A DNA stretch of 64,000 bases from Apostichopus japonicus (taxonomy: Eukaryota; Echinodermata; Holothuroidea; Aspidochirotida; Stichopodidae): assembly GCF_037975245.1 (NCBI RefSeq), contig NC_092563.1, forward strand, positions 13,566,001-13,630,000. Reading direction: 5' to 3'. The first letter of the stretch is position 1, and each line of letters starts with the position of its first letter. The position numbers and the translations under genes were made by a program. Under the pieces are notes generated by a model. The model was not told the DNA's origin, did not search any database, and worked only from the letters and a program-made list of their open reading frames with translations. Positions 1 to 64,000 of the stretch are shown here, piece by piece.

Positions 1-260
1 TAAAATTTTATATTTTTAAAGATCATAAAAACAAACAAAGATTTAGCCCATGTTTTATTATCTCTGTATTCTGGGCATTTGATTCTGGTTGCAATGGTGA
101 TGACACTCTCGTTCAAATTTTCAGCTTTATACAGTCTGCTTCAAACTTTGGGATTGTTTTTTGAGACTATAGTGGAAGCAAATCTCACATCACTTTGTGG
201 TGACAACTTTATTTTTTTATTTTTTCAAATGATGAGTACTTTGCTGTTTCTTTTTTCCAG

Positions 261-2176
261 CAGGAATTGAAAAGCCAAATATCTAAGTCAAGGGTGAGGT
301 TTCCTGTGATGTACGACACCAGTGTGGAGGCAACAACAGAAGAGGAGAACTGTTATATATGGCTTAAAGACACGTTTTAAGATGATATATTGGTACCCTT
401 CGCAGAACAAAAGAGTTTATCCAAGAGTCCAAAAAGCAAAGGAACAAGTACCATAGAGAAAAAAGATGGAAGAGTGAGTTTAACTATTGTACCCAACTGT
501 TTAATGATATTAAAGATACTTTTCATAACCTGTTTTAAAAAAAAAAAGTCTAGTATATCATTTACGTGCAAGCTTCATAAGTTTGGTCAAATTTTCACTG
601 ATCTGTAGAGCAGGAGTCCAGAGGGTTTGGTTAGCTGGGTAGGTAACCAATTGCCTGGTACATCACAATGTTCACAATGCATTCCTGTATATGAAACCTG
701 ACGACTGGCAAACCGACTGTGGTGGATGTGGCTGGGAGAGCAATTTTAAAGTCACCTAACAGCTAACCTAGATCAGTTTTCATGGTAACCACATCAAAGT
801 AAGAACAATGTGTCAGGTATGGCCCCAAGAGCAACAAATGGCCATCGTCAGTAATTATTGGTGGTGGGGTACCCCTGCCAGTGATCAACAATTGACCCCT
901 CACGGCTGACCTAGGTCAGCTCATGAGGTAACCACTTGAAACCTACTGGAAAATGTTGGTTAGGACTTCAGATACAAGGGATGGGCATTGCCAGTAATTT
1001 TTATTGGTGGGGTACCCCTGCCAGTAGACCCCCAATATGCCCATCCCCTCATTGACCTAGGTGAGCTCATGATTTGACCAGTTGAAACCTACAGGAAAAT
1101 GATAGGTATCACTTAATATGTAAGGATGGGCATTTCCAGTATTTTATATTGGTGGGCCACCACTGCCAGAGTCCGCCCATCCCTTACATATAGAATCCTG
1201 TCAATCATTTTCCAGTAGTTTTCAACTGGTTAAATCATGAGCTGACCTAGATCAATGAGGGGGGGGGGGCATTTTGGGGGTCTACTGGCAGGGGTACCCC
1301 ACTAACATAAAATACTGGAAATGCCCATCCCTTACATATGAAGTGATACCATTTTCCAGTAGTTTTCAACTGGTTACATCAAGAGCTCATCTAGGTCAAT
1401 GGGGGATGGGCATTTTGGGGGTCTACTGGCAGGGGTACCCCACCAATAAAAATTACTGGCAATGCCCATCAGTTGTATCTGAAGTCCTAACCAACATTTT
1501 CCAGTAGGTTTCAAGTGGTTTCCTCATGAGCTGACCTAGGTCAGCCTTGAGGGGTCAATTATAGATCACTGGCAGGGGTACCCCACCACCAATAATTACT
1601 GGCAATGGCCATTTGTTGCTCTTGGGGCCATACCTGACACATTGTACTTACTTTGATGTGTTACCATGAAAACTGATCTAGGTTAGCTATCAGGTGACTT
1701 TAAAATTGCTCTCCCAGCCACGCCCACCACAGTCGGTTTGCCAGTCGTCTGGTTTCATATACAGGGATGCACTGTGAACATTGTGATGTACAAGGCAATT
1801 GGTTACCTTCCCAGCTAACCAAACCCTCTGGGCTCCCGGTCCATTGGGATCATTATTAACATGATTAACATAATTATTAAGCTTTGAAAAATAACTTGGT
1901 GTTATGCTGTGCAAAGCTAATAATTATTTGGTAAAGCTGCTATTCCTGGCTTATAATTTGAGGGACCTAGATTTAAATGTATACTTCTCAATATGTTATA
2001 AAATTTTAATGTAAATGTATGTTTATGATAATGGGAGTTATCATGTGCTATATCTGTATCTGTGCTTACACGTATATCATATTTTCTGTTCACAGGTCAA
2101 TTATGGTGCAGATTTTGGCTTCCTGAAGACAAGTGGGAGGCCATTTGTAGTTAGGAGAAACACTCTTTGTTCGTGA
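261..2176 (+). pseudogene. Exon remnants of an unrecognised element-encoded protein
   Basis: A strong acceptor (T-rich tract then CAG, ending 260) opens a 71-codon segment (261-473) that closes at a GTGAGT donor. It is charged and Lys/Ser-rich, but carries one in-frame TAA at 378-380. A second acceptor (TTCTGTTCACAG, ending 2095) opens 26 codons plus a TGA (2096-2176) in compatible phase, followed by AATAAA-type signals near 2322 and 2410. The second segment is conserved in frame at 47686-47766, which suggests it is a real terminal exon of an element gene. I do not recognise the protein. It may be a decayed coding region of copy A rather than a host gene. Confidence 0.35.
612..1836. repeat. 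1.2-kb imperfect inverted repeat (foldback) built of about 145-bp units
   Basis: The left arm (about 612-1168) and right arm (about 1282-1836) are reverse complements: the segment starting CCAGAGGGTTTGG at 618 is mirrored by CCAAACCCTCTGG ending at 1832. Each arm is itself a series of related units of roughly 145 bp. Each unit contains a TTTTCCAGTAG block, a CTGACCTAGGTCAG palindrome, ACTGGCAGGGGTACCCC and an ATTACTGGCAATG block. A spacer of about 110 bp lies between the arms. Only the outer part of the right arm is present in the related copy near 47.05 kb. Confidence 0.85.
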
Positions 2177-2464
2177 AGACTTAACTGGTGTCGATTTGGG
2201 GTACCACTTTAAAACGAAAGTCATGAGGAACCCTTGCCCAAGATTCAACTTTGCATTATTGTGCAGTGCTATACTTTTGCGATTCATGTTTGATCCATTA
2301 ACTTGTCTTAACTTTGTTGGAATAAAATCATATTTTCAGATTTTTGTTTACAGTGATTTCTTCCCTATCTGTCGAAATTCAGCCTTTGTAGACAGAAGTT
2401 TTATCAGAAATAAATACTGCCAACGTACACATTATTTGTGTTTCTTCTGCTCTCTTTTCTTTCA

Positions 2465-2845
2465 GTGATGCTAGTCAGTGAAACTAGTCGGGTTTAATTC
2501 TTTCAGTGATTCTAGTCAGTGCAACTAGTCAGTCGATACCGACTAAGAAAGGTTAGTCGGGAGAGGCACCATCCTGACTAATGTAAAACCTGCTATAAAC
2601 TAGTCGGTGGCTCATATAAATTAGTCGGTAAAGACCGACTAATGTCACCAACTAATGTAACTGACTAATATACATTTACCGACTAAGAAATTGTTGATCG
2701 ACTAAGTTGACGGACTAAGATGACCCACTAAGAAATCCAACTGACTAAGGAATAAATTAGTCGGTATAGCAACTGACTAAGGCTATGTTAGTCGGGAGAG
2801 GCACCAGATGGACTAACGTTATGTTAGTCGGTGAACCAATTTAAG
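2465..2845. repeat. Subterminal TAGTCGGT/ACCGACTA motif array
   Basis: About twenty imperfect copies of TTAGTCGGT or its complement occur in both orientations up to the element end. The same array recurs at 48060-48440, and a shorter version at 44595-44840, at the two ends of copy B. Arrays of short motifs in both orientations next to the termini are typical of transposase-binding regions of CACTA-type elements. Confidence 0.75.
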
Positions 2846-2854
2846 TTTTCAGTG

Positions 2855-5219
2855 TTTGTGGAAAGAATTTGACATGTGACACAATTACATGTCCTAAAGG
2901 ATAGAATAGTATATAGAAGTTTAAGACCTGTATCCGGTGTTTCGTTGACTTCCCCTAAATTAAATACAATACATAAACACTGTACACTGATGATTTCCGT
3001 TTTCATATGAAAATCACGGAAATAAGTATCTTAGATTTTGGCCTCAAAATGTTACATTTGACTGTAGACGAAATAAGACTAAATGGTTTTCCAAAAAATC
3101 TATTACGCTCGTAGAATATTATATCATAGGAGAAATGTTATTCTCGGACCATAAATCAACTGAATCAATTAATGGAATGGAATAACATACTAACAAACTC
3201 TGAAGAGTGTGTAGCTTCTCCACAAGTATGGCCCCTAGTGGTCAAGTTTTTAACTTATATCAACTTCAGATCACCACAATTTTGGACGGTGAAAATACGG
3301 TGAAGATATAAGAAAATTATAATCAGTAGAAATATTTGAATATCTCCTGTCGCCTATCTAAGTATTTGTTGTTGGAGGGGGTTGGGGGGGGGGCAAGGCG
3401 AAGTTCATCGGGGAGCTATGGGGGCATAACTTTGGTTTTTATAATAACATGCTACATTTCACAGAGAAGTGATTGGTACCGCTTTAATAAACCCAGAAGT
3501 GACACCTTAATATATCAGACGTGGTCCTGTAATCTCTGCTTCATCCTATGCTTCACTAATAGGAGCACATGGATTTAGGCATTAGATGTGCACTTCTTGT
3601 TATGACAGTTCTGTTGAATTTCTTAGGAGTTTAATTAGGTTGCTGATTTAATGAAATTGTTTACCGTACTTATGTTTACACGTATTGACCAATAGGGTTG
3701 TTTCCGATTTGTTGGCGTAAGAAGCCGCAAGTGGGAAAGGAAGGTGGGCTTCCTAGAATTATGGGTGCCCCAACAGGTGATATAACGTTTAAGCAGTCTT
3801 GTAACTCAGACTTAGACAAATAATAGGAGTGGAAGGTGCTGCACTTGACTGCAACACTCATGTATATGACATCGTGGTTGCCTAGATGTCGACACGAAAT
3901 CAGCAGTGAAGTGACGATGGTGAATAAATTATAAATAGGCCTATTTACAAAGTTCTGTATGATAGACCGTTCCATTGAAGGACATATTATCCAGTTATGT
4001 AATATTTACTTCATTCTGTATAACAATTGACTAATAAAATATAACACGCAAACTTAGCAAATCCCACTAATCATCCTTTCCACAAACTCTTTAAGCACTT
4101 AACAGTCCATTCGTTACCTCTCATGTTGACTTAGGATAACTTTTAAAGAAAATCGCAAGAAAATCCCCATAATAAACCATGCAGTAATGTTATTATCACT
4201 CAACCATTTATGTCATGTAATAGCAATTCATTTGACTATAAAGATGATGTTTAATCAAACCACTGGCAAAAGCCGTAAGCATAGCGTGTAATGATTCAAG
4301 ATACTGTGTTTTGCACACGCTATGCTAACTGTAACTAAGAACCACACACACTCAGCGTAGTTATATTTCGTCAAAATATTACGCTTGACTTATGGTCTAA
4401 ATATACTCTGGTAAACAGATGCATGAAATAAAGGTGACCACTCTATTTTCGAAATATATTTTGGACCCCTCCGTAACTGAAAATCATTGTTTTATTGTGA
4501 TGAAGTCACTTTTATTTCACTTAATTAACCAAAATAAAAAAGCATCTCGTCACACAAGGTTATATTGGCGATTCATATATTAAAGAAAAACAAAATTTAT
4601 TTTTGCTGTTGTATATGTATTACAGTGAAGTAATGACTTTGTTTTATAAATCACGGATGACATAACGCTGTGGTGTGTTCTGTTTCATAAGCAATGTGTT
4701 ACATGTTTTTAATTCTTTGCTTCAAGTTGTATTTCGGGACTAAATGATTAACGAAACCACGTGGTATGAATCAATAAGATCTGCAAAATATAAACAACCT
4801 TTACTCAGTTAATAAATGGACATGCCTACCACAAGTATACAACTTTGCCAAGGTTTACAAGGTTTAGAATTCTTTATTTCAGAAGCCCCAAAATTATAAT
4901 GTTTGCGTGAAACAGTATCTATTATTTTAAACTTAATATGTGGCAAGACCTCACATCAGGCCACCAACATATCCATGAAAAAAGAAACGTCCAGGTTGAT
5001 CGTCGATTGCCACTAACCTGGAAACAATTGAAATTCATAATTTGGTAATACTTTGTTTGAGAACAAGTGAGTGTAAACACAAGTGAATACCAGTTTGCCC
5101 TGTCTTCTCCATTCAAAAATTAAAGTCAAGAAACAAAGAAAGTAAAGTTTTACGAATTTTGTTCTTCTGTGACTCGTGGAGCTTAATCTGACATTGTTTA
5201 TTTTTACTTTAAATCGCAG
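2855..5219. other. Intergenic, no gene recognised
   Basis: I see no conserved coding segment, tRNA or clear transposon terminus here. A G-rich tract lies near 3375-3395. The short reading frames are low-complexity or lack homologous features. The upstream region of the ZNFX1-like pseudogene must be in its distal part, but I see no convincing TATA box. Confidence 0.5.
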
Positions 5220-5381
5220 ATGGATTTTGACGACGAAATATACACTCAAGGAAGTTGTGGATCAACAATTAGATATCAATATATACCTAGAAGAAGCGAA
5301 AGATCTGCAACGAGTTCTAGAGCTAGAGGTGGTGTTCGAGGTAGAGTTGGAGTAAAAGTTGGATCAAGAAATGAAGATAGA

Positions 5382-5793
5382 CGTGGGGCTAGTAGTGGGG
5401 CTAGAGGTGGAGGCAAAGTTGAAGCTGGTAGCGGCGCTAGAGGTGGAGGGAGAAGTAGACCTAGAGGTTGTATGAGAGGTGGAGGTGGTGAACAAGTTGG
5501 AGAGAGATGGGGGTAGACGTGGGGCTAGTAGTGGAGCTAGAGGTGGAGGCAGATTTGAAGCTGGTAGCGGCGCTAGAGGTGAAGGGAGAAGTAGACCTAG
5601 AGGTGGTATGAGAGGTAGAAGTGGTGAACAAGTTGGATCGAGAGATGGGGGCAGACGTGGGGCTAGTAGTGGGGCTAGAGGTGGAGGCAAAGTTGAAGTT
5701 CGTACCGGCGCTAGAGGTGGAACGAGAGTTGGACCTAGAGGTAGGGCTATAGGAGGGGCTGTTGGTGGAGGCAGATGTAACGAAAGAGTTATT
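5382..5793 (+). repeat. 138-bp (46-codon) tandem repeat encoding RGG/Arg-Gly-rich sequence
   Basis: Three units begin with CGTGGGGCTAGTAGTGG at 5382, 5518 and 5656. The spacings are 136 and 138 bp, so the first unit has lost 2 bp (in the segment AAGTTGGAGAGAGATGG, compared with the version containing GGATCGAGAG in the next unit). This loss causes a frameshift near 5495. The units encode Gly/Arg/Ser-rich sequence (GARGGG, RPRGGMRG) of the RGG-box type, which often binds RNA. This is the N-terminal block of the ZNFX1-like pseudogene. Confidence 0.85.
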
Positions 5794-6163
5794 TTGAAAG
5801 GAAAGGTTATAGGTATGGCGAAAAGTGGGATTGTAGGTGGGGCTAGAGGTGAAGGTAGAAGTGGACTAGAATATAAGACGGAGAAAGAGATAAAAGTGTA
5901 GCAGCAATTGAGGCTTCAGGGAGAGTGAACTATTACGGCGGATTACCGAGAGGAAACTATACAGATAATATGGCAGACCATGAAAACAAAAGGTAATGTG
6001 CATATGAAGCGTGTCATTAAGTTTGATTTCACGTTGCATATACAATTCTGACATTTCCATATGCTTAGGGATGAATTCAACTTAAAAACAATGAAAGAGA
6101 CAATTGCTGGACAAATAACCAAAGCAAATGAAATAGTCACGGACTTGCATATGTATAATAATA

Positions 6164-6507
6164 GTCCTTGGTAGTTTATATTATACGGCAGTTTTTATCT
6201 CGTATTTTGTATTTGGCTCATGTACTCTTTTATTCCGAAACATGGCTGTAACGCTAATCCAGACCACAGTTTTCATTTGCTGGCTAAAGCTGTGTAGATG
6301 TTAAAAACTGTGCATCATTTCCAATATAGCATACAGTCCGTGGTAGTTTATATTATACGGCAGTTCTTATCTCGTATTTTGTATTTGGCTCATGTACTCT
6401 TTTATTCCGAAACATGGCTGTAACGCTAATCCAGACCACAGTTCTCATTTGCTAGCTAAAGCTGTGTAGATGTTAAAAAAACTGTGCATCATTTCCAATA
6501 CCTTTTT
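6164..6507 (+). repeat. 172-bp tandem duplication at an exon/intron boundary
   Basis: GTCCTTGGTAGTTTATATTA at 6164 recurs as GTCCGTGGTAGTTTATATTA at 6336, and the following roughly 165 bp are nearly identical. The unit begins exactly at the predicted 3' end and GT donor of the short exon at 6069-6170, so the donor itself is duplicated (6171 and 6343). The second copy runs up to the next acceptor at 6519. Confidence 0.9.
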
Positions 6508-9500
6508 TTATTCTGATAGCTTCGAGGTGAGCAAAGACTTGCAGAACAGCCAAAATTTTCATGAAAGCAAAATATCACCCATCGGTTACAAGCACCTGGA
6601 AGCTCTCACAGCTGTTGAACCCCATGAGACGTTGCACCGGCTCGCTGCTTACAAAAATGGGTTTGCAGCTTTGTTGAAAGAAAATGAGATTCGATTTGAC
6701 TTAATGGTTTAACTGACTAAAGTTTTAGCAAACGCATGTAGTTGTAAGACATCGGAAACCACGGTTCTCGAAGTAGTGTTAACTCTTCAATCAGAAAACT
6801 TTTTAATGACACACTTGACAAAATACCTACGTGAATGGCCACATAGGGTAAGCTTGAAAGATACGTATAAACTAATGATGCCTAACTTACTTGACACTGT
6901 AATTGTGATATTGACGTCAATGCTTACCAAGCTACCATCTTTGTTCAACGAAGTTGGTGTTGTTCTTCTGTTCTTGAAAGAATCTATTGAAAAGTGCACT
7001 AAGCTGAATGTTTTGTTTTCAGAGGAACATATGGTGAATCTTGATGAGTTTCAGGTCTATCAGAGTGCTGTTGAGCGTCAAGAATGTAAACGACAACATG
7101 AGTATGCCAGAAAGAGCTTTGAAGCTCCAAAAGAGGTCGCGCCTGAAGATGATTTTCATGACCTTTCCATCTTTCCATTATCAGAAGAATTGAAAGAAGA
7201 TTACATTTCATTTCTCCGTAAGAATGTTGTGAATAGAGGTTATGATGATGTCGGTCATTACCTAGACATTCAATTTCGTCTATTGCGGGAAGATTTTGTT
7301 GCACCATTGAGGAATGGCATTTTGGATTACCGTCATTATTTTCAGAAAAAAGAAGTCAACAACAAATACAATATCACGATATGTACGTCTATGATAAAGT
7401 CCGCATTCTTGAGGTAGTCCCTTTGCAAGACGGTATTGCCTATGCAACCCGGTTTAGTACTGAATATTTATCGCGAGTAAACTGGGAGAGAACTCGACGG
7501 TTACTTTGTGGATCTTTAGTTTGTTTATCATCTGATGAATTCGAAACAGTTCACTTCGCAGAAGTTGCCAACAGGAATACCGAGGGTCTTAAAGAAGGTT
7601 CAGTGGCTTTAAAGTTTCAAGTTAATAGCAAGACATTAACAACTCTCGTCAGTACGCAATTTACAATGGTTGAGTCTTCAGCATATTTTGAGGCCTATCG
7701 TCATGTTTTGAAGCGCATTCAAAAAGTGAGAGAGGACTCATTCCCATTGGAGAAATATATTGTACGAGTAGATCCAGATATTGGGCTCCCGTCATATCTC
7801 AGGAAAAACACAAGAGTCACAAACGACCTAACACCAGTTGCTCTGGAAGGTCAATCCCTCAAATCTGTAATTTCAAAACACCAGGCCTGGCCACCACAAA
7901 AGAAAAATTTGATCATGACTCATCACAATTTGAAGCTTTCAAGGCAGCTCTGACAGAGGAGATTTGTATCATTCAAGGTCCTCCAGGTACAGGAAAAACC
8001 TTTATTGGTCTAAAAATTGTCGAAACTCTTTTATGTAACAGCGCTGCTTGGTCTAGTAGCCTTAGAAAATCACCAATAATGGTCATCTGTTACACCAACT
8101 ATGCACTCGATCAGTTTTTGGAGGGTATTATGGGTTTCCACACTAAAGGAATCGTGCGAATAGGTGGCCGAAGCTCCAGTGAAAAGATAAAAAGTGTTAG
8201 CTTGACAGAGCATCGTAGACGTAGATCCAAAGAGCGGCTACGACCAAAGCACCGATATTTGCAAGAGAAAAACATTCGAAATGAAATGGTATGTCTTGCT
8301 AAGAAGATTCAAATGACGCAGAAGTATATCAGAATGGCTAATAGATCAATTTTAAAAGACGAAACACTGAATAAAGTAATACCACAAAAGCAGTACGTGA
8401 GCCTCTCGACTGAATTTCCAAAAGATGAGGTACATGAAGGAACAACTGGAAATTACATTGCATATTGGTTAGGCGTCATCGTAGGTGGAAATAATACAAC
8501 ACATCAGCTTAACGATGACGAAAATGCGGATTACTTAAAGATTCATTGTGATTTAGCTCCACCATTAGAGATAAATCATACCCAATTAAGGCAAAGGCAA
8601 GAGGTACACAGTTTTAAAGCTTTGCAGGACTATATTGCAAGAAATTTACAAGAATCATACGCAATGGAAGAACCAGGGTACACGGAAGTAAATGAAGTTT
8701 GGAAACTTGCGCTTGTAGATCGTTGGCGTTTGTACAATTGCTGGCTCCTGAAATATCAACAAAATTTGCAGAGATCACGAGATATCGCGCACAGCGTTAT
8801 CTTAAAAGAAGAAGTAATTCAACAATTCATGACTAAAGAACAGCGAGATAGTTTGGATAAGCTCGGGCGTCGTCACGGTATTCAAAACGATCAACTTCTA
8901 GTTTCATTCTTAGGTGCTCAAGGAGACCAAACAGATCTAGATGAACTGTATCAAAGGGCTGGTTTTACTAATTTAAATATAAATCAAGATGAAAGTGCTG
9001 TTATTCAGGTAATGACCGAGTACATGCAAAACGATGACAGTGTTCGTAGAATGGCTCTCCCACGGTATGTGATGTTATACGTTGCTAAGTGTATGTCTGA
9101 AATTGTCCCCATGAAGAAAACTAAGGCAGAGCGTATCACAAACGTTGAAGAACTTTCTGTTTTAGAACGATGGCAATTGTAAAAATACTGGGTCTCCCTC
9201 TATTGTAGACAATTGAAGGAACGCTTGGACATCTCAAGAATTGGAATTTTTAAGGGAAGAAAATGTCATTCTTGCAATGACAACGGCTCAGTTTACAAGT
9301 CTGCGCGATGAAAGTCAAAACGAGAATATTTTCCATATAGGTGATGGTCAGTTAATCCTGTTGTGGTTGTCCAAATGTCCAAATTACCTCAAGATGATGG
9401 CGAGATAGATGTTTTCGGTGAAGCGGACCAGACGAATGAAGAAAGATATCTGGAGGACTCAAATGATGACGAAATGATTCATGAATTAGACAATTTGTCT

Positions 9501-12500
9501 CGATATGGCAAAAACAATCGTGATGCGGATAATACTAATTCCAAAACTAATACTGGACAGAATGACAATTGCCAAGTTGTAGGATTAAAATTCTACATTA
9601 AGAAAAACTTGGGAAACGTTGACTGCATGTCATCGGAAAGAGCAGCTCTTGTAAGAAACGTATGGGATCTCCCCATGAAACAAAGATGGAATCTGCATAA
9701 ACACTGGCTTAATGTTCACAAGGAAAGAATGCAGACTGCATTGCTTCCCCTGCTAGAAGAATATGAGAAACAAGCACAGCTGTTGCATGAGGCGAGAGTC
9801 GAAGAAGATGTAGAGATCATTCAGAGTTTTTCCATTCTTGCCCTAACAACAACTGGTGCATCTAAATATCATCATCTGCTTCAACGGGCACAACCTAGAA
9901 TAGTCGTTGTAGAGGAGGCAGCTGAGGTATTGGAGGCCCACATTGTGACCGCCCTGACTGAAAATTGTGAGCACCCTCATATTAATAGGAGATCACCAGC
10001 AACTTTGTCCAAATCTGACTGTGTACGAACTTGCAAAGCGCTATCACTTGGACATTTCTTTGTTCGAAAGATTAATAAAAAATAACTTTCCTAAACATCA
10101 TTAAATCTGCAACATCGAATGAGACCTGAAATATCTCACTTATTAAAGATTCATGAAGAGTTTTACCCAGACTTACAAGACCACGACTCTGTAAAAGCTT
10201 ACGATCATGTCAGAGGAGTCGAAAAAGATGTGTTTTTCTTGAACCACAACTTTGCAAAAAAGCCGAGCAAGATGATCGTAGTCGTTCCAACTAATTTGAG
10301 GCAGAATTTCTGACTGGACTGTGTGGTTACCTATTGCAGCAAGAGTATAAGCCGGAACAAATAACTATTCTGACCGCATATACAGGGGAGCTCTGAATTT
10401 TTAAGAATTTAATGCCAAAATCAGTTTACCGTGGTGTTACAGTTTATCCAGTTGATAGCTACCAAGGTGAAGAAATTGACATTATTCTTCTTTCCCTCGT
10501 TCGCAGTAATGTCAAAGGTAGCATCGGATTTTTAAAGATAGCTAACCGGGTGTGTGTAGCTTTGTCCAGAGCAAAGATCGGATTATTCTGCGTGAGGAAT
10601 TTTTCCTTACTCTCAGGACAAAACCAAGTTTGGAGGAAAATTACCGATTATCTTTACGTGAAAGGACAGCTTGGGAAGGAACTGATGTTACGATGTAAAA
10701 ATCATCCCACAATCACTACAACAATTCAATTGGCTTAAGATTTTAAGACCGCACCGGAGGGTGTCAGAAGCCATGTGATAAAACTCTTAGTTGCGGACAT
10801 GTATGCCCGTATTTGTGCCATTCTTATGATTCGGAACACTTAAACATTACGTGTGAAAAGAAGTGCATGAAAACCATTTGCGATCTGAATCATAGTCGCA
10901 CAAACTTTGCTGCGAACCATGTGACGAAGTGTGTGAGAAAATGATAAATGAAACACTTAAATGTGGACACAGGAGGCCGACCTATTGCTATAATAGAAGC
11001 TTCACAGAAAGTATGTTAGAATTTGGAAGTACAGAAAATTGCTCACAACGTTGTAATACAATCCTGCAGTGTGGACATATGTGTGAAGGCACATGTGGCA
11101 AGTGTAAACAGGGAAGACTGCATGTTTCGTGTGTTCAACCTTGCGGAAGGACACTCGTTTGCGGGCATGAATGCAAATCAACTTGTACCGAGTATTGCCC
11201 TCCTTGTGTGAAGCAATGCGAAAATAGGTGTAAGCATAGTAAGTGCGTCCGAAAATGCGGCCAATCATGTAAGCCCTGTCAAGAGGTATGCGAATGGAGC
11301 TGCGCACATAGTGAATGTCGCAAACCATGTGGAGAACCCTGCATACGACTTCCCTGTGATGAACCATGTAGAAAGATATTACCTTGTAAACATGAATGTA
11401 TCGAAGTATGCGGAGAGACTTGTCCGAAGTTATGTAGGATATGTAATAAAGATGAGGTGACGGAAGGGCTTCCGGGAATGAAGACAAGGACGATGCCAGG
11501 TAAGTTTGCTTTGTTTGGTTTACAATTCTTCCAGAGTTGGCTACTATTTTTTGTCTTCCTCCCTGCATACAGAGGGTACGTTCCTTTTCATTGGTGCATG
11601 TGTACTGCGGAAGTTCTCTTATGTTCAGTTTGAAGAGTAGTAGTAACACATTTTCTTCTTTTTGTTTTGCAAAACAACAGTTTCCAGCATTTAATCATCC
11701 TCCCTGAATCTGCGGTCCACCGTTCTTGATTCATTGTATAGTAATTACATATAATTGGCCTCTTTATAAACAATATTCATAAATAAAACTTGCAGTAAGG
11801 TCAAACTTAAAACGAAAATTCGTATTGTCGTAATCAGTACTGACATGATGGTGGTTATTCGCTTACAACATGCCCAGTGTCACTCATTTCTCTGTTGCAG
11901 ATTTGTACTATTGGAAGATTGTGGTCATATCATGGAAGTGGGTGCTTTAGACACGTGGATGAAAAAAAACTACCGGTGACAAACTAAACATAAATGTACA
12001 AGTGAGTTCTGTCTAACTTGGTTTTTTCTTCATGTCGACAAAAAAAGGACTATATAATTAGTGGGAGTGGACGTTTTGAATATTTTTGCTCACGCCAAGC
12101 AGCAAGTACTTTACTTTCATAATTATTGACAACACATTTATCCAACTTGAATAATCATGCCTGCTTAAAACACCAAACACATGTAACAACTAAATGTCAT
12201 AGCTCAATCCCATCAATTTAAGCAATGAATATCTACATATGTTTTCTTCACTTTATTATTAGCTTCGTGTTTGTCTAAAATGCAAACACCAATCAGGACG
12301 AACTTGCGTTACGGCAATGTCATTAAGCAAGTACGTGCCGATGTGGAAGAAATAAAGAAACAAATTCTTGGAGATCCTGTTCACATCAGGGAGAAAAGAG
12401 AAGAACTAATTCAAGATCTGTCTCTGGTGGAGGATAAAACAGTGATGACTAATCGTAATCTCTTCAGAGAATTAGTTCTAAGTAATCTCCAGCATGTGTC

Positions 12501-13101
12501 AAAGTGTGCTTTTACGTGTGCTGTTTCGAGAGATTTTGTAAAAAGATTTCGATCGCAACTAAGCAGCTGTTGTACTGAGACTCAAATGATTTCCTTAGGT
12601 TATAAACTGGACATGTTTAAGAAACTTTGCGAACAGAAAAGGAAGATCGAACGAACTGAAGAGCGAAAGGAAATTCTGGAAATGAAACAAGCACTAGAGA
12701 GAATATTTCATGACATTCTAAAGTGGCTTGATCAGTTGTCGTACATTAGTAATCAGAATGCGGAAGACTGGGATAGAGAATCAAAGCGTATATTCTATTG
12801 CATCAAGCTAATGGAAGATCGACTTCGTGTTTCAGTAACTCAAGCACCACAAGTAAGTGACATTCTCAAGAAAATCCATTTGATATTGTTCAGTGGATTT
12901 CGTTTCTCCGACGATAATCAAAAGGTCGTGAAGAATCAATTTCCAGAGCTAATGCACTTTGCTTATACAGCACATACATACCAAATATTGAGAATCGGGA
13001 GCGTACAAACGGGAGAAGGAAGGGTGGGGGACTGGTTAAAGGGGAAATTCTACTGTCGGTCGCAAATTAGGAGCGGAATAATCCTGGTCATACACCCATG
13101 A

Positions 13102-13855
13102 ACGTAAGAATTATAAAAACATAATCAAGGAAGAAACTTTCTCTCTGTTGCTATGTTAGGTTTACTTTTCCCAGATTCAAATGATGGTAGGCGAACAAAT
13201 TGCTATAGCATCCAGAGGTGAAGCCCAGCTTTACCTCCCAGAAATGTATTTCAGTGCTTTAAACACACCCAAAGAATAGTAATACCTTTTTCTGACATTT
13301 GTTTTGTTCGTTAATATCGCTGCAGAGAAAACAAAAATCCTCAAATTCTCAATCTTTGCTGCCAGGACCTCACTTAGTGCCTTGGTGAAAAACTTTCCAG
13401 ATAATTTGAAATTCTCTCTCAAATATATATATTTATGCTTTATCGCACAGTGTGAGATCTAAAATACAAATGAAGCGTTCATTTTACCGATTTCCTCCCT
13501 TTACTTTGGCAGTGAGAGCTCATTTTGGTTTCTAGCTTAGCCTGTTAATTTAATTATCATGTTTGAAAAACTATACACAAAAAGTATGAATAGTAATGAT
13601 ATCAAGTTAACAAGTCCGTAACCAACAGTTTTGCTACCACTGATTTCGTTGGTGTGTTAGGCTAAAAGGGGAGGGTACGTGTACACCCCACTCCCTTAAT
13701 CCCCTCCTGTATATTTCCTCCGTATTATTTTCCTTTTGTTTATAGTTTTTGCTTTCTATTCCGTTAATGAATGCTCTGTCAATTTCGTAATCTAGGCTGT
13801 CACAGTATGTCACATCTCTTTTTGTGTTTCCATTGTTTGTGGTTATTGTTTTCTG
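13102..13855. other. Intergenic / downstream of the pseudogene
   Basis: No gene recognised. An acceptor-like TTTTCCCAG near 13173 precedes a short open stretch ending at 13279, which could be a further decayed terminal exon of the ZNFX1-like copy. I cannot match it to the family. Confidence 0.35.
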
Positions 13856-14221
13856 CAGTGGCGTAGGAAGGTACTTTTGAGTGGGGGGGGGGGCTGAAGA
13901 CTGATGGCCGGTCTGGGGGAGGGGTCTAAGGGGAGGGGGTGTCCCCCTCCCCTTTGGAAGTTTTTGCATTTCCAGGTGGTCTCAGATGCAATTTGGTGCA
14001 ATATAGCACACTTCAACACCCACTCCATTTTGTAAACTTAATTTTGTATTTTCAACTGGCCTTAGATGCAATTTGGTGCTCCAAATGAGATTTTTTCTCA
14101 TTTGGAAATGAAAAAGGGGTTTTCTGACCTGCGAACCGGGGGGGCGGAATGATACTTCCGCCCCTCCACATTTTTCACTGGGGGGCTGGCGCCCCCCAGC
14201 CCCCCGGTTCCTACGCCCTTG
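13856..14221. mobile_element. hAT-type MITE, 366 bp, with 8-bp target duplication
   Basis: The ends are CAGTGGCGTAGGAA and TTCCTACGCCCTTG (inverted with two mismatches). They are flanked by the identical 8-mer GTTTTCTG at 13848-13855 and 14222-14229. A second copy of the same family, with its own 8-bp duplication, is at 43985-44357. No coding capacity. Internal G and C tracts fold against each other. The 8-bp target duplication and CAG-type ends indicate mobilisation by a hAT transposase. Confidence 0.93.
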
Positions 14222-14229
14222 GTTTTCTG

Positions 14230-15195
14230 GCGAAGTGTTGGGAATAAGGGGTACTTGGCTTCAAATATTCACTGTTCACAGTTAAAATTTCAAGGCTATC
14301 ATTACATGATTGATGGGAAAAAGGTTAAAAGGAATGATTGATAGTTTTAATGCGAAGCGTATGAAATGAATATGACAATTTGGATATATTTGAAGAATGT
14401 ACATTTCCAGATTTTATAATTTTCAGAATTTCCTATATTATAGAAGGAAACTCATCTTCTTGTTAAGGTAACTTAAACTTACTTCTTTTTGTACGTGTTA
14501 GTCTACCATATCATTTGATCTGTTTGTTCAAGTCAATCATACAAACTGCTAAAGAGAAGGGGGAACGGCAAGTTTAAGGTAGGCCCTAATACGGGCAATA
14601 CAAATTAAATTTGTGTATATATGTATTTGTGTTCTGCCACTGCATAAAATAACACAATTTCGAAATATTACAGAACATTATCGAGATGATAATAAGATGG
14701 GTAAAAAATGATTTCTTCGATCGGTTTTTCACAGGTCTATTCTAATTCTTCCAGCTGTACGGTCACCTAAAGTTTGTAAACAATTGTAAAGTAAGATGAA
14801 TCATGGTAAAATATGCCTATCGTTACCCAACAACTATAAGACACTAGTGTAGAAACTTACAAACTATGGATTTCTTACAAACTATGCTTAAACATGATGG
14901 AAATATACATGTAACATTAAATCTGCAATCTGTTTTTCTTCTTCTGATATTCTAGCTGATTAACATACGATTTCTTCTCACAACTTTAGACAAGTTGAAA
15001 TGATCATCAAGATATTTTTGGCTTGCAAATTCCTGACAAAACTTTAGCGATGATGGTGGTATTGCATTCGTTGCGTGTTGCATTGATTAATGAATAAGGA
15101 AAAAAAAAACTGACAGGTCTCTGACAATTTTTAAATCGGTACTCACTGATGATAATGACTTAAATGTCAAGGAGCCCCCTTTTTTCTGATGTTGC
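14230..15195. other. Intergenic, nothing recognised
   Basis: AT-rich sequence without a supported gene. An AAT trinucleotide run near its right edge is the tail of the adjacent SINE. Confidence 0.4.
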
Positions 15196-15500
15196 AATAA
15201 TAATAATAATATAATAATAATCAGCAGTTATTTTTACGACGCTTAAGCGACCACAAATGTGGGAGAAACCCGCAAGGGCTTATGGATTACAACTTACACG
15301 TCGGGTGGCTTCCAATTCAACATTTTAACTCAAATTTGGAATCTTTTCAATTTAGAAAGTCATTTCAGATGGGAAAACCGTAGATTGCTCTTGGATGAAA
15401 AACCCACCTTACTATGACCCGGCCGGGAATCGAACCCCGAACCTCCCGATTGCTAAGCCTCATTGCTTCAAATGCCACCGCCTTTATCCACTCGGCAGCA
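15196..15500 (-). mobile_element. tRNA-derived SINE
   Basis: On the minus strand the head reads as a tRNA-like module with an A-box region (GCCGAGTGGATAAAGG) and a B-box GGTTCGATTCC (plus-strand 15426-15436). A tRNA-unrelated body and an AT-rich (ATT)n tail follow at 15196-15222. The absence of a complete cloverleaf acceptor and the trailing body make it a SINE rather than a functional tRNA gene. Confidence 0.8.
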
Positions 15501-17778
15501 ATGCTTTAAGAATAAGTGAAACGAGTTGGTGATCTAACTAATCCCATCAGCTTGTATCGGAGCAGAGACGTGATCTTGAAACTTCCCATAATAAATTGGA
15601 CTAATATTGGAGGGAATGGATGTTGATGATTCTCTTCGCCATGTCTACTTTCCGTAATTTTGAGAAATTTGACTAGTAAAGCAACCATTTTGAGATAAAA
15701 CAATAAAACATAGTTTTCAGATAAACTAGTCGAAATTGTGACATAAACGTCGACGTTTCGAAAGAAAATAGTCGAAATTTTCAGATGTAAATAGTAAAAA
15801 TTTTGACCTCAAATATCGCAATTTTGACTATTTGATGCTAACAGTTTGAGCATTTGGATAAAACAAAATTCAACATTGTCAAAAATTTCCTGGAGCTATG
15901 TTCCACTTTCCAGTAAATGGTTCAATTTAGTGGAACATTTTAAGAAAAATTTAACTTTTGAGATTCAAGCAGTCGACATTTTGAGATGAAATGTTGAGCT
16001 CTTTTCCTGTGAAACACACTGATCACTTCTCCCGCCTACTTATGGATAGCTTTCTACGCCGCTGAATTATAATATTGCTGCTGATTTATCCTTGAAATGT
16101 TATTCCTGTGGACTGTTTGTTTAGTTGTAAAAAGTTGCATGAAATTAGAGTTTCATCAATATTTTAACATACAAGAACATTATTTTACTCAGCGGACGTA
16201 TTATTTGAGATACGATATGAAGGAAAACAAAGACATTTTCGGTTACACTGCCATTATGATATAACTAACTCGGCTATAGCCAGATGTATAAAACAATTAC
16301 CACCTTCTACGTAAAAGCTTTGGCAACTCTTGTCATTGGAATATCCCTTATTTAAGGTATTCCTTCTACCATTATTGAGTACTACTCACGAGATGAACTT
16401 GATATAAAAAGGTAAACAGTTTGATTCAGTAGGGTTCACAAAGACGTGAGGAGGACGGGGGGGGGGTGGGAGAGGTTGGCATGGTCCATACATTCCATCA
16501 TCAGTCGGGGAAATGGTTCATTCGGGAATGAATTAGATTACTGCTACGGGTGTACACCATCTTTTCTGCCTCACACACACACAAATATCTACGAGTATTT
16601 ATTAGTACAATCTTGCGTTCAGAGCTAATTATATATCTTATTTCAAGTCAAATGTCAAGTAATTGACGATATGCCTCAGAATGCACCATTTGTAATTATT
16701 CACCTTTATTCGCCTCTAACGCTTGCATTCACACCCCAACATTTTTGAATTCCTGCCAGTGTGCACTGGTTGTTGGACTTTGCAATGTACCAACTGCTAT
16801 TGGTAATAGAGCGGGAAGAACACAAGGAGGGGGGGGGGGGTGGGGATAGGGAGGAATTGAAGGAAGGGTGGGAATCTAGTAATCCGTCGAAGTGTCCACC
16901 ATTATTTCACAACAAAGAAGCCACGTGAATGGGCCGAGAGATGAAGGACCAGCTAGATTTTTTCTTTTAATCAAATTTAAAAATAATTGCAAGTAACCTT
17001 TCAATAGGTCAGTTCTCAAATGTCTGTTCTATTATCTGAATACTATAAAGCTTAACACGCTTTAAATGTTGCAATGGGGCTATATTTTCTTACATATGGA
17101 AGAGGGTTGGGAAAGGGGAACAATATTGATAAATTCCACATGATGTAAAATACGTAAAGTAAATAAGCGATTTGAAGAGGGGGCATAGAAAGAACAAAAG
17201 TCTGTTGTTATATTCAAAAGGCCTCTGCTTTAAGATTTATAGGTGTTTATTGCCCTATCAAAATTGTTCAATATGGATAGTTTGAGGGCAAAGCGTATAG
17301 ACAATTACCTTATGAAGAGTTCATATTTCATACGTTTCTTGCTTTATATACACATACAATGAGTCTGAAAGTATCTTCTGTCAGTTTACAAACAAGATAC
17401 AAATACAGCATGATGTCGACGGTTTTTGTGTTACAGACCAAACCTAAACTAAAATAAACTAAACACAATATGGATACTTTGACGGAAGAGGATATAGATA
17501 TTTAATTAAGCCTGGAGAGTATGCTTCATTTGTTTCTTACTTTATGTCACTTAAAAATTGGACTGGAAATATTTCCTGTCAGTGAACAAACATGATACTA
17601 ATACAGCAAGATGCCGACGTTACAGACCAAGGTAAAACTAAAATAAACTACTGCAGCCGTTGTGTAAGAATGCGCTATTATGCTGGTTCCACTAATTCCA
17701 GAGACGAAAATGTGTCTTGGAAATGTAAGGCGATGACATCTCTGTGTACACCCACACAGCCAGAAGTTCAAATGTTTT
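15501..17778. other. Intergenic, nothing recognised
   Basis: No supported gene. Contains G-rich tracts near 16445-16470 and 16827-16860. The 3'-untranslated region and polyadenylation site of the minus-strand ZP gene should lie in its right part. An AATAAA on the minus strand near 17245 is one possible signal. Confidence 0.4.
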
Positions 17779-17860
17779 GACATTGTTGACAGCATTTGCA
17801 AGCATTGTTGTCAAATTACAGCATTGTTGACAGCATTGTTGACAGCATCGTTGACAGCAT
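17779..17860. repeat. Short tandem repeat of a 15-bp GCATTGTTGACA-type unit
   Basis: Five or so imperfect units of CAGCATTGTTGACAG lie 75-155 bp beyond the stop codon of the ZP gene, probably in its 3' untranslated region. Confidence 0.7.
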
Positions 17861-17934
17861 ATTGTATAACTGAGTTCTTCACACGTTTGTGAAAGCTTTA
17901 CGTATACTAAACTACCGAGCCGTTCTTCTCTTCA

Positions 17935-20900
17935 TCACTGGTTTAAGCCTGCATTGTTTGGCAGCGCCTCGTAGCTATGATGAGTTAATCTGCGCATGAC
18001 ACGATAGTATGCCACGCTAATCATCATCAAACTGATAACCATTGCAACGACCACGATGGAGAGGGAAGTAGTGAAAACCGCTGAAAAATTGTGAGGTGTT
18101 CCATCAGCTCCGCTTGCCTTCACTGTAATACAGAAATGTAAAAAACCCTCTTGAATCTGAAATGCATCATTAAGCAAAATCGGAAAAGTTCATTATGTGT
18201 ATATGCAAGCAACTAGAGCGGTCTAAAAAACAGTGATTCTTCTGGTGTGTGAATGCGTTTAATCTGGCTTTTTTTTTATAACTGTCAATAAGGGCGTATT
18301 ACCAAAGTGTTATGATTGTGCAGAGTACACCCCTGGTGCTTATGAATCTGACATTTTACACAGAATTACCACTTTTTATAGGCAAGCCAAGTCGTACACA
18401 TTGCTACACATTGATTTCTTATTTACGTTCACATTGCTCAATTAGCGTACTTAAATTTGATAATAACTTACGAGTCTCGGATCTGTCGTCAATTCCTTCG
18501 AGTAAAATCGGCCCTCTTACAAGTCGTTCAACTTTCTGATCATATTGACGAATGGATCGACGATAACGGCTCTCTTCGCAGCCTCGACGGCACTCTGAAT
18601 TTGTATCATTTACGTCACAGACAATGACCTCGCAGTGAACCCAAACCTTATGACAAAACAATTTTTTTTTCCAAAGTACAATTACACAAGCAATATATAG
18701 TGTTTGATGGAAAGTAGTATTTTCCTAATAATAATAAACCACGACTTCTCTCCCCCAACGCCATACTCTCCGTCTAAAACGTCATTACAGTTGTATGTGT
18801 AATGTACAAGGAGTGATCAATATATCAGCAAAATGATTGTATGACGATGTGATATTTCCATCAACTAATTTTCTACCGCAAGAGAGACTTGTCATGAAGC
18901 TCGCTTTAGTTTAAAACCTATTCAGTTGACCTGAATGTAAAGGCCTTTCAACTATAGTTACTATAAAGTAGTACGTATGAAAGTGAAACAAGAAAGTAAA
19001 GGAGACATAAGTTTATGTGATAGAGTAAAGTAAAACGAAGTGCTTAATGTGCTCTACTTGTTTGTACGAATTTCTTTCGATTTTTTTTAAACATATCTGA
19101 ATTCTCATATTACCCTTTATCCAAAATAAGACATATGGCCACTACTGACCAAGTTTCAGTATTCCTGTCAGTTATTTATTTGATTAGCTTCTGGGATAGA
19201 ATTTAGTGTTGCTAAGTCGTTGATAAGTCAACAGATTCTTACCAAAGCTGATACTAAAATCCAGTGACGTAACAATGGTTATTGGCACAATGAAAATTTT
19301 GAAAAAAAAACAAAGGTAGGATGCATGCACAACTTAAGCTCATGCTGCATGTTATACTACCGAAATTAAACAATGCCAAAAATATCAACACAAGACAATA
19401 TTCTAGTTTTAATGCCTTTTCAGGCTAGTTTCTCATGGTAAGCATGCCAATCCCGACGAGGCGACCGTTGCGATAACGTTTTCGTATAAGTTCTTGTTTA
19501 CTTTGAACAACAAATCTTACCTGTGAATATTCATTTCCAATGTCTCGTCTAAACCTAAAGCTTGAGATTTCAAAATCCGCCTGTTTTGGAGTTTGTGGTG
19601 TTAGCACTCTCACCGCGGCGTTATTAGCACCGCATCTGTGAAAAGAGAATTAAAATCAACTTATTGACTGTTCGCTTTGGCAACTAAACGATAACTTTCA
19701 TGATAAATTAGTATTTTCTACTTGTTCAGCTTTCATCTGTCTTATTGCTATTTACAAAAATTTTGATTCCTCAGTATCAAGTGTAGCTCCTGATATGACT
19801 AATTATGAGCTTACTTACCCGTCTGTAATAAATTCGTAAACGAGATCATCTTCGTAGTTAGGAGAGGGTGTCGCACGACAGCTACGCAGGTGGATTTCTA
19901 AATTATCAGCGGCTCGAAGTAGCTCCGATCGAAAGAATAAGTTTGTACCAAGATGTGCCTCTACGGGATACGTGTTGTATCTAACCGTGTACGAGATATC
20001 CGTATACATAGCGAAGTCGTAGACAAAGCTTCCTTTCTCACGTTTCATGATGTACTCGCTGATAGTCACAAAGTGTGAAAGGAGTTTCTTGGATCGGTCG
20101 TACTCACAGGTAAACGGAATCTGCAAGCTTAGGTATTCCACGATCATGTTGGTATTGTTGTCATGATTTACGACAGTGTTAGAGTAAAAACTGTGTGTTG
20201 AGTTGTCCTTTGAAGCGAAAGAAACGAAAAAGAAAAGTTAAAAGAAAGAAGAAGAGAAGAGAAAGAAAAGAAAGCATGACATTTGATTTTGGAAAATGCT
20301 ATTCACGTCAGTGCCGATGTTGTTGTTAAGTAATAAAACGTGATATTATAAAGACAACATGAGTACAAGTCATGTGTATCTTCTCAAACGTTCTCTACAT
20401 TATGATATTATCTCGTCTGTTTGTCGTCGTTTCTTATTTTAATTCATTTATTCTTGGAAAATGAGATGAGCAGTAAAGTATATGCAAATCAGGCAGACAG
20501 GTAAAACACAAGTTACGCAAAATTTGAACTGTATTTATTAATTCCACCTTGACGTGTGTAACTTACTATGCATTGCCTGTACCGTAAACGTTAGAATGTG
20601 TGTTGCCTATGTATGCTCGCGTGAATTGAAGGGAGTGTGTCTTGTGTAAGGGTGGGAGGGGGGGGGGGAGGGGGTATAGAGGGGGTGATAGTGATTGACA
20701 TATTTAGTGTACCGGAGATAACTGGCAATGTTTGCGTTGATAATTACTTTTTTTTATCCGTACCGGTACTTTTTAATGCAAATATGCAGGAATACATGAG
20801 ACAACTCAATCGACAATATTCTAAAAGATAGATATTATTCCATACCGTGTATTGGTTACCACAGCCAGTTAGTGAGCTGTTTAGACTGATGTACTGATGA

Positions 20901-23900
20901 TTGTCAAAGCTCATGCAGCCTGGATTGCCATCACCTCCCAGGAGATAAAGCCCGGTAGTCTCAAACGAATCCTCAACCAGCTTTCGTGGGATGTCAATCT
21001 GGAAAGATGTTGGGCCACAGCGGAGGACAATTTCGTCACCAAAATCATCATCATCATTCGGCGTAGGTGTCACGGTAGCAGTTTTATTAGTGACGTTTGG
21101 ACTGGCAGTTGTAGTTGGAACTGCAAAATGACATAAGATAGAGCACGGTATTGAATAAATATCCGATCACGATTGATATCCGACATCTTAAATCTGTTTG
21201 TATTGATCATGGAAAATTAATTTTGCCAATATGCGGGTTCTCAATGCGCTGAATGCATCTAAGGGAAAACTATAGTTTTGTATAATTCATGTGTCCATGA
21301 AGAACAGATAACACTACGCGTACGTTATTTTGTGTAAATTTTGATATTTTTACAATCACTCTGCTTGCTTATATCAAGTAGCCATTTTGTATCATCACAC
21401 CGCTCCTCTGTGTTTGCCATTAAGATCGATATGAAAGTAGCTTTACATAATAATGACAAACTCTCTTTTGGTTGACGTCTGAAGAATTTATAGTATTGAG
21501 GTATTTACCATTTGCTCAATAGTATAAAAAACAGAGAAAAGTTTTAAATTACCCTGAGTGACGAAAAACGTCAATTGATTTGGGTCAACGATGGCAGCAG
21601 ACTCTATTCCACAGTAGGTCGTGGTTCTGGCAGCTCCCGACTCCATTAAAATGTAGTATGACGTCATCTCACTCAGATACTGAGCAGGAACGACAAACTG
21701 AAGGGTATTGTCACCAGGAAAAGAGACTTGTTGATAATTTTGAGAATCAACCTGATAGACGTTACTTCCTGTTTGGGTGTGAAGAGATATCATAGTAGAT
21801 CTGGATGGTCGGGCAACCTGATGTTGAAAGAAATAGAGGGGGAAAGTTAATCATATTTTACATGTATTTTAATAATTATGTTACTATGAATATATTAAAT
21901 ATCACTCAGTCAATGGTTTAATATTCAGTAAATGGTCACGATGTAAATTATGGGACATTCCGACTCAAACTAACACAGACTAACGTTATTCCTTGTTTAT
22001 ATATATCATATCATATTCATTATCTAGATGTTCTGAGATAAAGGTTTGTACGTTATCGATGTATCTAATAGGCAATTAAAGTAGGGAATTTAGTAAACAC
22101 TTTGTAGGCTACTGTTTGCAGGTTATTTCGTGCCGTATATGTTCCAGTCATTATAGGCGTTGTAAATCTCTTTAGGATTATGAGGTAGGTATCTAAAAGT
22201 GAAAATTGATCATTTCACTGTTTGGAATTGTTTGTTACTGATCCACACGACCGGCAAGGCCATATAGCAGTCCATATAGCATGCCATATAGCAAGGCCAT
22301 ATAGCATTGCTATTTGTGTGTGAAAACGTGGAGGAAGTGTGGGAACGTCCTTGTTCCCATCTTCCTAATTTTCTGAATGAGAAAAACAAGGATTATAGGA
22401 ATTCCATGACGACGTCGTTTAATGACGTCGTTCCATGACGACGTTTAAGGAGTGTTAGCTCAGTGGTTAACGCCGGTGCCTTCAAATCAAAAGGTCCCCA
22501 GTTCGAGTCACTCCAAGATGAATGTTTGTCGTCTAGTTACAGAGTTGTTGACAATTGACAATTCATAATCATGGACGTTAAATATGAATCTAAGGGACTG
22601 ACTTCGGTCAGCTTGCGGCTTTGATAAGCCAATGAGGCTTCTTCGCGAGTTCCTGCTTGCAGGAGGATCTAAAAAATACATGACATCTTACCGCCTGGTC
22701 ATAGCGTACGAGTACTTGTAAGTCTTCTAGTGGCGTATGCTCCCCTTTGCCTGGTCGAATAGTAATTATCTCTGGAGGGGGGTCTGCAGGGAATGGAGAA
22801 AGCAAACAGAAACATAGTAAAACTTCAGAAATTCGGGATATGCCGTATGCTTTCACTTATCCTTCAACCTGCTTGCAATCACGCCCTCTACTTACCGTAC
22901 AGTGAGTAGGATTCCCTGTCCTTGCTCAAAACAAACGCACATCCAAATTATGATCTCACGTTAACTATCAATTACCTCAAACCCTTTTTTTGCGATCACA
23001 GAAAGAAAAATATGCTTCCCCAGAGGCGTAGTGGTCCATTGGTCTACACGGGTCACCAATGTCCACAAGGCAAGGCCAAAGGTGGTTCAAAATAAATTCG
23101 GTCGTGACCCGGGACCCTTGAAACCGTAACTACGCCACTGAGATCCATACAACTCTGCAGTCATTTCCACGATAGCATATTTGTACCGACACTTACAACC
23201 TATTATCAACTTTTCGAACACAAGCATAATTAGGGGGTAAAAACATGTTAAAAATACGAAACTTAAAAACTAAGAATACTAAAAATACGAAAATAAAACA
23301 AAATGGTCATGTAAAGCTTAAAAGACTTATGGGTACCATTAAGGTTTTAATTACATAAACATTTTGAGATACTTACTTCCAGTAATGAGGGTTATACATG
23401 TCTGTGCACCGACGGATCTGGGAGCAAAAATGCGTAAAATAAAGACGTGAAAACCCATTCTGGTATACAGCAGCAAGATCAAATCAGATATAAGATATAA
23501 CTTGAGAGATTTGAAGATACTTTATCTCACCAAGCATTTCCAACGATGAAAAAATCTTTTCCTAAACCCGCACATGAAATTAAACTACGTCCATCCAAAC
23601 AACTATCATTGAAAAGATTTTCTTAACCATACAGAAAAGAAGCCTACTGAGTGATTTATAAGAAAATTTAATACGACCTCTTGTTGGTTCAGACTAAAGT
23701 GCTTTACATGATGAATGCTTTACATGATTAATGTTGTTTAACGTATTCTAAAAGGATATTATCCAATGTATATGGCTTTAACAAGAAATAACATTAAGAC
23801 CGCTGTTTTTGCAATTACGACTGTGTTGTTTTGTGTTTATTAATTTAATATAACTCCAGCTGGTAGACAGAAAAGTCAGATTGCTGGATTATCGTTTAAA

Positions 23901-26900
23901 TTACCCAACAACTCAGATCAACATTTTCTATATTGTAGATGGAAAATCAAAGTGTAGGCAATATATGCACTGCTAACTGTCAATATAACTTATGTTTGTA
24001 CCGAATTAATGAAAACTTACATTACATTTACCTACATCATACGTGACCATTTCAAAAGTTTTTGTTATTTGTTACTAATTAAAGGAATTGTCTGGTGGAA
24101 GATTTGGATACATCGTCCTCAAAGCTCTAATTATTCTCTTTCTAACTATGTGAAAATTGTCCCCATGTAACATTTACTTCTTGTAGAAATCTGTATTTCA
24201 AATTCACCAACAGCACCGTTGTTCGAACGCATCAATTTAGTGAATGACGTGGTGCAGGCAAATAGGCAAAACGAGCGACTTGAAGTGAGCACTCCCGTTT
24301 CCGTAGCACATATTCTCTCGCATGCAAAGGTGATTGCCTGCTATATATTACGTACACATTGCGAACGTACGCATACAGCATACCATGCCCACTTGGTACG
24401 TACATAGCGTTGCACATTATACACTCTCACACTCAAACCACAGTTCTTAAACCGTTCTTTGAAATCGCTGTCATAAAATTCACGGATCAACTTGACAGTA
24501 AAAGGAAACTTGTAAAGTATTTGAAACATCGAAAGATGAAACTTTGCGGAATCGATGTCAGAGTAGAATTTAGCACCGAGACGCTTAGGCTTCGCAGAAC
24601 TGGCCGATTGTAAACGTTAGAGTAGCCTACATGTCAACATTATTCCCATAGGAAAAGGACAGCGCAATGTATAAACAACGAAGAGTCTGCTTCTCAAAGT
24701 TATCTTCTCTTACACAAAATCATGAAATTATCGTTGCTCTGTGTATATGACGGCTTAACGATATAATTAATATAATTTAAAAAAATTTCACCGAAAATTA
24801 AGAAAGAAATTAATCTGTATTCAAACGCGGTGCTTGTTGTGGATACTGTAGGAACTTTATGTAAAGTGGATTATGTCGCAATCTACATTTGCAAAGATTC
24901 GTTACTGTTCAAAGTATATTTGAAATATCCATCCTAAACGACTAAAAAATCGTTTTTCTGTCAAAATCAACATTAGCGTTTCTCAAATTTTGAAAACATG
25001 TTTGGAAAATTATTTTTCGTTTTTGAAGGTTACGTCTAAGGCCTACCAGACAATTCGTTTAAAGTATATAAGCCAGAATTGTTCGGGGATTCTTCCTGAA
25101 CATATTTGTCTACCGAGAGAAATTTTGGTGAGCTAAAATAAAATCTAAGAATTTGTTTTCAATTGATAACATTTAAGTTATATACCCACCCAAGATTTGT
25201 CTCCGCATTAAAGCACATGATTTCTTCTTCTCCAACTGTGATTGGGTTCCAAGTAGTATTTATATAGTAATCCGTAGGCAGGCCGTCAGGGTAAGGTAAG
25301 AGTTCAGATTTGACCATTCCAGACGGTGATATTGTTGTTATTTCAGTAATGCTGATTAAAAAGTAGGAAGATAAGTACATTAGGGACACATGAAATCAAC
25401 ACTACAAGTACTTGCCAAATAATGTTCTCTCCATGAGTTTTACTGATGAAAGTGAACATAAACGGCGTGGAAAGTGGGTTGGAACGAGGATAAATTCAAA
25501 TACAAAACAAGAACACCCCCTCCACTCGCCAAAAAATCAGCAACATTATAGACATGTCTTTGCATTACCATTATGTTGGTATAAACTTTTAGCATATGTT
25601 ATACCATATTAATGTGTGTATGCGTTATATATTATACTAATATATAAGGACTTTTATGACAATTCCAGAAACAGTGACCGACAGAAGATACGTGACATTC
25701 ACGGAACTGGTCCTAGCGATGATCGGTTCATGGTAGGTGCCGTTCTCTGGAATACCTACACAGGAATCCGGGACCCGTGTTGGAGGAATAAAGACAGGTT
25801 GATCTAAGCAAGAGACTGAACTGCTGAACACATCCACAAGGAATTGCAGAGGTATGTAACTGAGAGGTTGTGTTGAAGTTGGTGTCGCAAAATCCATTAT
25901 TTCTATAGAAACACCGTAAAGCCCAACTGAAAGCCCAGTCGTATCCCATGTGATAACACATGTTCCCTATTGAACGAAAGTTACAGGAAAGAAAATGAGT
26001 TTCCAAAACATTCTACAGGGCTTGCGTCCACAACCAAAAGCAGTTCTTTTCCCGATCAAAGCACTACACGAGGAACCGTACCTTAGGACTTCGGTCAGTA
26101 TCCGACTTACATCATAAGTATGCTTATTATGTAAATCATTAAGAGCTTTCAAGACGACCAGAAGTATATAACAGATAATGCGTGATGAGTTAACAGAATC
26201 TTGAAGAATTTAAAGAATAGTACAATAGAGTGAAAGACTTCCATCTCTGTTGATGCAGCTTGTCCATTGATAAACAAGATTTGTAGAATTTCTGGTCATA
26301 CTACTTTGATTCTGATTAGGATGGTTTCCTTTACACTTGAAATAAAGACATGCCAAAAATGGTTCTAAACATAATGAACATTATACAAATATGTTAAAAG
26401 GTTTTGAAAGACTATGGTCGATCTGACCCTTAAATTTAACAGACCACCAAGATTAAACTATGCTTGGATGAAATTTTCCAATAACTTGTACAACACAATG
26501 TTTCAGTTTATCTAACATAGTAACGGTATTTAGTAATAACATTAACAACAATTGCAAGCAACCACACTACAAGTATACTTAATGTTGGTTTGTAACTTTT
26601 CCGATGACTGCAATGTTTGATATTTCATATATTTGATACGTTTCAATTAATATAAATATAAAAATAAAGATAATAATAATAACATATTATTGTATATGTA
26701 TATATGTACGTATATCAGCGTCCATAGCCTAGTTGATTAGGGTGTCCACATGCGGGAAGCCCGGGTTCGACTCCCTGTGGAGGCTGGAGGTCCTTGCGCT
26801 GTTCTGGATTTTCCAACTCATTACAATTTCAAATGTATAAAAAACATACACACACATACGCCCACCCAAACATAACACACCCACCCATGCAAACACCCAT

Positions 26901-29900
26901 ACGCAGACATACATTTTAACATAGTGATCTTTGATATTTATTAATATCATTTGGGCTTGTTTTGGCGCTTCATAACATATACATATTTCTATACTCTTTG
27001 AATAAGGCCTTACATTATCAAGCACAGCTCCAGGTAGGTTAAAGCAACCACTACCACAATTAGTTGCCCAGAAACACCTGACGTCGTCACCATCCGGATC
27101 AGCCACTGGCAAAAGTAGAAAGAAAAAGATTAGAATTGGAATCGTTCCTACTGTAACGTTGCTAATTCGCCAGCTTTTCATAGGTTGCTTTTACAGTCAT
27201 GATGTAAGTGTGAGCTCGTATAAAAACACTTACGGCACGAAATAATCATTAAAAGGAATTCACCAGTAACAGCATGTTAATCATTTGAAAAGATTGCCTG
27301 GAATTGTGTGCAAAAGTCTCCCCTCCCCACCCCCCCAAAAAATGTATCACATTTCAAGAATAATATTAACGAAATTGTTGTAAAACGTTATAAAAGCAAA
27401 TCAAAGAACATCTGCAATGATGACATTACAGTCACCTAAGATGTTCCACTTGCTTCATTATGGGTTCATCTGGTATGAGTTGATTACATTTAACTAACCA
27501 CATTCTATGGAGCTGAGATATAGGAACACTATATTAAGATGGGATTTCAACTAATAGTGTAGAATAGTAATCATGGGTCACATTATATGTCGGCGGGAAT
27601 ATTTGTGGCTTTTAAATCGTAAAACCAATGTAAGATACGTCTAGTGTCTATATCCTATAGAAAAAGTTTGTGATATGTAAAGCTGCGGTTGTAAGCTAAT
27701 AGATTGATGTGTACCAACCTGTGCACTTTGTTAAAGTAAATTGTTGGTACATTGACAGCTATGAGAACATTCCAATTGTAGATAATAATAGAAAGGGAAG
27801 ATTTTGAAGAACATGTTTCATAATGACATAAAATGATAGGGAGAAAAAGAGAGAAACATCTTTACAAACAGAACATCTAGTGCCGAGAGTTATTCAAGTT
27901 ATTCATTAAAATAAGGTTGCCAAATAGCAACGTGGGAAACTTTTGTTTTCCTTGTCAGTATCACATCTCATGAATATTCATTGATTATTGTTGAAAATAT
28001 GAGAGAGAGACGAGTCCTTTAAGGTCTTACCAGGTATAGTAATGGTGTTGTGACATTCTTGGTGATACCGTAGAATAGGCAGTGTTGTAGTTGTCGGTGA
28101 TGAGTTAATACGACCGGTGTCATTACGAACACTCAAGTCAATCGCCGCCATTAAAAACCAATCCCCACCTGCGTCGTTCCTTAAACTTATCCAACAGCAA
28201 CCAGAAAACCTGAGAAAGAACAAGATAAGACGACGCAGATGCTTTGACGGATGTTTTTGTTGTGTGTTGTATGTATCAGTGTTATAATGATGGTCTTTGA
28301 GACGGAAGCACTCTACTTTTTTGTGTGAAATGGTGGTGAGCTTGAGTCGGGGAATGGATGCGAGGTTGTGAGGGATGAGGGTGAAGGTGGATTGGCTTCA
28401 GTTTACATCCTCGAGACTAACTTAAATTCCGTCTCACCTCATTTTATCTCACCACCTCTGCTACAGTTTGTAGACATTATACTCTCGATACAGCAGTGAC
28501 AGAGTAAATTCATTTTATTCATGATATTCACCTTGAGTTGGTGAGAGAGAACAAGATGGCGGAGAACTTACCAAACTTGGAAATAGGGAATATTTGGTTG
28601 ATAAAAGCCAGAGCTAACCCCACTGGTCCAGTCTTCCGACTCACTAAAATCCGTGCAAACATAGGAGAGCTGTTGATTCAGTCCATAGCAATTGCAATCC
28701 AAGTATCCTTCTCCATCAAGCAGATTGCCTCCAGCAATGTGTTCATCCGTACAATAATGATGACTTCCTGCACTCCGTCGCCATGACATTCGGTAGGATA
28801 TTTCAATCTATTGGGAAATTGAATAATGCACAAAGGAATGTTTTAAGGCATGTTTGAAAGGTCCCTGTTTCCGCGTGTACATTACGGACCCCCCCCCCCC
28901 CCCGCTCGGTGTTCAGCATTAATAGATATATAGATGTTGAACCTTTTCAACGCGTTTACATTGGATCACGTGCTTGGTATCTGACCCTTCGCTTGTGATC
29001 ACCGAACTGGAAATTGAGCGTTGCTTTATAGAAAGAAAGGCGCAAAACTGTAAGCCGTGTCACGTGCATGTACTGTATATTGTATCAAATAACGCGCATA
29101 AAAAACATCAACGGAAGTTAAAAGTCACCAGTGATCTCGGGTCAACCCCGCTGCGTCTAGATAGCAAATTTAACATCGAGGGCGGGTTTTGATTCTTCCT
29201 CGATCCTAGCCTATCGCGGGGTTACAATCTTGGGGCCTGATCCACGTTTACATTGATTCTTCCTCGAAGTAGCCTATCGCGGGGTTACAATCTTGGGGCC
29301 TGATCCACGTTTACACGACAAAACAATCAGATCCCGAGACCGGGATTATCACGATCATTATCACGATAGTGGTCTAACGTTGACGGAGCCATAGTCTCAA
29401 AGCCAAATATAAACCCGGCCACTTTGCGCACGTCACTGCTTTGTCAAGCATTAGTAAATTAACCTACGTTGAGTTGGATAATATTTCCCACATAATGAAT
29501 TTCAAATCAAAGCATTATTTTGTTGCACATATTATGAATACAAAGACTGTTAGCCCTTTTTGCCATGTATGCGTCAATTTGTTATATTGTTCAAATTGAG
29601 GAAATCAAGGTAAATATAGACAAATAATATAACTAAGACGTTTCTTTGGAAATTTGTTTTCAATTTGTTAAAGATAGTATCCCCTTAGTTTATTCCATTG
29701 CAGAAAATTGAACTTTCATTTTATATTTCATATCACTTTCAATGGCGGGAAGAATACTTTTACAAGTATAAGAGGAGTGTCCCTGGGGCGGTTGAAGCCG
29801 TCTCGAATGTATGAAGGTCCCCTCTACCAGACCAAGCAAATATAGACGTTCAATGGTGCATAAATTAGGTCTATAATAACTCTACCACCCCATCCTCATG

Positions 29901-31767
29901 GATCCGCGTTGGAATTTTAAAATAATATTGGAAATTGTAAAAGTTCTGGGTCATTTCTACGTTCATATTTAATTTATGAAATGCACTTTTATCTATATAA
30001 AAATCTATATAAAACAAAATTATGAAATGAACAATACCTATAATGCAATCAACAGTATGAGAACCTTTTCGACAGTTGGGGGGGGGGGGGGTGGTAGTGT
30101 AAAAACGCACCTGTATAAAGTGCACATCACGAGGAGGTAAGTCGGATGGGGAACACGTTCTATCCCCAACCCAAGTATCATCGGTTAGTCAAATTTTATT
30201 TTATGAAAGTTTCATGTATACAATAATTCTAATTTGTCATATTACCAGGTTCCGTACATTCACCATTTGTCGACAGGGATGTTAATCGAATTCAAGACCG
30301 ACTCCCCTTTTTGCGACCGACTGTAGTGACAAGCTGAACAATGGTTTCTAAAAGTAAATCAACCTACAGCAGCAACTTGCTTATAATAGCATCTGTACAC
30401 AGTTATTGAATGAGAGCCCAGTCAGAAGCTGCAGCACTGCACACAACTCTTGTTCGTTTTGCCGCGATTTTTGAGCGCAACAGAACATTTCAGAAAGATG
30501 AATTACACCTACAGTTCTCTGGAATGAGGCTAGTGAGGGTACAGAAGGCGAGGCCCCCGGGAGCTCAAGTGTGTTTAGATCTTCTTTGTTCTCTCGTAAC
30601 AAGTATAATGTGCGAGAGAGATATAATTCAATATCTATGGAATTGATTGTGTTTTGCGGTTTTTTGTTTGTTTTCTCGCAGCAACTTTAAAGCGCAAAAG
30701 CACATGTCAGAAAGATGAATTTAATTAGCTATTTGGAAGGTAGTCCAAACCCGGCGCAGTGCAGACGGTTATTTTGTAGCAATGTAGAATTCAATTTCAT
30801 TGGAATGTTTTTCAAAGCCCCTGTGCGGGATTAGGGGGAAAAGCCTCCCGACGTTTTAGCATTTTGTTAGCATAAAATATTAAAATGAAACAAAACTGTT
30901 ATCAAACTGTTTATCCACTATAGAGCCTGTGTAAGAGAATAATGTAAAAGTAAGTTGGTCTGACGTTTCGATCCTAGCAGGATCTTCTTTCAGAGGCTAA
31001 CTGACAAGCATAATATAGATACTCAAATACAAAAAACCCGGGGGGGGGACAAGCATTATGTTGGTAGGGGCGACCACTATTCCCCCTTTTTTTGCCGCCA
31101 CTGGACTAAGTAAGCATGTTGCCGTCCATACGGTATATCACAACAGGTATTGACCGAGCATAAACATTCTGCTTTGAAAAACATAACTTAGACTTCATTA
31201 CTTTCTAACTTGCTTACAATACTTATTTACACTGAAGCAAAAAATAATGGTAATCGAATCACTTTGCTCATTTTAAGTCAGTCGTTTCCGCTGTTAGTTC
31301 TAATCGAAAGAACGGGCGCATGCCAACTATTTATCTCTATGCACTAGAAAAGTATAAACATTTACTGGAACATTACCCCTCTCCCCTTTCTCTCTCTACT
31401 ACCCCAAGCGAATCCCTCCGTCACTTCTATACCTACTACCACCATGAATACACTGATTCTAGTGGGCCCGTGCAAAGAAAAGTCGTAGAAATATTTAAAA
31501 CAAAACGATGGTTAGGTATTTATCCAACCAGCAAATAATAACGCTTACAACATAACGTATAGAAGAAAAACTGAAAAACATAGAGAGAAGACGACGTAAT
31601 TAAAATAAATCAACAAATTCATGTACCTGTGGAATGTTGCTTTGATTACTACTAGGTATAGGGTCGACAGGTCGCCAGGTAATGAGACCTCCTCTGAAAT
31701 GAGATGCCTCTGTCTCACCGATCGAAACTGAAAGCGCAAGTAACAGGATGACCCAAGGAGCAGACAT
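17935..31767 (-). CDS. ZP-domain type I membrane protein with SHFRGG-type ectodomain, 14 exons, 874 aa
   Basis: Exons in transcript order: 31767-31627, 28807-28572, 28209-28031, 27105-27014, 25966-25692, 25351-25190, 23417-23377, 22783-22692, 21817-21553, 21120-20846, 20207-19819, 19635-19521, 18646-18472, 18122-17935. All junctions have AG acceptors and GT donors with agreeing phases, and the sum is 875 codons including the stop. The protein has a signal peptide (residues 1 to about 21, LLLALSVSIG core), then SHFRGGLITW and a conserved Cys-rich ectodomain (DPDGDDVRC, LSYIPLQFLV, TISPSGM) of a family I know from cnidarian, amphioxus and echinoderm predictions. Next come a Big_5/SbsA-Ig-like beta-sandwich (about 376-490), a Thr-rich linker with acidic run (about 495-520) and a ZP module (about 525-780). 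A furin-type site RYRR is at 781-784, a transmembrane helix at about 828-850 and a 22-residue cytoplasmic tail. ZP modules polymerise into extracellular matrices after furin cleavage. The ligand and tissue are unknown. Confidence 0.9.
22449..22670 (+). mobile_element. tRNA-derived SINE in an intron of the ZP gene
   Basis: The tRNA-like head starts GGAGTGTTAGCTCAGTGG (A box) with B box AGTTCGAGTC near 22500. It is followed by a conserved-looking body (GGCTTCTTCGCGAGTTCC near 22636). It ends about 20 bp from the splice donor at 22691, so it is a close intronic insertion. Confidence 0.75.
23021..23140. mobile_element. Short MITE-like inverted-repeat element (120 bp)
   Basis: CAGAGGCGTAGTGG at the left and AACTACGCCACTG at the right form imperfect terminal inverted repeats like those of the hAT MITE family elsewhere in the window. 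I see no clear 8-bp target duplication. It lies in an intron of the ZP gene. Confidence 0.5.
26717..26905 (+). mobile_element. tRNA-derived SINE in an intron of the ZP gene
   Basis: The tRNA-like head has a CATAGCCTAGTTGATTAGG A-box region and a GGGTTCGACTCCC B box at 26762-26774. A short body and a CA-rich tail follow. It differs in head sequence from the SINEs at 15.2 and 22.4 kb. Confidence 0.75.
29189..29315. repeat. 64-bp tandem duplication
   Basis: TTGATTCTTCCTCGA at 29189 recurs at 29253. Both are followed by TAGCCTATCGCGGGGTTACA and GGGGCCTGATCCACG, nearly without change. It lies in the first intron of the ZP gene, upstream of a GC-richer patch. Confidence 0.85.
30880..31030 (-). mobile_element. 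Penelope-like element end fragment with hammerhead-like motif
   Basis: On the minus strand CTGAAAGA, a 6-bp stem GATCCT..AGGATC and then CGAAACGTC resemble the CUGANGA / stem II / GAAAC core of the hammerhead ribozymes reported in Penelope-like elements (30966-31003). The flanking 30890-30950 segment (AAACAAAACTGTTATCAAAC, then GTGTAAGAGAATAATGT) recurs in a diverged copy near 58390-58465. One extra base in the first core strand suggests it may be inactive. Confidence 0.5.
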
Positions 31768-31879
31768 CTTGTTTCTCTGTCGTTAATTTTGGCCCCTTTC
31801 TTAGAACGATGAAAATAATTTGACGTTGATGATATGAACATCGAGGTGAAGTTTGAAGATTAATCGGAAGCTTTCCTCA

Positions 31880-31887
31880 TATTTATA
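31880..31887 (-). promoter_or_regulatory. TATA box of the ZP-domain gene
   Basis: TATAAATA on the minus strand lies about 113 bp upstream of the ATG at 31767. This leaves room for a transcription start near 31855 and a 5' untranslated leader of about 85-90 bp. Confidence 0.55.
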
Positions 31888-31889
31888 GT

Positions 31890-34448
31890 AAAACTACCCA
31901 CCTAAGGATTAAGGGCTAACTGATGGCGTCTCTGCTTTATTTACACAAACAGATGGCTGCATTGCTCAAGGATTTTTTAAATCTATTATATCGTTTACTT
32001 TTTAACTTCACAGAAATGATAAGAGCGTTTGCTCTTTCCAGTATTCTAACAATCCCGGACCTCGTCAAACCTTGACGATGTTTCATATCTTTTTTTATCA
32101 GACGCCACTTCAAGCTGGAGGCTCTTTTTTTTCGAGGTAAATATCCCAGGTTATCAAATGTAATTATAGGCTTTTAGGTCAATAAAATTTGGGTATTTCC
32201 ACCCTCCGCATTCGGCATACTTCATGAACTTTGCTCCCATTTTGCAATCATTTGATTGGGATCTGCTATAGGATCCCATTCATAGTTTATTATTAGTTTA
32301 TTAGTGTTTAGTCATCGACGTGTTCTTTTTTTTTGTGGTTTATATATTGTGTTTAGGCAGACGGTCGATACCCCTTAATGTTACCAAAATCAATTCCATG
32401 TCGGGGAGGATAAGAGCTCAAGGGTTGATCGTATACGACCGTAATTTGTCTTAGATCTGAACATGAAATATCATGACTGTCTTAAGTAAAAGAAACAAAT
32501 AGTTCTATATATTCGATCTAGAGTTCTAGATTCCCTCTCTATACATGATATTTGAAGAAACTCGTTGTCCTCTTGGCCCAAACAAATACATCAGGGCCAT
32601 GGAAGATGGTCAGATGGAAGATTGCCAAGACAAGACAGCCGTCCCCACCCACCCCCCCCTTGTCCAATCTACGACACAGATAGGCACGACAGGAAGAAGT
32701 GAAAGAGAGCCCGCGAGAGTTATTCAAGACCGTATCACTGCGGTGCGCAGAACCTTATAGCAAGAATAAACATGAAATATACCTACTTATGATTTGCATA
32801 TAGGCTTGTTGGAACTACTTTTTGTAGGATATATCAACATAACAGACAGATAAATGCGCATATCACGAAACTTTTTAAGGGTCACCAAACTAGTTTTTTC
32901 GGCCCGCCAAAACTTCGGGAAAAGGGATGCCTGTGGAAACATGGAATATCGTGAACATAACATTACACCTTTACACACACTTTTTCATTTCTGGTGCCGG
33001 CACTGTCCCCAACCAATTTTTTGTTACACCAATACATTTTTAGACGCCCAAATTAAATCCTCCTGATTTCTAGTATATCTCATTATTTTCAACATCCAAT
33101 CCTAACAAAGAATTAATGTGACTAACAACATACCAAACAAGTCACTTCAGTAGGTCTATTTACGACTAATTTGTAACACACTTGTTAAGTTTTCATGCGG
33201 TATACACAGCTCTCTTGTGGTAACTATAACTTCTGAGCAATATAGATGATGTTTATGACGTCAACGTAGATTCAGATATAAGATACACACTTCAAAGGCA
33301 TTGGTGAAGATGGTTACGAAGCCATGTAATATATAGAGATTGTCAACAACAAAAAAACAATTAAAACAAATTCATTTTATGAAAATTAAAATTATGCCGA
33401 ATCTAAATAGAACCAATCCAACACATTAATCGTAACATTAACATCTAGATCAACACAGCATAAATATCTCACAAAAAATGGATGGTTTAATAACAGTGTA
33501 TATCTATTTTAGAAAATAACAACGAAGATTACATTCAAAGAATAAGATTTGTTAAAACAAACTGTGTTTAAATGGAAAGGTGAAGACTTTTTACTGTTAA
33601 GTTGTTTACTGTCTTGTTATTTTAAGACAACATTAATACTATATAACGCAACTTTTTGTGTCAGTGACTGGTTTCATTGTTATGTCAAGTAATGAATGTG
33701 ATGTACCCCTGTCATTGAGTAGTGAACATTTACCTTCCAACTGTTCCAGTGTTCACACGAAGTCAATCAAAGTCTGAACTCAGATCCGCATCCTTGTTTA
33801 TCTTCAAGATAAACCGAAATTGTAGTTTCAAAGTAAAGACAGTTTGATGTGGGTCCCTCCTCCTTTTTTTAGTTTGTTCTTCTTCGTGATTCTGGTTTTA
33901 CCGACTTTTTTAGTCTGACGTTGACAAATATAATTAGTAATATTGTAACAAGGAACAAACAACGGTAGTAAATAAACCTCGCACGAAAATAATCTCAACC
34001 ACTGGGTTACATATATTAACTTAAATGCATTTATTTAGCCTTTTTTGTTTTTTACATGTATATAACATTTGCCCTCAGAGACAATTTATTCTTTAATATT
34101 CATGATTCCGTGAACAATGGATCGACAACCATACAATTTCGAGTAGACTTTGACAATCATTTGAAGTATAGTATCATTCAACAAAGCTGACACACTGTAT
34201 GGTTGAAGTTAACCTCGCTAACAGACACGCCTCAGCCATTGGTTAATTTTACTATCTGTAGTAGTCAGTTATTTTTGCGGCATATGGGAGATCCTTTCTG
34301 TCATGGCTCTGGCGGGGGTTAAAAGAGGTGGATGGGATGTTTGTTCTATGAGGTAATAACCTGGCTGCAACAAAAAGAAAACGTTACAGAAATGACGAAC
34401 ATGATTTAGCGTTGAATGATCAACATGTACCTGGTCATGTGACTGAGA
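31890..34448. other. Intergenic, nothing recognised
   Basis: Region upstream of the ZP gene. Short open frames here have no recognisable domains. No transposon terminus or RNA gene seen. Confidence 0.4.
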
Positions 34449-34604
34449 ATGGAGTCGATTTGGCTTCTTGTCTTACTAAGCATGCAGCTGAGTGACATTC
34501 TATGGTCTGGATTCTCGCGGACAGAATGCAAACATTGGTGTGTTTTCCAATACAATCCCAGAATTCCGTTTCCAAATTCAATTTTATTCCACTCAGGGAC
34601 TGGT
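34449..34604 (+). CDS. Possible first exon of a secreted protein (uncertain)
   Basis: An ATG opens a signal-peptide-like stretch (MESIWLLVLLSMQLSDILWS), then a Cys-containing segment. The frame runs into a good GTAAGTA donor near 34604. I find no matching downstream exon, so this may be chance. Nothing suggests a function. Confidence 0.2.
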
Positions 34605-34796
34605 AAGTATACTGACTTTTCGAGGAATGTCTCACGAATAAAAAGGAGGGGACAAAATAGTTAACAGAACTGATAAATCCTCAACCCCATGCAGCGCCCG
34701 TACATGGTGACTGTAAGCACGTGATTAGTACTGCTTCCAATAGCAAAATTCGATAGAGTCATGACGAAGTCCACTGTTATGACACACTCTCATACC

Positions 34797-34834
34797 CAGC
34801 CCCAGCTCAGCGCCAGCGCCAGCCCCAGCCCAGA
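34797..34834. repeat. Short GCCAGC/CCCAGC repeat
   Basis: Tandem hexamer-like units CAGCCC, CAGCGC and CAGCCC over about 38 bp in otherwise AT-rich DNA. Confidence 0.6.
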
Positions 34835-35511
34835 CCATTGTGACTAATATTATGACCATGTTATAACTAGTGCGGTATCGCGGTTTCTTTGAAAGGATAC
34901 CGTAGATTATATATTGTACATGTCATTCTAATGCAAAATGCATTTTAATCCCTAATAACAGGAAGATGGTGTTTGTTTTTCCCTTCTCTTTCATCACAGA
35001 ACTCAACAGTATAAGACAATATATCAGTGATTAACCTATCTTTAGTGTCGGTCTGTGTTAAACTTTAAACTTTAACACCTTTAATTGACTAACTAATCGT
35101 GAGTCCTTTGTTATTTTGTTTTTACATATTAAGTAAACAGATAAGCTCTTATTCAAGAAAATAAAGGCTTTGATGAATGAAAATTTGTCACAATAGGCCA
35201 TATCTTGTACCAATATTAGAACGTGCCGTTTGCTGTGCAGGTATAGATGTCGTCAAGAGTCAGTTAGAATACACACACAATAGGATACAGGACACCTTTT
35301 GTATGTCTTTTCCCCTTTTAAGATTCATATTATATAAATACTTTCCTTCCAATTATGGGTAAAGATTAATTTCAACATAATCGTGATACCACTCTAAGTC
35401 ATGATGTGGAAGAGTCATGAAAGATAGAGCCTATATGGACACGTTCAAAAAAACAATCAACTTGACCCACTAGCAACCCCAGTCCTCGTACATGGAGACT
35501 GTAACCATGTG

Positions 35512-38440
<2,929 letters not shown>

Positions 38441-39054
38441 AAGAGGAGTCATATAACACTTCAACAAGAAGATTAACTGATATAAAAAGGGGACAAACTG
38501 TTAAGATGGTAGGATATCATATAAAATACATCTACACATACAAAAGATAATACATAAAACGATATAACAAACAAACTACAACAAACATTCTAAGTGCATG
38601 CTCGGATGGAATGTATAAAGCAGAGCGGTATATAAAAGAGTTTCTGTAAACTTATGTTATGTATTTTGGCGAGATGTGGGGATTTCTTATAAAATATAAA
38701 ATTTATAAAGAGGAGTCATATGACACTTCAACAAGAAGATAAACTGATATAAAAAGGGGACAAAATGTTAAGATGGTAGGATATCATATAAAATACATCT
38801 ACACATACAAAAGATAATACATAAAACGATATAACAAACAAACTACAACAAACATTCTAAATGCATGCTCGGATGGAATGTATAAAGCAGAGCGGTATAT
38901 AAAAGAGTTTCTGTAAACTTATGTTATGTATTTTGGCGAGGTGTGGGGACTTCTTATAAAATATAAAATTTATAAAGAGGAGTCATATAACACGTCAACA
39001 AGAAGATTAACTCATGCCAAAGATAATACATAAAACGATATAAGAAACAGACTA

Positions 39055-39055
<1 letters not shown>
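38441..39055 (+). repeat. 267-bp tandem repeat, 2.3 units
   Basis: AAGAGGAGTCATAT begins units at 38441, 38708 and 38975, giving two spacings of exactly 267 bp and near-identical unit sequence. The third unit is truncated with an internal deletion and runs into the (TA)n array before the Penelope-like remnant. Confidence 0.93.
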
Positions 39056-39056
<1 letters not shown>

Positions 39057-39129
<73 letters not shown>

Positions 39130-39139
39130 TATATATATA
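39057..39139. repeat. (TA)n microsatellite
   Basis: About 80 bp of almost perfect TA dinucleotides immediately 5' of the Penelope-like remnant. A comparable array follows its 3' end at 57734. Confidence 0.95.
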
Positions 39140-39140
39140 C

Positions 39141-40202
39141 TCAGGATTCTTTCTCTTTTGTCCAGGAAATTACATCTATGGACATATCTGATCATTACAT
39201 GGTATCATACGATGTAGTTATAGTTTATTTACTAACATCCCACTTTCTGAAACTGTTGATATTGCAATCGTTGCCATAATGCATAACAATCCAGGCATTG
39301 GTATTGAAAGACGGGATCTCCAGAAACTATTCATGTTTGCTACCTCACAAACGCATTTTTATTCAATGGTAATTACTATGATCAAGTGGACGGTGTGGCA
39401 ATGGGTTCACCATTAGCACCGGTGTTGGCATATCTCTTCATGGTTCTGAGTGCAATAATCGAGACAAATGTTGGGTGATATAAGATCACTCAAAAACTTT
39501 GCCAAATTATAATTATAAGTACCAATACTTGAAACAATAGGACGAAAAGTAGGAAATGAATTGTTATTAGTACATTTGTGAATTTTAGGCAATACTAGAT
39601 TTTACAAGCTCCCGTACATTGGTAATTTCTCTGGTCATGCTCAGAACAAAGTTAGACAGTTGATCAAATCGCATTGTACAGACATTGATGTTAAATTAGT
39701 GTTGATCTCATTTAAAGTTCGCAATATGTGTGTAGTAAAAGACATGATTCCATCATACCTTAAATCTCGTGTGGTCTATAAATTCATCTGCACAAGCTGT
39801 AATGCTTGTTATATAGGGGAAACCCATAGGCACCTTTCTACACGGTTTTCTGAGCATCTAAAAACCGATAAGAATTCACATATTTACAAACACTTAGATA
39901 AATTTCCCAACTGTAAGCGGCTATGTGACAACAACTCATTCAAAATTATCGACTCAGCTCCCACTAAACTCCAGCTTTGGATCAAAGAAAGCCTACATAT
40001 CAATTTGGATAAACCTAATCTCAACAAACAGCTTGACTGTCCAGTGTTATCTTTGTTGAGTTAATCTACTTGTCCTTGTGTGTTATTGCTAGTTTACATT
40101 TGTTTGCTATTTCTTGTTCATTTTGCGTCTGTAACCTGTGATGAAAGTCGCTACTTTCGAAACATGTCGTTCTTTTTGTATTAATTTTGGTAAATAGATG
40201 TA
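39141..40202 (+). mobile_element. Penelope-like retroelement remnant (RT plus GIY-YIG), 5'-truncated and interrupted
   Basis: 39200-39470 translates, with frame changes, to the end of a Penelope-type reverse transcriptase: a degraded YDVV-type motif, IPLSETVDIA-like helix, [20 protein letters not shown] and APVLAYLFM. After a deleted segment, a 134-codon open stretch (39660-40064) contains VYKFICTSC, CYIGETHRHLSTRFSEHL and a histidine-rich end. This is a GIY-YIG endonuclease, the domain that distinguishes canonical Penelope-like elements. The YLDD-type motif region is missing. The 3' tail is split at 40202 by the 17.5-kb DNA transposon and resumes at 57701-57730 before a (TA)n array. Not autonomous. 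Confidence 0.88.
40128..40175 (+). ncRNA. Hammerhead-like ribozyme motif in the Penelope 3' tail
   Basis: TGATGA, then AAAGT-CGCT-ACTTT (stem II) and CGAAACATGTC, match the order of the hammerhead core, a short stem III and a GUC cleavage triplet. Penelope-like elements are known to carry such motifs. The base before TGATGA is G rather than the invariant C (or two bases are inserted), so self-cleavage is doubtful. Confidence 0.45.
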
Positions 40203-40440
40203 CTCTCTTAAATTCTTAGACTGAAATTTCAGTCTAATAGACTGAAATTTCAGTCTAAGAGCGGACGAACTGAGGGACCAGTTCCTTCAGACTGAAATTC
40301 AGTCTAAGGAAGGACTGAAAATTTTCAGTCTGTAAAACGACTGATTTTTAGTCCAGCTAGACTGAATAATTTCAGTGTAACAGGACTGAAAGTTACTCTT
40401 TCTTACACTGAAATTAAGCCAAATTAGATTAGAATCCAGC
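40203..40440. repeat. Left terminal inverted repeat and subterminal palindrome array
   Basis: Two perfect AGACTGAAATTTCAGTCT palindromes stand in tandem at 40217-40258. About eight imperfect GACTGAAA / TTTCAGTC half-sites follow to about 40420. The spacing is irregular, so these look like protein-binding sites rather than a satellite. Confidence 0.85.
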
Positions 40441-41261
40441 CTATAAGGTTTGAATAATTTTATTCAATTAGACTTTAAAGAAAAGTGGCTAGACTGAATA
40501 TCGTCATTTTATACTTTTAATTCAGGGATTAATAATCCAATAGGCAAGTCAAAAGACTACCCAAAAACACTAAATTGGGACGATTTCAGTTCATCATCTT
40601 AGACTCCGCTCTCCAGGCAGATTAAAGGAATATTCCTGTAGAATTGTAAATATTCATATATGGAGTATAATTTTAGACACAAACTGGTTAAAAAGGCAGG
40701 GTGATACCTCTTTTGGTTCAATAGTTACATATTTTTAACTTATATTTTGCTTTAACTATGAAAATAAGAAAACAAAACACCTGTTAAAAGTTTAAAAACT
40801 GTATTACAACTTTATTTATTTTCTTGGATACATTTAAGAAAATTTATAAACAAATAAAAAAAAAGTGCAAAAGGTAAGTTTGTTTGCTTGGGTTTTATTT
40901 ATGATATCTTAGGTTATTAATAATTAGGTTACTAATAAGGGTTATTCAAATTTTAAGTCCAAACATTAAAGTTGCAATTCCGGTGCCGACCATTTGACAC
41001 GCAAACTCTTTAAATGTGGTCAAGTTTACCAGAAATGTATAATTTGACCATAACTTTTTTATTTAGTGTCCTAAAAATCTAAGGCTTGAAACATTCATTG
41101 TTATGTTTTAATTTAGATTCATTCTTTTAAGTGAAACCAATATGTAGCAGTTGTTGCAAATATAATAACAACCCGAACCAATTATGACAGGGCAAGTTCC
41201 CCAATTATACAGATATTGGTACAACGAAATTTAAAATATAAAACCCTAATTGTACTTAAAG

Positions 41262-41430
41262 AACAAATTATGGCAAAGGCCACTTGGAAAGTGACCAACA
41301 ATGAACGGATGCTGGCATAGGCCACTTGGAAAGTGACCGGCAATAGATGAATACTGGCAAACGCCACTTGGAAAGTGACTGGCAATGGACAAATACTGGA
41401 AAAGGCCATTTGGCAAAGTGACTGACAATG
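41262..41430. repeat. 42-bp tandem repeat, four units
   Basis: CCACTTGGAAAGTGAC starts at 41280, 41322, 41364 and (diverged) 41406. Each unit contains a small inverted repeat, CACTTGGAAAGTG. Because 42 is a multiple of three, artificial reading frames run through it on the minus strand. They are not genes. Confidence 0.9.
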
Positions 41431-41553
41431 AATGGATTACAATTGACAGCTTACATATTACAACCAACTTACGTACAGAGAATGCAATTTTCGAAATAAA
41501 AAGTTAAGTATAAAAACAACTGAAATATTTCTCATACATGTTATACTGTAAGG

Positions 41554-41948
41554 CAGGGTTGTCCAACCTTTTGCAGAGGAGGGCCACATGGAATGATTAT
41601 GAAGAAGGAGGGGGCCGCACAAACCCTACGCTCGATATTTTGCCCGAAGCCCAAGGCAGCAAACTGTGAGCACTGCGCGCGGATCGCACTGATTTATTTT
41701 CCTTCCTGATAAAACAGATGAATAAAGTCCAGCCCCCCCCCCCCCCTCCGTTGAGAGAGTGTCACACAAACTGACATGTATGCAGTTTTTTGGACCCAGA
41801 AGGTTCGAATGACTGATTAAATAGCTTCAAATTGTTATCAATAAATTTGCTCACTAAAATTTCGCATCGTAGAGCATCTCTGACGGGCCGGACGCAACCC
41901 TGCGGCGGGCCCGACTGTGGCCCGCGGGCCGTAGGTTGGACAACCCTG
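41554..41948. mobile_element. hAT-type MITE, 395 bp
   Basis: The ends CAGGGTTGTCCAACCT and AGGTTGGACAACCCTG are perfect inverted repeats. The flanking 8-mers CTGTAAGG and TTATAAGG match at six positions, which is a slightly decayed target duplication. Non-coding, with a long C run at 41730. Inserted between the left subterminal array and the last SAM-gene exon. Confidence 0.88.
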
Positions 41949-42347
41949 TTATAAGGTAAATGCATGCATCGCAAGAAGGTAAGAGTTGGAAAGACGTTGA
42001 AGCTTAATGTTGGTCCTTTCCACACCACCCTTCTTCCAAACTCCAACCTCTTGCCAACCCCCACATTTTTTAAACTCCCAACCTTTCCACCTACCCTTCA
42101 GGGTTTTCATTTCTGCTGCTTATTCCCAACCCCATCTCTTCCCAACCCACACCATTCTGACACCCATTTCTCGTAATTGAACCATTTTTGGAAACTGTCC
42201 GACTGGATTACAATTCAGAATTGTACTAAACTAAGTTATAATACTGATAGTACTGGTGCTTACATAAACAAAATAATTGTTTACATGACCCAAAATCAAA
42301 ATAAAATACAGCATACAAATAAACACTTGCAACACCACTCTAAAAAG

Positions 42348-45300
42348 CTACTTAGGAGAAATTAGTTTAATGTTAGATGCCAAGCTACGCAATGGTGCCT
42401 TTACTGATGTAGCAGGAATCACTCCATATAAAAAGGCAGCTAAAAATTCCCAAAATTGAAGAAGTGCCAAAGCATAATGCACATTAAAAGCATAATGTGC
42501 TTTAAATAACCTATCCACAGCCTGTATGAGATTGGTTCCTGCAGGAATTGGAATTCTATCCACCACAATGAAGAACTGCGACGGATTTAGGGCAGGACCG
42601 AGTGAAAGTATGTACGGTTTTACATACTTTTCATCTTTTCCGGCAGTAGTAGCATCAATACTCGTGCCAAGCTAGGAAGAAATGACAAAAAAAATATGTA
42701 TATTTCACTCCATACTATTAAATTCACATCTGAACATTAAGCAAACTGCCAATCAGATTTTTCCATGACACTTCCAGTTTATTCATACTAGAAGAAAATT
42801 TCACACATACTAAACGTCTTACATGATCTCCCTAGAATGTCACTAAAAATTCACAAACCCTGGACAGACAACTTTACAAAATTGGTTATAACAGCCCTAG
42901 ACAGACTGACAGAGTCTACCTTCAGTATCAATAACTGTATATCTCAAACACCTGAAGGGTTCATAAGTCAACCGTTTTCCATCTCTATCTTTGTTATTCC
43001 TTACTAATAATGGCATAAATAATATTGGTTGGCTTTACATTTAAAGCCATTTACACCAGACAAACTTTTTCCATCTTGTTTAGCCCAGTAAATTTTGTAA
43101 AACCATAACTTTTCCATTAAATGCAGGGGTATTTATATGGCTTTGAGCATTTATAAGGGAATATGCAGTATATTGTCATAAAATACTCACAGGTTTGTTC
43201 TGAAGGAAGTACAACAGTGCCCCTGCTCTGCTAGTGGACTGCTGCTTCTGTTTTAACATTGTCACTGACCTGTGCAGTATATATATCAATGTATATAAAG
43301 CACACATATCCTCTGAAAAGAAAATTGAGTTTGAAGTTTTAAACATAACCTCGAAGGCATAGTCTGTGGTTAATTAAATGCAATAAATCATAGTACAAGT
43401 TAATTTGAACAAATGGCACAATTCCATAAATAACCCTTTTAAATAAAATCCTGATAAGTTATACATCCAAATAAATATAAAATTCTGTATTACACAAACT
43501 ACAAAGTAATTGATATATTGATTTTTTAAAGTTATGGTTCATTGCATAATTTGCCCAAATTGAGAATAAGAATAAAATTGAGAACTTTACAGCCTCTTAC
43601 CAAGGGGAAATGCCCAAAACACTTTATATGTGATCACTATTTGATTGGTTAGCTAGAAAAAGGCATACAAAGAAAACTTTGAAATACGATAGCTATACTA
43701 ATTTAACTTACTACTATCAGTTTCCTCAAAAGCATCAATCATATTCGCAATAGCTGGTGAGGTTTTCTTTCCTACTTCTATGACGCGGTCTCTGTATCCA
43801 GCCCACTTTGTAATGAAGTTATCGCTGGATTCCGCAAACATTAATCGAAACTCCTCGTTAATCTGGAAGAAATGTAAATATTTAATTACTGCAAATCAGA
43901 ATGCTAGGAGATTTTTCTAGTATCACAATTATGAAACTTACCACATCAAATCTGAATATTGCTTCTCCAGTTATCTATTGATTGCAGTGGCGTAGGAAGG
44001 TACTTTTGAGTGGGGGGGGGGGGCTGAAGACTGATGGCCGACCTGGGGGAGGGGTCTAAGGGGAGGGGGTTCCCCCTCCCCTTTGGATTTTTTTAGCATT
44101 TCCAGGTGGCCTCAGATGCAATTTGGTGCAATATAGCACACTTCAACACCCACTCCATTTTTACAAAAATTTTGCATTTTCACCTGGCCTTAGATGCAAT
44201 TTGGTGCTCCAAATGAGATTTTTTTTCTCATTTGGAAATGAAAAAGGGGTATTCTGACTTGCGAAGCGGGGGGGGGGGGCGGAATGATACTTCCGCCCCC
44301 CCATATTTTTCACTGGGGGGGCTGGCGCCCCCCAGCCCCCCGGTTCCTACGCCCTTGATTGATTGTATAGAAGATTATAATTATTAGAAATGCTTGATAT
44401 AGCGCAATATACCAAAACCGGTCTCAATGAGCTTTACAATTAAAATTTAATACCAGTATAGTCAGGCGATACAGTCAGGAACCTGGGGGCGCACAACAAC
44501 AACCTTAACCAGGGGACGGACGAGAAAGATGGGGAAATGAATGAAAACTGCCTTTTCACACTTCTCTTCGCGAATAGTGTTCACTGAAAAAATAAACTAG
44601 TCAATATTGCCACGGACTAACGTTAAATTAGTCTTTAACGTTAGTCAATGCACCAGGACTAGCAAAAATCTTCGTTTCATCGCTGCTTCTTAGTTAGTTT
44701 ACACTGACTAAGGAAAATATAATCGCAGCTTAGTCGGTGGCGACGGACTAAGGTATTTTAACCCATGGACTAAGAACGATACGGACACCCGATTTACGCC
44801 ATAATCGTAGCTTAGTCGGTGTCGACAGACTAATGTATTTTAACCCAATTCGATTCACTTCAATTTGGAAACCGAGAGGCAACGGCAGCTTGCTGGGCTT
44901 GGCATAGTTTCATACGATCACTCTAAGCAACTTTCAACCGTAAATCACCCAAGAAGGTCTTTAGAAGAATGGAGGTATTAACTGCATCATCGGCCTACCT
45001 GTTATTCCTTTAACTAGAAGGTAAAATTAAAGTTAATTGTTAGGCCACTGGCACTAGTACTGTATTATGGTTAGTGTAACGCTACCGTTGTCACGTTGGC
45101 GTTTCGCAATACACAAGTGCAATGACAGTGAGTAGCCTATAGGCTTCTACTGGGTACTACAGTGCATTCTCAACACTAAAGTGTGCATTCTAAACACCAA
45201 TTAACAATGTGTTATGTGTGTATTGGGCTAGATTGAACAGTGGCACATAATCTTCTAATTTATTCCCAAACAAATGCTGGAACTATAAGGCTCAATAGTT

Positions 45301-48300
45301 TATTTGAAGTCTACACTCATTTGGTAAAGATTTCCTGTAATTTCCCATGTGAATCTAAATGGGTAGGCTTTGTGATATTGAATAAGCAAGGCTAGACCTT
45401 CAAACGTACAGTCACAGTCGGCTGAACACATGTTGCGACATTCCTTCACGGTCGACTTGCTTACTGTAAGAAGTATTAACCGTTTTTTTTCTCAGGAAAG
45501 CTTGATAGTCTGAAGTTATTATAACATGTGCTTTTAGTATACTGCCAAAAGAGTAAGTTGCTGTATTTGTATTTAGGGGATAAATACGAGGGGAACCGGT
45601 CTTAAATTTGATTTGAGACCGATGATGACGTCATCGAGGAGGCTGAGCGGACCGAGGCGATAGCCGAGGTCCGCTGCCCTTCTCGATGACGTCATCAGAG
45701 GTCTCAAATCAAATTTAAGACCGGGTACCCTCGTTTTTATCCCCATTCATAAATGACCCTCACAAATGTTAGAAAACGGCATTTTTTCGCTAATTTTTGC
45801 TGATCTGTATTTAATTCTCCTAATGCCTCCCTTGATCTTTTTCCAGAATGACGTAATAGTAACCTCATTGTAAAACAGCATTTTCTTCCGACGAACATTA
45901 AGAGTGAAAAAATACAGATGAAGCAGTGTCGTTTGGTCTTAAATTTTTGTATATTAATCAATTCAAACACTAAAAAATGGAGGCAAATGCAAATTAAATA
46001 AGTACAGATGAACAAATTTCTAAAGATAGCATTTTAAAACGTTTTTTTGACCTACCAGGTCAAATTGCGCAATAAACAGATGCTGAGTTGTGTGTGTTCT
46101 GGAAAGTCCGTAAACGCTACAACACAGTTAGGATAGCAACGTTGCTTGTTGCTAACATTCTTTTGAGTAGAACTCGTCTATCCCTGGTCGGTAGATGAAC
46201 CGTTCAAATAAACGTTTACTGGGCCTGAGAATGAGCAGTTTTTGAAGAGGTTCCGAGCTCCATTGTTCGACAGGTGTTCTTGTAGTAACCGCAGTGTTAT
46301 TGCGAGTCTGAAAGATCGCTAGGCCTAGTCCCTGGTCAGTCATGTCGTTACTGCTAGTAGTAGAAGTAGTGCTAACGTTATTGTTAGGCTTAGCAACAAG
46401 GTTTCTACTGTTACTAGTGTCAACATTGGACGCTTTACGCTTCGGTTCTTCGTTGAAGCACCTCGATAAGGGTGCTGACATTGACTCTAGCCCAAAATTA
46501 AGCTCAAAAGTAATCCCTAAGTCATTCATGTTACTCGAAGTATTAAGCTGGATGATTTAAGAAGTACGTACAGTGTGTATTGAGACTCTGTGTGTGTGAA
46601 AACATATACAGTACTACTGCTGTAACTGATTGAAAGTAGGCTATATATACTGTACAGTGTTCTTTGCAATTTGGGAAATTTCTTTGCCCATAAACATATT
46701 TGCATATACTCATGGCATGTCTTCATTTCTTTTAATTATGACTTCATGATTGCCACGGCAACAAACCAGTGTTTGTCTAACATTTCGATCCTGAAGCAAT
46801 TCTCCTCTCTATACACTCGACCAGTCTCGAATCGCATTCGAGACTGGTCCAGTATACAGAAAGTTGGTTTAGGCATTTATGAATGATATTTTATGTAGAA
46901 GTAACGGAAAATTTAGTATGTTTAGTTTGGTCTAATTGCACGTTTTTTTACTGTCCAATGTAGTGCAGGGTTCACTTGCGCGAATTCAAATTATTCTGTT
47001 TATGTGTATGTATATGCATCGATTCTTAGATTTCTTAGATTCTTAGATAATTATGCCCATCAGTTGTATCTGAAGCCCTAACCAACATTTTCCAGTAGGT
47101 TTCAAGTGGTTACCTCATGAGCTGACCTAGGTCAGCCTTGAGGGGTCAAATATAGATCACTGGCAGGGGTACCCCACCACCAATAATTACTGGCAATGGC
47201 CATTTGTTGCTCTTGGGGCCATACCTGACATATTGTACTTACTTTGATGTGTTACCATGACAACTGATCTAGGTTAGCTATCAGGTGACTTTAAAATTGC
47301 TCTCCCAGCCACACCCACCACAGTCGGTTTGCCAGTCGTCTGGTTTCATATACAGGAATGCACTGTGAACATTGTGATGTACAAGGCAATTGGTTACCTT
47401 CCCAGCTAACCAAACCCTCTGGGATCCCGGTCTATTGGGATCATTATTATCATGATTAACATAATTATTAAGTTTTGAGAAATAACTTGGTGTTATGCTG
47501 TGCAAAGCTAATAATAATTTGGTAAAGCTGCTATTCCTGGCTTATAATTTGAGGGACCTAGATTTAAATGTATACCTCCCAATATGTTATAAAATTTTAA
47601 TGTAAATGTATGTTATGATAATGTGAGTTATCATGTGCTATATCTGTATCTGTGCTTACACGTATATCATATTTTCTGTTCACAGGTCAATAATGGTGCA
47701 GATTTTGGCTTCCTGAAGACAAGTGGGAGGCCATTTGTAGTTAAGAGAAACACTCTTTGTTCGTGAAGACTTAACTGGTGTCGATTTGGGGTACCACTTT
47801 AAAAGGAAAGTCATGAGGAACCCTTGCCCAAGATCCAACTTTGCATTATTGTGCAGTGCTATACTTTTGCGATTCATGTTTGATCCATTAACTTGTCTTA
47901 ACTTTGTTGGAAAAAAACTCAGATTTTCAGATTTTATTTACAGTGATTTCTTCTCTATCTGTCGAAAGTCAGCCTTTTGTAGACATCAGAAGTTTTATCA
48001 GAAATAAATACTGCCAACGTACACATTATTTGTGTTTCTTCTTCTCTCTTTTCTTTCAGTGATGCTAGTCAGTGAAACTAGTCGGGTTTAATTCTTTCAG
48101 TGAATCTAGTCGGTGCAACTAGTCAGTCGATACGGACTAAGAAAGGTTAGTCGGGAGAGGCACCATCCTGACTAATGTAAAACCTGCTATAAACTAGTCG
48201 GTGGCTCATATAAATTAGTCGGTAAAGACCGACTAATGTCACCAACTAATGTAACTGACTAATATACATTTACCGACTAAGAAATTGTTGATCGACTAAG

Positions 48301-51300
48301 CTGACGGACTAAGATGACCGACTAAGAAATCCAACTGACTAAGGAATAAATTAGTCGGTATAGCAACTGACCAAGGCTATGTTAGTCGGGAGAGGCACCA
48401 GATGGACTAACGTTATGTTAGTCGGTGAACCAATTTAAGTTTTCAGTGTTCAGAGAACCAGACATGGGTGACTCCCATGCAGGCAGCGAGGTACATCATG
48501 TCATGTAACACTTGCTTTTCCTGTCAATTGTGAAAAATGGACAATGGTTCGTAGGGCTGGCATTTTTGACAAGACATCTAAAAACTGAAACTTACCAAAT
48601 TAGGCATATCCTGAAATCTGGGAAACTTCTGTAAAATTTCCGTAATTGTCTTACTGCCTGATTCCATCCACTGCCTTCTGTAGTGGTGAGTGTCCTTAAA
48701 GAAGTTGAGATGCTTAGATGGATTCTCACTAGGAACTGAGTATTTCATCCAATTAACCTAAACAATCAAATATAATTATAAAATCAGGTTACAATTTGTT
48801 ACACCAGTGGTTGCCCTACTGCAACATCAATCACAGTTGGGCTTCACTACTACATCAATTATGAAGAGTCAATAGTACCACTGCCTCATCAACGGATCAA
48901 TAAGAATTGCTCTCACTGCTCCATCAATCAGACTTGGTCTTACTGCTCCATCAAGCACAGTTGGTCTCATGGAAAACATTTAACAAGGGGGCTTTAATAT
49001 AAACTCAGAACCTGCATTATCATGAAAAATTTATAAATTTACTTCGTTCCCCACTTACCTGTCTCCCCACAACCTATGCACCGCATTCTACCGTGTCTAG
49101 AATGCCCTGGTAATCTTTTAACACTGTACACCCTCACTGGCCCTAATGGCCTCCCTTCATTTTTCTACCCACAAAGTGTCTCACTGTGTTTTTCGGAGTA
49201 AGAAAAATTTATAATTATAATTTTTCATTTTGTCCATAAATATTGGCATTCTTTGGTGCTTATAATTTACTTTTCTCTAATTTACTCCAATTTTCCTAAT
49301 TTCCTAAACTTACCTATTGGCACCTTTCCATTCGGACTATCATGGTGCCGTTAAACTCTGCCGTTAAACTCCGAACAAACAAACATAATTTAAAGGAATT
49401 TGAAATTTGTCTCAGTAATGCCTCGAATTTTTCTTTGTTTCTGCCTTAATGTTAAGTGCTGCCAAACCAATAGATATACCAGTAACTTTATTCATACCAA
49501 TTTTTTTAATACTGATAAACCTAAAACATCAAAAATTCTTTACATGATAAACAATTTGATAAAATATCTACCTTATCCATGATTTCATCCGTCTCTTCAG
49601 CAAGAGAATGACCAGGCCTATCTGGATTAGATGCAGATACAAGACCTTTTCGTTGCCGCATATGGTCAGCTTGCGGTTTAGTTGAGCGGATATTTTTGAG
49701 TCTATACTTTGAGTCTATGGGAATCCCTGCCCATTGCTGTAATAATGCTCCTGTAACAAAATATATTTATATTCTAATATTAGGGATGCACCAGAACCAG
49801 ATTTTTAAGTTCCGGTCGGAACCAGAACTAGCGGAACTGGAACTTTTTACATTTGTTAGTTAGAGTGAAATATGTATGACTGATTTAACTGTAAAATATT
49901 GAGAAACATGTCTAAAACAATATCAGTCATGTCACTATGTGCATTGAAACATGATTTTCAAACCATTTTTCAATATAATTATCCTTAAGTTAGTGCATAC
50001 AGTACACTTGATTAGACACTTTCACTATTGACAGCAAGTTTGTCTCGACTGCAAAGAAGGAACAAATCATACATCACTCTGCGGCCGTTGTCGTAGGCGT
50101 CAACAAAAGGTTAACCTTGACTTTAACCTTGGGTTAGCAAATATGCTAAAAAATAAATAAACAAGCAGCTTGTTATTATTTATACCGATGATGTTGCTAA
50201 GGCCTACCCTTTCATTTAATATTGTCGATGAGTGGGGACGTTTTAAGAGGAATGACGTCGTCTTAAAAGAGAATAATGTTACATAATATTCACATTAGTT
50301 AACTGAAATATTGCTATTTTTAACCTATTTATTACTTTCTTGGTTTTGGTGGTTCCGGCCAGAACCACAAAAAATTCCAGCCAGAGCCAGAAATTTAAAA
50401 AATGGCGAGTTCTACTGCATCCTAATTTTAAGAAGCTTGATAAGCACCTTTCGGCACACTGACAAATTCATGCAGGGTATTTACACTAGTAACTTTGGTA
50501 AAAGATTTATCAGCCAAAACAGTACATAACCATGGCTTTACAAAAATATGCTACGATGCATTTTTGTAATTGCAGTAAAATGAACACACACAGAAAGTAT
50601 ATAAACTTTAATATTGAAAGGCTGTTTATAAATATGCATAACTAGAATTAAGAATTTCCTACTATGGGGTTAGAACAAACTGGATTACGGTCAAATAAAA
50701 TGTTTATAGTACTTACATGCCCTTTCATTCCTGGTGTTGTGTCTTGCAGGGTGGGGAATACCGTCACAATCTCCATGGCAAGAGTGGTTTTTTGGTTAGT
50801 TGTTGGATACCTTTAAATGTGAAATATATTATTGTTGTATTAAACATTTAGTGATGGGAAAACAAATAGACAAAGGTAGTTCAGATTTCGTGTTTACAAG
50901 CTCTATAGCCAAAATCACGTTAAGCCCGCCCACTATGCATTTGAATGAGATTCAACATTTTTACACCATATTTCAATCAGATTGGTTATGTTAAACCAGT
51001 TATGTTAAACCCCGTCCCTTCATTAATATGCATGACATCATGACCAGTTATGTTAAACCCCGCCCCTTCATTAATATGCATGACATCATTACCAAAAAAC
51101 AATAGGGCACATTTTCAAATGGCCTCTCTCTGTATAACAACACATGAACCAGATCTAGAGATATCGTGTTTACAAGCTAGGCATAACATACTTACACATG
51201 AGGGATAGGTTTCTGATGGTGATAGCATCTGAACCAAAAAACTAAACATTTAATATACACAAATGAGATCAACATAAAGCAATGGACTACAACAAAATAC

Positions 51301-54300
51301 GTACAAACCACATTTCTCGACTAGACAACCCACTGCTATGCGCACAAGAATGCGTCGTTGACGGGTGGAAAGAACCTTGTTAGTTTCCAAAACCTGTGCT
51401 ACCTCTTTGCCCTCAGAATGCTTGGTGATGGTCTCTTTGAAACCAAAGTTCTGAAAAAATTATGGTAAACAATTAGAAACTACTGGATCATACACTACTC
51501 AGTGTTTCTCCACTTGCGGCACATGCACCACTTGTGGCACATTGAGGATCCCAAAGTGGCGCAATGAACTTTGTCAAGCAAACAAATAATCGCTTCAGAA
51601 TAAGAAGGAAAAAATGAAGAATAGAAAGTAAACCAGTTAAGTACAAATTTAAGAGCTCAATACACGTAATCTGATCACGTGCCACGCGACCGGTGCGACT
51701 ACAGGACCAAAATGTTTTCTAGATGGGTAATTGCATAAGTATATAGAAGAGGGGTGCAGGGTAAAGTGACTCAACTACTGTAGAGCTGAGAATTAGGCTA
51801 TTTTTCTGGCAAAAGTTGCTGCAGTTACCTGCTAATAAAATAATACATATCTAGCAGTACTTACTGTTATAGTAGCAGAGCTGTAACTGGCATTAAACTT
51901 TGAACACCCTTTTGACATATCACTTCTCTGCTTACATGGGGTTGATGATGAATTTGGAGAAAAGTCTTCTGGGGTCACAAGTGTGTCACTGTCTGATGCA
52001 GTAGAGGAACTCTGTTAACAAAATTGCAATGTTTGGTAAATATAATTTAAAAACAAAATAATATAAATTAAAATACATGTATGCCACAATGCAGAACTAT
52101 ACAACTAAATAGAGGTGATCAAACAGAATGATGAGAATTGTGAATTATGCATTTTCTAAACAACATTTGTTTTAAGTACATTACAGTTTTAGTCTTGAAC
52201 ATACACAAATGAACTTACCAAAGACGATTCAGTGTTATCATCAATACATAGTTGCCTGATGAGAATGTGCAGCTTTCTTCGCACCCCAAAGGAAGTTACT
52301 CCCACTTCACGTAGGTCTGCTTCGACCATGGTCTTCAACACTTCTATGTCAACATCATTATCTAATAAAGTAAGAAAAAAATACTGAAATAAGGTAAAGA
52401 GAGGATAAAAGGAAGAGCTTAAATTAGATTTTCAAGACCACAATTAAAAAGAATGCATAATATGGGGAGAGGGAAATTTCCTGAGAAGAGGTTATTTATA
52501 GAATCACGAAAATGTAAAGCATTCTCTGTAGTCTGCATAAAGAGGACAGATAAGGAAATAATTGACCGACAACATGGAGCTACTGTACATGCACACATAT
52601 GAGGGTACCAAGAAGTACACCTTACACGCTCTGACACTATTAAACATTTACTAAACTGTGTACATGGAATAAAAGCTGCAAAAGATATTACAGAATCAAA
52701 TCCTCTACCTGGCCAAATATCAATTACATTGTTTCCCATTTTTCAGAACTATTAAACCTTGATTCCCAACATTTTGTTATAAATGAATATACAAATAGAC
52801 ATTATTAATGCTTTTAAGTTTTAAGTTTGTTGAACAAGTTAGAAAATGATAGTTCAGGTACTGTTGTTAGCGGACAATATCCAGTTCCGCGAAAAATTAT
52901 TACTTTTATTTTACTTGAAGTGTGTACACGTTTAGTGAATTTACTGTACTCACAGCTCTATTATACAGTACTGTGGGCATTACCTTACCTACAATGATTG
53001 AAGGTGTATCTGGGACACAAATATGATGGCGAAGTGTCTTCATATGAAGTCAACTTCGTTAAGGATGAAAGTCTACAAGGTTCTTCAACGTCACAACAGA
53101 ATATTCTGGATCAAGTGTTTTAATTTCATATGCATGAAAGTGTGAGGAAAAACCATGTGTACAGCACTTAGCAACAACAAAGAATACTGAATTGTGGGTA
53201 GGCTCCTGCACCAAGATATGGCTAATGCAACTGAATTGTGGGATTTCTTGTATCAGTCCTGTTGCTAGAAACAAGTTTGGTTTGTACTGGGTTCCGTACA
53301 GTGTCACTTGGCTTGCAACAAAAATCTCTTCATCTTCAGCCAGTTGCAAGGTTTCTGCAATTACACCACTGCCGTTTAATAATCCTATGGGAGTCATATT
53401 TCCACCCAAACATTCAAAGTCATGTCTGAGGCCATTTCCCGACCATGCTGCACACTGCATAATTTGATGTTTATATGCAATCGATTTGCATATATTTTTA
53501 AAATTGCAGTTGATTGAGGCTACTTTTTTGCTAAAAGCATGTTTCATTTCGTATTTGAGACACTGTAGCGATGTCAAAGGCCCAGAAACTCTAATACATG
53601 TTGGATAATGGACCATATGATGGTGCTTATTGATCATATTTTGATCAGGAAATTTGAGCTTGAACTGACAGTGATGATCGTGAATAAGGTGCTTTAAGTA
53701 AACAGTCTGCTCATTATACACTGACGGAGCAAAAATGACATCCATACACCGTAGCAATAACAAAAGAAGCTCATAATGTTCGTTGTCATGTGGAATTTTA
53801 TCACCAATTAGAAGAGGTAGCATCCTTGTGAAGCACCACATCTGAACAGCTTTTTGACCTAATTTATGGTCAGAGAGATTTCTCAGTCGCTCAGGCAAAA
53901 CTATGGATGGTTTATTTTTCCGGTCGTTAAATGAATAATGAAAGGAACTTAACCGCTGATTGAACTCGTGAACAGTTAAAAATCTGTTGATGCAAATGAA
54001 CTGTCGAAGCAATAACTTGACTTCATACGGGCAAACACCTTCTAACATGTCGTGCATTATGTCAAAGTTAAAGTTAGTGGAACTATGAAAATTACGCAAA
54101 GAATCTAATGGGCAAGCTCGTTTGACACCAGTTGTGTTATCACCATTTCTTGTTTGAGATGCTATTTCTACATCACTATCATGGGAATCCATTGTTCTTT
54201 GCTGAAAATCATCTTCATTAAAATGATGTTGAATACCTTCACGAGTTGCATAGCACAACCTACACAGTTTATTTGCAGAAGGAGACAAAAACCCAAGAAT

Positions 54301-57300
54301 ATCATGTGCTGCCAGTGTGTCTGCACATAGAGAAACTAAACTGCCATGAATAGTACGCATCCTATCACCGATTAAAAGCTGAACACCATCATCACTTTCA
54401 AAAGAATTCATTTCCTTAACAAATGGCCTCAAGATTGGTTCAAAACCATATCGTTTAACGTCTGTGCTATAAGCTGCTGCAAGTAAATAAATACTGTTCA
54501 TTGTGCAATTCATACGTTTTGGTAAATTTTGAATTGAATAATAGAACATTCCAAGTTTATGGACACCAGCTTTACTACCTATTGGATTGGTCACTTCTAC
54601 GTCATCATAGAATATTTGGAAGCGAAGAGCATTCGGGTAATCTCTAAATAATCCATGCTGTTTATATTGTGAGCCATCTTGATAGCCCCTCAATAAACCA
54701 TTGATAGAGCGCTCTTCATTTTCAATGAGATTCATTACTGGTCTTTTGAGAATTAACTTTAGAACTTCAGTGACAGGTATGTACTGGAAAGTATCTGTTA
54801 CTATTTGCTGCCTTACATCACCAGTTTTTCGATCGATAACTTGATCAAAACGTGTTCCCAATGCGTATTGAGCTGGCTCCACCAACATTAAATGTTCAAT
54901 CATATAATTTGATTGTTGCTTAATTGTTTCTATCTCAGTGAATGGATTTTGACATGAGGTGAATTTGGTGAAAAGATCAACCACATCAGCAGCATTGGTA
55001 TCAATTCCATGGTTTTCCATAACCTTACACACATCACGTTTCAAGGACGAAATTGCATATTGAAACATATCATTGGTTCCACTTATTACATTTTGTATTG
55101 ATGTATATGGCAAGGAGGTTGAAGCTCTCAATTTGATGATCATAGAAACAGCAAGTTGTTTCAGTGAATTGGGATCATATACAGGTTCTTGTTCAGCAAC
55201 ATCTGGTTCCAGTATATCAACATCCATATCATAATTTTCTTGACCCTCTTCATACTGCATATCATTTTGATCTACAAGAAGCTCATCATTCAAAACGTGT
55301 TGTTCATGATCTTCAGCATGAGGTGCATGTGTCATTCTAATGTGTCGCAAAAAAGAATTCATTAAGGTAAATGTCTTCAAACAGCCATCTTGGCCACATA
55401 TAAGGATTTGCCCAGAGCCTCCAACTGGATGCAATGCATGCAAATGATATGCCAGCTCTCTAGTACCCCCCAAAATATGTTCTTGGCATAAAACACAAGT
55501 ATATCCCATTCTCGCAGTTGCAGTGAACTTCTTTTACAGTAATTTAGTTAAGTGTTAATAGTCACTAAACACTACGCTGAAAGATACTGAAGTATTTGCT
55601 ATTAAAATCCGAAGAATTCATGTATTTTCTGTACTTGAATGTTATTTGCTGTGTTGTGCATTCCTTAGAATTGTGATGGCATGGTGTGTTCTGAAAAGAG
55701 AGTGTAACATAAATAAAAGAATTCTCATATTCTTGCATTTTGTTTAGCAATCTGTATTGTTAGCATTGCTAGTGTGATAATCACCTATAATAAAGTCTTG
55801 ATTACTGTACATTAAATTTCTGCAAGTACAGAACTGGATAAATATGAATATAACATTACTGTATGCACTGCACAGTACCATCTAGCAAAGAGTATGTGCC
55901 AACTTCAATGTTGACTAGACTATGTTTTGAAATTTTGTACGCACATGTACAGTATATCAAAGAGAAAAACAGGAACATAAAAATTTACAGTACAATACTG
56001 TAGAATTATAATATGTATGCACCTAGAGATAGCGTACTTTGGTAGTTGAAATTCTATTACTTTCTTACTGTTAGTTCATAAAATATACATCTATTTAAGA
56101 TGGGTATGGAAATGTGTTATTATTTTTGTTTGCTACTAATTTGATGTGTTAGGCATTTATTTGAAACATATTCAAAGAAAAAGTTTTTTCCAGTACTTTT
56201 CTTTTAAATCACAATAAAAGAAGTGAAAAATCTAGTATTTCTCCTTTAACTCTTATGTTAAGTGACCTAACCAAGTGACCAAGTAGAAACCGTACTGAGC
56301 CCTATAGCACCAGTGCCTAACGGCCTGGTAAATAGCCACTACCTTTTCACTTAGGCTAAGTAAACTTGTATGCAGCCTGCAGGGTAGGAATAAATTTTCT
56401 TTAAAAAAAATCATTTATTTAGGCTTAACGTTAGGGGCCTAATATTAGGCTAAGCCTATTTTCGTTTTAACCAGCACCCATTAATTTAAAAAAAAATATT
56501 TTGTTTAACCTAAAGTTGGCTCTCTCTGACTAGGCTAGCCTAACTTAGTAAAATTTAGTAAAATTTTACTAGGCCTACACTACTCGTAACCAGTGCCACA
56601 ATAGACGAAGTATGGTCACTTCGAAGTTCGGACACCTAAGCCTTGAAACACCCCAAAACTAAATCTTCTCGTATAAATCACATGAAAATATACTGGACAT
56701 GGTGGGAGAAATATGTTATAATAAGATACACGGCCTAACTTTCTTTCCTGCAAACTGTTTTTACTTTGTATTCCAAGAAGATTCTTCGTTATTGTGGAAC
56801 TGGTATTTCTTTGCTAGAGTATTGTGAAGTTCGGACACCCAACCTACAGTGTTGCGCTGGTGATAAAATTGGTGGCGCAGTTGCTCTTTCAGTAATTATA
56901 ACAGACTTCATAGATCTCCGTCATTTTATTGACAAATATGTAAGTACTTTCTTGCACACGGGTCATTTTGGAGAGAAAATAACTGTAGCTTTATAGTGTT
57001 TGGTGAAATTTGGCTCTTCCTGTAGGATTTCATGGTGAAATCGTGTATTTCTTAGGGTGTCCGAACTTGGCAATACTGACTATACATGTACGACAGTCTG
57101 ACAGTAGTGTAGCCTAGGCCCCAAACTGGGCCATAGTATTTCTATACTAGGCTATAGCCTACTGTACTACAACTGTACTAGGCATAGCCTAGTATAATAT
57201 TTGTTAATATACACTCTCTCTATGACTGAGTATAACTATGAGTATGAATCGATTAAAAACTGCTTTTTAATATTACCTTCGAGCAATGATATAACTTCTT

Positions 57301-57346
57301 CCGCAAATCCTTTACTTGCCAAACACGTTCTCAATGTTTCTGCCAT
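42348..57346 (-). CDS. SAM-domain protein encoded by the transposon, 11 exons, 516 aa
   Basis: Exons in transcript order: 57346-57277, 52361-52219, 52011-51865, 51450-51309, 51228-51198 (smallest and least certain), 50810-50717, 49736-49572, 48757-48596, 43862-43712, 43312-43191, 42671-42348. With this model all phases agree and the stop falls at codon 517. Residues 5-61 form a SAM domain (LASKGFAEEVISLLE, then DLREVGVTSFGVRRKL). The rest is a conserved, mostly helical region with NWMKYSVP, RRQWMESGSKTITEILQKFP, PYILSLGPALNPSQFFIVVD and FWEFLAAFLYGV. I know this pattern from animal proteins annotated as SAMD3-like. SAM domains bind each other or nucleic acid. A role as an accessory DNA-binding or assembly factor for transposition is inference. 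The gene starts 350 bp inside the right terminus and ends about 2.1 kb inside the left one. Intron 1 holds the transposase gene; intron 8 holds a nested element and a MITE. Confidence 0.8.
43985..44357. mobile_element. hAT-type MITE, 373 bp, same family as 13856-14221
   Basis: Begins CAGTGGCGTAGGAA and ends TTCCTACGCCCTTG, flanked by identical 8-mers ATTGATTG at 43977-43984 and 44358-44365. It is nearly identical to the copy at 13.9 kb. It is inserted in intron 8 of the SAM gene, about 120 bp upstream of an acceptor. Confidence 0.93.
45576..45744. repeat. 169-bp foldback element with two CRE-like TGACGTCA sites
   Basis: GGGGATAAATACGAGG at the left is matched by CCTCGTTTTTATCCCC at the right. 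Further in come GGTCTTAAATTTGATTTGAG and its complement, then GATGACGTCATCGAG on both arms, then GCGGACC..GGTCCGC at the centre. Almost the whole length can form one hairpin. It sits inside copy B. Confidence 0.9.
46152..46529 (-). CDS. Hypothetical 125-codon open frame inside copy B (uncertain)
   Basis: An ATG-initiated frame with Ser/Thr/Asn-rich middle (TTSTTSSND) and a basic C-terminus. I recognise no domain. It could be a decayed exon of the element or chance. There are no splice or polyadenylation signals that decide it. Confidence 0.2.
   Translation of the reverse strand: MNDLGITFELNFGLESMSAPLSRCFNEEPKRKASNVDTSNSRNLVAKPNNNVSTTSTTSSNDMTDQGLGLAIFQTRNNTAVTTRTPVEQWSSEPLQKLLILRPSKRLFERFIYRPGIDEFYSKEC
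46819..46849. repeat. Perfect 14-bp hairpin
   Basis: GACCAGTCTCGAAT and its exact complement are separated by CGC, in an AT-rich context inside copy B. Confidence 0.85.
47686..47766 (+). pseudogene. Terminal exon remnant shared with copy A
   Basis: Behind a TTCTGTTCACAG acceptor, 26 codons and a TGA are conserved in frame with 2096-2176 of copy A. They differ by only two amino-acid changes. AATAAA-type signals follow near 48003. The upstream exons of copy A are absent here. Confidence 0.35.
49781..50424. mobile_element. MITE-like element with TAGGGATGCA ends, about 644 bp
   Basis: The left TAGGGATGCACCAGAACC and the right TACTGCATCCTA form short imperfect inverted ends. Internal GGTTCCGGCCAGAACC-type palindromic blocks near each end extend the symmetry. 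It lies in intron 6 of the SAM gene. No target duplication is clear. Confidence 0.55.
50999..51095. repeat. 48-bp tandem duplication
   Basis: TATGTTAAACCCCG at 51001 recurs at 51049, both followed by CCCTTCATTAATATGCATGA. It lies in intron 5 of the SAM gene. Confidence 0.85.
52915..52920 (-). terminator. AATAAA polyadenylation signal of the transposase gene
   Basis: AATAAA on the minus strand, about 140 bp after the transposase stop codon at 53059-53061 and upstream of SAM exon 2. It would allow a separate transposase mRNA. Confidence 0.4.
53059..55509 (-). CDS. Transposase, C2H2 plus DDE-type, 816 aa, intact
   Basis: One uninterrupted frame from an ATG at 55509. Two N-terminal C2H2 fingers (C5/C8/H22/H27 and C38/C43/H56/H61) probably bind DNA. 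An acidic linker (about 65-110) follows. The catalytic-type region contains YDDVEVTNPIGS (301-312), CADTLAAHDILGF (395-407), a CxxC knuckle (C416, C419), FDIMHDMLEGV (482-492), HYPTCI (634-639) and GPLTSLQCLKYEMKH (643-657). The arrangement of Asp, Cys-pair, xDxxHDxLEG and YExKH resembles animal EnSpm/CACTA (Tnp2-like) transposases. D302 or D303, D397 and E654 are candidate catalytic acids by inference, and a KDZ-type assignment cannot be excluded. The gene lies wholly in intron 1 of the SAM gene on the same strand. The intact frame suggests recent activity. Confidence 0.87.
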   Translation of the reverse strand: MGYTCVLCQEHILGGTRELAYHLHALHPVGGSGQILICGQDGCLKTFTLMNSFLRHIRMTHAPHAEDHEQHVLNDELLVDQNDMQYEEGQENYDMDVDILEPDVAEQEPVYDPNSLKQLAVSMIIKLRASTSLPYTSIQNVISGTNDMFQYAISSLKRDVCKVMENHGIDTNAADVVDLFTKFTSCQNPFTEIETIKQQSNYMIEHLMLVEPAQYALGTRFDQVIDRKTGDVRQQIVTDTFQYIPVTEVLKLILKRPVMNLIENEERSINGLLRGYQDGSQYKQHGLFRDYPNALRFQIFYDDVEVTNPIGSKAGVHKLGMFYYSIQNLPKRMNCTMNSIYLLAAAYSTDVKRYGFEPILRPFVKEMNSFESDDGVQLLIGDRMRTIHGSLVSLCADTLAAHDILGFLSPSANKLCRLCYATREGIQHHFNEDDFQQRTMDSHDSDVEIASQTRNGDNTTGVKRACPLDSLRNFHSSTNFNFDIMHDMLEGVCPYEVKLLLRQFICINRFLTVHEFNQRLSSFHYSFNDRKNKPSIVLPERLRNLSDHKLGQKAVQMWCFTRMLPLLIGDKIPHDNEHYELLLLLLRCMDVIFAPSVYNEQTVYLKHLIHDHHCQFKLKFPDQNMINKHHHMVHYPTCIRVSGPLTSLQCLKYEMKHAFSKKVASINCNFKNICKSIAYKHQIMQCAAWSGNGLRHDFECLGGNMTPIGLLNGSGVIAETLQLAEDEEIFVASQVTLYGTQYKPNLFLATGLIQEIPQFSCISHILVQEPTHNSVFFVVAKCCTHGFSSHFHAYEIKTLDPEYSVVTLKNLVDFHP
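56612..57083. mobile_element. Probable MITE with AAGTTCGGACACC inverted ends
   Basis: GAAGTTCGGACACCTAAG at about 56625 is mirrored by CTTAGGGTGTCCGAACTTGG ending near 57069. The next outer bases also pair partly (AGTATGGTC against GTATTG). An extra direct copy of GAAGTTCGGACACCC lies at 56827. It is in intron 1 of the SAM gene upstream of the transposase start. Exact boundaries are uncertain. Confidence 0.5.
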
Positions 57347-57484
57347 TATATTCTCGTGGAAACTTAAAAGCGGCTAGTTTTTAAGAAGCGTATATTCTCT
57401 CGGTTGTTCGTCTAAGATGGACTTTCGATTCAACGTACGCGGGCAAATGTAGATTAGGAACACGTCATTGATTTGGACAGACCG

Positions 57485-57698
57485 GATTGGTTAAACCGTT
57501 CAGTCTTTGCATGGACTGAAATAAAATTGAGCACGTGACAAAATACAATGATGTTATTGGGTATTGCATTCAGTCTATTGCAGGCTGAATTTCGTTCGGA
57601 ACCAATTCCAGTCTTAACGTCTGGAAATCGGTCTTATGGACTGAAATAAATTTCAGTCAAACCTTAGACTGAAATTTCAGTCTAAGAATTTAAGAGAG
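57485..57698. repeat. Right terminal inverted repeat and subterminal palindrome array
   Basis: Mirror of the left array: GACTGAAA and TTTCAGTC half-sites at irregular spacing, ending in the AGACTGAAATTTCAGTCT palindrome and the terminal AAGAATTTAAGAGAG. It lies immediately upstream of the SAM-gene start at 57346, so it probably overlaps the promoter. Confidence 0.85.
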
Positions 57699-57727
57699 TA
57701 TAAGTTAAGTCTGTGGTGTTTTCAAAT

Positions 57728-57733
<6 letters not shown>

Positions 57734-57795
<62 letters not shown>

Positions 57796-57827
57796 CAGCA
57801 TAGTTGTTTAACAGTTTTTCCGTTATT

Positions 57828-57865
<38 letters not shown>
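57734..57865. repeat. Two (TA)n arrays separated by 36 bp
   Basis: TA dinucleotide runs at 57734-57794 and 57831-57865 directly follow the resumed Penelope-like tail. A (TA)n array also precedes that element at 39057. Confidence 0.95.
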
Positions 57866-57867
<2 letters not shown>

Positions 57868-58384
57868 ATTTACCATATACCATATAGAGTAGACAGTATA
57901 ACATCATCGGTATATATGCATCGGCATACATAATATATGCCTCTGTGTATATGCAGCTGTATCATATTATTATTATAATTTATATATATCATAATTTAAT
58001 TCTTTATAACTTTTTTTTTGTTGGGGGGGTGTCATTGGCGGGAATATGTTTATTTTACTGAATTTGTGTAGTACATATCTCATGCAGATACAACGCTTCA
58101 AGCTAGTCCATAGCTATTATTCTTGCTGTATGGTTTCTTTGAATTGAATCGTTCTGTTTCATTTATTAAGCTTTATTCTTTATTACGTGTCATTTAGGGT
58201 TGAGCGATATTATTTCATAGAATAACAATATCAATACGGAGACAGCAATTCCCCTTCCCATTACCCGAATCTTTCAAGCTGGTAATGATTAAAATAGAGA
58301 AACCTTGAACAATTTTATATGTATGGAAGATCGATAAACGTTACATGAATTATCCACCGCAAAATGTTACATTAACATGTTAAC

Positions 58385-58480
58385 ATTATAGATTAAACAA
58401 AACTGTTAGCAAACTGCTAATCCACCAAAGAGCCAGTGTGTAAGAGAATGTGTCAAAGTAAATTGGCCTGAATAAATATG
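58385..58480 (-). mobile_element. Diverged Penelope-like end fragment
   Basis: AAACAAAACTGTTAGCAAAC, then CCACCAAAGAGCCAGTGTG and AAGTAAATTGGCCTGA, match 30890-30962 with substitutions. The hammerhead-like core present at 30.97 kb is missing here. Confidence 0.5.
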
Positions 58481-58999
58481 TGAAAAGTTTATCAGAATAC
58501 TAAGAATTAAAGTAAGTGATATCATAAATGTATTTTTGTTGTTTTAATTGTATGCTTCCGTGAAGTTTAAATGTAATCTGTTTGGCTCCGTTGGTGTCGC
58601 CTTTTGAAGCGTGCTTTGGTGATGTTTACAGATTTTGCAACCTTTGCAAACTATCTTTCTGCGTACCTTTGTATTATATGCATACACGCAAAAAAATGGA
58701 GTGTTGAATTTTAACACTTTCCAGGTGTAGCCGTTCACCCTACACCTGAAGGGTTACTCTGACCCTGAGTAGGGTTACATAATTTATGTAGCGTGAAGTT
58801 TTTAACACCTGCAGAAGTGTACTTTCAGTTCGAGTATTCTGATTGGTCAAACCTCCCGTCAGCTGGATTCTTAGTGTAAGTACCACCGTACCGTGAACAC
58901 CAATTTACCGTACCTAGCAATACTTGTACCAGTTTGTCGACATTTATCGTTACTAAATGTACTATAGTAACCACAGCCATATATACGTTCAAGCCACAA

Positions 59000-60380
59000 A
59001 ACGTTACGTACTCAGTGTGCGATAACGAGCTACAATGGCATGAAAATGACGTTATAGGAGACTGGGGCCTGGAAGAATTGATTGAAAAATTCGAAGGTAT
59101 GTTTTGATATTATGTAAGTGTTCGTGACAAGAACGAGATATGCTTAGAGACCCACGACTAAGCTGGGTAGACGAATGCATTTGAATCGCTTGCGTTACGT
59201 AGACCTAACGTTAAAGTCATACTATAAGTTAATATAATAGGCTAGCTGCTGTTTGTCATAGTCAACTCATAATTGTCAACGAATCAGTGTAGCCTACATA
59301 CAAGTAAACATTAAACGGAATTGCCTTCGGACGGACGGAGGACTTTGGTCTAGGCCTTTATTGTAATATAGTGCATTCTATTCCTTTTTGTGCGTTAACC
59401 GTAACTTCGTATACCCTGCGAGTCACTTTTTTAAGTAGTTCTACTAGGCCTAGTACTAGTAGTAGTAGGGTATACTTAGGCTATTTCAAGACAATGCATT
59501 TTAAATAGCATCGGGCATGGGCCTATATAACACGCTGGTACTATGTTCAATAAGGGATAAACATATATGCATGTAATGCAATATATAATTACCACTAATT
59601 GCCATTTTAGCTTGTAAGTTGTAGCAAGTAGGCCGAAGCTGATGTGGATTGGTGATACTTTTAGACCTAGGCCCAACTATAATTTAGCTATCTTATGGAA
59701 GTGATCCAGCTGTTATAATTCATATCAATCTACACAATTGCAGTGGGAGTGAGCATTGCTTTAAGCATTGTTAACATGATGCATTGGTTATGAAAGTTGC
59801 CTTCCTTGTCTGATGAAAGTTTAATGCAAGTTCCTGTTTTGACAAGTAATCACTATAGGCCATCTGGCTTTCTAGATTCAAACGTACTTGAAGAAGTTAG
59901 AATCACAACTGATTAAATTGTGGGCATTTTTTTTAGGAATGTTCATGTTTTGTGAGGGGTACATGTAAAAAACTGCTTATGCTCCAAGAAGGTTTTAACA
60001 CAACTTCATTATGATGGGAATTTTCTTTTCTTTTCTTTGTTGTTACTTAGGAAGCATCAACTTGGAATTCTATTTGCAAAAGATTTCAGAAAGACCTCAG
60101 CAATATGTGTAACTTCTTGGAGGAAGCAAAATACACCCCAAGCAGTCATTTGTGATCATCCAGAGACATGCCCTACCCCAGAGGACATTTATGAAGCCGC
60201 TGATGTTTGCTTCAAATTATTCTACCTGTTAAATCTGAATTATACCAAATTGCAAGTCTCGGTGCCTGGGAATTTTTCCAAAAAGTTGTCTACAAGTTGC
60301 CTGGTGGTGTGAAACGCAACCAGATTCGAGATTTTTATGCTCACCGTGCCGACAAAAAAGACAAAGTTACTGCAGTTTAG
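59000..60380 (+). pseudogene. Remnant SAM-protein gene (first and last exons only)
   Basis: An open segment ending at the GTATGT donor at 59097 encodes VIGDWGLEELIEKFE, the start of a SAM domain. After an acceptor at 60050, a frame running to about 60240 gives PTPEDIYEAADVCFKLFYLL. A one-base shift then continues AWEFFQKVVYKLPGGVKR. The last exon of the intact SAM gene at 42.3-42.7 kb has the same layout (AVDRLFKAHYAFN, then FWEFLAAFLYGV). The middle exons are missing and no in-frame ATG precedes the first segment, so it is a deleted pseudogene. Confidence 0.65.
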
Positions 60381-60880
60381 CAGTTGTCATAGACAGAACT
60401 CCATGTTTCCTCATCTTACGGATCAGAATGTATGTAAAGTTGTTGCTTATTTGGAATTTTCTTTGGGAAGAGTTTTTTCTTTGTGTTTAATTTGGAATAC
60501 CAAAGGCACGAGCCAACAACAAAGACAAAGTACCTGCAGTGTAGCAGTCATCATAGACAGTACTCCACGTTTTCTCATCCCACGGATCAGCATATATCTA
60601 AAGTTGTTGCTTATTTGAAATTGACTTTGGGAAGAGTTGTTTCTTGCGTTTAATCTGGAATACTAAAAGGCATTTGCCAACAACAAAGACATAGTCACTG
60701 TAGTGTAGCAGTCATCATACACAGCACTCCATGTTTTCTCATCCCATGGATCAGAATTTTTCTAAAGTTGTTGCTTATTTGAAATTGACTTTGGGAAGAG
60801 TTGTTTCTTTGTCTTTAATCTAGAAACAAAAGGCATGTGCAAAAAAATAAAGACCAAGTAACTGCACTGTAGCATTTGAA
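60360..60880. repeat. Imperfect tandem repeat of about 154-174 bp, more than three units
   Basis: GACAAAGT..CTGCAGT.TAGCAGT begins units near 60360, 60534, 60688 and 60852. Each is followed by a CATAGACAG..CTCCA block, a CATCC..GGATCAG block and AAAGTTGTTGCTTATTTG. The spacing varies through small indels. Confidence 0.85.
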
Positions 60881-61379
60881 AATGTTGGCACTTTTAAGTT
60901 GACTTAATTCCACAAGACAATACTTTTATAGCCTAAATTGTTCGTTTTACATTTAATGGGATATAATAAATGGACCTCTGGAATAGGAAGGTAGTAGAGT
61001 AGAAAATCCCACATTCTGAATTGTTTGTGTTGTCATTGCTTTTTGCTCTCTCTTAAATGTAACTTTCTGCTGTGAGCGATTCAAACATGCATCCATATTG
61101 TTTACCTAATTACTAGGTAATAATTAACCTAAAACCTGTATAAAATATTTACTAAACGGGTGCGATGTAAACTTTTCTGGCAAAATTTTACATAACAGTA
61201 TTGTATTTGCCTTACATAATAAACATGTAAAACTTTACAAACCAGCAGTTAAATATACATCCAGAAGTATAAACGAGAGAGCACTATTGTGTGTTGAGAG
61301 TCCATTAAGTATCATCTTGACACAGATGACAAATAAACACTATATGGTGGTAATTCTACTCATTGAAGCAGAACTTTGA

Positions 61380-61745
61380 CACCCAGAAGGCCCAAAAATG
61401 TGCACTAGAGTGTTAATTATACTCCCTGAAGTGCAATTTTGACACCCAGAAGTGCTAACAAATGAACACTTTATGGTGTTAATTTTACTTCCTGAAGTGT
61501 CATGTTGACACCCAGAAGTTTTAACAAATGAACACTTTATTGTGTTAATTTTACTCTCTGTAGTGTACCTTCAACACCAGGAAGTGTTATTTTGACACTT
61601 GTATGGGTGTTGTTAAGGCAACACTCGCAAAGTGTTATATTATGTTACACTTCTGAAGTGTTAATTTAACCCGGTGGGTGTTGTCCCTAATCCAAACAGG
61701 GTGGGGTGTTAAATTCAACACTTTACGATTCAAATTTAACACTTC
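61380..61745. repeat. Right subterminal array of GTGTTAAT/ATTAACAC motifs
   Basis: More than a dozen AGTGTTAA or TTAACACT half-sites in both orientations, partly organised in units of about 72 bp (GACACCCAGAAG, ..AATGAACACTTTATGGTG). Functionally comparable by position to the arrays of the 17.5-kb element, but different in motif. Confidence 0.8.
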
Positions 61746-61758
61746 ATTTTTTTGAGTG

Positions 61759-64000
61759 TACCTGAAATGCGATATTTGAATGTTTGGTATCTGTTTTGTA
61801 AGTGCCGCTCTCTCCGCCTCTCTCCGCTTCTCTCCACCTCCGCATCTCTCTCTCGTTGACACACACACACACAAACCCACACAATAAATGTGTCACTAAG
61901 CCCCCCCCCCCAATCTCTCTCTCTCTTTCACACTGTTTATCACACAAACACACACGCAAACACTAAATATGTCACTATCCACATAGTTTTCCAGTTAAAG
62001 TCGAAGGTTTACAGTCTTGTATGAGGCTAATGCCTCCTCACATGACTTTACAACTTAACCCCTGGTCATTGGTAACTTGTCACACCCACACACCAAAGTG
62101 TGCACAATTCAATCAATCTCTCCTGAGGCACCACAGTGCACCACAACCACGTGTCCCCCGGGGGACTTCCCATAGGGAAGTTGTTTTTTATTTGTCAAAA
62201 CTTTGGAAGCTACCGCATTTTAGTTAGTATACCGTTTGTTCTTTGCTGCCAAGTTTGAAAAAAAACTAAAATCACTGAAAACGTCTGAAAGAGGAATGAA
62301 TCTTCCCTTAAAACCAAGAATTACATTTCAGAGCCACATATAATCGCCCCATGCATGGATGGTGGCGGGGGGATGAGGGGGGTGGGGGGTTAGACCGAAG
62401 CGTTCCTGCAACGTTTCGTTCTCCTGTGACGTTTTCATGTATGCAGTGTTCTCTGATAGTGATTCAGTAATGCAAACAAGGCCACTAAAACATATTTTAA
62501 AACACATATGGGTGTCCAGTAGACAAAGCCGTTGGAAAATGCACCTTCTTGAGATACTTCTAGATCTATTTTATTCAATACTTTGAATTTTTCAGGGGGA
62601 AACTACTTGATATCATTAAAAGCTTCGTCATTTTATTGCTTCCGATGCAAAGGGACTGGGGCTGTGAGCGGATCAGTCGTTTGGTAGTTTGGTTTCGTGC
62701 CCACTGGCAGGTTCGACTATTCCTTAAAAAAAAATTGTTATTGATTGATTGCTCGAAATTTTATTCAAATGCTAAGATCAATTAAACCTATTTCAACTTC
62801 ATACTACGGTACCTAAAGGTGACGTAATTATGAAGTTATTGTATGGTTGGCTCTACTTGGCCATGCTCTCTGTCTACGTATATACATATGGCTCATTTTG
62901 AAATCATCGAAAAGGGGTGGCGCTATTTTAATTCGCTATATAAACAGTCAAAGAAGTTTTGTGAAAGCCTTTGTATATAGGCTTCCTTAGACACAGTTTG
63001 AGGAGAATAGCGCCCCAACTAGACACTTATTCACATATGCCGGACGCAAACTTTGGTTAGGATTCACGCACGTCACCGTCTGGTCGACCTCCGACCGACC
63101 CTCCTCGCATCTTCCCGGGTTCCTTTGCGACATCGACGGAGACATGGCACGGGATCCTAGCCAACAGAAAAGCACCATACCTACGGCCGGAGCAGTATAA
63201 TTACCGACCTGCCTCATACCCTAAGACGATTTACACAATTAGCAAATGTATTTCGCTTACACTGCTGCGCTATCAAATATAGCTTAAGAATTAATTCTTA
63301 AATATTCTCCGAAAAAATAAGTCATTTCCACACCTGTTTCAGTGTGAATCCAACTCAAACTTAAAGGTTGCTGTATTGGCCCCAAATATGCTAGATATTC
63401 AAATATGGTCACCTTTGGTCAAAATTCTTAATTTTTTTTTATATCACAACCAGGGTTGTCACCACGCCGGGCGGCGCCGGGCGGTGCTACCCAGCTCTCA
63501 AAATTTCCGCCCGGTACTCAAGGTCAATTTCAGCCTTACCGCCCGGCACAAATCAGCCTACAGTACCGCCAATAAGTAACTTGATAAAGATTAGCGCGAT
63601 TCAGTGCAAAACGCAGCTTAACTGTAATTAACCCCGCTCCAAATAAAGGAACGCAAATTCCCCTCGCTCGCTATTCACCACCGACACAGGGGGAGTGAAC
63701 CGATCAATACAACGATATTCATAGCGTGGTGGTAGCGTAAACCGATCGCTTGTAACCAACACACGTTATATGCATTACAATTGTTTATAGTAAACATCCA
63801 GAGTAGGCCTACGAGTACGAAGTTTACGAACTTTGACTGAAAGAAAGTTTTAAACGAGAATAGTTTCGTGTTGATGGGCAAAACCTTTTTATACATGTTT
63901 ATTTTATTCCCCGATATGTTCTGGTTACCAGAACTGAAGTAATAAAAAGCAAGAAGGAAACTTCGTGCCTTATCCTTTCGGGGTAACATATCATTTTTAG
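61759..64000. other. Intergenic / repeat-rich, no gene recognised
   Basis: Contains a C run near 61900 between CT and CA microsatellites, and two adjacent palindromes near 62152-62182 (CCCCCGGGGG and CTTCCCATAGGGAAG). A G-rich tract lies at 62365-62390. A TATATAAA near 62938 precedes a GC-richer 200-bp segment (62990-63210). A segment starting CAGGGTTGTCACCACGCC at 63450 has repeated GCCGGGCGG blocks and may be one end of another hAT-like element. None gives a supported coding gene. Confidence 0.4.

Follow-up and report, generated by a model that had tools for sequence, protein, structure and literature searches.

Animal relatives of the plant CACTA transposons raise the question of what stands in for the second protein of the plant elements. 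In the cited part of DeMarco 2006 (PMC1636069), no conserved counterpart of plant TnpA is described for the animal relatives, and experimental verification of a TnpA-like role is called warranted. The question arises again at a mobile unit of ~17.5 kb (positions 40203-57698) in a 64,000-nt stretch of Apostichopus japonicus DNA, here called the window (NC_092563.1 of GCF_037975245.1, 13,566,001-13,630,000, forward strand). The element contains a transposase gene and a gene for a protein with a SAM domain, both read in one direction (minus strand), and our analysis suggests that the SAM protein is a candidate for the missing second protein of animal CACTA-like elements. In many subfamilies of one genome this candidate is conserved, shows selection and is physically interleaved with the transposase, so the question of the TnpA partner becomes directly testable.

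We examined the boundaries of the element by comparing repeats and copies. It ends in perfect 35-bp terminal inverted repeats, at 40203..40237 on the plus strand (left, the 3' end in gene orientation) and at 57664..57698 on the minus strand (right, the 5' end), each adjoined by a TA target-site copy (40201..40202 and 57699..57700) after which similarity among the copies stops. With the TA included, the perfect inverted repeat measures 37 bp (40201-40237 and its partner ending at 57700). Perfect inverted repeats and flanking TA had both been noted before, and the proposed search for other copies with the same termini and both genes yielded two, C7 (C7:1586015-1602171, TA included) and C22. These were 99.2-99.6% identical to the window over long blocks, and their similarity to it broke off exactly at TACTCTC...GAGAGTA. 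The SAM gene lay inside the unit in all three copies, confirming that it belongs to the mobile unit; thus neither outcome named beforehand as a refutation, a lack of further copies or a SAM gene beyond the unit, was seen. The C22 copy sits inside a tandem repeat and has one extra TA, and a 5.7-kb deletion derivative on C1, which lacks most of the SAM gene, is TA-flanked too. The 2- or 3-bp target-site copies that characterize CACTA/EnSpm elements were found as TA on both sides in the window, C7, C22 and the C1 derivative. TA does not hold throughout the related L001-L003 family, where the dinucleotides next to the single end read were TA, TG and AG. The flanks of the element had been proposed to be the two halves of one Penelope-like tail. 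When they were compared by BLAST with the loci and the remainder of the window, no match appeared; the left flank contained a GIY-YIG match (E 1.5e-4) whose 22.4 bits fell below the cut-off of 22.6.

The SAM gene was modeled as ten exons on the minus strand. Exon 1 (57277..57346) carries the start codon and the first part of the SAM domain and ends in a phase-1 donor, exon 2 (52219..52361) encodes most of the SAM domain, and exon 3 (51865..52011) encodes a serine-rich linker that is weakly conserved (E 0.053 in the 64 group; none detected in 58). Exons 4 (51305..51450), 5 (50717..50810), 7 (48596..48757), 8 (43712..43862) and 9 (43191..43312) were placed by the gene model, the sibling copies and a sister subfamily, and exon 10 (42348..42671), which carries the stop, has a homologous exon in the sister subfamily. 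That subfamily, with 62% transposase identity, contains the same ten SAM exons in collinear order. An earlier model had begun with an "exon A" at 53045, just behind the transposase stop. It was dropped for the exon at 57346-57277, because with the latter the SAM matches reach further (ANKS3, a modest gain from 30.3 to 34.2 bits) and because other transposases, too, have a homologous exon 1 upstream. Exon 1 is also retained, at 91% identity, in the C1 deletion derivative.

Searches identified the SAM domain, with ANKS3 SAM as the closest PDB match (E 1.9e-7, and 1.6e-8 with an alignment) and a best E of 1.9e-8 for Pfam SAM_1. Pfam and PDB searches with the SAM protein revealed no known DNA-binding domain, and nothing besides the SAM domain was convincing there; a match to a capsid protein was discarded as two tandem chance matches (i-E 0.87 each). 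The splice phases of the ten exons agreed in the window except for a frame loss at exon 6 (49572..49750), which measures 179 nt in the window and 171 nt, in frame, in both C22 and C7. An alternative splice acceptor could in principle restore the frame; we took it as broken in the window because the sibling copies show the longer reading.

The transposase open reading frame (53059..55533, minus strand, stop to stop) is a single exon with its own ATG, located inside SAM intron 1. From the ATG it encodes 816 aa in the window and 841 aa in C22, so that 25 C-terminal residues are missing in the window, and in C7 the frame stops after 155 aa. Most other subfamilies shown have C-terminal ends similar to the extra tail of the C22 protein (64, 58 and 35a clearly so), and the stretch formerly modeled as exon A is this conserved tail, out of frame in the window copy. 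The original description of the element as apparently complete is thus wrong for the window copy, and the two genes were not confirmed as uninterrupted, SAM exon 6 being out of frame and the transposase lacking its tail.

In an alignment of 10 transposase sequences, two of them partial, the full-length members contained two C2H2 fingers at the N-terminus, with weak zinc-finger matches in PDB (E 0.01-0.015), followed by a DDE core with the C2C and H3H motifs. The CMC signature (D, D, C2C, H3H, E) was present as invariant D310, D405, C424-x2-C427, H638-x3-H642 and E662; the C(2)C and H(3-4)H signature is defined in section 16 of PMC12730594, and the putative catalytic residues were read from the pattern. 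Three of the 10 aligned members matched Pfam Transposase_21 (PF02992; tnp2), with a best E of 1.9e-5. The window protein was not among them and matched no Pfam family up to E 10. Six transposase peptide patterns found no match in the viral contigs scanned. For three pairs of sequences per gene, with codons at gaps or stops excluded, pS was 0.73-0.78 and pN 0.21-0.26 in the transposase, and pS was 0.75-0.86 and pN 0.29-0.32 in the SAM gene. These values demonstrate purifying selection on both genes, the SAM gene being constrained much like the transposase.

Since exon 1 lies upstream and exons 2-10 lie downstream of the transposase, the transposase open reading frame is placed by these gene models within intron 1 of the SAM gene, the layout of En/Spm. 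The two genes had been recognized previously, whereas SAM exon 1 beyond the transposase had gone unnoticed. Exon-1-like sequence was picked by eye among scan candidates upstream of the transposase in five of eight subfamily sequences scanned; in the other three (58, 32 and 34) exon 1 was not picked out, and 58 was also negative by tblastn. Groups with SAM exons on both sides of the transposase number five: the window, 64, 35b and L030, and also 33, which was read partly by eye. A second nesting site was read by eye in 31, L033, L030, 35b and 34, where the transposase ATG lies 13-52 bp behind the donor of SAM exon 2. In subfamily 35a the transposase is un-nested and follows the whole SAM gene, with an ATGA stop-start overlap. 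Overall, 10 of the 13 transposase groups as defined here have SAM exons adjoining the transposase (the window by copy comparison, nine by tblastn at E 0.05 with flanks that were mostly 1.5 kb long), among them groups whose transposase identity is 31-35%.

We next consider the ends. The left subterminal array (40218..40500) contains 11 exact GACTGAA/TTCAGTC sites, two AGACTGAAATTTCAGTCT palindromes among them, and the right array (57499..57683) contains 7 exact sites with one such 18-bp palindrome. Altogether 18 half-sites occur in 601 bp of ends (11 in 40201-40500 and 7 in 57400-57700), none in the 16.9 kb between the ends, and 6 in other parts of the window; when the end regions were dinucleotide-shuffled 2000 times, the mean was 0.16 and the maximum 2. 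We counted the palindrome 3 times in the window and, across the 671.6-Mb genome, 153 times, versus 0 for a reversed control pattern. These counts bear out the half-site array with palindromes noted at each terminus, and subterminal repeat arrays at both ends are a feature of CACTA/EnSpm elements. Among eight termini scanned, the array started 13-17 bp from the end in seven, with half-sites that differ between subfamilies; subfamily 31 had no array at its terminus.

The ends of the window family read CTCTCTTAAA, that is, CTCTC and not the CACTA-type terminus. In four related groups the ends read CACTC or CACTG: CACTCTAAAAA (31 and 35b), CACTCTAATAAAGG (33) and CACTGCAAAAA (35a). On the strength of its transposase we class the window element as CACTA-like rather than as canonical CACTA. 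The interpretation originally proposed is partly supported: the CACTA relation goes beyond analogy, given the CMC signature, Transposase_21 in three of 10 members, the CACTC/CACTG ends of relatives and the En/Spm-like nesting, but the completeness attached to it does not hold for this copy. Taken together, the element is probably an animal CACTA/EnSpm-like transposon of the CMC kind with the SAM protein as a TnpA-like partner.

Comparison with described systems is consistent with this assignment. According to the cited passages of PMC2613891, maize En/Spm has its transposase open reading frame in the region of intron 1 of the second gene, the second protein binds the arrays, and plant TnpA-like proteins share little similarity even among themselves. 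The element resembles maize En/Spm, Antirrhinum Tam1 and soybean Tgmt* in intron-1 nesting, two proteins, subterminal repeats (palindromic in Tgmt* too) and a transposase that may be of the tnp2 type (same passages for the plant features). It differs from the plant elements in its CTCTC terminus and in a second protein with a SAM domain, besides which no other Pfam match stands out, and from Tgmt* in its 2-bp TA copies, as against 3 bp (PMC2613891). SmTRC1 and the other TRC elements, as described in the cited part of DeMarco 2006 (PMC1636069), are animal CACTA relatives with Transposase_21, 2-bp target copies and alternatively spliced short proteins, a TnpA-like role being proposed for the second protein; the TRC ends may share a CCC core, and the second proteins lack detectable relatives in other TRC elements, whereas the one here has a SAM domain and occurs in many subfamilies. 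By description, ESTA, Plavaka and Lanisha of the CMCT clade share the C(2)C and H(3-4)H signature and ESTA also makes TA copies, but the described ESTA families are fungal and carry a TET/JBP gene (cited part of PMC12730594). Harbinger/PHIS elements, some of which make 2-bp copies, have a transposase and, in the Nuwa families, a separate DNA-binding protein, but their transposase class is another one and the second protein of the Nuwa families is Myb/SANT (same source). The term "SAM domain" does not occur in the main text of PMC12730594, and no SAM-domain partner of CACTA/EnSpm elements was described in the titles and abstract openings among the matches listed.

With a mobile unit bearing TA copies, a nested ten-exon SAM gene, selection on both genes and mirrored arrays, we infer DNA binding, splicing and transposition as follows. 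A promoter near the right end would produce one pre-mRNA; splicing of exon 1 to exon 2 would yield the SAM protein, and retention of intron 1, or a start within it, the transposase. The SAM protein, as TnpA analogue, would bind the half-sites at both ends, self-association of its SAM domain would bridge the ends into a synaptic complex and regulate the promoter beside the right array, and the DDE transposase would then cut at the ends and insert at TA. Counting against this model are the lack of a Pfam match for the window transposase, the CTCTC terminus, the un-nested 35a, the bases other than TA in L001-L003, the array-free terminus of subfamily 31 and the exon 1 not picked out in 58, 32 and 34.

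No DNA-binding domain was recognized in the SAM protein by Pfam and PDB searches, and the fingers of the transposase could bind the arrays instead, leaving the SAM protein to do something else, such as countering silencing or recruiting a host factor. This is somewhat unlikely: the two N-terminal fingers of the full-length members, with their weak PDB matches, and the missing DNA-binding fold speak for it, but the arrays of En/Spm, which has the same gene layout, are bound by the second protein (cited part of PMC2613891), and constraint on the SAM gene much like that on the transposase argues against it. That both genes have separate promoters, so that the nesting is accidental and alternative splicing plays no part, is unlikely. 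It would fit a single-exon transposase with its own ATG and the order of genes in 35a, yet SAM exons lie on either side of the transposase in five groups, the ATG follows the exon 2 donor closely in five groups (by eye), and the 35a overlap itself points to one mRNA. SAM domains are common in animal proteins, and the gene could be a passenger, a host gene captured by one element lineage with no role in transposition; ANKS3 as the closest PDB match and the C1 derivative without most of the gene agree with this. Its presence beside the transposase in 10 of 13 groups, down to 31-35% transposase identity, the purifying selection on it and the nesting of the transposase within it make capture of this kind highly unlikely.

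The reading that we favor, with the SAM protein as end-binding partner, can be extended, tentatively, to a large and recently active animal CACTA-like branch in which a polymer-forming SAM protein binds the ends, subfamily half-sites are read by a co-evolving protein and both proteins come from one transcript. The SAM protein would line the palindromic half-site arrays and SAM-SAM contacts would join the ends, with a half-site word specific to each subfamily and set at a constant distance from the end. Pairing of the ends by the SAM domain, if it occurs, would be a new way to build a transpososome. Together with one tandem arrangement, the two nesting sites within the SAM gene would show how two-gene units reorganize. 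One transcript could serve both proteins by nesting in intron 1, by nesting behind exon 2 or, in one subfamily, by the ATGA overlap, which in 35a suggests coupled translation.

The mobile element at window 40203-57698 (the window being C3:13566001-13630000) has perfect 35-bp terminal inverted repeats with TA at either side, which bears out the original prediction of perfect inverted-repeat ends and TA flanks. Two more copies were followed over their whole length, one on C22 ending at 20833419 and one at C7:1586015-1602171 (with TA), and both stop at the same base as the window unit. Similarity breaks off at that base in 3/3 copies, and their long aligned blocks are 99.2-99.6% identical. The C22 copy is located within a tandem repeat (repeat unit ...ATCGGTACCGC...), where one extra TA is found with the element in place. 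Because of the common end base, the high identity and the extra TA in C22, we conclude that this family makes a TA target-site copy and was mobile in the recent past. TA is not general in the related L001-L003 family, where the two bases next to the end, read at one end per locus, are TA, TG and AG. The window copy contains ~1.31 kb (about 45573-46884) missing from the C22 and C7 copies, and the C22 copy (L035) contains a 1.86-kb insert (approximately C22:20815961-20817822) bounded by an 8-bp direct repeat, ACACCTGT. Outside the unit, an ORF at window 39582-40064 is GIY-YIG-like (E 1.5e-4, slightly below the Pfam cut-off) and may be the terminal part of a Penelope-like retroelement.

The SAM gene, on the minus strand, consists of ten exons, with exon 1 (57346-57277) followed by the transposase ORF and then by exons 2-10, which extend to 42348. 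Exon phases agree throughout, except for a frame loss in exon 6. Joining exons 1 and 2 restores a SAM domain (Pfam SAM_1, 1.1e-4, 22.9 bits vs the cut-off of 23), which matched ANKS3 in PDB at 1.9e-7, or 1.6e-8 using the alignment; a relative matched SAM_1 at 1.9e-8. A sister subfamily at C14, whose transposase is 62% identical, has all ten exons in the same order and, by eye, in frame: exon 1 (56.5% identity) lies upstream of the transposase and exons 2-10 lie downstream, exon 3 being matched weakly (E 0.053). On C1, a derivative shortened by deletion to 5.7 kb has kept its two ends, exon 1 (91%), exons 8 and 9 and a disrupted exon 10; neither the transposase nor any of exons 2-7 was matched in it. 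Since the SAM domain is rebuilt at the exon 1-2 junction, the C14 exons are collinear and the C1 derivative retains exon 1, we read the ten exons as one gene. Sixteen matches in the genome search with the SAM exons (150 scored out of 725 candidates) are like the C1 derivative by identity (72-76%), only the C1 one having been read. In the subfamily at C10 (58), exons 2 and 4-10 were detected and exons 1 and 3 were not found. A scan of eight subfamily sequences singled out exon-1-like sequences in five, and not in 58, 32 and 34. SAM-exon matches also occur at >=5 places over ~0.54 Mb at C9:22446999-22988641, an interval free of the 55 transposase matches that were scored (412 candidates); this cluster may reflect a SAM gene that was duplicated locally or adopted by the host.

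The transposase is encoded by a single-exon ORF (53059-55533, minus strand). In an alignment of 10 transposases (two partial) that represent different groups, residues D310, D405, C424/C427, H638/H642 and E662 are invariant and match the CMCT clade signature as described in section 16 of PMC12730594. Pfam Transposase_21 was matched by 3/10 (best 1.9e-5), and the window transposase matched no Pfam family. Judged by its transposase, the unit is most likely a CMC/CACTA-like cut-and-paste element. Transposase counts are lower bounds, since 55 of the 412 candidates from the genome search were scored as matches; open frames of ~820-885 aa are common among these, and near-identical copies exist for several groups.

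We compared the gene layout across 13 transposase groups of our own definition. SAM exons adjoin the transposase in 10 of them, the window group by sibling comparison and nine by tblastn (E 0.05, flanks mostly 1.5 kb); the weakest of the nine is L015 (7.6e-4), and the query for the 33 group was taken from that group itself. One SAM exon was seen by eye at L033; none was seen at L013/L014 and L034, where the flanks are so short (mostly 1.5 kb) that absence says little. The transposase lies within SAM intron 1 in the window and C14 groups, with exon 2 downstream in 58 too, and behind SAM exon 2 in 33, 34, 35b, 31, L030 and L033. SAM exons flank the transposase on both sides in 35b and L030 by tblastn, and downstream exons were seen by eye in 33. 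By eye, the transposase ATG lies 13-52 bp beyond the exon 2 donor in 31, L033, L030, 35b and 34, and the gap is ~0.6 kb in 33. In 35a (L019, L020 and L029), the transposase lies after the SAM gene, and in 3/3 copies (C12:19953830-19953900) the SAM stop and the transposase start overlap in the sequence ATGA, which suggests that an animal transposon may use coupled translation.

Nei-Gojobori counts were made for three pairs (C22, C14 and C10), excluding codons at gaps or stops. The SAM gene (386-441 codons) gave pS of 0.75-0.86 and pN of 0.29-0.32, and the transposase (802-811 codons) gave pS of 0.73-0.78 and pN of 0.21-0.26; no ratio is quoted, because synonymous sites have reached saturation or nearly so. 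By these sequence comparisons, both genes are clearly constrained. The window copy itself is damaged: exon 6 is 179 nt vs 171 in both siblings, with loss of the frame, and the transposase frame ends 25 residues before that of C22. C-termini like the C22 tail occur in most other subfamilies shown, L013 excepted, and the C7 transposase frame stops at residue 155. Because of the exon 6 frame loss and the early transposase stop, the prediction that both genes are uninterrupted fails for the window copy.

Exact copies of the half-site GACTGAA/TTCAGTC number 18 in the two 300-bp ends, 0 in the intervening 16.9 kb and six elsewhere in the window, and shuffled ends contained at most 2 (2000 shuffles). 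The 671.6-Mb genome contains 153 copies of the 18-bp palindrome, vs 0 of a reversed control pattern. These results agree with the predicted half-site arrays at both termini. The first half-site begins 13-17 bp from the end in 7/8 termini compared, and the subfamily 31 terminus has no array. The array word varies with the subfamily, being GACTGA at the left and right ends of the window unit and in 64 (the C14 subfamily) and L001, CGGTTC in 33, GTGTTA in 35a and CCAGGA in 35b, for which 3/300 shuffles were equally good. The terminal sequence is CTCTCTTAAA in the window, 64 and L001-L003 families, CACTC in 33, 35b and 31, and CACTG in 35a; the 5' termini of 64, 33, 35b and 31 were placed by eye from a single copy each, without a second copy at the boundary, and the 35a end from three copies.

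The window unit repeats the layout of the maize CACTA element En/Spm, with a transposase ORF in intron 1 of a second gene. In En/Spm, as described in PMC2613891, the intron-1 region of tnpA gives rise to the large ORF, and TNPA is the protein that recognises the subterminal repeats. By analogy, the SAM protein would take the role of TnpA, with its SAM domain as a putative joining surface. The main rival explanation is that the arrays are read by the transposase, which has two C2H2 fingers at its N-terminus by alignment (the PDB matches are weak), and not by the SAM protein, in which Pfam and PDB searches recognised no DNA-binding fold. In the PDB, the SAM domains nearest to that of the SAM protein include those of ANKS3, Caskin, BICC1 and tankyrase, which self-associate. 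CACTA relatives of animals that have a spliced second protein are already known, SmTRC1 among them, but no conserved TnpA counterpart was found there (PMC1636069). None of the literature matches listed describes a SAM-domain partner in CACTA/EnSpm, in a search with most subscription journals and Repbase outside it.

The ~1.31 kb specific to the window copy falls inside a nested CACTG element (44582-48448, 3,867 bp) in SAM intron 7, with ends CACTGAAAA...TTTTCAGTG and TT on either side. Its own end arrays consist of TTAGTC/GACTAA, with 9 sites within 320 bp of the left end, 15 within 420 bp of the right end and 0 between, and its outer parts belong to regions for which the C22 and C7 copies align too. 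Outside the unit, at window 2541-2854, lies another right end of this element, with 15 half-sites. Within the unit, a short tandem repeat at 41266-41430 has a ~42-bp unit around CCACTTGGAAAGTGAC by eye. A helicase-type gene (AAA_11, E 7.9e-14) has exons at window 6713-13101 and looks like a ZNFX1 relative, so the genome is probably that of an animal; the exons are followed by a cysteine-rich ORF with no Pfam match.
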